This document shows positions 1 through 64,000 of a DNA stretch of 64,000 bases, in pieces. Made by a program: the position numbers and the translations under genes. The stretch spans positions 124,001 to 188,000 of the forward strand of contig WFMF01000194.1 in the NCBI GenBank assembly GCA_011033025.1. The letters run 5' to 3'. Positions within the stretch are counted from its first letter, which is position 1; every line of letters starts with the position of its first letter. This DNA is from Beroe forskalii. Lineage: Eukaryota > Ctenophora > Nuda > Beroida > Beroidae. Under the pieces are notes generated by a model. It had not been told where the DNA came from. It saw nothing but the letters and a program-made list of their open reading frames with translations, and did not search any database.

Positions 1-2957
1 TCAGGATTGGCTGACTTTTGCCTCATGATCATCATCCATTGTAGAAATTTCTTCAAATCTGTCACTTGATGATAATATTGACTGTTAGGAAAAGATTCTA
101 TTTGAAGTAAAAGAGAAGTTACAGAGTCGTGCTGGGCCAGAGCTTTTAGAATGAACTTGTTAGTAATCTCCTGGACAAGGATTTCAAGGGGTGGAATTCC
201 TGTGAGAATTTCACCCAGCATTTTTGAAAAATGGAACTGAGATCCTGTTATTTTGAGTATTGCTCTGGCAAAAAGATCCTTAAATTTGTCAATTCTTTTT
301 TGTAACCATATAGGAGCAGCATAAAGAATCTTTGTGAGAACAACAGTCTTAAAGAGCAATTGAAGACTTACAGAATTCAATCCTCTCTTGCGAGATGTAT
401 TGCAAGACATTTTGTTCCAGGCATACCAACAGTTTCTAAGTACTAAATTAGCATGATTGACAAAAGTTAAATCCTCATCAATGGTAACACCAAGAACTTT
501 GCTCTTTTGGACATAACTTAGGGTTTCACCACCCATTTTGATAGTTGGTATGATGTTGCCTTGTGCATCAGCCTCTTTTACTGCTCTTGTTTTTAGCACT
601 ACGATCTCTGTTTTGTGTTCATTACAGTTAACAATCAATCGCCATTTGGTGCACCAATCATAGATATAGTCACAGACTTTCTGCATTAATGTCACACACT
701 CTGAGATAGTCTTTGCCACAACAAACACACTGCCATCATCTGCATACTTGAAACAATTGGTGGATTCCCTGATATCATTTGGCATGTTTCCAGTTTTCAG
801 TAGATCTGCAATATAAATTATGAACAGCAGGGGCGAAAGAACAGCTCCCTGAGGTAGACCAAATAGCTTACAAAGTCTTGAAACACCAACATACGAATTT
901 ACTTTGAGTTTAATTGTCCTTTTTGTCAACATTGCAAATAACAACCTTAAAATTGATCCTTGAATTCCAATTTTGTAGAGCTTGTTTATCAAGCATGGAA
1001 TTGAAATGCTATCAAAAGCTTTTTCAAAATCGATAAACAATATGAATGCTTCCATTTTCTGTCGTTTTGCTTCCTCAAGTGAAGATACCATTTTGTATAG
1101 ATATCGAGAAGTGTTACGGTTGGGCATGAAACCTTCTTGGTTATCATCAATAGTATCCTCCATATTGCAGAAGTTACGAATACGCTTCTCTAATATCCTT
1201 TCAAATATCTTGCCAACATATGGAGAGATAGTAAGTGGTCTATATGAACTTGGGAGTAAGTATGATGTCTTATTTGCTTTCCTGATGAATGTCACTAGGG
1301 AGCTGGACCAAGGCCATGTACCTGACTCTAAACATTTGTTGAACATCTTAACAAGAAATTCAAGGCTGCCAAAACCTAAGCATTTAAGCATTTTTGGGTG
1401 TATATCATGTCCATCTTTTGATTTGTTGCAGCTGTTTTGTGCTTTGATAGATTGCTGAACTTCAGATAACACAATTTTCTCATTCAAGATAACTTTATCA
1501 TGATCTGGGCAATCAACATATGATGTATTATTAAAGTTGGCATTCTTGATGTGTTCCAGTTCTTCTGAAATTTTGGCAAAGTGAGCCTCATCAAAAACTT
1601 GTTGATTAAGATGTTTGCCAGAAAAGAATGTCTCATACAGGATATTTTCTTTGTCTTTATCAGAATGTGCTACTGCTTCAGTTCCATCATCATGAGAAAT
1701 ACTGCCAATAAAGTTTTCATCCTCAGATAAAAAATACCTTCTGTAGCGTTTCCAGAACAAGATGGAATCTTTTGTATTCAGTCCTTCAAGCTGTTCATGA
1801 ACCCAATTGTTTTTTTCTTTTACTATTGCTTTCTTGAATGTATCTTTTGCAGATTCATAAATCTTCTTATAGTATGGAGTTGATTTTGTCAGATAATCAG
1901 ACTGGGACTTTCTTAATTCATTAGAGAGGGTTGTGAGATTGTCACTCCAGTAAGGCTTAGAGTGTTTGCATATTCTTTTATGAGGAATGAACATTTCTGA
2001 TGCTTCTTTTACTGTATTAAGGAAAAAACTATACATTTCTTCTGGAGTTTGGTCGAGATTGCCATTGATGTATTTACTAAGAATAGTATTCATATATGCT
2101 GACCAGTGGGACCAATTTGCTGAGTTATAATTAAAAACCACCTGGGATAAGGATTTGTTCTGTGAATTAGATGAATTCTTGTACGAAAAATGTCTGATTA
2201 CAGGGAGATGTCCTCTTTGAGGGGCTCCAGTGAACAATTCATGAACATCAACATCATCAATCCATGGCTGCCCAATATTGCTGATAATATCCCCAAAAGC
2301 AAGGCAGAGGTCAATCACACTTCCACCAGTTGATGTTACAAAGGTGTTTGTTTCAGGAGCTGATAATTCACATTTTTCTTTGGCTAAAAATTCCTTTAGA
2401 ACTCTACCTCTGGGGTTGTCAAGAGAGTCTGCCCACATGGTACTCCTAGCATTGAAGTCTCCGAATATCAACATTCCTACAATCTTGGCCTTTTCACAAT
2501 AATTCTTGGCTTCCTTGATATTTGAAAGAAGTTTTGTCAATCCAAGAGTGGATGAAGCATCAGGGTTGCAGTATGCAGATGCAAGTAAAACTGGTTTAGA
2601 TTCAATCATGACTGAAGCATACACTATATTTATATCAGGATCTTCCAACTGAGGGATATGTTGAGGATGAAGGGTATTGCATACAGAAAGTGAAACTCCT
2701 AAACTGCTAAGACCAGCACAATATGTAGACATCCCTGTAATGATATCAATTGGCAGAGCTTCTTTCTGTTTTATTTCTTGAAGGGCAAGAACTTTAATGT
2801 CCCTTTTGTCACAAAAACGGTCCAATGTGGTTTTAACATGCCTTGATAAGCCGTTGATATTTATTTGACACATAGGGATATGAGTAGTTTCAGAATTCAT
2901 ACTGAGCCAGTTGTTGAATATGGGCCAATTTTTCCTGGTACTTTGGACAAACGTCAT
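1..2957 (-). CDS. LINE ORF2: endonuclease-reverse transcriptase, open to window edge
   Basis: ORF2 polyprotein of a non-LTR retrotransposon: it nicks target DNA and copies the element RNA into the genome. I translated the minus strand from the ATG at 2957 (in-frame TAG just upstream) to position 1 and found no stop in about 985 codons; the C-terminus lies outside the window. The apurinic-type endonuclease comes first (start QININGL; GDFNAR near residue 166; then GHLPV and a PYW motif). The reverse transcriptase follows: SKDGHDIHPKML near 513, YRPLTISPYVGKIFE, QEGFMPNRNTSRYLYK, FIDFEKAFDS, GLPQGAVLSPLLF and an intact YADD at 738-741, then a thumb-like region. It belongs to the endonuclease-bearing clades (CR1/L2/Jockey/Tx1 range), not the R2 type; the clade is not decided. 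A downstream ATG at 2900 also precedes the endonuclease. A short upstream reading frame ends at 2890, overlapping the start. Confidence 0.93.
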   Translation of the reverse strand, partial: MTFVQSTRKNWPIFNNWLSMNSETTHIPMCQININGLSRHVKTTLDRFCDKRDIKVLALQEIKQKEALPIDIITGMSTYCAGLSSLGVSLSVCNTLHPQHIPQLEDPDINIVYASVMIESKPVLLASAYCNPDASSTLGLTKLLSNIKEAKNYCEKAKIVGMLIFGDFNARSTMWADSLDNPRGRVLKEFLAKEKCELSAPETNTFVTSTGGSVIDLCLAFGDIISNIGQPWIDDVDVHELFTGAPQRGHLPVIRHFSYKNSSNSQNKSLSQVVFNYNSANWSHWSAYMNTILSKYINGNLDQTPEEMYSFFLNTVKEASEMFIPHKRICKHSKPYWSDNLTTLSNELRKSQSDYLTKSTPYYKKIYESAKDTFKKAIVKEKNNWVHEQLEGLNTKDSILFWKRYRRYFLSEDENFIGSISHDDGTEAVAHSDKDKENILYETFFSGKHLNQQVFDEAHFAKISEELEHIKNANFNNTSYVDCPDHDKVILNEKIVLSEVQQSIKAQNSCNKSKDGHDIHPKMLKCLGFGSLEFLVKMFNKCLESGTWPWSSSLVTFIRKANKTSYLLPSSYRPLTISPYVGKIFERILEKRIRNFCNMEDTIDDNQEGFMPNRNTSRYLYKMVSSLEEAKRQKMEAFILFIDFEKAFDSISIPCLINKLYKIGIQGSILRLLFAMLTKRTIKLKVNSYVGVSRLCKLFGLPQGAVLSPLLFIIYIADLLKTGNMPNDIRESTNCFKYADDGSVFVVAKTISECVTLMQKVCDYIYDWCTKWRLIVNCNEHKTEIVVLKTRAVKEADAQGNIIPTIKMGGETLSYVQKSKVLGVTIDEDLTFVNHANLVLRNCWYAWNKMSCNTSRKRGLNSVSLQLLFKTVVLTKILYAAPIWLQKRIDKFKDLFARAILKITGSQFHFSKMLGEILTGIPPLEILVQEITNKFILKALAQHDSVTSLLLQIESFPNSQYYHQVTDLKKFLQWMMIMRQKSANP

Positions 2958-4347
2958 GATCTAATGCAGAATGACATCTATTTGCTATTATCAAGCCAGT
3001 GCTATCAGCATGAACACTTGTAAACCAAACCTGACTTAATCTGCAGGCAAGCATCATCTTCCTCTGCAGTCTGATTGATGCCATGGGTGCTGGCAGCTCG
3101 CTGGTCCAGAGGGATCCTGGAATGGCTGGCCACTCTCAGCCCAGAATAATATCCCCCGCAGTTGGGTGGCCTAAAAACCACCCAGGAGTTCACACCCTTA
3201 GCCTAGCCTATTAGGGATAGTCTCCATGCTCACCATAGCTGTCACTGGCCTGGTCGATTAATGATAAGGGGCCATCCATGAAGGACGTCCGCAATGAGGG
3301 GGGAGGGGGGAGTCTGATCAATGCAGACGTTTAGGGACATAGCGGGGAGGGGGTGTTTGGCCAAATGCCGACGTCCGCAAATTATGGAAATTTTGGCTGA
3401 TTTGACGGTAATTTAACCAGAAAATCGTGAAATTTCGGTCCCAGAAATGATGAACCAAAAGATTTTCATGAAAAATGCGGACGTCCTTGGGGAGGGAGGG
3501 GTTTCTGAAATGCGGACGTTTGCGGACGAGGGGGGAGGGAGGGGTCTAAAATGGCCGAAAATTTGCGGACGTCCTTTATGGATGGCCCCTAATATAATAT
3601 AGACCGACTCTGGTCATTTTACTAAGACTAAGACCATACCTTATTTATGAGACTCAATTCAATTCAATTATAATGTTTTACAGCACTGAAATTAGAATAT
3701 ATTTTTCTGTTGCTTTATATAGAAGAAGCTTTTAGGTCATGCTGAGGGCGAGCACCAAGTCAAATCTAAAATCTGTTAATAGGGCCACCCATCAAAAGAC
3801 TAAAAATATGGCTATATAAAAACATAATGTCAGAGTGCATTACTGAGATCGGTGTCTGCAATTTCCACAAAACCACAATTTGTACCCGTGTGATACTGAT
3901 TTAACAGTATATTCACCTACGTACATGGCGCCATGCGATCGGAAATTTCAGAAGAATTGTCATTTCTCGAGGTGGCGACACCTGCCTTACTTTTAAACAG
4001 TAAAAATAAAAGACTATGCTGTATTGGGTAACTCCTCAAGTGCATTCCCCGGTACAATTTCGTAATTCGTGCATGCAATGTGTGCCTTTCATTGAGTGAA
4101 CCATGTGACTGTTTCATTGAGTGAACCATGTGACTGTTTTGGTTTGTTATAACATTCTCTCACTCTTTGCACATTAGGAATGGCACAAGAATGCAGGAAC
4201 ACAAGATCTTTCAATCATGATCAGACTTTTCACAGATGAACATGAAATTTGGAATCCAATGTTTTATCTATAAAGGTGTATTGGTATACTAAAATCATAA
4301 CAAAATAAAGTATAAAGTATAAAACTTTTTGCTTTACAGCAAAACGG
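2958..4347 (-). mobile_element. 5' leader of the LINE
   Basis: Sequence upstream of ORF2. It aligns, reverse-complemented, with the plus-strand copy at 8086-8948, and both copies begin at the same base (AACCGTTTTGCTGTAAAGC). That shared start marks the 5' end of the element. It holds only short reading frames. One (3084-2890) ends in a Cys/His-containing tail and overlaps the ORF2 start; it may be a degenerate ORF1 end or a leader ORF. A small DNA transposon (3268-3589) interrupts it. Confidence 0.7.
3268..3589. mobile_element. MITE family A (Harbinger-like), 322 bp, inside the LINE leader
   Basis: Terminal inverted repeats start GGGGCCATCCATgaaGGACG and close with the complement. The element is flanked by TAA on both sides. 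The uninterrupted LINE copy near 8690 has this trinucleotide once, which proves a 3-bp target duplication. Subterminal G-runs alternate with the word GCGGACGT. The 3-bp duplication and GGG-starting ends fit PIF/Harbinger; it has no coding capacity. Confidence 0.85.
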
Positions 4348-4577
4348 TTCCACAACAAACTCTTCACAAAACTTCATCATTCATTTCAACACATGTTACA
4401 ATGTGTTCATGGTTTCATAACTAAAATGCAACATGAAGTACTTCAATATCAATTAACACCCCTATCTAGGTTCTGCGAGTCATCATTTAACCAAAATTTA
4501 CAAATGAATAAATTGCGGTACAAGCTTGAAATACTTAGAAATACATGCTTACTATATTAATATCATTATTATAGTTC

Positions 4578-5649
4578 ATCTTCTTTGTAGAACAAATACA
4601 GTCATCTTTGTAGTCAAGCCACAGAACTCTCCAACAACTCCAACCATAGTCTTTGACGGGATCCATGAAAGAAATGCCTTCATCAGAGAGCGAGGCAGAT
4701 CCAAATAAAGCATGAGACACCAAAAATGATATGGTGTAATGAAAGCTAACACTGTGGCACACGGACTTGCGACCGTGTTGTGGGGTTGAATGCATTTGAC
4801 GGGCGCCCAACGCTCCCCCAACCACAAGATGTAGTGTGTTAGTTTCAGAAGCTCCAAGTTCATCAAGGAAATTAAGTTCATCAATGTCTTTATCCAGTGT
4901 AGGGAAGATAAAGTTCCATCTGGTCCTAACAAGATCAAAAGATCAAGTCGACTGTGTTTACTTGTAAACATAAATCAGGCTGCGACTCTGAAGACGAGAA
5001 TGAACCAGAGAAACAATGGGACTCCATTCTGGGTGACTTCACCCCTGCTTGCAGGGTTAAAAACATCTTCTTTGTAGAACAAATACAGTCATCTTTGTAG
5101 TCAAGCCACAGAACTCTCCAACAACTCCAACCATAGTCTTTGACGGGATCCATGAAAGAAATGCCTTCATCAGAGAGCTAGGCAGATCCAAATAAAGCAT
5201 GAGACACCAAAAATGATATGGTGTAATGAAAGCTAACACTGTGGCACACGGACTTGCGACCGTGTTGTGGGGTTGAATGCATTTGACGGGCGCCCAACGC
5301 TCCCCCAACCACAAGATGTAGTGTGTTAGTTTCAGAAGCTCCAAGTTCATCAAGGAAATTAAGTTCATCAATGTCTTTATCCAGTGTAGGGAAGATAAAG
5401 TTCCATCTGGTCCTAACAAGATCAAAAGATCAAGTCGACTGTGTTTACTTGTAAACATAAATCAGGCTGCGACTCCGAAGAGACGAGAATGAACCAGAGA
5501 AACAATGGGACTCCATTCTGGGCGACTTCACCCCTGCTTGCAGGGTTAAAAACATCTTCTTTGTAGAACAAATACAGTCATCTTTGTAGTCAAGCCACAG
5601 AACTCTCCAACAACTCCAACCATAGTCTTTGACGGGATCCATGAAAGAA
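4578..5649 (-). repeat. 488-bp tandem array, about 2.2 units, flanked by 13-bp direct repeats
   Basis: A landmark starting catcttctttgtagaac recurs at 4578, 5066 and 5554 (period 488), nearly identical. The 13-mer ATTATTATAGTTC lies immediately outside both ends (4565-4577 and 5650-5662), as a target-site duplication would. Each unit contains small hairpins such as CCCTGCAAGCAGGG and GATCttttGATC. Reading frames of about 130 codons recur in the units, but they have no recognisable domain and are probably fortuitous. The same repeat lies in the opposite orientation at 51015-52438. Confidence 0.88.
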
Positions 5650-5896
5650 ATTATTATAGTTCTTAAACTTGTCTGGCGTTGACAGACCCTCTCGAGAATC
5701 AGCGATGCGGCTGGCATCAGCGGGTCATACATCGTACGACAATCTTAAACAATATACACTTTGTCACTGTCAATTGCCAGGTTTCACAACACTTTAATGA
5801 GACACACGAGCTGATTGTAAAATACTTTCAAAGTACTTTGAAAACATCATCATCAGTGCTACAATCATATTTGAGGCTCCCATTGCATCAATTAGT

Positions 5897-6100
5897 TACC
5901 TTAGGAGGTGTATTTATAAAGGTTGTAATTTGGGGATTTTTCGGAAAAATCCCCATATTTTTACCCACCATGACAGTTCAAAATGACGTCATTATCATAT
6001 GTTAACTAGAGTAATGACTTGAGAAAGATCCCCAAATTACAATCTACCAAATTTGTAAACAACAAAATTTTACTCCACATAAATACACCTTTTAAGGTAA
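5897..6100. mobile_element. Small inverted-repeat element (MITE), about 204 bp
   Basis: Ends TTACCTTAGGAGGTGTATTT and AAATACACCTTTTAAGGTAA are imperfect inverted complements. An inner pair, TTGTAATTTGGGGAT and ATCCCCAAATTACAA, continues the pairing, so most of the segment can fold back. No coding content. Superfamily not assigned. Confidence 0.65.
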
Positions 6101-6504
6101 TTTAATATGTGTTGTGTTGTAAGTTTAAACAATAACATTATAATAAAGAACGAGGAATTTATACCAGTGATATAATAAAAACATAATAGCAGTGTTAATA
6201 TTATGAACTGCAATCGATTTTCTAATTCAAGGATTGATACAAGATGTGGAAAAGACTAAACTGTGAATCATCAGCGGTTGCCCTACAGTTGTTTGTCTGA
6301 CATGACGTCCGCGTCGCCTGACAGTTTTAAGGTTGATTTAGGTTTCCTTGTCATTTGTCCCACGTTTGTGTTGCGCGGCGCACTTCGCCGCTTCCTCAGG
6401 GATGCAAATGTTTTTTTAACCCGCAAAGGTATGTGTACGCATCGCGCGCTTGATCGGAGGAAGCGCGCCGCGAATGAACGCAAACAGGGAAATACTATAT
6501 CTGT

Positions 6505-6690
6505 TTAGCTTGCCCTAACCAGGACCCTGGTTAGTGGTTACGCGCACGGAGTGCGCGGCATGGGCAAGCGTATCGACACCCCTGGTTAGGGGAACCAGGG
6601 CCCTGGTTAGGGGAACTGTTTAGCAAATTACACACATGACACCGAAACCAGGGGCGCCGCGCACTCCGTGCGCGTATGCGTAACATTGTC
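6505..6690. repeat. GC-rich palindromic repeat with CCTGGTTA and CGCGCACGGAGTGCGCG words
   Basis: Contains repeated CCTGGTTAGGG / CCCTAACCAGG words, a GCTTGCCC...GGGCAAGC inverted pair, and CGCGCACGGAGTGCGCG with its complement about 150 bp away. A second region made of the same words lies at 50085-50345. Probably a foldback element; boundaries uncertain. Confidence 0.55.
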
Positions 6691-7090
6691 AGACGTTGCC
6701 TGACCTCTTCGCCTAAATTTAAATTAAATATTGATTAAGGTAAATTGGTATTACTTGCTCGGTAGTTTTAGAGTTATTGATTATATTCTATAATGTCATT
6801 ATATTTACAGACCTGAAGATGTCGTAGAACGACGAAATTGATTGTCATCAAAGAACCACTTCGTTTACATTTGTATTTGTACCATTGAGTCAAAAGAGAA
6901 TTAACAAACGAAACTACTCATCGATATGTTTTAAGGTGACAATGTCTGTATGCTGTGCACACAATCCAAGGTCTTATCTATGTTGAATATGAATTCCCCT
7001 AGTGGGGGGCCTTGTTAACAGTCTGTATGATTGGCTCAGTGCTTTCCCAATTGGGAAATATATTTTATTTTATTTTATTTTGCTGTGATT

Positions 7091-7465
7091 TATTTGAATT
7101 AAAAAGAAATCTTTCTTCACGACATCAATTTGCAAGACTTTTCTCCAACTCCATACTTGAACACCAACATGATTCCTTTAGGTAATGCAATGTGGAGAGC
7201 AGTACAGGGGCATGTCGAACTCATATGTGCATGGCTTTTACATGCTCTGCGTAATCGTGCGCGGCTTGCTGCCTGTTATATACAGGCAGTAAGCAGCGCA
7301 CAATAATGCCACGCATTGAAAAGCCACACATATATGAGCCACACATATATATATACACGCCACCGGTAGGATCTTAATGAGTCACACCAAGATGAGTGGT
7401 GTGCAGGCATCTTCAGTCCAATACCTACCTCAGCTTTCGGGGTGTTTAATTGTGCTGCAAAAATT
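7091..7465 (+). repeat. Interspersed repeat R1, copy 1 (interrupted by a MITE)
   Basis: First copy of a repeat of about 200 bp starting TATTTGAATTAAAAAGAAAT and including GAGTCACACCAAGATGAG. Other copies lie at 9093-9290, 9600-9770, 12594-12790 and 13098-13262. A 161-bp element (7205-7365) splits this copy. No coding content. Confidence 0.75.
7205..7365. mobile_element. MITE family D, 161 bp, inserted in repeat R1
   Basis: Flanked by GTA on both sides. The uninterrupted R1 copies read gagagcaGTAggatc with a single GTA, so this is an insertion with a 3-bp target duplication. It is a foldback: CAGGGGCATGTCGAAC start, inner arms around ATGGCTTTT / AAAGCCAC and CTGCCTG / CAGGCAG. A relative with the same CAGGGGCRTGTCGAAC end lies at 60255-60400. 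Confidence 0.75.
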
Positions 7466-8085
7466 AATTTCAAATTCAAATTCATGTTGAACTTGATTGC
7501 TTATAGCATTGACTGAGGGGGCCCCCCTAGTGAAACACTTAAAATGCAATAATGGTTTCAAATCAGATCTACTTTTCACCACTGATTTACTGCCAGTGTT
7601 TCACTGAAATGATCAATCACTTCTAAAATGATCAATCACTTCTAACATTGAGTTTTAAACTTTACAACACTACTTTATACAATCAAATTTGAGCAGGTTA
7701 AAGACCCCTCATGTCGAACAAGGGAAACAAACAAGGAGATTCAAATAAGAAAGGCAGTACAATCAGGGTTAGTAATCCACTTTGTTGTTGAAAAGCCTAA
7801 GCTGAATTGGTTCCTGTACTAGATCTCTTTTGATTTTGTTAAGAAGGCCAAACCTGACCTCACATGACAGTGATACCCCAGCTTAAACTAATATATTCTT
7901 TTCGTTAATAAATAGATGTGCAGCTATGATGATTCCCCAAATCTTCAAAAATATCAATGTTATAATTCTTTAAAATTGTATAACCTTGAAATTATTGATG
8001 ATTTGATATTGATATAATTTATATTTATTGATTGATAGTACAAATAATAAAATAGTTGTTTGATTAAAAATAGTTGTTTGATTAA

Positions 8086-9035
8086 CCGTTTTGCTGTAAA
8101 GCAAAAAGTTTTATACTTTATACTTTATTTTGTTATGATTTTAGTATACCAATACACCTTCATAGATAAAACATTGGATTCGAAATTTCATGTTCATCGG
8201 TAAAAAGTTTGATCATGATTGAAAGATCTTGTGTTCCTGCATTCTTGTGCCATTCCTAATGTGCTAAGAGTGAGAGAATGTTATAACAAACCAAAACAGT
8301 CACATGGTTCACTCAATGAAACAGTCACATGGTTCACTCAATGAAAGGCACACATTACATGCACGAATTACGAAATTGTACCGGGGAATGCAAATGAGGA
8401 GTTACCCAATACACATAGTCTTTTATTTTTACTGTTTAAAAGTAATGCACTCTGACATTATGTTTTTACATACCCATACTTTTAGTCTTTTGATGGGTGG
8501 CCCTATTAACAGATTTTAGATTTGACTTGGTGCTTGCCCTCAGCATGACCTAAAAGCTTCTTCTATATAAAGCAAGAGAAAATATATTCTAATTTCAATG
8601 CTGTAAAACATTAAAATTGAATTGAATTGAGTCTCGTAAATAAGGTATGGTCTTAGTCTTAGTAAAATGACCAGAGTTGGTTTATATTATATTATCATTA
8701 ATTGACTGGGCCAGTGGCAGCTATGCTGAGCACGGAGACTATCCCTAATAGGCTAGGCTAAGGGTGTGAACTCCTGGGTAGTTTTTAGGCCACCCAACTG
8801 CCAGGGATATTCTGGGCTGAGAGCAGCCAGCCGTTCCAGGATCCCTCTGGACCAGTGAGCTGCCAACACCCATGGCATCAATCAGACTGCAGATTAAGTC
8901 AGGTATGGTTTACAAGTGTTCATACTGATAGCACTGGCTTGATAATGCTTAAATTTTTCAATTCCCTTCACTTCCTGCTTCAGCTATTAGATTGAAATTT
9001 GAATAAAACCTTTTAAATTGAATTGAATTCAAACA
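8086..9035 (+). mobile_element. Internally deleted LINE copy (5' leader joined to a probable 3' end)
   Basis: Starts at the same 5' base as the minus-strand LINE (complement of 4347) and follows its leader to about 8948. It then jumps, without endonuclease or RT sequence, to an AT-rich tail with AATAAA and a short ATTGA repeat ending near 9030. The leader is uninterrupted here, which gives the empty site for the MITE at 3268. That the tail is the LINE 3' end is inferred; the reference 3' end lies outside the window. Confidence 0.55.
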
Positions 9036-9092
9036 TATCTAAATTTCACCAAACAGTTTGAAATCTTCAAATTTTCGATCATATTTTTTGGA

Positions 9093-9290
9093 ATATATTG
9101 AATTAAAAAGAAATCTTTCTTCAAGACATCAATCTGCAAGACTTTTCTCCAACTCGGTACTTGAACACCAACATGACCCCTTTAGGTAGTACAATGTGGA
9201 GAGCAGTAGGATCTAAGTGAGTCACACCAAGATGAGTGGTGTGCAGACATCTTCAGTCCAATACCTACTCCAGCTTTAGGGTGTTTACAG
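9093..9290 (+). repeat. Interspersed repeat R1, copy 2
   Basis: Uninterrupted R1 copy that gives the empty site for the MITE in copy 1. A shorter third copy follows at 9600-9770. Confidence 0.7.
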
Positions 9291-9599
9291 TTTAAATTGC
9301 AAGAGTTTTTATGAGGTTGGCCCCCAGCAGTCACCCTCTTATACCAGGGTACAGCACCGTCAAGTGCAGTGACCACCTGCCTGAATGAAACTGAAACTTG
9401 CTCTATGGTCTTTGTCTTTACTCCAAGCATCAAGAAATTAAGCAACACACTGAATAAAGAGAAGTAGAGGACCGGTGGATGGATCCGGGTTATTTGTGAC
9501 CTTTCACGTTGCACATTAATAAAAAAATTAATGCAAGTGGCATGTATCCTGATCCAATACCCCATCTTGAGAGATGCTTCTCCTGAAAATCAGGGTTGA

Positions 9600-9770
9600 A
9601 ACATATTTGAATTAAAAAGAAATCTTTCTTCAAGACATCAATTGCTGCAAGACTTTTCTCCAACTCTGTACTTGAACACCAACATGATCCCTTTAGGTAA
9701 TGCAATGTGGAGAGCAGCAGGATCTTAATGAGTCACACCAAGATGAGTGGTGTGCAGGTATCTTCAGTCC
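9600..9770 (+). repeat. Interspersed repeat R1, copy 3
   Basis: Same opening words and the same internal ATGAGTGGTGTGCAGG segment as the other R1 copies. It ends at TCAGTCCAA, where unrelated AT-rich sequence starts. Confidence 0.65.
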
Positions 9771-9984
9771 AAATTTACAATTTTTGACACAATTTTCGAC
9801 ATTTTTTTGCCAGAAATTCTCGGTATTTTTAGCAAAATTTTCAGAAAACCAACTCAAAAACACCATTTTTCAGCACCATTTTAAAAAACTTACCTCAATA
9901 TTCTCATAAATTTTTCCAAAGTTGAAACATAATCATTTTTAAAGTATTTAACTGTACATTTTCCTCATTTTCAACTCAAAAAGG

Positions 9985-10128
9985 TGGGGGGGGGGGTTAA
10001 CCCATGATAACGTAATATTCTCCTCAAGAGAGGGGGGTTGGGCTTTGATTACGTTTGATTACCAGGGGGAGGGAGGGGGGGGGTTGAAAATGGCCAAAAA
10101 TTGATTTCATAATATGTGAACGGTCCCC
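9985..10128. mobile_element. Degenerate MITE-B right end
   Basis: G-rich runs alternate with GATTACGTTTGATTACC and end in CATAATATGTGAACGGTCCCC, a diverged form of the family B terminus at 25314. No matching left terminus is visible. The duplicate copy is at 13482-13613. Confidence 0.6.
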
Positions 10129-10542
10129 TGTTATCAATTATATGAATAACATAAAATTATTGCAGTAGGTTACTAGGTTTAGATACTTCCCAAGGAAGAA
10201 AATATAGGCTAGCAGAAACATTGTCAACATGCCTGCAAAGCCATATATACTTGTTTATGTGAGTACACCATTCTACTAGGCAATAGTTGTGGTGAATTTA
10301 GTTTTGTTTGTAAAAGTTCAAATTAAGTGACATTTATGATACTAAAGCTTTTATCAAAAAAGGAACTTATGTGATGCTTGCTTCTCATATCATAGTATTT
10401 TATAAGAGCTTTCTCTGTCCACTTGAACTTAGTGTGCAGATTGTAGAATTGATTATATTTGAAAATAATAATCCTATGTTGTACCTATGGCTCTATGGAG
10501 TACATGTGTACCTTCATTGCACACAAATTTCTTTCTTTACAG

Positions 10543-10582
10543 GTCTTCATCGGAACAATACTCTTTAGAGAGGGAATCACTG
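10543..10582 (+). CDS. Candidate 40-nt internal exon (duplicated)
   Basis: Preceded by a pyrimidine-rich acceptor (ttctttctttacag) and followed by GTAAGTTTA, a strong donor. It encodes VFIGTILFREGIT in one frame or SSSEQYSLERESL in another; the third frame is stopped. The length is not a multiple of three. An identical exon with the same splice sites is at 14030-14069 in the second duplication unit. The gene is not identified; it could belong to the LDL-receptor-domain gene downstream or to a different transcript. Confidence 0.4.
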
Positions 10583-13481
10583 GTAAGTTTAAGTCCAAAA
10601 TCAAAATTCTTTTGATATAATTATGACATTGTGCACCAATAGGATATCATACATCCTGATTTAATTCTCTTGCAGCATGGCAGTTTATTGTCCAGTCCTG
10701 GCCCCATGGACAGGTGCAAACAAACAATTGTAGAAACAGCTAAGACCCCAACTAGTTGGCACCTACCACTATGTATGTACCATGGTACTAATTGTCCTAA
10801 CAAGTCAGTACCTACAGCAGTGGGTACTTATTAGTTTGAACAAGTACTGTGGTTCTTATCATGGTATGTCAATACTTATCCTAAATATTTTGTACCCGCT
10901 GCAGTATGTTCCGCCTCTTCAAAAACATTGCATAATTCAATATCATAGCAAATATGGGATGGAATAGTTAATTAATTGTTGCCTTAAAAACTTAAAGTGG
11001 TTAATATGGTTTCAATGGGCAAGGTTTATAGACTAATATGTATAATGGTCAACAATTATCCCATAGCGTAATTTTACATGTACTGTAGCCAATTATTACA
11101 TATTCTGGGGCATAGGAATCACACTTGCTGGGGCTATTGTGTGAACCGAAACAGAAAATGTGAAGCCAGTTGTTATATGTTAAGCAAGGTGAGGAGTTTA
11201 TTCTAAGTGGCTACTGTGTGAGATTCACTAGGATGGACAGTTTGGAGGTGTTTGATAGGGTAGATAAAGTAATTTCAACTAGAAACTTATTTATTTATTG
11301 AATCATAATTCACACTTCATGTGCAGTCTTTCCCGAATTTCTCGAAAAAGACCGGAACAATGGTCTATGATCAAGCGAATTGAAAGCAAACTCAAATATG
11401 TTGTTACTAATTGGAATGTTGTTACTAATTGGTATCTACGGTAGTAGGTACTATGGTAAGTAGGTACCAACTATAGTTGTGGTCTTGGACAGCTACATGA
11501 AAGTAATTGTTTTTTTATTTACTTTCCGAGTGATCTTTCCGAAATTAAAATAAGATGCTTATAACATGATCAAATAAATGTCAGCTCAGTAAGCATGCAG
11601 AAGGGGGACAAGGGGATCCAAGTTCGATTTCAGGTTTTTGATGTTTTTGAATTTCTGATAGCTAGCATAACGCCAGTTACCAGTAGGTTTTCACCCCATG
11701 AAAAAAAAGCTTCAGAGTTTGCTCCTGTCCCGAAAATGGTCACAAATAGTGATTTTCGATTTTCAAAAAGTCGATAATTTCACTTCTGAGGCCTGAATCA
11801 AAAATCGGAACGATTACAGGCGAACACATGTATGAAAAATTCAAAACTTCGACTAGGAACAATATTTCTTCATGGGGCGCGCACCGCGCAACGCAGACAG
11901 GGATATACGTGTTTAGCAACTCTCTGCCCTGCTCGTGCCCCGGCTGTTAAACTTAGTTGCACATCTTACCATAACACTGGCTTTAACAAATTGAGGGGAT
12001 TCACAAGGGGGTCTATTAAAGCCCTAAGCGAATTGGTTCCTGTACTAGGATCTCTTTTGATTTTGTTAAGAAGGCCAAACCTGACCTCACATGACAGTGA
12101 TACCCTCAGCTTAAACTAATATATTCTTTTCGTTAATAAATAGATGTGCAGCTATGATGATTCCCCAAATCTTCAAAAATATCAATGTTATAATTCTTTA
12201 AAATTGTATAACCTTGAAATTATTGATGATTTGATATTGATATAATTTATATTTATTGATTGATAGTGAACTCCTGGGTAGTTTTTAGGCCACCCAACTG
12301 CCAGGGATATTCTGGGCTGAGAGCAGCCAGCCGTTCCAGGATCCCTCTGGACCAGTGAGCTGCCAACACCCATGGCATCAATCAGACTGCAGATTAAGTC
12401 AGGTATGGTTTACAAGTGTTCATACTGATAGCACTGGCTTGATAATGCTTAAATTTTTCAATTCCCTTCACTTCCTGCTTCAGCTATTAGATTGAAATTT
12501 GAATAAAACCTTTTAAATTGAATTGAATTCAAACATATCTAAATTTCACCAAACAGTTTGAAATCTTCAAATTTTCGATCATATTTTTTGGAATATATTG
12601 AATTAAAAAGAAATCTTTCTTCAAGACATCAATCTGCAAGACTTTTCTCCAACTCGGTACTTGAACACCAACATGACCCCTTTAGGTAGTACAATGTGTA
12701 GAGCAGTAGGATCCAAGTGAGTCACACCAAGATGAGTGGTGTGCAGGCATCTTCAGTCCAATACCTACTTCAGCTTTTGGGGTGATTAAATTGCAAGAGT
12801 TTTTTATGAGGTAGGCCCCCCAGCAGTCACCCCCTGGTACCAGGGTATAGCACCATCAAGTGCAGTGACCACCTGCCTGAATGAAACTGAAACTTGCTCT
12901 TTGGTCTTTGTCTTTACTCCAAGCATCAAGAAATTAAGCAACACACTGAATAAAGAGAAGTAGAGGACCGGTGGATGGATCCGGGTTATTTGTGACCTTT
13001 CACGTTGCACATTAATAAAAAAATTAATGCAAGTGGCATGTATCCTGATCCAATACCCCATCTTGAGAGATGCTTCTCCTGAAAATCAGGGTTGAAACAT
13101 ATTTGAATTAAAAAGAAATCTTTCTTTCAAGACATCAATTGCTGCAAGACTTTTCTCCAACTCTGTACTTGAACACCAACATGATCCCTTTAGGTAATGC
13201 AATGTGGAGAGCAGCAGGATCTTAATGAGTCACACCAAGATGAGTGGTGTGCAGGTATCTTCAGTCCAAATTTACAATTTTTGACACAATTTTCGACATT
13301 TTTTTGCCAGAAATTCTCGGTATTTTTAGCAAAATTTTCAGAAAACCAACTCAAAAACACCATTTTTCAGCACCATTTTAAAAAACTTACCTCAATATTC
13401 TCATAAATTTTTCCAAAGTTGAAACATAATCATTTTTAAAGTATTTAACTGTACATTTTCCTCATTTTCAACTCAAAAAGG

Positions 13482-13613
13482 TGGGGGGTTAACCCATGAT
13501 AACGTAATATTCTCCTCAAGAGAGGGGGGTTGGGCTTTGATTACGTTTGATTACCAGGGGAGGGAGGGGGTTGAAATGGCCAAAAATTGATTTCATAATA
13601 TGTGAACGGTCCC
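13482..13613. mobile_element. Degenerate MITE-B right end, duplicate copy
   Basis: Second-unit counterpart of 9985-10128. The G-runs are shorter here, the main difference between the two copies. Confidence 0.55.
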
Positions 13614-14029
13614 CTGTTATCAATTATATGAATAACATAAAATTATTGCAGTAGGTTACTAGGTTTAGATACTTCCCAAGGAAGAAAATATAGGCTAGCA
13701 GAAACATTGTCAACATGCCTGCAAAGCCATATATACTTGTTTATGTGAGTACACCATTCTACTAGGCAATAGTTGTGGTGAATTTAGTTTTGTTTGTAAA
13801 AGTTCAAATTAAGTGACATTTATGATACTAAAGCTTTTTATCAAAAAAGGAACTTATGTGATGCTTTTTGCTTCTCATATCATAGTATTTTATAAGAGCT
13901 TTTCTGTCCACTTGAACTTAGTGTGCAGATTGTAGAATTGATTATATTTGAAAATAACAATCCTATGTTGTACCTATGGCTCTATGGAGTACATGTACCT
14001 TCATTGCACACAAATTTCTTTCTTTACAG

Positions 14030-14069
14030 GTCTTCATCGGAACAATACTCTTTAGAGAGGGAATCACTG
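14030..14069 (+). CDS. Candidate 40-nt exon, duplicate copy
   Basis: Identical to 10543-10582 including the acceptor and donor. If both copies were included in one mRNA, the 80 nt would shift the frame differently from a single copy, so at most one inclusion pattern is likely to preserve the reading frame. Confidence 0.4.
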
Positions 14070-15659
14070 GTAAGTTTAAGTCCAAACTCAAAATTCTTTT
14101 GATATAATTATGACATTGTGCACCAATAGGATATCATACATCCTGATTTAATTCTCTTGCAGCATGGCAGTTTATTGTCCAGTCCTGGCCCCATGGACAG
14201 GTGCAAACAAACAATTGTAGAAACAGCTAAGACCCCAACTAGTTGGCACCTACCACTGTATGTACCATGGTACTTGTCCTAACAAGTCAGTACCTACAGC
14301 AGTGGGTACTTATTAGTTTGAACAAGTACCGTGGTTCTTATCATGGTATGTCAATACTTATCCTAAATATTTTGTACCCGCTGCAGTATATTCCGCCTCT
14401 TCAAAAACATTGAATAATTCAATATCATAGCAAATATGGGATGGAATAGTTAATTAATTGTTGCCTTAAAGTGGTTAAAATGGTTTCAATGGGCAAGGTT
14501 TATAGACTAATATGTATAATGGTCAACAATTATCCCAAAGCGTAATTTTACATGTACTGTAGCCAATTATTACATAGTCTGGGGCATAGGAATCACACTT
14601 GCTGGGGCTATTGTGTGAACCGAAACAGAAAATGTGAAGCCAGTTGTTATATGTTAAGCAAGGTGAGGAGTTTATTCTAAGTGGCTACTGTGTGAGATTC
14701 ACTAGGATGGACAGTTTGGAGGTGTTTGATAGGGTAGATAAAGTAATTTCAACTAGAAACTTATTTATTTATTGAATCATAATTCACACTTCATGTGCAG
14801 TCTTTCCCGAATTTCTCGAAAAAGACCGGAACAATGGTCTATGATCAAGCGAATTGAAAGCAAACTCAAATATGTTGTTACTAATTGGAATGTTGTTACT
14901 AATTGGTATCTACGGTAGTAGGTACTATGGTAAGTAGGTACCAACTATAGTTGTGGTCTTGGACAGCTACATGAAAGTAATTGTTTTTTTATTTACTTTC
15001 CGAGTGATCTTTCCGAAATTAAAATAAGATGCTTATAACATGATCAAATAAATGTCAGCTCAGTAAGCATGCAGAAGGGGGACAAGGGGATCCAAGTTCG
15101 ATTTCAGGTTTTTGATGTTTTTGAATTTCTGATAGCTAGCATAACGCCAGTTACCAGTAGGTTTTCACCCCATGAAAAAAAAGCTTCAGAGTTTGCTCCT
15201 GTCCCGAAAATGGTCACAAATAGTGATTTTCGATTTTCAAAAAGTCGATAATTTCACTTCTGAGGCCTGAATCAAAAATCGGAACGATTACAGGCGAACA
15301 CATGTATGAAAAATTCAAAACTTCGACTAGGAACAATATTTCTTCATGGGGTAAAAAACCGACTGGAAGCTGGCATTCTGCTCTATCAGAAACACAACAA
15401 CACAAAGATTGACATCGGACCCCCGCCCCCCTAACGTAAGAAGCTTGTGAGGGACATAATCATTTATGTTATGTCATATGGGAATCACCCATCAGGCATC
15501 AATGTAGGTATTATGAGAAGCATTTGTTAGCATAATTTGAATCAAGATGATAGATTTACATATTGAATTATTATAAAATTCTTCCCTTTAAATTTACCTT
15601 GTTGATGCAACTCAAACTCTGCATTTCAAGGCAGTTTACCAATAATTGCACACCTCCAG

Positions 15660-15776
15660 ATGGTTGTGAAGCCCACCAGTTCGAGTGCAGTGATGGGATG
15701 TGCATCATGCTGTCCTGGCTGTGTGATGGCACTCCCGAGTGTGATGATGGCGAGGATGAGACCTTCTGCCTCCCAG
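15660..15776 (+). CDS. LDL-receptor class A domain exon 1
   Basis: Phase 1-1 exon of 117 nt between AG and GTAAG encoding one LDL-receptor class A module. The six cysteines fall in family order: GCEAHQFEC, DGMCI, WLCDG, PECDDGEDE, FC. The acidic CDDGEDE end is the calcium-binding part. Such modules occur in extracellular parts of receptors, matrix proteins and secreted proteases. The next visible exon (17254) carries a second module in the same phase, so both belong to one plus-strand gene. Start, remaining exons and overall product are not visible. A longer 5' extension through an in-frame stretch from about 15635 is possible. Confidence 0.85.
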
Positions 15777-17253
15777 GTAAGTTATTTGACATCGTAATAC
15801 AAACAAACCCCGTTTACGTGGCCCAGGATGAAATGTTTTACATCAGAACTTCCTACTAGTCGTGTTACCTCATACTTTGTCTACTCTCCAGCCTGTTTTT
15901 ATTTCCTCCAGTTTCCTGCTGTAAGATGTATGTGACTCATATCTTAGAATTTTAAAACCTCCTCATATTTTTTCCTCTTACCAAGACGCATCAGCTATGA
16001 TCTTATGGATATCATTTACTTTGACCAATCTTCGCGAATAGTAACGTCACTCTGGCCGCAGACCTTGGCATGTATCCAAGGACTGCCATTGGATACCAGT
16101 GCTGGATACCTAGACTTGTTTACCAGCTGCCAGGTTACACGGCCCTACACTGCCAAGGTTTAAAACAACGTTACAGTCTTAGAGAGGTCATGAGTATCAG
16201 TTAAAAGTTAGCTGTGTTTATATCTGTGTCCGTGGTTACTGCCCGTAATATACGCATAGTGTAGGATGTCTGGCTGAGTACACGGCAATCCACCGACTTT
16301 TTGATTCGACGCAGCTCATTATACCCCTGGAGAAGGGGTGAAATTAGTTGTGTAAAATGTGTTGTAACTTGGAGGAAACATCTAAGTTGCATAGTCCTCG
16401 AATTTAATTGCCTTCTAATCTCCTTTAAATGGCTTATATAATACCTACTTGGTACTTTGTTTTCAACTTACAAATTGTAACCTTACAAAATGTATTGAGT
16501 TTTCGTGATTATGACACAGGAAAACTAGTGTTTTATAAGCAGCCTGTGTTGCAGTTAAAATATTATGCACAATTTGAGCGAACCAATACACTAAATCGCC
16601 CATTTCCAGAATCTACTACTTCTCAGAATTCAGAATAGCTTGATGGTAACGTTTAATAATGCTACCAAATGAGTGCCTTGTTTTCATTATTTCCAAATCC
16701 GCCACCCTTGTATGATTACAGAGACACAGACTACCGCAATTTGTGTTGACTGCCTTATAAGGCCGAAATAAACAATTAATAAATTAATTTATTTTCTTTG
16801 ATCGTACAGAACTGTCTGCTACACTGTAAAATATCCCTGAAGAACGTGACTGACTGTTTAAAAGCATTATACATTTAAGATATAATCATGTTGTTATTAT
16901 TATTATTATCTAAAAGGGTACCTAATGAATTAAAAAACCGTGCCGAAATGAAAATTGCCTATTCCCAAAATGGTACCATATACAATTTTAATCGTTTCTT
17001 CTTTTACTGTAGAAATTTGGCAGATTTCTAAAATGGCACCATTTTTTGGGAATTCCGGGCCTTTAATCCATGAAATACCGCACATTTTTATGCTGTACAC
17101 ATAGGTTTTAACCACGCTAAACCCCTGAGTGGATATGAAAAAAGTTGAAACGGGTTGTAATTTTTCGGGGTTCATAGGAGATTTTGGGCGTTGCCCCTAT
17201 CTACCCCTAATTACATCTCACCCAGCACCTTCCATCACCTAACCCTGTTGCAG
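15777..17253 (+). other. Intron of the LDL-receptor-domain gene
   Basis: About 1.5 kb between the two class A exons. No other exon was recognised. Includes a short ATT microsatellite near 16890-16910. Confidence 0.6.
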
Positions 17254-17367
17254 ATGTAACGTGCAGTAACGAAGAGTGGCAATGTAAGGACGGTGTCTGT
17301 ATCCCGACCTTCTTCAAGTGTGACAAAACACCTGATTGTGAAGACTGGTCTGACGAAGAACAATGCA
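17254..17367 (+). CDS. LDL-receptor class A domain exon 2
   Basis: 114-nt exon between a strong acceptor (ccctgttgcag) and donor GTAAGTAA, phase 1-1. Reads VTCSNEEWQC, DGVCI, FKCDK, PDCEDWSDEE, QC: six cysteines and the conserved acidic calcium-binding end. It joins the exon at 15660-15776 in phase. No further class A module was found downstream to about 18 kb, so the gene must continue into exons I could not recognise or beyond a long intron. Confidence 0.87.
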
Positions 17368-18059
17368 GTAAGTAATCTCACTGTTGTTATTCACTTCATA
17401 ATATTTCAGTAAAAGAGTCTGCTGATTACAGTGCGAACTAGTGTCAAGGTCATTATGATAACTGATCCAATGTATGGTATGTAGTAGATACTGGTATCAA
17501 TTCGAGACCAGATTCATCCACTTCAAGTGAGCATTTCCAGTAAATATCCTTTGGGCGTCTCTGCCTCGGTGGCTTGAACTGCAAATAAACCCAGCATATT
17601 AAGATGGGCTATTGGGCTTGAGGATAAGCTTTGAAAAGAAAAAAACCTTGCCTAGTGTCAAGTTGAACTGGTGTTAAGGAAAATTGGTGTTCTGGAGAAT
17701 TGGTCCATCAAAGCTCATTTAAACATTTAAGCTGGTTTCGCAATGCCACACGGTTGGTCAGCCTTGCTTTTCCAACCTGCAAGGTTTGTGAAACTCAAAT
17801 ATCCAAATCGTCCTTTGGTGGTAGTTGACACAAATGTTCGTTGGAAGACCATCCGTCCAGTGCTTTCAGTTCTACACGATTTAAATAAAAGAAGAAAGTC
17901 ACATAGCCTCCCCCTCAATACATCATAGTCACATCCAGCATTCTTTGTAAAGTTTTATTAAATGGCATTGATTAATTATTGCATTTCTTTAGTGTGATTT
18001 ATGGTATAATTAGGATCCAATAAATATTGTAAATCTAGCACTCTACTAGTCCAGGATTT

Positions 18060-18255
18060 GGGAAGTTTAACTTCCCATAAACTGAGGGAGTATTGTTGTT
18101 GCGGGAGAATGTTGTGGCTAGTGAGAAGTACTGTAGCAGATGTTGGTAATAGTTCAGGAGGAGGGAAGTTCAACTTCCCACAAACTGAGGGAGTAGTGTT
18201 GTTATGGGCACTGAGAATGTTGTGTGAGAAGTAGCAGATGTTGGTAATAGCCATC
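18060..18255 (+). repeat. Two-copy tandem repeat, about 100 bp
   Basis: GGGAAGTTTAACTTCCCA and the following sequence to GATGTTGGTAATAG recur once with small differences. Each copy opens with the perfect inverted pair GGGAAGTT/AACTTCCC. The stretch from 17368 to here, and from 18256 to 19735, shows no gene I recognise. Confidence 0.75.
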
Positions 18256-19735
18256 ACATACACCCCCTCAGAAGTATGTCACCAAGATAGGGATAATGGG
18301 TATATTCCTGTCATATTCCCCCTGTCAGATATTATTTATCTCGGCACCGTGCCAGGGTTATATGCATGCGCTCTGTTATTATAATACCATGGCACAATTC
18401 CAGGAATCTGTGTCTCGGAGAAGTTGCTGTGACAGGTGCCACGTGACTTCCCCACTGATCACGTGACTCCTCTGACAGGTCATGTGACCGGGTTAAGCAA
18501 CTTCACATTTGTCACAATGTGTCTGGTTACAGGCACAGCTGTGCGACGTGCGTGGGCCTATCCGTCTAGAGGGGTCAAAAGTTGACTCATGAAAGTCTCG
18601 TACAGAGTCTAGAACATGGAGATTGGAGAGTGTTCTTGAAAATTCTTGTAAGGTACCAATTATGGCTAAAATCTTAAAAGGTTCCATTCACCAAATGATT
18701 AAATGACGAATCTTCCTTTTGTAAGTCTCTCTCAAATGCGAGAGTTGATGTTCATCAGAAGCTCAACCTTTCAGAAGATTATGGTAACTTTCTACTGACT
18801 AGTGAGTAGTTAACTCTGTCCTGACGTAGTGAAGCATATGTCGTATAATTGTAGCATCTGACCGTCATAAGTCCGTTGGTACTGCTACGAACAAACGAGT
18901 TAACCCCACCCCAATTAGTGTGTACAGTGGCCTAAGATACATTAGGTAAATTAAGGTTGGAGACACTCTCAGTCAGAACAGAACCACTGGGATATGCTGT
19001 ACTAATTAATCACAAGTTCTCTGGCTTGTGACCAAACTTGTAAAAGTGAGGGGTATCCTCTGAAAAAATTCCAGAAAAAGGTCCAGCTGAGCGAATCGCT
19101 GGAACCTGGAAGTATCAAGCCAGCTAACTGATACCTCACTCGTACAGTCCTGCCGTGCTTCATTCGTCAGATAAACGTGAAATTCCCACATGCATAATGA
19201 ATGCCCCTTGTATGAGGCTTTATGAGAATCTATCGCTCGTGTTAGGGTGAGCAGAATATAAGAATGCATAAACATAATATGGATGTGAAAACTGAGGGAA
19301 CCTTACAATACTTTTATTAATACAGTAATACACAGTTCCGTGTATTAAAACATTAAAAGTTTGAATGGCTCCCATGTGAACGTAACTTTGTGAAGGAGCG
19401 TCTTTTCATTATCTGCTTTGATACCAAATGGTCTGTTACGTCATGCAATATAATTGAACCAGCATGACTCCATAGTGCATACAAAATGTCAGGTTCAGCC
19501 ACATTTACGCTGCCTCCAGCGATGTGGAATTTCTTTGAACGATTGCATTATGGGCAAGTTCTAGGGGTATGTACTAGTTGCTTACTTGTATGTAATACCT
19601 GCTTTGTTACAGCTTTACAGGAGTAACAGAGTGAGTGTGTTGGACTGAGACACACATCTCCTAGTGGGTGGTGGGTATGAATACTAGTATGACATGCATG
19701 GTAGTATGCCAATATATGGTGTGCATTATTATACG

Positions 19736-20233
19736 CTTAGAGCATGGCTGGGAATGCGCTAATGTACGATTAACAAACGAATGGGAGTGTGTTATCGAAA
19801 ATTATCACACGAGGCGTCAGCCGAGTTTGACAATTTTCGATAACACACGATCCATGAGTTTGTTAATTGTATTATTACCCGACAAAACAGTAATCCCTCC
19901 CACTCGGGTCTGACGACCCTCGTCTGAATTCAACGTTTTTATAGATTTTGAGTGCTCCTTCATAAAATCAACAATTTATTCAACGATATTCTTCTCAATT
20001 ATTCCGCCACTGTACAGTAGTTCTATAAAAGAGTGATATATCGATAATTATAACACTGGAGTTTGAGCCACGGGAGGGTAATAATAGAAATTATTGCACG
20101 AGGCGTAGCCGAGTGCAATAATTTGTATTGTCGCACGAGGAGCAGGCCGAGTGCGACAATACCAAATTATTGCACGAGGCGAAGCCGAGTGCAATAATTT
20201 TATTAGCGTCATGACCATTTGCCATGCTCTTAG
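19736..20233. mobile_element. Inverted-repeat element E with serial hairpin modules, about 498 bp
   Basis: Ends CTTAGAGCATGGC and GCCATGCTCTTAG are near-complements. Inside are four hairpins (19789-19846, 20088-20124, 20125-20162, 20164-20200). Each has a different stem but the same apical sequence of the form CACGAGGCGNAGCCGAGTG. No coding content. Confidence 0.7.
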
Positions 20234-20449
20234 TGTATTAGCCAATGTGAGGAGTGCAATATTGAACGATTAACTAACGAATGGGAGTGTTATAAGCAGT
20301 AAAAGGCTTAGTTTTGTAGAGAAATCATAATATCCAGGCTACCGACTGGCTTCGGCAGGGTTAAGACATCTTTATGTGCACGACGATCCCCTTTACATCA
20401 TTCTCTAAAATAACATAATTAAATTTGATATCCTGATAATAATAATCTA

Positions 20450-20560
20450 AAATAATTTAAAATAAATGAAATAAGTATCAATTATAAAATAAAATAAAAA
20501 TATCAACTAAAAAATATCAACTAAAAAATATCAACTAAAAATATATAGCATTATACGTTA
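20450..20560. repeat. Low-complexity AT tract
   Basis: Runs of AAATATCAACTAA and related words. Nothing else was seen between 20300 and 20775. Confidence 0.6.
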
Positions 20561-20775
20561 ATACGTTATACAGTGTATGTATATCAAACAGCACGGCAAG
20601 CAACAGAGCAAGACTGAATACAAGAACCGTAACATAAACAACGCCTTGAAACGAAACCTCTGATCAAATTAGATAAAGTACATGGAGGTGTATCAAGTAA
20701 TCAATACATCTCTACATTCTCTACCGAATTTTCTCATTAGCTCATGTCTACTGACAATTAATGCATACATCTTAC

Positions 20776-21245
20776 TTATATCGAAAATTATCACACGAGG
20801 CGTCAGCCGAGTTTGACAATTTTCGATATAACACGATCCATGAGTTAGTTAATTGTATTATCACCCGACCCTACTTGGCTAGACCTAGCTGCTTCTGATT
20901 TCGGTATTTACGCTGCCTACATCAGGATTCTAGCTCTTTTCTTCAGGATTCAGCCAGGGCTAGCCATACAACAGTATTTTCTTCCACTCGGGTCTGACGA
21001 CCCTCGTCCGGATTGAACGCCTTTATAGATTTGCAAGTGCTCCTTTATCAAAATTTCTTTCAAGTTTTTTCTGCACTCATTTTTTCGGGATGGCTGTTTA
21101 CCGCCTAGATTTGGTTTTATATTTGGGCTTCATTTGCTCCTTTAGAAAATTTTTGCGCGCGCCACTATACAGTAGTTTTAAAGGGGTGATATATCGATAA
21201 TTATCACACCCGAATTATAATCACGGGAGGGTGATAATACTTATT
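20776..21245. mobile_element. Second copy of hairpin element E (partial)
   Basis: Begins with the hairpin at 20776-20831, whose apical part is identical to that at 19789. It then shares CCACTCGGGTCTGACGACCC and the distal TATACAGTAGTTTTAAA-type segment with the first copy. Ends near GGAGGGTGATAATAC; the terminal repeats are not both visible. Confidence 0.6.
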
Positions 21246-21733
21246 ATTGCACGCCTACAAGTACCCTCAAAATTGGCTAATAGCAGTTTACTCATATTGC
21301 ATTTGATATCAGTAGAGTTTCAGACGCCCCTTCCTCCCTATTCCTGGGATCAGAACTAATGGACAGCTTTTAAATAACACCTCATCATTCACTATGCCTA
21401 CTTGCTTTGCGAATATTATAATGCATTTTGCCTTTTGTCGTAGCGGTTATATTTGTGGTAATTTTGAGTTCGAACTTTTACTTCACTATATCATAAATAA
21501 TGATCGACATAAATAATGATGATATTGGAATATCACGTTGAAGCTTCTTGGACCTATTGGCCCTGTAAGTAACCATTTCCTCGTCAATGAACACTTCAAC
21601 TGAATAAATACTGAGTACATTTCATTGTCAGTAAACCGAGCGACTCTCTTATCCGACACAGACTGTTTGGTATGCACTAACCACTGAATCATAAACATCT
21701 TCCTGTGCTAGCTTAGCAGAGTTTATCATTCGG

Positions 21734-22156
21734 TTAAATAGCGACGTGCCATAAAGGTTGAGAACCATCGGTATCCACGCCAGTATTGCTAGAAAATACA
21801 TTTACTGTTTGCTTACTCGGGAAAAAGTGTCTGATCAATACCTTGATGTTATCAGGTAGAGGGTAAGTGAAGTTTACCCTGTTGGAGCAAAACAGGTTAA
21901 CGTAATGTTCTCTGGGTCGGTTTTTTGCATTTATGATGAAAACCCAAGACCCGCAGTCTAGCTGCAGCACAACAGAGCTACATACAGTAAAATCTTCTGA
22001 GTATGTACATGATAGGGGAGGAAGTGGGTCCCCTAACTTGTGGACATAGATACCGAAGTAGTCGCCAATTAACTGCTCACTACTTATCAGCTGGCAATAG
22101 GATGTTTTTAATGAATCATCCATGATGATTGGGAAGTTGGGAGTAAGGACTCCCAA
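21734..22156 (-). CDS. Hypothetical protein, 140 codons
   Basis: An uninterrupted minus-strand frame starting MGVLTPNFPIIMDD, with balanced composition and several cysteines, ending HVAI then stop. It contains segments that look coding (LQLDCGSWVFIINAKNRPRE) but no motif I can place. The 5' side faces a 40-bp minisatellite at 22217. It may be a single-exon gene, one exon, or a chance frame; no splice evidence decides. Confidence 0.3.
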   Translation of the reverse strand: MGVLTPNFPIIMDDSLKTSYCQLISSEQLIGDYFGIYVHKLGDPLPPLSCTYSEDFTVCSSVVLQLDCGSWVFIINAKNRPREHYVNLFCSNRVNFTYPLPDNIKVLIRHFFPSKQTVNVFSSNTGVDTDGSQPLWHVAI

Positions 22157-22216
22157 TCAAAAACTGAGTGAAATTATGGAATCCTCCACTAAAACTGATG
22201 GGGAGCAAAATCTCAA

Positions 22217-22517
22217 CCACGGAGTCAAACACTGAGGGTAGTACGTGTTGAGCTAGAGATTAGCGTCAAACACTGAAGGTAGTAAGTTTGAGCTAGAGGT
22301 TAGCGTCAAACACTGAAGGTAGTAAGTGTGAGCTAGAGATTAGCGTCAAACACTGAAGGTAGTAAGTGTGAGCTAGAGATTAGCGTCAAACACTGAAGGT
22401 AGTAAGTGTGAGCTAGAGATTAGCGTCAAACACTGAAGGTAGTAAGTGTGAGCTAGAGATTAGCGTCAAACACTGAAGGTAGTAAGTGTGAGCTAGAGAT
22501 TAGCGTCAAACACTGAA
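22217..22517. repeat. 40-bp minisatellite, about 7.5 units
   Basis: Unit begins GCGTCAAACACTGAAGGTAG and ends GTGAGCTAGAGATTA. Central units are nearly identical; the first and last are diverged, as expected for unequal crossing-over in the middle of an array. Confidence 0.92.
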
Positions 22518-23049
22518 AGGAAATAAAGTGGTAAGTGTTGAAAAACACTGTAAAATGCTCTGATGATAACTGAGTTAAAATGCAGCAGCTGTATATATGT
22601 ATATATACTAAACTGTATATATACTAAACCCCTGCTTCTAGATACGTCACTACGTCAGCATCACGTATCCCATCATGGTCTTGATACTGATGATTGGAAT
22701 GTCCCCACCTTGCCACATGCCGCATGCAATGATTGCAATGATCACCTAAGGGTAGGACCTTCCTGCGTGATGAGACTCTCCATCTGGCTGTGACGAAGTA
22801 CAGGAGTGGAAGAAACCTGAACGGTGTCTGATGACGCTACCAAATTTCTCCGAAGATATATGAAATATCAACTTAATCTAATTTATTGTGGTAAGTCAAT
22901 CATAGTCAATCATAGCAATCTTTTTTATGGGCTGGGAGAAGGTGGGACAACGCTTGTCCTCCAATCATCAAACACGTTGATTTTATCAATTGGAAACAAA
23001 TCCTCACGGGCGGAAATGAGTGAATTCTACAAATACATTTGAGTCGTTA

Positions 23050-23900
23050 GAAATGAAATTTGGGCAATTTTAAAATTCGACCTTTTTGGGCCTTTTTTTT
23101 CGCCCATCATCGTAGGGCCCAAAGTGACCAAGACTCCTAAAAACAATCTAGGGTAACTCGTATTAGCTATACTATTATGTTCCAACCATTTGTAGACATT
23201 TTCAGGCTTTAGAACACGCAAAAAACGGTTTCTCAACATTTCTTCAAGTGTATCCATATTTTCTCAAGTCCATTTACTCATTTGGATAAATAAATTTCAC
23301 GGGCAGAAAAAGTGAATTGCGGTTTTAAAACCACACAGAATGCTTCTTAAGATATCTGTAATTATGGTCTTAAAACCACACAGAAAGCTTCTAGAGGATG
23401 TCTCAATAAATGTGCATTGCACATGTATTGAGACATCTCTATCGATGCACATTGCACATTGTGCAATGCGCATCGATGGAAATTTGAAAATTCGGCCCTT
23501 TTTGGAATTTTTTCTCCCATTGGAGGCTCTAAAGTAACCAAGGCTACTCTTAAAACCATCTAGACCAACCTGTATTTGCTCTACTATAATATTCCAACCA
23601 TTTTAACCATTTAAACACGTAAAAAACCATTTTCCTATTATCCCAAGCTGTACCCACATTTTCTCACTTGGGTGCATCACCTTGTTAGTCGAATTTTAGC
23701 AATTTCCGGTCTAAAAACTATGCAGAATGTGTCCTAGGATGTCTACAAACACATTTGAGTCGATAGAAATGATTTTGGGTTTCAAAATTCGGCCTTTTGG
23801 ACCTTTTCCGCCCATTTAAGGGCCCAAAAATGACTGAGACTCTTAGAAGCCATCCAGGGAAACTTTTTATTAGCTTTTCAGTCATTATTCTATCAGTTGG
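23050..23900. repeat. Diverged tandem repeat, three copies
   Basis: Three related blocks (about 23050-23290, 23470-23660, 23750-23900). Each has an AAATTCGRCC-TTTTTGG stretch, a CGCCCAT/CTCCCAT word, AAGTGACC-type sequence and a mention of CACACAGAA nearby. Copies differ substantially; no coding content. Confidence 0.55.
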
Positions 23901-24120
23901 AGTCACTTTCAAGGAATTGAGAAAATTTTCTCAACTGGATCCAGTTCACTCGTTTATAATGAGCGCGCGCGGATTTTCTCAAATTGTATCCAACTCGCGG
24001 AATCATCTACTGACAGGAACGCGCGAGATCCTTTTGTATATAAAAACTTTGAAATCAATCTCACTGTCCGGCTTGCCGCGCGGCGCGGTGGTATAATAAG
24101 CGGGCCGCGTGCGAGCCTTA

Positions 24121-25314
24121 GGGATCGTTCACATATTACGTAATCAGCCGAGGGGGGGAGGGGGTTTCCAAATGATTACGTTTGATTACGAGGGGGGGAG
24201 GGGGGGTTTGGCCAATGATTACGTAATCAAAATATCTAAATTTTCATGAAAATTTCATGATTTTATGAAAATTTCACGAATTTTCATGAAAATTTCAAGA
24301 ATTTTCATAAAAATTTCACGAATTTTCATGAAAATTTCAAGAATTTTCATGAAAATTTCAAGAATTTTTTATGAAAATTTAAAAGATATCCGAATTTTTA
24401 TAACCAAAAATTAACCATTTGCAGAAAAAATTGTCAAAATTTCATAATTATGATTAAAACTCAATGTGGTTCAGAATGTATAGTTCCTTTAGTGCTGCCC
24501 GTAGAGGACTTAAAGGAGGGATGTACTCCATTCGTTGAACTCTTCCAAACCACTTCAGTGCCTCTTTGTATATAAGGTTTGCTGCTCTGTGCTTGATCAG
24601 AGGTTCGGAGGCCTTTCATTCCCTAGAGCTCTAGAGTTGATGCCAGAGCAGGTCTTGGCGTACATCCGCAGCTCCATTATCCAGGAATCAATCTTTTTGA
24701 TGAAGGTGTAGGAAGCTGCAGTTGTCTGTGAAGTAGCTGGACTCTGATCTGGCACTTAGGGGCTAGGGCTGCTCTGGATCTTGGGTTCTGTCGGCTTTGG
24801 TGGCAGATGACAGGACACGGATACTAAACTTTGGTTCCATCGGTTTTAAAGGAGGTTGAGGTGGGACCAAGATGTTGACTTCTGGCTCTTTAGTGGAACT
24901 GGGGGCCTCAGGTGTAGAGGAGGAGGAGGATGATCTGTTGGAGGTAAAGGAGGATGATGAGCAGATGAGGATGCGTTGGAGGAAGAGAAAGAGGAGGAGG
25001 TGTCCATCTCATTGTTAGAGAATTGTCGTAGGCGAGATTTCCATAGGAAAAACTAAATGAAGCTTTGAATGTCATCTTCAAGTCGATGATGTTGATGATT
25101 GAATTGAAACACACGATACTGTTCTAATTTTTTGTCAGTTAATATAGTTTTTTTGGTGACGTCAAAAAACTGAAGGAGGGGGGGGGTTGGGCCATGATTA
25201 CGTAATATTTTCCGAAAAAGAGGGGGGGTTTGGCCATGATTACGTTTGATTACGGAGGGGGGGAGGGGGGTAAAAAATGCCCAAAAATTGATTACGTAAT
25301 ATGTGAACGATCCC
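24121..25314. mobile_element. MITE family B1 (Harbinger-like), 1194 bp, TTA duplication
   Basis: Terminal inverted repeats GGGATCGTTCACATATTACG and complement, flanked by TTA on both sides. Subterminal zones alternate GATTACG words with GAGGGGGGGAGGGGG runs. 24235-24390 is a run of the palindromic word TTTTCATGAAAA. The middle (24430-24650, minus) holds a coding-like stretch (LIYKEALKWFGRVQRMEY, then LRAALKELYILNHIEF and a stop) that is out of frame with a similar stretch upstream. It may be a remnant of a captured host gene or of a decayed element protein. Elements with the same ends lie at 37032, 46124 and 47087. Confidence 0.88.
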
Positions 25315-25383
25315 TTATTATGCCAGAAGGCATCTCAGAACAAATCAGACCAGAAAGACTCCAACTCACACGTGTCGTATTAT

Positions 25384-25480
25384 ACGCCGCGCGCGAGAAA
25401 TAGGCGGGTAGGATGACGTCATTATCATAGCGTGATGTAGTGAGTTGATGATGTTGATCCGCCTATTTCTCGTGCGCGGA
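25384..25480. repeat. Foldback of about 97 bp
   Basis: GCGCGAGAAATAGGCGG near the left end pairs with CCGCCTATTTCTCGTGCGC at the right. The loop is about 50 bp. Likely a tiny inverted-repeat element; no clear target duplication. Confidence 0.6.
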
Positions 25481-25983
25481 GTCTAAACCAAATGAAACAT
25501 GATGTACATTAGAAGCCTTACCACTTCTTGGGATGTTTAGATATACATGGTTCACATTTGTACCTGAATTATAAGACATGAAAATATGTAATAATACTCT
25601 ACAGAAAATATCAACAACGCAACAAATAGGAAAGCGTCTTATTATATCGCATTAAATTAAACAAGAATTGCGCCTGCACCGACACAATTATTGTTGTTCC
25701 CGTGGACCGTATGCAGGCGCTTAATTTCCCTCCCCCGCGATGCTTGATGTCTTGTAACTCAAAATTTTGGAAATTCTAGTCTTAACGACCTGGGCAACAT
25801 GCTTATTTGAGTATCGTGCCATCGTGTATTTCGAAATCTAACTGCTGAATTAAACTTATTACTGAAAATTTTCTGTGACCTGATTTAAAACCTTTCTGAT
25901 GGACTGATTGGGCTTTACAGGATCATTTTTTGCTATCAGAAAACTGAAGATAAGCTAAGAAAATAAAAATTTGAAATTTGACT

Positions 25984-26062
25984 ATAGTGGGGCTTGAACC
26001 CATGACCTCTAGCGTGCCAGCACTACAAAGTCTGACGCGCTAACCGATTACACTACGAAGTT
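25984..26062 (-). tRNA. tRNA-like sequence, probably a pseudogene or SINE head
   Basis: On the minus strand TAGTGTAATCGG matches an internal A box and GGTTCAAGCC a B box, spaced as in a tRNA gene. A GTCAG/CTGGC stem encloses an 11-nt loop instead of 7, and the acceptor stem does not pair. It is therefore unlikely to be a working tRNA. No anticodon is assigned. Confidence 0.4.
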
Positions 26063-26410
26063 GTGAAACAACATGTTAATTATGTGTAACAATACGTGTA
26101 AAATTTCAGTTTTTTTATGGGGAAATTGATTCAATTTTCCACATCATTACTCAAAGAATAGTTAAATCTGGCAAGCCTTCTTCACATTTACTCAGTCAAT
26201 ATCTTTTTTGGCGAAAAAAATCGTGTTTTTTGTGTTTGAAATAGTCGAAATGAAAATCAATTTCCAGGACATTAGATTTGGTCGATATGAAAACTTTAGT
26301 GGCTGGGAATGTGGCACGGATGGGCCTGGTCAATGTATGAGAATAAAATTTTTGACAACCGAAAGCTTCATGAATTAGGAAATTCGTGATTTCGAAGATT
26401 TGTGTGAAAA

Positions 26411-26444
26411 GGGGACGGAGGGACGGACGGACGGACGGAGGGAC
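26411..26444. repeat. GGAC microsatellite
   Basis: Imperfect tandem GGAC/GGAGGGAC. 26450-27216 shows nothing recognisable. Confidence 0.75.
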
Positions 26445-27216
26445 ATTTTCGCGACTGATATTATAAAGGAGCAATCCAGGCACTTTCCAGAAATTACAGT
26501 AGTTGTATTGCAAACCTGGACCTGATATACACATATCCTATTTCTCACCTTCCCAAACCACGATCTCTGCCAACCCTCTCATTTGCTTTTTTGTATACAC
26601 AAAAATGCCAATGGGGAGGGAAAAAATTCATACTAAAAGAATATCTACAAACTATTTACACGGCTATGTACAAAATATTTACAAATTATTTTACAAAATC
26701 CAATACTTAAACAAAATATTTAAATTTTGCTCCTTTATGAATAAAAGAAGCATATCAGATCGAGTCCATCCACATCAGTCTAACCCTCTTGTGTCCAGCC
26801 AAGTTGTGTCCATCCAACCCGCAATTATCCAACCTGCTTCTTACCAGTTTCAGTCCAACCATCAAGTGTTCAGCCAACAATAGACCACCATATGTATGCT
26901 GATCCTTTTGTAGACATGAGACACCCATGTAACTACATTGCTTGGTGCTGCGGGATGTGCTGGCTTGGTGGATGGGGTGTTGAGGCGCACCTGGTGTAAC
27001 TGGTGTTTTGGGTCGGTGGTGGTTTGGCTGCTGTCCCGGATGGGCCCGGGGTCCATGGGCTGCATTGCCGGGCTGATACAGTTTGAGTATATTGGGTGTT
27101 GTGGGAGCATATTACCAACAGACGTCATCACAGTGGTGCATGAAAGAACACCTGTCAAAGTCCCCCATAACTTTGGATGCAAGGCAGTCTATGATGATTG
27201 AAAGATCTTATGTCCA

Positions 27217-28245
27217 TTATTTTTTCAAAGGGTACGGGAACGTCGGATCGGTAAAGTTGGTATAACCTACCACTGCAAAGTCATATCTGAAGATCTGATA
27301 AAGCTCATCAATGATCTCCGTCCCAATTTGGTTGAGCCACTGTTTAGCCTCCACGGTGGAGGTCTGAGTGGTGGCATTCCCACCATCATACGCCCCGTGG
27401 AGTGACACGTTGGAGTTGATTCCCTTCCAAATGAGAGGACTGAAGTCAGCTGCGTATTCCAGTGGAACAATGTAGTCATATGGGGTGCTAGCCAGACACA
27501 TGGTGGTAGTTTGGGGACTGAAATGGGCGTTCACATTGCCTTTGTGCTTCACCAGCCATCTCAGGAACTCTTCAAAAGTGGGGGGTGAGCTGGTTTCCAA
27601 CTCTTCTTTATCAGTGATTCCTCGTATTTCCCAGAGTATCTGCCTACAAATTGGACCGAACACAACGTGCTGGCTATTGCCAGCACGTGCTAGTTTGTCG
27701 TTGTACCCCGATACCATCCTGGTCCAAGGATTCCGGATGGTTGTGAAACTGAATGCCCCTTTCAATTCTTCGCTGTTTTCGTCCAGGTTCAAGGCGCGGA
27801 ATATGTAATTGTTAGCGTAAACGTGATTGTGTGCCAGCTCCTTCGCTGTCCTGCTCTCTTGTTCGATGTCTTTATTAGCTATCAGCAGAGATTCTTTCCA
27901 GTTACTGTTCCCTGACTTAGGGATTGCCGTGAAGCGAGTGTGAATGTTTGCGAAGTAAAACATTTGGGACTCACATGTTGGCCTGTTGTTTGGACGTGGA
28001 ATTAATGAGCTGAATTCTTCAACGTGCCTCTGAATTACACGTTGAAAGTGAAAGGGATCTATCGTGCCTTCTGGTACATGAAATGTTGAGTTTCTCTCTG
28101 AAGCAGGGAAGAAGACGCTCACCCTCTCCCTTATTCCATAGAGGGTTAGACAAAGTAAAATTAGGGCCACGACTCTACGGACATTGAATGTTGCTGTACG
28201 TTTCCATCCTTCGGCTTCAAACATTCTTTCGTAGGTTCGTACCAT
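27217..28245 (-). CDS. Carbohydrate sulfotransferase, HNK-1/CHST type II membrane protein
   Basis: Complete 342-residue protein in one exon. Family members transfer sulfate from PAPS to sugars in the Golgi lumen. A short cytosolic N-terminus precedes a membrane segment (residues 24-38), giving type II topology. The 5'-phosphosulfate loop is IPKSGNSNWK (108-117), with N where most relatives have C. The 3'-phosphate site is TTIRNPWTRMVSGY (168-181). The later HFSPQTTTMC and YDYIVPLEYAADF motifs (241-268) are also family features. Four NxS/T sites (52, 279, 290, 330) fit a lumenal domain. Length is normal for the family. The exact sugar acceptor cannot be predicted. Being intronless among intron-rich genes, it may be a retrocopy, but no poly-A tail or flanking duplication was seen. 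Confidence 0.93.
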   Translation of the reverse strand: MVRTYERMFEAEGWKRTATFNVRRVVALILLCLTLYGIRERVSVFFPASERNSTFHVPEGTIDPFHFQRVIQRHVEEFSSLIPRPNNRPTCESQMFYFANIHTRFTAIPKSGNSNWKESLLIANKDIEQESRTAKELAHNHVYANNYIFRALNLDENSEELKGAFSFTTIRNPWTRMVSGYNDKLARAGNSQHVVFGPICRQILWEIRGITDKEELETSSPPTFEEFLRWLVKHKGNVNAHFSPQTTTMCLASTPYDYIVPLEYAADFSPLIWKGINSNVSLHGAYDGGNATTQTSTVEAKQWLNQIGTEIIDELYQIFRYDFAVVGYTNFTDPTFPYPLKK

Positions 28246-28989
28246 GTTGACTTATACCTATGCACAAATTAATAAGAATTAGAAGTTTAAACAAATGACA
28301 AGCGAGACTGGATGTCAGGAACTGAATAGTTACAAGCACAGTCATTATCAGACTTTTAATCGTTAACAAATATTCCAGGCATTTAAGTAGTGCTTTTTAG
28401 TACATGTGCAACCTTCTATGGAATGACGTCACTACTAAACTGATAGCAATACAAAATTACCGAAGTAATCAGCAGTAACCAGTAACCACCTATTTACTTG
28501 GTTGTAAACTTTAACCCGACCATGAAATTTCAAATTTTAATTTTCCATTTTTTATGGCGGAATGTGTTCTTATAGGTAAAGTATGAACAATAAGGGCGAA
28601 AATCCGGTTTCTATATGATGCTCCAAGCCGCAAATAGCTAATTTAGTTACGAAATTCCTCAAAGGGCAGCAGAATTTTCCCAGTAGTACAGCGGATATTT
28701 CCCCGAACGTGATGATGATACGTATCACATTACAGTGCATGTCGCATGTTATTCTAACAAAATATATGCAGGGCAACAGCGGATATTCAAGCAGTAAATC
28801 AAAATGCAATTATTGATCGGTAAAAATGATTTGACATACTCGGCAACCACTTAATCTTTTAGACACCATTCCGACCTAAAGACCAAAAAAACGTTGGTCA
28901 AAATTGATTGTTCAGAAGTCTACTTACGAGGCATCAAAGATAGCCTTTTATTCAAATTATGGTATGTAACCCCGTTGTTCCTGTACAGA

Positions 28990-29125
28990 ATATCTGCGGT
29001 AGATCTGCAGTGGATCTGCGGTTATTAAAATGTGCTGTGAATCTGCAGTCCGATGTTCCGTTAAATCTGCGGTCATTAAAATCTGCAGTGCAGATCGACC
29101 GCAGATCGACCGCAGATCTAGGGAA
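28990..29125. repeat. Cluster of ATCTGCGG / ATCTGCAG words
   Basis: About ten irregularly spaced copies of RATCTGCRG on both strands. Not a strict tandem repeat. 28246-28985 and 29130-30240 contain no gene I can support. Confidence 0.6.
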
Positions 29126-30242
29126 TATTATCTGCTGCTGTAGAAATCAACAACAACATCTAGTGCAGATTCTGCGCTGCTCCAATTAAGGGAGTAGTCA
29201 CGTGCCCTACAGTAAAAACTCATTGGGCTCCCTGAGTGGTAATTAGGAAATGGGCCAGTTCATGTGATAAATCAGTGAACGCTAGTTCACTTTCCAATTC
29301 GAACGAAATTTCTGGACAATTATAAGCAAAGATATGCCATATTTCATTTCAGAACCAAATTACCCGGATGAATTGACATATCTATGCTATCAAAGCAGGT
29401 GATATTTTGATAATTGGGACTCTCTAACATTTGAAATGCAACTGAATATGATTGTTCAAACGATAGGAAACTAATGCTAGGTACCCAATCAATTAACATT
29501 ATCCTGATTAGCGCATTGAATCAAAGGGAGAAGACCCAGGAGTTGGGGTTTGGGATTTGAGCATGTGTTTTCAGACTTGGAAGAAGAGTTGAGGACAGGA
29601 AGCAAAGGTTCCGTCAATGTACCAGCTCAAGCTCTCCTCCAGGATGTCAAGTTACTGTTGGTAGCCAGGATGATGACCCGCTTCTTCTCGTCGTTGTTGT
29701 CGAATTTCAGCATCAGGTCACCAGCTCCTCAAGGCAGGTGGGGGCTCTAGGACAAGGGTTCCTCTTCCGCCCGATGTTGAGCTCTCTTCTGGTAGCCTCT
29801 CTCACTAGGAAGTCTTGCCCTGGTGTCCTGCGAGATTGAGCCAGTGGTGGAGCAGTGCATGAGGTAGGGTGGGTGTGGGTGTTCTCGGCCATGTTTGCAA
29901 TGTTGAGAAGACCTCACGCAGCTCACAGTCAGCAAGGTCTGCCTGTGGCAGTGAGGCTGGTTAAAGACGTCAAGGTTCCCTGGGAGTCTGTCTAGAGCCT
30001 TCCATTGCAGCGGTCGTTCTTCTTCACGCACCTCCAAGCCTGTCTTCCATCCAGAATAGCGGAATCCAAGATGAAGAAGATTTTGAAGTCCGATGAGTCC
30101 TGAATCCTAATGAGGTCAAATCAGTATCTACCGCATGTTCCTTATCTCTAATCCTAATAAGGTCAGCTAACAAGCAGTATCCCGTATGTTCCTGATCTCT
30201 GATGAGGTATCTGTCGTTTGGGGACAAATGTCCCCTACTACA

Positions 30243-30410
30243 TTACCCTAACTGCAACTGTGCCTTAGAGTGTGCCTTAGAGTCCACCCAAAAACCAAAG
30301 TGTGCCGCAGCGTCCCCCCAAAACTGAAAAGTGTGCCAAAGAGTCCTGTGCCGTAGTGTCCTGTGCCGTAGGGTCCAGTGCCCTAGAGTCCTGTGCCGTA
30401 GTGTCCGAAC
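30243..30410. repeat. Short minisatellite of GTGCC-TAG-GTCC units
   Basis: Repeats of GTGCCNTAGAGTCC in 12-17 bp spacing, more regular towards the right end. Confidence 0.7.
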
Positions 30411-30669
30411 CCCGTATTAGTATGCGACAAATAAACGGTGATCCGATCATTCAGTTAAGAAACATTCATTTTTTTTCCAAAAAACTACAGTTGATAACAA
30501 AACCAATATGCCCATTGCCCTAGTGTTTTTCAAAACGTGACCTTACTATTGGAGGGAGTGGTGTCAAAATGAACACTGGATGACAGACCGCAGATTTCAC
30601 TCTAAAGCTGCTTGATTACAAAAGCTCAAATACTAGACAAGCCCATAACACCACATTGTTATTTTTGCC

Positions 30670-30925
30670 CAATTTCGAAATACTAAGTGATATTTGAAAT
30701 CATTTGTAGAGACTCACCCCAAAATTAGCATAGAAACCTACCCGAGCGGCAGATTTTCCCATATACTAACTGATATTTACCACTATTTGAAGGTACCCAC
30801 CCAAAATGAGCATAGGACGCTGTGGGTGTCCCATGTAATAACTGAATTTTATCATGTTTTTGTAGGGACCCATCTCAAAATGAGCATACAACTGCAGTTT
30901 GTCCCATGTACTAACGATATTATAA
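30670..30925. repeat. Diverged tandem repeat, about 88 bp, three copies
   Basis: Each copy has ACTAACTGATATTT-like sequence, GTAGGGACCCA, CAAAATGAGCATA and GTCCCATGTA in that order. The next kilobase (30926-31825) shows nothing else. Confidence 0.65.
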
Positions 30926-31825
30926 CGTAAATATGGAAAAATGTGCAATTTGACCAAGTCAATATGATTTCCCATAAGGTGGCCACCTCAGTTAGTATTG
31001 TGGATTAAATGATTTCGCCAATGCCCAAACACCACGCACACACCCGACCTCCTGTCTTACTGTCTTGCACAGTACACTTAGTCAAGATACCCCCGTCATA
31101 ACGTACTGTTCCACTCACCATAGTAAATTTTTATGAACTACAGCGTGATAAATCGGGACGGCACTGCAGTGCGTTATAATCTAACGAACGGTACACTGGT
31201 GCCAGGGTGCCTATTGAAGGGATTTTAAATACTATGCGTAAATCTGCTGAAAGGTTCATAATTAAAGTTTATTTCCGATTATCTGAGATATGAATATGAT
31301 TATCTGTAGATACACAGCTACAGCCACACCCTCCCAAACTTCTCATCCCTCATTCAGGAAGGACTAGCAGCTGGTACGATTCAGTTATATTGCCCCATTC
31401 AAAGGAAGACGGGCCAATAGGAACTTTTTGGACAACTTCTTGAAATAGCTCCACTCGAAACCATGTCATCTGCCATGATCTACATTCTACATCTTCTACA
31501 TTCTACATCTACGTCTTGTAGATCAGGATTTCAACGAACTGAGACTTCGGTCCCTTATTTGTTCATAGTGTGCTACACGCCAGACAGTGTTTACTTATAA
31601 TCATCGATTATGGCGCATGTTGAAATCCCGTCAAAATTTCAAAACGCTGCTTGTGGTATCGGGTGAGGCCGTGAGATGAAGTACAAAGCACGAGTTATAA
31701 AGTGTCACAATTCATGATTTTCGTATACATTAGCTCACTCGAAAGCAACACTTTGAATTATACAATACAGAAAATTCATAAAAGTAAAACCGTATAGAAA
31801 AGGGTCGTAATCGGTTGAATAATTT

Positions 31826-31893
31826 GCTGCTTTTGTACTGCTTTTCGTACTGCTTTTTGTACTGCTTTTGTACTGCTTTTGTACTGCTTTTAT
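31826..31893. repeat. 12-bp minisatellite TTTTGTACTGC
   Basis: Five to six copies of TTTTGTACTGC with one CGTAC variant. 31895-32500 has no visible feature. Confidence 0.8.
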
Positions 31894-32504
31894 CGTAATC
31901 TATCATATGAAACAATGTTTTACTCCCCAGCAACACCAGTCACCACATACCTCCCAGTTTGACTACTCTTTTAACCAGTTTATTTCGGCTGATTATCATA
32001 CATACATGATGATTGATCCTTAGATAATCAAAAAGTATTATTTGTTTTGATATCGAAATTTAAATATACATAGATCATATAATGTATAACAGAAAAAATG
32101 ATAGGAATACTTTGATAGTACCTATTGTGAATTGTGATATTGCTTCTCATTTTATCATTATTTTAATTGTTTTGATCAAATCAAAATAAAGCTTGATTGT
32201 AAACCCACTTGGGGCACCGCAAAGGGCTTCTAAAATAAAATTAAATATCAGTAAGAATACATACACAGGTCCCTTCACAGGACACAGCACACCAATAAAG
32301 ATATCAAAAGTGGCTGAAAACTGGCCTTCAAACAGTGTCTAGAATCAAAATGATCGTGAGGACCAGCAAGTCCTGTTTACTCACACTGAAAAACTAAAAT
32401 GCACACCATACACTCAACAAACCACATCTGAAATCGATACATAGACGCGGGCGGGTTCCCTTTAAATATCACGTAGTATATGCATCACTTTCATGTGCTT
32501 TTGG

Positions 32505-32661
32505 GAACACTACGAATTTTCCCATGTCTGATGTAGTGTCTCTTGTCCGTCTCGACCTCTGACAATCGTTTCATCTCCTTGACCAGTTCCCTCCGTTGTT
32601 CCCTCTCTTCTGGTGATCTGTCCGGGTTGATGAAGACTTTCTTGTACCTGTCAAGAAAGCT
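32505..32661 (-). pseudogene. LINE ORF1 fragment
   Basis: Encodes KKVFINPDRSPEEREQRREL and RHYIRHGKI, the C-terminal part of RRM-type LINE ORF1 proteins. It matches the same part of the longer ORF1 at 43002-43733 (VFIGLDKSPEERGERRKLV). It lacks the upstream RRM, so it is a short relic. 32662-33470 is otherwise empty apart from CG-rich runs near 32950 and 33360. Confidence 0.75.
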
Positions 32662-33469
32662 TATTATTCTCCTTATTATTGCCATGAAGCGTATTCAAAC
32701 TACCACTCCTCATTCAAATTCTGTTGCCACCATCCCTGGCAAGTGGGAACTAATGGCTGGATTACATTGTACTAATGTTCTCACGTTGTACTGTGCAATG
32801 ATGCACAGTATTATTCCTTTTCCTTATCTGTGACTTCTCCGTGATGTTCCACGTTTATTATCCCCGCAATCATGCATGTGCTGAAACTACCTTCGTCACT
32901 CAACTCGTAAAATTTGTAACGCGCATGTCACAAAATCAATAAAGTGGCGCCGAACGCGCGCGCCAAACGACGCAGCTCTTAACAGGTCTTCACATTTTGT
33001 CAGCATTGTATGAATGCGCGTCGATTTTTTAAATCGGCGATAACGATAACAAATTAGCGTCTAATCATAAATTTGAGAATTGCATCAGTTCTGCTTAAAA
33101 TTCTGCTTCCGTAGGTATCAAAGTTTTTACGATTGGCCGAAAGCATCATGAGTTATGGGCAAAAGTGTGAAAACCTTTCGGAAGGTATTGTGACTCATAG
33201 AAAGGGAATCACGCTTGCGTCTAGTCGATCTCGTAATCTACTCAACAAGAGCTTTCTTTTGGTACCAAATTTGTCGATTTTAGAAAAAAAATTTACATTT
33301 TGCTTTTTATGTCCCTAAGCGTCTCCACTATGAGGACTAGGAGGAACGACGGCGTGCCGCGCGCGCGCGCAGAACTGCTTAACTGGGCGCTGGTTAGCCG
33401 TTAGGGCAAATATATGTACCTTGCCATGGCACTCAGAATTAACATATTTGATTATATGTAACGCAGAAA

Positions 33470-34065
33470 CGAATTACTGTGTAACGCAGAAACGTTGCTG
33501 TGTAACGCAGAAACGTTACTGTGGAACGCAGTAACGTTACTGTGTAGTGTGTAACGCAGCTGCAGAAACGTTACTGTGTAATGCAGAAACGTTACTGTGT
33601 TACGCAGAAACGTTACTGTGTTACGCAGAAACGTTACTGTGTAACGCAGAAACGTTACTGTGTAACGCAGAAACGTTACTGTGTAACGCAGAAACGTTAC
33701 TGTGTAACGCAGAAAAGTTAATGTGTAACGCAGAAACGTTACTGTGTAACGCAGAAACGTTACTGTGTAACGCAGAAACGTTACTGTGTAACGCAGAAAC
33801 GTTACTGTGTAACGCAGAAACGTTACTACTTACTGTGTAACGCAGAAACGTTACTATGTAACGCATAAACGTTACTATGTAACGCATAAACGTTACTATG
33901 TAACGCAGAAACGTTACTATGTAACGCAGAAACGTTACAGTGTAACGCAGAAACGTTACCGTGTTACGCGGAAACGTTACTGTAACGCAGAAAGGTTACT
34001 GTGTAACGCAGAAACGTTACTGTAATAGAAACGTTACCGTGTTACGCGGAAACGTTTCCGTGTAA
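33470..34065. repeat. 21-bp palindromic minisatellite, about 27 units
   Basis: Unit GTGTAACGCAGAAACGTTACT. In each unit CGTTAC and GTAACG can pair across TGT, so every unit is a potential hairpin. Because 21 is a multiple of 3, long open frames appear in several frames; these are not genes. Units at the right end (33960-34065) drift to GTTACGCGG variants. The array runs almost directly into an inverted-repeat element. Confidence 0.93.
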
Positions 34066-34085
34066 CACGTTTCCGGTTGACTATA

Positions 34086-34236
34086 AGGCACCTGCATCGT
34101 TACGCGTCGATCGAATGAATTGATCAAATGAAAAACGCACACAATCGCTCGCGCTTGCTTTTTTTGCGCGGACGTCTTCGTAAAAGTGTATTGTGCGCGT
34201 ATTTCATTTGATCGACGCGGAACGATGAAACCACCA
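34086..34236. mobile_element. MITE family G, copy 1, about 150 bp
   Basis: Left arm CATCGTTACGCGTCGATC plus AATTGATCAAATGAAA pairs with the right-arm complement CATCGTTCCGCGTCGATC. A second copy in opposite orientation is at 50390-50561. It begins just after the 21-bp array, whose units share the ACGTTAC/GTTACGCG words with its arms. 34237-35205 is otherwise without features. Confidence 0.8.
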
Positions 34237-35205
34237 AAAATTAAGTATAAACGTGAGCGCAGTGTCTGCAAAAATAGCAATTATCGGAAAGGAGAGATAA
34301 CTGCACAATGATAATAAGCGGTTGTCTCAATGTTTCTTATATCATTATGATTACGAGTGGTGTATTTAATTTGAAATCATTAACTTCTGCATTCGGTTCG
34401 CTTATTGTCCTTCTCAGATAAACGGAGCGCGTGTTTGTGTTGTTTAACTGCAATCAAAGGCCAGTTTAGGCATTATGTGAAAAACCAATCATCATATCAC
34501 TGTACAATCAAGTATTATGCGATATTCAGAGATACGATGCTCATTGCATAATATGGAATTTGACCTTTAGAAATAGAAAGACTTCACTTTGATTTTAAAA
34601 ACCACTTTAATTTTTCAAATCTACCAAAAACATAACCAGAACCTTTCTATTATTATTAAGCATTACCTATAGCATAAAGTGATGATGATCTCAGGATATC
34701 CGATCTTTGAAAGTTGACAGAACTTAATAATAGTACAATATAAGGGTGGGAGAGAGAGGGTGAAACTGTCTGTTTTGTCCAAAACTTACTACTGACACTG
34801 CGGTCAGAACATAATGAAAAAATCTGGAAAGATTACGGACAAAAAGGACATTTTATCCGTTTTGTCCACTTTTCGAATGCGGAAATATTAATAGAAAACA
34901 AACACGGACACAGCGGTCAAAATTTACATTGAATTTGAAATAGACATGTCCATTGTCCACGTTCCGCCTTTCAGAAGCAGAAAAATGGGCTTTTCGAAAG
35001 CGGAAATCAAGTAAAAACGGTCCATTTTTTTCGTGTTACTTCACACTTGGGCCAAAACGAGTGAGTGCTCTGACAGAACGTCCTGTTCTGCTGGGAACTG
35101 GACACACTGCCATCTAAACTGATCAGTAGATCAAGGTTCTACCCCATATTGGTAACATGACACAATGTCCTTTTGCACTGCGAACTGCAGTGCTGTGCCG
35201 TTTAT

Positions 35206-35566
35206 ACTACAAACAGGAACTGGCCGAATGAAGCCGATACGAAACAAGCGGTACAAACCGAAACCGACCCGAATCAAGCTGAAACGATCCGAAACAAGCC
35301 AATCCACCCGAAAGTGAAACAAGCGAAACAACCGAAACAAGCGAATAAACCCCAAAACAAGCGAATCAAGGTCCGAATCATGCGAATTAATTTGAATCAC
35401 CCCAACCATAATGTATATAACCCGGGTTGATTCGCTTTTTTCTGGTTGATTCGCTTGTTCCGGGTTGAGTCGCTTATTCCAATATTCGGAGAGGTTTTCG
35501 GGGTGGTTCGCTTTGTTCCGCTTGCTTCGGCTTGATTCGACCAGTTCCTGTTTGTAGAATCGACGA
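35206..35566. mobile_element. Foldback element built of CGAAACAAGC / GAATC words, about 360 bp
   Basis: Outer arms CTACAAACAGGAACTGG and complement lie at the two ends. Between them the left half is a run of CCGAAACAAGCGAATC-like words and the right half is a run of their complements (GATTCGCTTGTTTCGG-like). Frames on both strands are low-complexity and not genes. Confidence 0.8.
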
Positions 35567-35911
35567 ATGCTGTGCACACTGCACATATATTAACCTAACC
35601 AATTTTACTTGGTGGATAATCTCGTTAAATAACCCATAAGTGCAAAGTAACAGCATGTTTTCAAGCACGCTCAAAATCGGCAAATGCTATTAATTGTAAT
35701 GTTTAAATTCTCTAAGATGTTCATGTCAATAACCGAGACACAATATAAAATCATACATAAATTATCCAGTCAATATCAATAGCAGTAGCACCAAGTTATA
35801 AATAAACCAAATACATGCTCCTCGACACATTGAGACCAAATTCGAAGAGTTCAGAACCTGGCATTCTCACAATTTGATTGGCCTAGAAATACAGCGTGTA
35901 TGCTATTACTT

Positions 35912-42930
<7,019 letters not shown>

Positions 42931-45690
42931 CATTATTATAAAGGATTAAGGCAGTTGAAGCACCGTGCTTAGCGCAACCCAAACGCCGGCTAAAAACGGA
43001 GTTGAAAGCCCGCGATTTTTTGCAGTTGCAAGAGGAGTTACTGTCAAGTAAAACAGAGCAGATCAATAGGTTTCAATCTATGGTTGATAATAAGCTCAAG
43101 GACACAATTAAAACTGAGATGAAGAGCTATAGTGATGCAGTGAAGAAGGATGCTGGACAGACACTAACAATCAGAAATATCAAGACTGCTGTAAAAGATA
43201 TTGTAATGAGTGGAACTGAAGACAGGGAAAGGAACTTGATACTGTTTGGTGTGTCAGAAGAACCAAATGAAACTATGGAGAACAAGGTGGCTCAGATATT
43301 TGAAACAGTTGGTGTGAAACCAAAGTATGAAGCTGTTCGATTTGGTAGAACTGCAGGAAAAAGACCAATCCGTGTCACACTGGAAAATAGAGAAACTGTA
43401 TTTGAGGTACTGAAAGTGGCCAAGAATCTTAAGGGACACTCACGATATGGGACTGTATTCATTGGCTTAGACAAAAGCCCAGAAGAACGTGGTGAGAGAC
43501 GTAAACTGGTTCAGGAGTTGAAGAGAAAGATTGCTGAAAACCCAGGAAAAAAGTTTCTAATAAGGAAGGGTGAAATTTGCCATGCAGACGAAAGTGAAGG
43601 AGAAGTGGTGTCATCTGACCAGGGGACTTCATCTGAAAAGAAACCTCAGTGGAGACCACCTCACTTGAAGAAACCCCATGTTAAAAGGCATATTACCTCT
43701 GAGTCTGAAATAGAAAGCTCAGACTGTAATTAAAAGTTTATAACTCAGGACTAATAGATTTAATGGTTTATATATTAAAGTTTTAAATTAGATCAGCAAA
43801 ATGGTATCTGATGATGTCAATTCATGAATGATCATCATAGTTGACATACCTAACAATGAACAGTCTGACTATGTGTCTTAGAGCAGTATTTGAAGTTTGA
43901 AGGGTATCCTCTTTTTGTTAGATCTCTCTGATCTGCTTTCATTACCGCACGTTTAGGCGGAGCCTTTGATCAAGGCATTCAGAGAAATATATATATGCAG
44001 GGTAGTAGAAAAATAAATTCTCTCTAGAGAAGCATTATTCTTATTTGAATTTAGGCCTTGGATTTTCCGTAATTAATGCTCAAAGTTGGAAAAATAATCG
44101 CGAAAAACAATATCGAAGTGAAGGTTTAATTCACAAGTTGCGCGCGTTGTTATGGTGATTGAGTGATTGCGCGCAAAACTGCACGTGCATTTAACGAAGA
44201 TTCTGCCATTTCGTTAATGTGTACTTTGGAAACGTTTCAACTGTTTAAAGTCATAATTTACGTTCTTAATGGAATTTTCGAGTTTGGTAAAAAGTTAACG
44301 ACAGAAGACTATCAACTCTAATCACTATTGTAGTAGAAAAGGTAAGAGTTGAACAATTTGTTGCATTGTGAAAATCAGCGATAATTCTTTCATATCAAGA
44401 TATTTGTAGTTTTGATGGTTTGCTGCGAGGATTCGACAGAAGGAGGAATTTTCAATTACTCAAGTTAGAAGTGGGTTCAAAACAGATGAAAATGCAGACA
44501 ATTTTGATTTCAACGATTTGTTGCTCATCTTTTCTCTCTGAATCTGAACTTCGGATTAGAAAACCGTTGTTCTGGATTACTGAACTATGTGTCCTTGACA
44601 TTAATTTATAATCGCAAATTCTGCAACATTTTTTGATTCATATTAAGATCCTATGGAAATAATTCGTAATTTCGTTACGTTGCACCCCTACCCCCAGTAG
44701 CAAAAAATTGCACCAATGACTTCGAACAATTTATCGTACGTCCAACTAACTATACGTCCAATTAGTGAGAACCCCCAACGGGTTTTTTCGTCATTATTAT
44801 AAAGGATTAAGGCAGTTGAAGCACCGTGCTTAGCGCAACCCAAACGCCGGCTAAAAACGGAGTTGAAATCCCGCGATTTTTTTGCAGGGTAGTAGAAAAA
44901 TAAATTCCCTCTAGAGAAGCATTATTTTTAATTGAATTTAGGCTTTAGATTTTCCGTAATTAATGCTCAAAGTTGGAGAAGGAATCGCGAAAAACAATAT
45001 CGAGTTCAAGATTTAATTCACCAGTTGCGCGCGTCGTTATGGTGATTGGTGATTGCGCGCAAAAACTGCACGTGCATTTTAACGAAGAATCTGCCATTTC
45101 GTTACTGTGTACTTTGGAAACGTTTCAACTGTTTTGAGTCATAATTAACGTTCTCAATGGAATTTTCAAGTTTGGTAAAAAGATTACGACAGAAGACTAT
45201 CAACTCTAATCACTATTGTAGGAGAAAAGGTAAGACTTGAGCATTTTGTTTCATTGTGAAAATCAGCGATAATTCTTTCATATCAAGATATTTGTAGTTT
45301 TGATGGTTTGCTGCGATCAGGATTCGACAGAAGGAGGAATTTTCAATTACTCAAGTTAGAAGTGGGTTCAAAACAGATGAAAATGCAGACAATTTTGATT
45401 TCAACGATTTGTTGCTCATCTTTTCTGTGAATCTGAACTTAGGATTAGAAAACCATTGTTCTGGAGTTCTTCATATTTACTGTTATGTGTCCTCGACATT
45501 AATTTATTATCGCAAATTCTGCAACATTTTTTGATTCATATTAAAATCCTATGGAAATAATTCGTAATTTCGTTACGTTGCACCCCTACCCCCAGTAACA
45601 AAAAATTGCATCAACGACTTCGTTCAATTTATCGTACGTCCAACTGACTATACGTCCAATTAAAGAGAACCCCCAACAGGTTTTCTCGTT
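42931..45690 (+). repeat. A-ORF1-B-A-B block
   Basis: Segment A (42931-43025) recurs at 44792-44886, and segment B (44005-44790) recurs at 44887-45680. In the first copy the LINE ORF1 body lies between A and B; in the second A joins B directly. Both junctions read TGCAG, so the second copy looks like an internal deletion between short direct repeats. Confidence 0.8.
42944..43733 (+). CDS. LINE ORF1 RNA-binding protein
   Basis: ORF1 protein of a non-LTR retrotransposon; such proteins coat the element RNA and help reverse transcription. The frame opens after a stop at 42944 and runs to TAA at 43733. A conventional ATG is only at 43080, and TTG or an upstream start are alternatives. N-terminal coiled-coil-like heptads (LQEELLSSKTEQINRFQSM) precede an RRM-like domain: NLILFGVSEEP, VRFGRTAGKRPIRVTL, VFEVLKVAKNL, then VFIGLDKSPEERGERRKLV. 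The tail is acidic and basic. No endonuclease-RT frame follows. It is not shown to belong to the same family as the ORF2 at 1-2957. Confidence 0.85.
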
Positions 45691-45722
45691 ACATTATAAA
45701 TTGAATTATCACACCTTTATAG

Positions 45723-47644
45723 TGAAGAATAAGATGCAAAAAGGACTTATTTGACCAGTTACAGATCCTGAATTTATCATTATTAAGTTATTAAGCTTGC
45801 TGAAATTTTGTAACACGTTCAATCGGTTTCTGCCAAGTCTAAAGACTAAATCAAAATTTCTGGTGATTTGCTTAAAATGCAATTCACAGGAATAATTCAC
45901 AGGAATTTATGATGTGGGATGGTGAAAAACTGAAAAGTCTTAAAAACTCTCTGACAAGACGTGTTACAAAAAATTCATCAAACTGGAGTCTGGAACAAAT
46001 GTGGAACAATTTGCTACAAAAATTTTATCACGTGTTTAGCGTGGAAAAATTGCTATGAGAATGTTTGGTAGATTTTCAAAAATTTCTAGTCCGAGACAGT
46101 GCTTTACACTTTTACATACGTAAGGGATCGTTCACATATTACGTAATCAATTTTTGGCCAATTTCAACCCCCCATCCCCCCTCGTAATCAAGTTTACAGT
46201 AGTTGTACTAGGGCGTTCGGAAATGATTGTCACTACAGGCATAAAATGACAAATATGACCGACCATTTCAAAATTTCAACATATTCGAGTACGAGGGTCT
46301 CTACCAGACTGAATTGCAAATTTTCAGCGTTAACGATGAATTTTGAGTAGGTCATCTAGCTTGTTTTTTGATAGTTTTCAGGTGCCCCGCTGTATGGCGA
46401 ATTCTAAATCTTCTAGACCATGTTTTTATGGTCCGATTTCACTATTCAGGTCATTAATTCAGGGCGTTCAGGCCCAAAACTAAAGAATAGGATGATTGGT
46501 TGACATTCGGGGCAAATTTCTGTACAATTTAACCCTGTATGATTGTTGATGAGTAGAGCTAAAATGGGGCAAATTTAACAGTTCAGTAACCGATAATGCA
46601 GTACCCATCTTGCACAGTCGTTTCTGAAGTTAAGACAATAAGTCAAAATCTTAAAAATGGTTGTCTCGTGTACGGATGGGTCTGAAGAATAAGATGCAAA
46701 AAGGACTTATTTGACCAGTTACAGATCCTGAATTTATCATTATTAAGTTATTAAGCTTGCTGAAATTTTGTAACACGTTCAATCGGTTTCTGCCAAGTCT
46801 AAAGACTAAATCAAAATTTCTGGTGATTTGCTTAAAAATGCAATTCACAGGAATAATTCACAGGAATTTATGATGTGGGATGGTGAAAAACTGAAAAGTC
46901 TTAAAAACTCTCTGACAAGACGTGTTACAAAAAAAATTCATCAAACTGGAGTCTGGAACAAATGTGGAACAATTTGCTACAAAAATTTTATCACGTGTTT
47001 AGCGTGGAAAAATTGCTATGAGAATGTTTGGTAGATTTTCAAAAATTTCTAGTCCGAGACAGTGCTTTACACTTTTACATACGTAAGGGATCGTTCACAT
47101 ATTACGTAATCAATTTTTGGCCAATTTCAACCCCCTCCCCCTCGTAATCAAGTTTACAGTAGTTGTACTAGGGCGTTCGGAAATGATTGTCACTACAGGC
47201 ATAAAATGACAAATATGACCGACCATTTCAAAATTTCAACATATTCGAGTACGAGGGTCTCTACCAGACTGAATTGCAAATTTTCAGCGTTAACGAAGAA
47301 TTTTGAGTAGGTCATCTAGCTTGTTTTTTGATAGTTTTCAGGTGCCCCGCTGTATGGCGAATTCTAAATCTTCTAGACCATGTTTTTATGGTCCGATTTC
47401 ACTATTCAGGTCATATTCAGGGCGTTCAGGCCCAAAACTACAGAATAGGATGATTGGTTGACATTCGGGGCAAATTTCTGTACAATTTAACCCTGTATGA
47501 TTGTTGATGAGTAGAGCTAAAATGGGGCAAATTTAACAGTTCAGTAACCGATAATGCAGTACCCATCTTGCACAGTCGTTTCTGAAGTTAAGACAATAAG
47601 TCAAAATCTTAAAAATGGTTGTCTCGTGTACGGATGGGTCTGAA
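45723..47644 (+). repeat. 960-bp direct tandem duplication
   Basis: 45723-46682 and 46683-47644 are nearly identical. The junction carries TGAA microhomology (tcTGAAgaataag against tcTGAActaata). Each unit contains the left end of a family B MITE (46124 / 47087) and the left end of element C (46211 / 47171). Confidence 0.92.
46124..46210. mobile_element. MITE family B3, left part
   Basis: GGGATCGTTCACATATTACG after TAA, continuing to GTTTACAGTAGTTGTACTA, where element C begins. The second copy is at 47087-47170. No intact right terminus was found. Confidence 0.75.
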
Positions 47645-48098
47645 CTAATATCCTTACACGATAACCGAACTTTTCAAGTAATTTAAATGTCATTTTTTGA
47701 ACCATTGCCAGAGCAAAAGTTGCAACTGCCCTATCTGGAGCATATCCTTTTTGAGGTCAAAGCACCCCCTTAGGGTTATTTCAACTCGACGAAAAACAGT
47801 TCATTTGTTCCGGTTAGCATCCACGTGTGCTGCAACAGCCTCATTTTGATTATCTCGCACTTCCTGGGTCCGTTGATAGCGCAGTTTCTTTGACATCGAA
47901 ATTTGTGGTCAGTTTCGTACAGCGGAGCAAAAAATTAGAAATTTGAATCCGCTGTAGATTGGACTAAGAAAACTTGGTTGTCGGTAAACCCCGATCATTT
48001 AAATCCAAAAATGTCTGAAAAAAACGAAAATCACATCAAAAGTCCTCCCGGCAGCCGTTTCTCCAGAAAATCGCAAGTGACAATCTTTTCCGAACGCA
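47171..48098. mobile_element. Inverted-repeat element C, 928 bp, CTA duplication
   Basis: Left end GGGCGTTCGGAAATGATTGT; right end reads back as TGCGTTCGGAAAAGATTGTC. CTA flanks both sides. It sits inside a family B MITE: after the right end the sequence resumes with TTATTTGTTACA, close to the intact B2 copy. Its left half is duplicated at 46211-46682. No transposase frame. Confidence 0.78.
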
Positions 48099-48481
48099 CT
48101 ATTATTTGTTACACCTCTAAGAACTAGATGAAATTATCTGTAAAACTTGTTAGTGAAAACTTAAAATGGACTAGATTGAACTTGACAGAAAATATCAGGT
48201 CATATTGCTTAATTGGGCATGAAAATTAGGCAATGTTTGCTTCAATCAGACATGCATCATAAGCAGCACCAAAGTCTTTTTAAAATTTTCAGTGAAAACT
48301 TACCATAAAATAGATTGAAAATACCTGTTTATATTAGACATCAGAATTGGGCAATTGCCATGAATATTATTATTTTATTAAGTGGCACCACAACTAAAAA
48401 TTGTTAGAGAAAACTTACTATGAATTAAATTGAAATATATATGTTTAGTATAAACCAGACAATATTTAGATAGATTGAACA

Positions 48482-49040
48482 TTAATGGATCCAATGTATC
48501 CAATGGATCCATTTTTGATGTTCAATGGACATGTTTGATGGATCCAATGGATATTTAATGGGTCAATCTGAGTGGATCCATGGTGGACACAATCACCAAA
48601 CATGGTTTAGTAGATGGACATCAGTCTGGTATTATTTTGTTCAATGGACCAATTGTGTCCATTGGATTCAATGGATCCATTGTGTCCATTGAACACCATT
48701 GAACATGCCCATTGGATGCATTGTACATTGTGTCCAATGGACGAAATTAATCCATTGGATCCAATGGAAACAGTGTGCAATGGACATGTTCAATGGTGTT
48801 CTATGGACACAATGGATCCATTGAACAAAAATACCAGACTGATGTCCATCTACCAAACCATGTTTGGTGATTGTGTCCATTGGATCCATTGTACATGTCC
48901 ATTGAACATCAAAAATGGATCCAATGGATCCATTGAACACCATTGGACAATTTTACCGATGGACATCATGTTCAATAGATGTCCATTGGATGTCCAATGG
49001 AAGTCCATTGGACATGATGAATCCACTGGATCCATTGAAC
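48482..49040. mobile_element. Large foldback built of CCATTGGATCC / GTCCATTG words
   Basis: Left and right arms are complementary about a centre near 48725; for example TGGACATCAGTCTGGTATT at 48616 pairs with AATACCAGACTGATGTCCA at 48828. The arms themselves consist of repeated, partly palindromic words (ATGGATCCAT, TCCATTGGA). Frames on both strands are word repeats, not genes. Confidence 0.85.
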
Positions 49041-50084
49041 AAAATTCACAACTTATGTGACACTTTTACCGAAAATTAGTCAATTGGTGCCTCAAATAGA
49101 CATATCAAGTGGCACCAAAATCTAGGTAAAATTTTCATTGTAATAACCAGCCCTAAATGCATGTCCACATTGTAAAGTATAGAATGAAAACTGTTCTGCC
49201 TTAAATAAACGAAGAAACAAGATGCAATTCACAGTAAAACTTGCCAGTACAAACAATAGATAAATGGAAATCATTTCGCCTCAAATATAGAAAATGAAAC
49301 AAGATGAAATTTTCAGTAAAATGTGTCAGTAAAAACATTAGATAAACATGGAATACATGCTCACATTGAGAAGAAAAAAGTGGGCTATGTTTAGCTCATA
49401 CTGTGACTGGGAGTAGAAGTGGGAAACATGTTGTACCACAAAGCTGCATGAGTTGACAGATGTGACTTACATAGAAACTAGAAATTCGAGATAAAAAATG
49501 GACAAAATTTGGTCTTAAATGAGACACACTATCTAAAATGACACCCAGATGTAGACAAATTTACACCAGGGATCGGAATCCTGTATGGGATACAGAGCAG
49601 CCCAAAAACTATATATTATGCTGTAAAGAATGCCAGATTACACGAATACCAGATTACCAGGTTGAAATAAGAAAAATGAATTCTTATCATGGAGAATAAG
49701 GCTTCTGGATGTGAAGAATCGTATTGCATTTGCATTTGGCATTGCAGAGTAACATGGGCTTGCAAATAGTTATGAAGACAGAGTCAAAAAGAACATTTTG
49801 AAAGAACATCAAATGGTTAATTTTAGCATCAGCCGATTGATTGTTGAAAGTTCTGAGAATCAATCAAGCTGCAACAACAAACATTACACAGATTATGGAA
49901 GAAAAGAATGCTGCTAAAAATAGAAGTTCCTATGAAAGTTGCATCCAGTGGGGATAAGTCATAAGAGTGGTTTTGAAGATTTTTCCACAAACACTACTAA
50001 AGACGTACGGCGCGGCGTCATTTCTTTTAACGTCAGTTCCGACGGTTCAAATCCGACCGTCAAAACGACAACCCGGAGCGAGAA
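49041..50084. other. No gene recognised
   Basis: AT-rich sequence with scattered A-rich words such as AGTAAAACTTGCCAGT. No splice-flanked coding stretch seen. Confidence 0.4.
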
Positions 50085-50345
50085 ATAGGGCCCTGGTTTA
50101 GCGCTTGCCGCGCCGCGCACTCCGTGCGCGTAACCAGGGCCCTGGTTAGGGCAAGTTACGCGCACAAAGTGCGCCACGCGGCAAGCACGACGCCCTGGCC
50201 TTGGTTAGGGGAAAACATGACCCTCCAAATTTCCGAGTGTGGCGCGCAAGGGATAGAATCCATCTTACCATCACAATTTGCCCTAACCAGGACCCTGGTT
50301 ACGCGCACGGCGAGGAGTGCGCGGTGCAGTTATAGTTAGGGGATT
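50085..50345. repeat. GC-rich palindromic repeat, second region
   Basis: Same words as 6505-6690: CCTGGTTAGGG, CGCGCACTCCGTGCGCG and a CTTGCCGCG...CGCGGCAAG inverted pair. Boundaries uncertain. Confidence 0.55.
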
Positions 50346-50389
50346 AGGGGAAGTATTGTGCTAATGGTTATTCAGTTTGTCTGTTTGTT

Positions 50390-50561
50390 AGGTGGTTTCA
50401 TCGTTCCGCGTCGATCAAATGGATTGATCAAATGAAATATGTACACAATACACTTTTACGAAGAGGTCCGCGCAAAAAAGCAAACAAGAGCTTGCGAGCG
50501 ATTGTGTACGTTTTTCATTTGATCAATTCATTCGATTGACGCGTAACGATGCAGGTGCCTT
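50390..50561. mobile_element. MITE family G, copy 2
   Basis: Reverse orientation relative to 34086-34236: GGTGGTTTCATCGTTCCGCG at the left, CGTAACGATGCAGGTGCC at the right. Longer by about 20 bp in the centre. Confidence 0.8.
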
Positions 50562-51014
50562 AGGGATTTTTTTACTTCATCTTATTATTTCAGTTTTTGA
50601 ATTTTTATATCAGTATATTATGTTACTATGCCAATTGATCACCCAATCTGACCCTCAATTGTTGTAAGAATAAACGAAAGTTATCGATAAATAAATCATT
50701 TGTATAATGAGAGTTCATTCTTAGGTTTTCACCATGGGTTCATTTATACATTGTTGTGTTTTTGTGTTTTAACATTTTATATTGATTTTCATACTTTCAA
50801 ACATCACTTCACATTAATCTGAGAATGTTGTGTTGCACTATATGGAGTTCCTGAAGAAGAGATTTTTATAATCTTGAAACTGTCAGTAGAATAGTGGAGT
50901 ATAGTGTGTGGGTTAGATTACTTTATTGAAAGTTGTTTGTTTCACTGCATCAATGATCAATCACATCAAACATTTGTATAATGTGCTACATAATAATTCT
51001 TTTTAATTTAAATA

Positions 51015-52438
51015 TGTGGCTTGACTACAAAGATGACTGTATTTGTTCTACAAAGAAGATGTTTTTAACCCTGCAAGCAGGGGTGAAGTCGCCCAGAATG
51101 GAGTCCCATTGTTTCTCTGGTTCATTCTCGTCTCTTCAGAGTCGCAGCCTGATTTATGTTTACAAGTAAACACAGTCGACTTGATCTTTTGATCTTGTTA
51201 GGACCAGATGGAACTTTATCTTCCCTACACTGGATAAAGACATTGATGAACTTAATTTCCTTGATGAACTTGGAGCTTCTGAAACTAACACACTACTTGT
51301 GGTTGGGCGCCTGTCAAATGCATTCAACCCCACAACACGGTCGCAAGTCCGTGTGCCACAGTGTTAGCTTTCATTACACCATATCATTTTTGGTGTCTCA
51401 TGCTTTATTTGGATCTGCCTCGCTCTCTGATGAAGGCATTTCTTTCATGGATCCCGTCAAAGACTATGGTTGGAGTTGTTGGAGAGTTCTGTGGCTTGAC
51501 TACAAAGATGACTGTATTTGTTCTACAAAGAAGATGTTTTTAACCCTGCAAGCAGGGGTGAAGTCGCCCAGAATGGAGTCCCATTGTTTCTCTGGTTCAT
51601 TCTCGTCTCTTCAGAGTCGCAGCCTGATTTATGTTTACAAGTAAACACAGTCGACTTGATCTTTTGATCTTGTTAGGACCAGATGGAACTTTAACTTCCC
51701 TACACTGGATAAAGACATTGATGAACTTAATTTCCTTGATGAACTTGGAGCTTCTGAAACTAACACACTACATCTTGTGGTTGGGGGAGTGTTGAGCGCC
51801 CGTCAAATGCATTCAACCCCACAACATGGTCACAAGTCCGTGTGCCACAGTGTTAGCTTTCATTACACCATATCATTTTTGGTGCTTCATGCTTTATTTG
51901 GATCTGCCTCGCTCTCTGATGAAGGCATTTCTTTCATGGATCCCGTCAAAGACTATGGTTGGAGTTGTTGGAGAGTTCTGTGGCTTGACTACAAAGATGA
52001 CTGTATTTGTTCTACAAAGAAGATGTTTTAACCCTGCAAGCAGGGGTGAAGTCGCCAGAATGGAGTCCCATTGTTTCTCTGGTTCATTCTCGTCTCTTCA
52101 GAGTCGCAGCCTGATTTATGTTTACAAGTAAACACAGTCGACTTGATCTTTTGATCTTGTTAGGACCAGATGGAACTTTATCTTCCCTACACTGGATAAA
52201 GACATTGATGAACTTAATTTCCTTGATGAACTTGGAGCTTCTGAAACTAACACACTACATCTTGTGGTTGGGGGAGCGTTGGGCGCCCGTCAAATGCATT
52301 CAACCCCACAACACGGTCGCAAGTCCGTGTGCCACAGTGTTAGCTTTCATTACACCATATCATTTTGGTGTCTCATGCTTTATTTGGATCTGCCTCGCTC
52401 ACTGATGAAGGCATTTCTTTCATGGATCCCGTCAAAGG
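51015..52438 (+). repeat. 488-bp tandem array, second locus, about 3 units
   Basis: Same repeat as 4578-5649 in opposite orientation. TGTGGCTTGACTACAAAGAT recurs at 51015, 51490 and 51978. Starts and ends at other points of the unit than the first array. No direct repeat was seen at its ends. Confidence 0.88.
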
Positions 52439-53344
52439 AATGGAATTTGTCAATCAATCAACTTCATTCAAACAACTGATTTGTTTTACAAGACTCAATT
52501 GACTTATTTGTGTTTGATTGTGCAATATTACAGTTGTTTTCATACTAGGTCAAATTATGATTTTCCACAGCCTATCAGTATCATGTGATCTCCTGAGTGG
52601 GGGATACCAAATGGACCAATCAGATCATTGTAACTGATATTGCCAACATCAGATACAACCATCTGATTTTTTGATTTTTTTCATTTCCTATCACATATGA
52701 AGGAGATCATGTTATAGGCTATGGAAAATCTGAGCAATCTGCCAATTTCTAATATGCTGAGTATAATATTATTCTCTGGAGTATTCTAAGGTGATATTAC
52801 ACGTATGTGTGCTCATCAGTCGATAGGACTTCGTCAATAGGGTTCTTAAGGTGTTGTAATGCAAACCTTAGACAGTTTTTGACATCAGGAAATCTGTTTG
52901 TTGTCTATTTCAAGTGTTTAGACTACTGCAAATGTGATAAAATAGTCTTTAATCATGATTCTGGGGTTTATCCCCTTTTAAACTCCCTTTTTACCACCCT
53001 ATTTACTACCCTACCTCATCAATAGGGTAGTTAATAGGGGTAGTAGCCCAAGTTAAGAAAGTTTTCCATTTCCAAGGAAATCCCAGAAAAGGCATCATTT
53101 TGGGATTTTGGGATTTTAACAACACTATCTACAACCTTATTTACTACCTCTGATATTTACTAATGAGTACACATAGCAGTTAATGCTACAATAATATAAC
53201 CACAAAATCACATCCTTTAAGGAATAGATAATTGAATGTTTTTGATGTGTCTCTGGATCCATCATTAGAGTGAATTGAATTGAATTGAGTGAAACAAAAT
53301 TATCTATGGTGAAATTATCCAAACTGCATGCAATACCTTAGTAC

Positions 53345-53415
53345 CAGAAATATAGGCGACTAATAATTAAGGCGCAACATATTAAGGCGACAAGATATTA
53401 AGGCGATTTTTTCCT
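53345..53415. repeat. TTAAGGCGA short repeats
   Basis: Three to four copies of TATTAAGGCGAC-like words about 17 bp apart. 52439-53340 shows nothing else. Confidence 0.55.
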
Positions 53416-53620
53416 GGAGTTTAAATTGAAGTTTTTTCCCGAAAATAAACGATTTTTTCCATTGAAAATGGCTATGAAATGAATATAAAATTGAACAAAA
53501 ATGCAGAAAATTTCTTGTTGAATGGGCCTTCAAAATATAGTAAATCAGATCCTGAGCTTTTCAAACGGGTCAATCAACATTCTAGAGTCAATGCCACCAT
53601 CTTTACATCGTGCCACAGCG

Positions 53621-54633
53621 TCAGTGATACCAGAAGTACGCCAACCCGAAGAAATTAACTTCTTCCCTTCCACACTCTTGAAGAACTCGAAGGACTTTTC
53701 TCAGAGTACTGGCGTGTAAAGGCTTCAGCACCGACAAGCGGATATCCAGCTTGAAGTCTCTTACATTAGAATTACGCTGAATGTGATCGGCTAAATTACG
53801 GCTTACGTAGGAGGCACATGCATCCTGCTCAAAAGCTTTAAGCTTTTTATTGACAGTGAGATCTAGTGGTGACAAAAGGTGAGTTAAGTTTTTTGGAATG
53901 TCGACCGTGCAGATTCCGAGGTTTGGGAGTAGATGCACAACTCTTGGTGCATTATGCGCACTAAAATCATCCCATATGAGAAGTGCTTTCTGGCTGGGCT
54001 TTCCAAGAGTTTTCCGTGTCTGCTCAACATAAGGTTTAATAACATTTTCCAGTATATTAACCGTTTCTTCGGTGTTAGACCAGTGAGTTTTGTTAAAAGA
54101 AAGTAGGAAACCTGAAGGAAGTAGATCTGCTGATGGTAAACATCTCTTAGTTGTTCCTTTATAAATGAGTTGATAGGGCAGGATGTCCCCGGACAGTGTG
54201 ATGGCAAGAGTAGCAGTGATTGTTCTTTTGTCATCACTGTGAGCCACAGCGGTGCGACTTTCTCCTGTTTTACTCATGGTCGTGTTACTTAGGTTAAAAA
54301 ACTTTGTTGGAGTTTGATCGAGTGTAATAATGAGCTCCTCGGGGATATCATATTTGTCTACGACCTTTTGAATTGCAAAGTGGTATCGCAGCTTGATTTC
54401 CTCATATGCTGCAATACTAACAGGAGGACGAGACGTTGTTGCTTTCCTTTGAGAGAACTTCATACGAACATACAATGATGTTAGCCAGGAGCGTGTCACC
54501 TCAAATTTCAAGTAAGCACCATACTTGGTAAGGTCAGCATTCACCAATCCCAGCAGGCATCCGCGTATTGTTGTCGCATTCACCACACCTCCTGCTTCTC
54601 TCATAGCCACCAGTAGTTTTCTTAAATCAGCAT
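53621..54633 (-). CDS. Pogo/Tigger-like DDE transposase, N-terminally truncated
   Basis: Cut-and-paste transposase core, 329 residues from a GTG-initiated frame at 54610; the open frame extends about 8 codons further upstream to a stop. Seen: the distal DNA-binding region (REAGGVVNATTIRG to VRMKFSQRKATT), then the DDE_1 core with the three acidic positions, ITLDQTPTKFF, LLIWDDFSAHN and LLSPLDLTVNKKLK. The N-terminal helix-turn-helix of full-length relatives is absent, and no terminal inverted repeats were found. The catalytic part has no stop or shift, so it is either a recently truncated copy or a retained domain. No splice acceptor is visible at the truncation. Confidence 0.85.
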
Positions 54634-55253
54634 CTAGCTCAGATGGTAGCGATAATGTGTTTTAATTGATCCGAATGTAAAATAATTAATTTAAATTTGT
54701 TAAATAACGATTTTGTGATAGTGAAAATTAAATCATGGGTCAAATATTCAACTCATCATTCACATTCTTAGAGATAATTCAATGATTGAACCCAGAATTG
54801 ATGAGGAGAAATTTACCCAAATTTATCAAGTGAGTATCATTTCACCCTCAACATTCAGATAGAGTTTTCTCGAAGTTCCTGTGTTTTTTTCGGTAGAATG
54901 TTGGTCAGATCGATTTCAAGTTTTCATTATTCGATCACCTAAACCCTGATCATTTGATTTTTCAATATTTTCCGTCATCAAGTTTTCTCTATCGCTCTGA
55001 TTTTCAGCGCAAGACTTACCCATATTCATTGAAAATCTCATATGATCATTTTATCATTTTATCATTTTATCCTTCACACACTTCTAATTTACAGCCCAAG
55101 CACCCAATCACTGTCCCATCTACCTCCACTGAGACATGATCTTCATTCCTTGTTATCTGAGCCACTTCGCACCCTGAGATCCTTGTCTTCTGATGCCGCC
55201 CCTTTTCTCATGCCAGGTAAGGAGGGAGTTGTCGTTCTTTGCACAATACCCCT

Positions 55254-55532
55254 TCAAGGGCGGGGTATCAGGATACGTATCCCTGATGTAATCCTTGGGT
55301 GCTCTAAACCCTCCTCATCATTGATGGATTTAATCTCATCTGGTATCATGTTCCAGAGTCTAGGTCCTAGGAAAGGCAGTGACTTCTTGAACTTATTCCT
55401 TTCAGCTGCCCCCAGCACCGCACTCAGACCAGGACCTTTAGCCCTCCTCCCTAAAGTCTGATGAGTGGAGAACTCAAACTGGTGAGTATTAGGGCTGATC
55501 CCCCTCTCTACCCGCCACATCTCATCCACCAT
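55254..55532 (-). pseudogene. LINE reverse transcriptase C-terminal relic
   Basis: Encodes FKKSLPFLGPRLWNMIPDEI, the typical end of non-LTR retrotransposon RT proteins (a basic run, then RLWN-P). An adjacent minus-strand frame (55508-55705) may be an out-of-frame upstream piece. No RT catalytic region. Confidence 0.55.
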
Positions 55533-55777
55533 GTTGATCTCGTGGAGTCTCTGAACGGAGAATATCCGGAGTTTCTGTAACTGCCTCCCAGTAGTTGGGA
55601 GTCCCTGACAGTTCTTGCTTCTGTCATGGATACTCTGCTTTCCTCTAGACGATCTGCTGCTCCTTTCTTAGAGAGGTCCGTGAGGGAAGCAGACCTGTAC
55701 GCCATGTGAGTGGTTTGTGGCCGCCTGTCAATTGCTAGGACCTCTATAGTTTATATCATTGGGGGGAGGGGGGTGTC

Positions 55778-56165
55778 ACTGTCCCAATTGTCCCAAACTC
55801 AAGAAAAAGTGGATTGGGACAGGGACAAATGGGACATTTGGGACAAATGGGACATTTGGGACAAATGGGACAATTGGGACAAATGGGACAGAGAAAATGG
55901 AACAAATGGAACTCAAAAAAGTGAATGTGGACTGGGACAATTGGGACAAATGGGACAATTGGGACAAATGGGACAGAGAAAATGGAACAAATGGAACTCA
56001 AAAAAGTGAATTTGGACTGGGACAATTGGGACATTCGGGACAAAATGGGACAGTGGGACAAATGGGACAGAGAAAATGGAACAAATGGGACTCAAAAGTG
56101 AATGCGGACTGGGGCAATTGGGACAAATGGGACATTTGGGACAATTGGGACAAAAAGTGAAAAGA
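55778..56165. repeat. GGGACAAATGGGACAATT minisatellite with higher-order repeat
   Basis: Short 9-bp words (GGGACAAAT, GGGACAATT) are grouped into a unit of about 100 bp that also contains CAGAGAAAATGGAACAAATG and CTCAAAAAAGTGAAT. A related block on the complementary word (GTCCCAATT) lies at 56440-56545. Frames here are repeat artefacts. Confidence 0.88.
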
Positions 56166-56439
56166 GTCAAATGGGGCTCAAATGATGGTTGGTTTGAGCA
56201 GTATTTTAGTGTTTTTGTCTCAAACCCTGTTACATAGCAGCACTTGCTGCGTTGCAACTGCCACTGTCTTTATCCTATCATACTTTTTGGGATAGGGAAG
56301 TGGGAACACTTGACCACTGCAAACGAATACAACCTTAATATGTAATTTCTACTGTAGTGTGAATATCACTAAATTCATTTAAATGATAGAAAAACTTGGA
56401 TCAATGTAAAAATGATAAATGACCGATTTTTTCAATTTT

Positions 56440-56545
56440 TGTTTGTCCCAATTGTCCCAAATGTCCCAGTTGTCCCAATTGTCCCAAAAACCAGTCCCAG
56501 ACTCAAAAAAAAGTAAATTGGGACAGGGACAATTGGGACACTGAA
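56440..56545. repeat. GTCCCAATT / GGGACAATT inverted block
   Basis: GTCCCAATTGTCCCAAATG words, then CTCAAAAAAAAGTAAATT, then GGGACAGGGACAATTGGGAC. The same order as the left edge of the array at 55778, so the array is bounded by matching modules. Confidence 0.75.
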
Positions 56546-56792
56546 ACTCCCCCCATCATTGTTTTTTGGTTGATTGAAGTGCAGCTTGGCACTTCAAATA
56601 ACATGGTTCAATAAATTTTGGAAATTGTTGCCGTGAATGTGAACCCAATCCTCATTCGGTCTTATATCAGGTCCAATTTCCTTTATTTACCCGTTTGTTA
56701 AATGTTAACGTTGGAATCTCATATTGGAAGGACTTATTGATCCCCTTTTCAGCTACAAGAGATCACCGCACCCTCAAGAAAACCTGCAATAC

Positions 56793-57197
56793 CTGTATTT
56801 CTGCTTGGAGTTGGTTTTGTTGAGGTTCTGGAAGGACTTTGTGGAAGGAGGGGACTGGATCAGGTACCAGCTGTGCACATCCATTGGAATATCGTGTCTG
56901 TTGTTGTTACCTGGAATCAGGCAATCGATGTTTAAAAAACAAACGATGCTACAAAAATGCTTATACGAAAAATGTTTTAGAAAAAATTCATTTAAAATCC
57001 CAAATGTTTGCTATTCATAAATCTGAGGAATATCAACATTTTTATCCCCTTGATTTTAATGATCACACTCAAACACTCACCCTTCACAGCGGATGTAGCG
57101 TCCGCGGAGAGGACCACCTGCCAGCCCAGCTCGCCCACCTTGTGGAGAATGTGGCAGCAGATGCTCTTACCCACCTGGGCGTCCCTCCTGTTCTTCC
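56793..57197 (-). CDS. Uncharacterised repeat-module protein, 3' exons
   Basis: Two exons join in phase: 57197-57081 (acceptor ctccactccgcag, donor GTGAGT) encodes KNRRDAQVGKSICCHILHKV and GELGWQVVLSADATSAVKG. 56910-56793 (acceptor ctgattccag, donor GTATTG) encodes NNNRHDIPMDVHSWYLIQSP. The first repeats the R-x-LIC-LL-x-L-x-W pattern seen in the exons at 62711-62869 and 63594-63754, so I assign them to the same gene. Two further candidate pieces are around 57613-57690 (VRIMVLPADS) and 58055-58139 (EDRVLFVCHASRNT). The PMDVHSW motif seems conserved in proteins of this kind, but I cannot name the family. The end of the gene was not found. Confidence 0.6.
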
Positions 57198-57799
57198 CTG
57201 CGGAGTGGAGGTGAGTCAACGTAGCTAGGGTTCTAGGCCAGGGTGTGAAAAATATTTCCAGGGTAATTGTATCTGGAAGTAAAATTAAACCTAAAATTAG
57301 CTATGATAAGATATTTTCCCAAAATTTGATACTATGCAAGGGACTATGCAAGGGACTCTTTATATCTACTACCTCAGAGGGCCTAAAAATCCACACTCCA
57401 GGGCAGCCCAGGGAATATTTACGATTAGATGATGAAATACCGAAATTGCATGATAGGAAAATGGCCCATTTTGATGCCTCTCCCCCTTTACGATTATAAT
57501 TGATTTCATATTCCATTGTAACAAGTTTAGATAGGTACTGTAGCCAATCTGAGTAGGTGAATACCTAATTCAACGTTTTCATTTTGAATAAGTTGACTGA
57601 TAACGTAATCTATACCCCCTGAGAAGCCGGTCCTGAGTGCAGCTGTCTGCCGGCAAAACCATAATTCGCACCTCACAGGTGGAGGGGCGGGGGGGGTAAA
57701 TGAACAATTGCACCAACCTGTGCTCCTGTGGCCTTGGAGCAGAGCCTCAGGTAAAATCAATGGATATTTTTGACTTTTTAAAAATCTTTTTCACCCGAA

Positions 57800-59200
57800 C
57801 TTATTTTTAAGCAGTTAAAAAATGAGAATGCAGTTATTGTAAGGGTATCTTCCAAGAGGCCTACTTTGGAATTGATGGATGGAATTTTGGCAGAGCTTCA
57901 GCCCCCCTGCCCCCCAATAATTACGGGGCGAGGTCGGAGTTGTCAAGGAGAAGTTTAATTAAATATTCCTCCCTTATAACGCACACCTGACATGAACAAG
58001 GTCGGATGGTTGCGCTCCCTCAGCACTGCTAATATAATTTAATCTGAAGTTTAATTAATCTCGTACGCGGTATTTCTGGACGCATGACATACAAACAGCA
58101 CACGGTCCTCAGAGGAGAAGTTGACGATATAATTCATCTCTGAGGGGAACTTAGGAAATATATTAGCGGTTTGCTGACTCATCAACGCCCCATTTCACAC
58201 CCTGATAATGACGACATTTTACTCTGCGAGTTATCTGAAAAGTGCTATGCAGTGACATCCGTGCAGGAGCTGCAGGAGTGATTTGCAGGGCTACCAGAAA
58301 TCAAATTAACAAAGCCCGGATAATCTAATTTGTATATACTGTACTGAACTCCCATGGTGTCTGTGAGTAGTAGGAAGCATAATTTCATAAGTCCATGTTT
58401 ATTTTGCTGCACGTTGTTTTAACCGTACGCTGTTTTCATAATTCATCCCGAAGGAATTTGTTTTAGATTTGTACAGAACTCACAATAACATTTACAATTA
58501 AAATACCAAACTTAAGTTTAAATATATGCAAATTAGATCAAGCGTGTATAATTCCATTTATTTGGCCTATGATATGCAGCATATTCTGCAATATCAAAAT
58601 ATTATGCGTGCATAAATGGGTGGTTGGTCTCTCAAATCCGTTTAAATTTCCCTGTGTTCAAAATTTTAAATTCAGTATTTCGTTGGTTCGTTAGTCTTGG
58701 TTAAATTGAAAAATATAGTACGATTCACTTATTCAAACCGTGCTTGGAATTTCTGTTGTTGATTCAGATGAGGTTTTGGTTCCAAACTTCCATTATTATT
58801 TTCCAACAAAGTCTGAGTATTTCAACCTTTGATCAGAGGACTCAAAGCATCTTTGCAGATAAGATATATTTGAGAAACAGTATCTTCTTGGCACGAATAG
58901 ATGAAATGGGCTGATTATTTCATTACAGTAGAATATACAGATATTTTGTAACCAGATTAACCCCTGTCAATTCTTTTGACGTTGCGGCAAATTATGTAAT
59001 TTGTATGCCATCTTTGCAAGCTCTGCATTTCTACATCCTGTTTGTTCAGGAATTTAACGGGTGATTCTGCAGTCTCCTTTGCTGTGACATTGTTCAATCC
59101 GCTCTCTCTCTAAATTTTCCATTTATAATTTCAAATTTTTTAATTCTTCAGTTCATTGTATCAAACTTTGTTAATTACGAATGTTCTACGCATCTGGATA
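57800..59200. other. Intergenic or intronic AT-rich sequence
   Basis: Only one weak minus-strand candidate exon at 58055-58139 was seen. Confidence 0.35.
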
Positions 59201-59248
59201 TTATTGTCTCCGATTTCTTATCCCTTCATTAATTTTTCCTAGCTGCAG

Positions 59249-60226
59249 ATCATGAACCTTATCACGGGTTTCTGTATTGCTGTGGCAACTATCTGTGTTT
59301 CCCAAGTCTCCAGTCAGAACGCTGCTCGCAGGAACCACATGAAATGCTCCACCTGGGCTGACAAATTCGAAATCTGCCTCCAGGAGGGCTACAACCCGTC
59401 CAAGTTCTCGGGATGCCAGATCGGCACCAAACGATCCCGCCATCCCTACTGCACCCGCTTTGAGAACTACCTGGCCAGCAGACGTTGCACCTACGACTGC
59501 CCTAAATCCCGGACGGGCCCTGACTGTGAGTATGCCAACCGACGATGTGACATGGATGAAGGCTGCAGCCTCAAGTTGGAAGTGTATCAGAGGGAGTGTG
59601 AGCTGATGAGGGTCAGGAACAAGACTTCGTGTACAGAGAGCTGCTTCAAGGCCTACCATCACCTCCGGTGGGATAGCTATGGTAGCATGTTGGTTGGAAT
59701 GCAGTGTGATGAGTTGGGCGTGAAGAATGTGGATTACAGCTGCATCAAGGAACCTGAGTAGACGGCACGAAACTATAGTTGAAGTTCATCGAGCATTTAG
59801 TGATTTCAAAAGCTCTATCTCTTTGAACCATTCACATAATACATCATCATGGCACAGATCATATCATAATGAAGTCATGGACAACCCAAAGCCACAAATC
59901 TCAATTCTGAAAGTCTCAACTCCATCGCCATATTTTGCCAGTCTGTAATTCTTATCTACATCACCATGTTCCACTCCTAAAACCTCCCCTTCCCAGCTGC
60001 TAGCCGTCTGTGTGTACAGTCCGTGGGACGTTGCTCTGACCACTGCAAGACCCTGGCTGCCGATGTCCAGAACAAGTGTCTGGTGGGATTTGCTAAGAAC
60101 GAGTGTTCGGAGGAATGTCGGGCTGCTTACCTCGCTATCCGGGAGGACGAGGGATCCGCCGAGGTGGTCCGGGATTGTCACGATGTGGGGAGGGTGCTGA
60201 GCGTCAAGTGCAACGTGATGCTCTAG
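59249..60226 (+). CDS. Secreted cysteine-rich protein, GDNF-receptor/GAS1-like
   Basis: Exon 1 starts after acceptor ttcctagctgcag; the ATG is at 59252. A signal peptide (MNLITGFCIAVATICVSQVS) leads into a cysteine-rich region. The second half (CDMDEGC, then KTSCTESCFKAYHHLRWDSY and QCDE) has the spacing of a GDNF-receptor-alpha/GAS1 domain. Unspliced, it stops at 59761. A second coding stretch at 60004-60226 (CSDHCKTLAADVQNKCLVGF, ECSEECRAAYLAI, stop) is a second such domain. It can join in phase from a GTAGAC donor at 59758 to an acceptor at 60003, although that donor is weak; another acceptor at 59996 would need a different phase. One NxS/T site (NKTS). It lies on the opposite strand, between exons of the repeat-module gene. 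The family call is by cysteine pattern only. Confidence 0.7.
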
Positions 60227-60254
60227 TGAGGAGGAGGAGGAGGACTGATCGCAT

Positions 60255-60400
60255 CAGGGAAGTGTCGAATACCTACGGGCGCGGCTTTTTCTTGCGCGGC
60301 GTAATCGTGCGCGGCTCACTGGCTGTTAGTGTTAATCATTATGACAGGCAGTGAGCCGCGCATGAAAAATCCGCGCACCTAGGGGTTCGACACGCCCCTG
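60255..60400. mobile_element. MITE family D, copy 2
   Basis: Ends CAGGGAAGTGTCGAATACC and (read back) CAGGGGCGTGTCGAACCCC. Inner arms around GCGCGGCTCACTGGCTGTTA / GCCTGTC-type sequence form a long foldback. It lies about 30 bp after the stop of the secreted-protein gene. No clear 3-bp target duplication. Confidence 0.65.
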
Positions 60401-61139
60401 TTACCACTGGGGAGGTACGGGACTCGTTCCCATTCGCAGTTCCCAAGATCTCGTGGGGGTGTCTTCCCTCTGGGCGGCGCCCCCTGCATATTGGGGGACT
60501 GGCTGGATATCTCGTCGGTTCAACCCCCTTTTATAGTAGCAGATTTCATCAATTTAGGCGATGAGTCTGAGGAATCATCACTCTTGACACTGTGATGAGT
60601 ATCACTCATTTCTCAGACTATCACTTATTGCAGTTTGATAGTTACTTAGTTAGATAGTTAGCACCGTATTTATTTTGTACTTTATTCTTATCAACACATT
60701 TAATGCATCTGTATCTTCGCTAGATTTACAAGTTTAAACTTTCAAAAGCGATTTCAATTATTTTAGAGTTAGGCAAACTTTATTTGGTAGCATAAATTTT
60801 ATGAAATGAATCAAAGCACTCTATACTTTTGTATTTCATGAGTTTTTGCCAGATTCACGTTTTACTTCGATGCCATCCAAATTTGCAGCTTAGGTTTGAA
60901 TTTTGATTGTCATAAAGTGCTGCCGTACGGCGGCGCCCACTGGTAAATATCTGGGTGTTTGGGTAAAGGTTGCATCACGCAATCTTCAAAGTAGTGGTGT
61001 TCATATCCCCCAATTGCTCATTGGCTAATAATTAAAGAAAATTGATTTACGTGAATTGATTTCAGTGAAGGATCTATCAACTTGAGAGATTTAGTTCCTT
61101 CACTCATCAAGTCATCAGTTCGGGTAATCTGTGACTCAC
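60401..61139. other. No gene recognised
   Basis: AT-rich; may be a 3' flank of the secreted-protein gene. No strong motif noted. Confidence 0.35.
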
Positions 61140-64000
61140 CATCCCACATGTTGAGGTCGCTGAGAGTGAACTCCACTGACTTCAGGAACTCTCGCTCCTT
61201 CTGGATGCCATCTGTCCCTACTCTGTTGTTCAGGACACTCCTGATGGCGTTAACGAACATCTGGGAGCCGTTAATCACCCGCACCTTGTCGTTCTGAGGG
61301 TGGGGGTGATTATTAACAATTTCCTTTTTCATTTGCAGTCCAGCCACCTTGTCGTGATGGATGGGGATGGGGGATGCCGGATGCGGGATGATGACAATAA
61401 ACATTTTTAACCTAGATGGGGGGAGGGTGTGATAGGTAGTGAAAATTAGTACAATTTACTTTTCCACTTGCAATCCAATATTGGGCTAAAATCGGGCTAA
61501 AATCTCATTCTGTTCCACACATACTGATATGTTTCGTTCAACAACTGAAGTGGAATTATTAGCTTCCTCGTTATCAAACTCAGGTATCAAATACGAAGCT
61601 TTCAAAAACGGGTCAGGCAATTTAATTAGAAAACCATTGTGTGAATCTAAATACCTCATCAAAGCTAATGCAAACAACTTTGACTCTCCTTGCGGGACCC
61701 TTCTTGAATGTAAGAGTTGACTTTTCAATGAGATCTGGATGGCATTCTATCGCGGCGTGTATCATGAATCCCTGATGAAGAATGGGTTGGTAGTTGTTAA
61801 GACTTTTTTTTGTTTTGTTTGTTGCTTTTTCTTCGGCAAAAAAGTCGTATTTGTTGGCAGAAGCTGCCAGAAATGTTCGTCTTCAATTTTGGAATTTTGC
61901 TTCAATTTTAAATCAGCCGTATTAATAATACGTGATAATACTATTATCACGTATTTTTTGGCATTTTTTGCACCCTGTTAATTGTTTTAGTAACTGCAGT
62001 GGATAATGAATCCCTGCGGATTGCGGAATAATAGGTAGTTAGTTTGATTACTGCAATGTCGGTTCATGATTAGAGCAAGTTCAAGCATCTGCTTTAAATC
62101 GAGCTCCCCAGTCACTCATATGAGTGTAATTGTCAAAAGAATTAACTTGAATTCTATAATTTTCTGATTTTGTGGTAAATTCTAGGTCTATAACTGCAGA
62201 CAATATAAATGAAGGAGACAATACACTGGAACTCATTGCTATGGGACAGTATACTGTATAAATTCTTGAAATGAGCTCTATTTTTCAATTATAGCTCTAT
62301 TTCTCAATTATAGTCCGGTAATTTCCCTCATTACAAATTAGAAATTCGAATGAATGTAAAATAATGAGTTCTCCGAAGCTTTGTGAAATCACTGAACACT
62401 GAAAATTGACGAAGATTTATTACAATTGCCATTTAACAGAACTCATGAGAACTGCTGTTCCAGTGTTCTTCATCTTGGATAGCGCTATACTATAAATCTT
62501 ATGGCGCCGGAAAAGAAAGATGCTTCAGATTTTCCATTCACTCCTATAAGGAGCATGTAAACTATGAAGTGTACAGGCGCCCTATATTTTAGCGCTGAAT
62601 TCTACACTCCACTTCTTTACTAAGAAATCCCCAACTCTACTACGCTTTCTTACTTTCTTCTTGAAATCCCCAACTCTACTACATTTTCTCTTGGCAAATC
62701 ACCAACTCACCCTAGCATAGAGTAGCTCAAGGAGGTCGCAGATGAAGTACCGTGTCCGGATAGCCTCAGTGCTCTCGCACCACCAGGGCTTTTCTGCCAG
62801 GATGAACTCGTGACCTCCGGACTTCTTGTACTCTGACGTCAGACCGGGCTTCCAGATACGCATTATTATCTGAGGGGGAAAAATGTAGATAGGGTCAAAC
62901 TGGTGACAAATTGACAATATTCAAGACAATCTTCAAGGATTCTTTGCGGACTGGTTCCATAATATATTTGTGCCAGAGTGCTGTAGCTCTGTCAGAACCG
63001 ACGGTCAGAGTTTGTTCTTTCATTGTACAAAGTGTACACTGTACTGGTGTCCCGCCCGTCCCAAACGTTACAACCCCCTGGCACCTCACATAAATACACC
63101 CTCAAGTGACAATAACAGGCATATGGTATTCGAAAACCCCTGTTTTTAAAAACTATCTCGTTAACAACTCACATCTTTGAGGTCCTGAATGAGGTGGTTG
63201 TCCGAGCAGTGTATAACCCGGAGTTTGTCCTTCTCACTGAGAGACAGGGAGAGGAAAGTGGCGTGGAGGGCACTCTTGTCGAACGCAGGGATACCCTTGA
63301 ACTGGAATATCAGCGAATCCCTGTAAATTGTTAGATAAGATAAAGCGGGGATCCCCTTGAACTTGAATATCAGCGAATCCCTGCAGATAGATAGATCTAT
63401 CTATAGTAAATAGTAATGCCAGTAAATTCGTGTAAATCAATAATAATGATTGACAGTTTAAGCCAGGCTAGATAGTATTAATTTCATGACATGATTGTCA
63501 TGCAGATCAACTATATGCCGTGCAGAAATCATGTCATCAGTCATGTCTGACAGAACAATGCACGAGTAACGATAAACACGAATCCCTGCACACCTGTGGT
63601 TTTTGATCCTGGCCGAGGTGACGAGATTCCAGTTCCTCTGGGTCAGCAGCAGTGTCATCTGATGGAGCAGAGACCTTGCAGAGAAGGCTAGCTTCTTGTT
63701 GTTCCAGGGGGCTCCGTTCAGAACAATGATGTAGCCGGAGGGCAGGGAAATTTCCTGGGAGGGAGCAATCTGTTTGACAAAGTAGAAATCGTATTGGTTT
63801 ATCTCATGAGATTCAGAGAAACGTCCTAACAAGACTTCAAAAACCTGTTGAATCTTAATCATCAATTCTTTCCCTGCTACCTTCACTGTCCAATATGACC
63901 CATACTACCCAATGACTCACATTTCCTTGTTGATGCCGTAGTGCCAGGTATTGTTGATGAGTTGGGTGATTGCCAGCTTGTTCGACAGACTGCAGTTAGC
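61140..64000 (-). CDS. Uncharacterised repeat-module protein, 5' exons (gene runs off the window)
   Basis: Exons in transcript order: 64000-63921 (open at the edge), 63754-63594, 63320-63173, 62869-62711, 61293-61140, with GTGAGT or GTGTGC donors. A module recurs: DKLRVIHCSDNHLIQDLKD then IWKPGLTSEY, GGHEFILAEKPWW, IRTRYFICDLLELLYA in one copy; NDKVRVINGSQMFVNAIRSV, GIQKEREFLKSVEFTL in another; WHYGINKE, GYIIVLNGAPW, ARSLLHQMTLLL and WNLVTSARIKNHR in a third. Common points are K[LV]RVI, W-x-x-G, an [EY][FI]-hydrophobic-PW stretch and R-x-LL. There is no signal peptide or membrane segment in view. I do not recognise a named family or function. The junction 63921/63754 is one base out of phase, and no exon was found between 62711 and 61293 although the module order suggests one. 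Confidence 0.7.
61294..62710 (-). other. Intron or missing exon of the repeat-module gene
   Basis: The module that ends at 62711 should be followed by a W-x-[VL][VL]-x-S type stretch, which I did not find here. A minus-strand frame at 61486-61728 has no resemblance to the module. Confidence 0.35.
63336..63384. repeat. Partial duplicate of an exon start (repeat-module gene)
   Basis: GATCCCCTTGAACTTGAATA and the following CAGCGAATCCCTGCAG repeat, with changes, the acceptor end of exon 63320-63173 (63285-63325). It lies just upstream of that exon and carries its own AG acceptor. Confidence 0.75.

Follow-up and report, generated by a model that had tools for sequence, protein, structure and literature searches.

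Two families of mobile elements in the genome of the ctenophore Beroe forskalii, A and B, carry nine 7-bp half-sites (TG-NNN-AC) in one and the same layout within a common frame, and differ throughout that layout in the central triplet, which is CGG in A and ATT in B. The exchange of one repeated word for another between two MITE families had been pointed out in an initial annotation of the window (a stretch of 64,000 nucleotides, G000:C241:124001-188000 in a 216-Mb, 1134-contig genome assembly), and it is confirmed here in a broader form than was first described. A third family, C, has the same layout and uses two words, ATG and CTG.

Consensus sequences of A (323 bp, from 11 copies) and B (1185 bp, from 32 copies) define the repeated unit. 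CGG fills nine of the ten TGNNNAC sites of the A consensus and ATT nine of the 15 in B, where the other six words are TGA (twice, once per TIR), GAA, GCA, GAC, and GTG. The nine half-sites keep the same order and strand at matching places in both families, with distances from the element ends agreeing within 5 bp: the two TIRs hold one each, each end has two more in direct orientation spaced 10 bp apart, another two stand head to head (TGNNNAC/GTNNNCA) near the left end, and a single extra site lies near the right end. The internal pairs are direct at both ends, whereas the TIRs are inverted. In the window (Table 1), the 20-mers with CGG and ATT on which the annotation was based occur once each, at 3510 and 25236, one and two bases off the starts given there, and both are followed, as it described, by a G-run, a AAAATGGCC/AAAATGCCC spacer and a third word before the terminal repeat. 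The same frame is present at the left ends of A and B besides the right ends. That every copy of the word had been swapped holds for the nine consensus half-sites but not for the A copy in the window, the left side of which is decayed, with the words CAG and CCG and with consensus half-site 3 lost.

Table 1. Family A and B features in the window (positions in the 64,000-nucleotide stretch).
Feature	Position	Strand	Remarks
Family A MITE copy	3268..3589	+	322 bp; TIR GGGGCCATCCATRAAGGACGTCCGCA
TSD left of A	3265..3267	.	TAA; right copy 3590-3592
A half-site 1	3287..3293	-	TGCGGAC; within left TIR
A half-site 2	3322..3328	+	Decayed: TGCAGAC (consensus CGG)
A half-sites 4 + 5	3366..3379	+	Head to head, TGCCGAC/GTCCGCA (consensus CGG)
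A half-site 6	3476..3482	+	TGCGGAC
A half-sites 7 + 8	3511..3527	+	Direct repeat, 10 bp apart
A half-site 9	3564..3570	+	Within right TIR
Family B element copy	24121..25314	+	1194 bp; TIR GGGATCGTTCACATATTACGTAATCA
TSD left of B	24118..24120	.	TTA; right copy 25315-25317
B half-site 1	24140..24146	-	TGATTAC; within left TIR
B half-sites 2 + 3	24173..24189	+	Direct repeat, 10 bp apart
B half-sites 4 + 5	24216..24229	+	Head to head, palindrome TGATTACGTAATCA
B half-site 6	25195..25201	+	
B half-sites 7 + 8	25237..25253	+	Direct repeat, 10 bp apart
B half-site 9	25289..25295	+	Within right TIR
Short B-type MITE	37032..37194	-	163 bp; TSD TAT
B-type solo TIR	46124..46149	+	Inside tandem duplication; second copy at 47087

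The window also holds other repeats and open frames. A tandem duplication at 45700-47500 (unit ~960 bp) has one solo B-type TIR per copy, and a direct duplication of ~3.5 kb (8766-12565 and on) carries a decayed B-type end twice, with TIRs at 10127 and 13613. Minisatellites lie at 33453-34046 (21-bp unit) and 22209-22568 (40-bp unit), and tandem repeats of ~487 bp occupy two distant places (4505-5651 and 51093-52354), with the same open frames on opposite strands. A 346 aa open frame on the minus strand (53621-54661) encodes what we take to resemble a pogo-type transposase. The interior of the B copy (24440-25150) contains coding-like stretches on the minus strand (e.g., 24454-24615), which may represent either a relic or a fragment of a captured gene; five fragments of the B internal region gave no Pfam match above the cut-off, and a comparison with six Harbinger proteins of this genome gave no meaningful match.

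Pattern searches found the frames throughout the genome, with matches counting ends or modules rather than elements. The paired-word pattern ATGNNNACGTTTGNNNACG has 704 matches vs. 13 for the reversed pattern; among the 100 matches listed, 78 are ATT/ATT, 13 are CGG/CGG, nine have an altered word and none pairs CGG with ATT. For TTTGGYCAA[N]TGNNNACGTNNNCA there are 511 matches, and for the TIR frame GGGNNCNNNCAYANANNACGTNNNCA 2367 (A, B, and C together), with none for either reversed control; 73 of the 100 TIR matches listed are B-type, 25 A-type and two C-type. A search with A/C preceding ACGT in the TIR pattern yielded 81 matches, by eye all near variants of A, B, and C. When A/C was set at the third position of the paired words there were five matches (reversed, none), and at the second position 17 (reversed, 12), these being counts only, with overlapping places counted apart. 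A rare fourth word, or a fourth word in another frame, may exist.

Flanks and ends indicate the superfamily. After removal of same-place duplicates and of loci without paired ends recognised within 2 kb, there remain 48 distinct two-ended elements of A and B. In 44 of these (A, 8/11; B, 36/37) the 3-bp flanks on the two sides are identical, reading TTA or TAA in 33 and mostly other AT-rich triplets in the rest. The TIR arms of A are 31 nt long and 94% complementary, and a 26-nt TIR matches both ends of A and of B. PIF/Harbinger elements are given a TWA TSD (PMC4482050) and TIRs of about 25-50 bp (PMC9179366), and A and B agree with this in TIR length and in a 3-bp TSD that is usually TWA. The mostly TTA/TAA 3-bp duplications and the GGG tips thus suggest that the three families are non-autonomous members of the PIF/Harbinger type, which proteins of that superfamily would move. 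ISL2EU, our first guess, was ruled out because the TSDs here are 3 bp and ISL2EU needs a 2-bp AT. The families have the marks of MITEs, being short (323 bp in A), non-coding and present in high copy number, with TIRs and TSDs; B, with its consensus of 1185 bp, is long for a MITE.

When consensus sequences were compared, as the initial annotation had proposed, A and B aligned beyond their terminal repeats and the nine half-sites differed in concert. The frames align even with the words and most G-runs masked (0/1000 shuffles were as good), over about 110-130 bp per end, the ends alone having been aligned and the middles differing in length. Shared parts at matching places include TTTGGCCAA and AAAATGSCC. 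This agreement outside the words argues against convergence, in which the layouts of A, B, and C would have arisen independently under a spacing constraint; layouts with a 10-bp period or with abutting head-to-head sites are common for paired binding domains, and C aligns weakly without its TIRs, but we regard such an independent origin as very improbable.

Between A and B, left end matches left end better than the two ends within either family match each other, and the same is true of the right ends, which argues against copying between ends. It is conceivable that a changed word spread through a founder element by short-tract gene conversion, slippage or end re-duplication, with no selection by a protein; the repeated words lie near one another, and one founder would suffice for concert within a family. 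However, with side-specific A/B frames kept across families the conversion tracts would be about 7 bp. Moreover, one deviant word in at least two slots was seen in 0/32 B copies and 1/11 A copies, the latter with five decayed slots, and in the nine altered pairs among the 100 ATGNNNACGTTTGNNNACG matches listed (seven with one word changed and two with both, differently) no new word appears twice. Homogenisation of this kind seems to us unlikely. Within each family the word positions vary less than the frame positions; copies were partly chosen by similarity or by a frame-holding pattern, so that this low variation serves as supporting evidence only.

Family C bears on how the words changed. 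One copy lies at L069 2323-2764, and eight of the 12 fetched copies (L083, L086-L090, L092, and L093) are in one shared larger repeat with an identical right flank, which places a C element inside a larger dispersed repeat; the independent copies are L069, L084 (with L097), L085, L091, L094, L098, and L099. The left end reads ATG, CTG, ATG, CTG/CTG (L097). In L069, L084, L085, L091, L094, and L098 both words of the head-to-head pair at the right end are CTG; the eight copies within the larger repeat have CTG/ATG there. The remaining right-end words are mostly ATG, and the right TIR of L085 has CTG. The C TIR is GGGAGC[CT]GTCAYATATTACGTCATCA, with the outer half TTAC as in B and the inner half TGAC; L097-L099 were picked via the pattern that places A/C ahead of ACGT in the TIR, so their ATAAC TIR is a selected variant. 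Two elements were examined for TSDs, L069 having TAA on both sides and L097/L084 TAA on the left and TCT on the right. In the order ATT, ATG, CTG, CGG each word differs from the next by one base and, as the words of C lie one base from ATT and CGG, the A/B change may have been stepwise. The annotation had proposed a concerted change, against which mixed-word intermediates would speak, and C partly supplies these: the nine consensus half-sites do differ together, but a single all-at-once event fits poorly with the mixed intermediate words of C, although these stand mostly in fixed slots. We read C as weakening the all-at-once claim while leaving the family-wide A/B word difference standing.

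The direct pairs of C have dropped the GT after AC and kept TG-NNN-AC. This does not suit the idea that the words are sites for host transcription factors driving transcription, with the families differing in the factor used. The ACGT-centred palindromes do resemble bZIP targets, and TTACGTAA and TGACGTCA look like PAR-bZIP/C-EBP and CRE sites. Nonetheless, half-sites directly repeated at 10-bp spacing do not form ACGT dyads, GGACGTCC is not known as such a site and, at 323 bp, family A is too small for a gene needing a promoter. Host factors are an improbable explanation.

Candidate partner proteins were sought by profile searches of the genome, which gave three matches for PF13613, 35 for PF13359 (at 32 loci) and eight for PF13873 (Myb_DNA-bind_5). 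Seven of the last eight lie within 0.7-1.4 kb of a DDE_Tnp_4 match, which makes seven two-gene PIF/Harbinger loci. At 13 of the 32 DDE loci, no A, B, or C TIRs were found to bound the transposase gene in flanks of about 2-3 kb, a span that would miss TIRs further out; 12 of the 13 were also scanned for Harbinger tips and three for flanked inverted repeats. Family members do lie nearby, a C MITE preceding the gene at L069/L072, an A remnant being present at L073 and the stop codon at L080 being followed, after about 100 bp, by a decayed MITE of B type. Of the three two-gene loci covered, L077:222-4287 and L081:938-4906 are TAA-flanked and have TIRs (GGCCCRTATTCACCAA and GGTCCRTATTACCCAA, respectively) unlike those of A, B, and C, and the inverted-repeat scan of the third, L076, gave no convincing ends. 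In the outer 250 bp of both ends, ATTCACCA occurs six times in L077 and CCCTTAAG nine times in L081; each locus repeats end words of its own, ATTCACCA and ACTTTAAA in L077 and CCCTTAAG in L081. Between L076, L077, and L081, the aligned stretches are pairwise 56-61% identical in the DDE and 39-48% in the Myb-like proteins. Two other Harbingers in the genome, neither of them a partner of A, B, or C, therefore carry family-specific repeated end words, and L077 and L081, their layouts compared by eye, might represent another instance of word change, one for which the proteins are available. As no examined locus has a transposase gene bounded by A, B, or C ends, we infer rather than observe co-evolution with a binding protein.

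On balance, we consider it somewhat more probable than not that the families descend from a nine-site ancestor in which the specificity of an element-encoded binder shifted and matching elements were amplified. A single PIF/Harbinger-type ancestor, with nine TG-NNN-AC half-sites and G-rich runs between them, would have given rise to A, B, and C. An element-encoded protein, most likely the Myb/SANT-like second PIF/Harbinger protein, would read the half-sites in pairs, the direct pairs being spaced by one helical turn (10 bp), and would bring the DDE transposase to the element ends. With changes of its specificity in separate lineages, elements with matching half-sites would have been amplified, the triplet shifting among ATT, ATG/CTG, and CGG with the layout unchanged. 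More tentatively, and at somewhat less than even chances, the TGNNNAC arrays could be a private address, a lineage splitting by re-spelling one triplet in nine half-sites in single-base steps, with C the surviving two-word transitional state read by a relaxed binder. A transposon would be expected to have difficulty in changing the specificity of a protein that must fit many sites at once, since any one altered site should be harmful; a single layout shared by three families, with words a single base step apart and one family mixed, offers a concrete and testable path. Judged by titles and the starts of abstracts, with subscription papers and Repbase reports outside the scope, the literature search found no paper on such a concerted word change, and text searches for the TIR strings and TTACGTAA found none either.

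Several known systems resemble A, B, and C in part. In CACTA elements (En/Spm with its TNPA motif, and other families), each family has its own repeated subterminal word, as here; they differ in belonging to another superfamily, with a CACTA tip, and in being found in plants. ISL2EU is related through the PHIS superfamily, which includes PIF/Harbinger, but has a two-base AT TSD with THAP and YqaJ, in contrast to the 3-bp TSDs of A and B (PMC4482050). Zebrafish Harbinger3N_DR and rice mPing are alike in their 3-bp TWA TSD, TIR of about 26-31 bp, non-autonomous nature and subterminal motif, but lack the nine half-sites in a fixed layout, the G-runs and the wholesale word difference between families; the loci examined here yielded no partner proteins for A, B, and C. 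The Myb-like protein of Harbinger3_DR recognises a 9-bp subterminal motif (PMC9710019), and the PIF/Harbinger transposase is without an obvious binding domain, ORF1 binding the Harbinger3N_DR TIRs (PMC2836001). Ping, Pong, and mPing, too, are related to one another, and their ORF1 protein and transposase are separate. The proteins of both Ping and Pong move mPing (PMC2836001). In contrast to this cross-mobilisation, the words of A, B, and C would presumably keep the three families separate.
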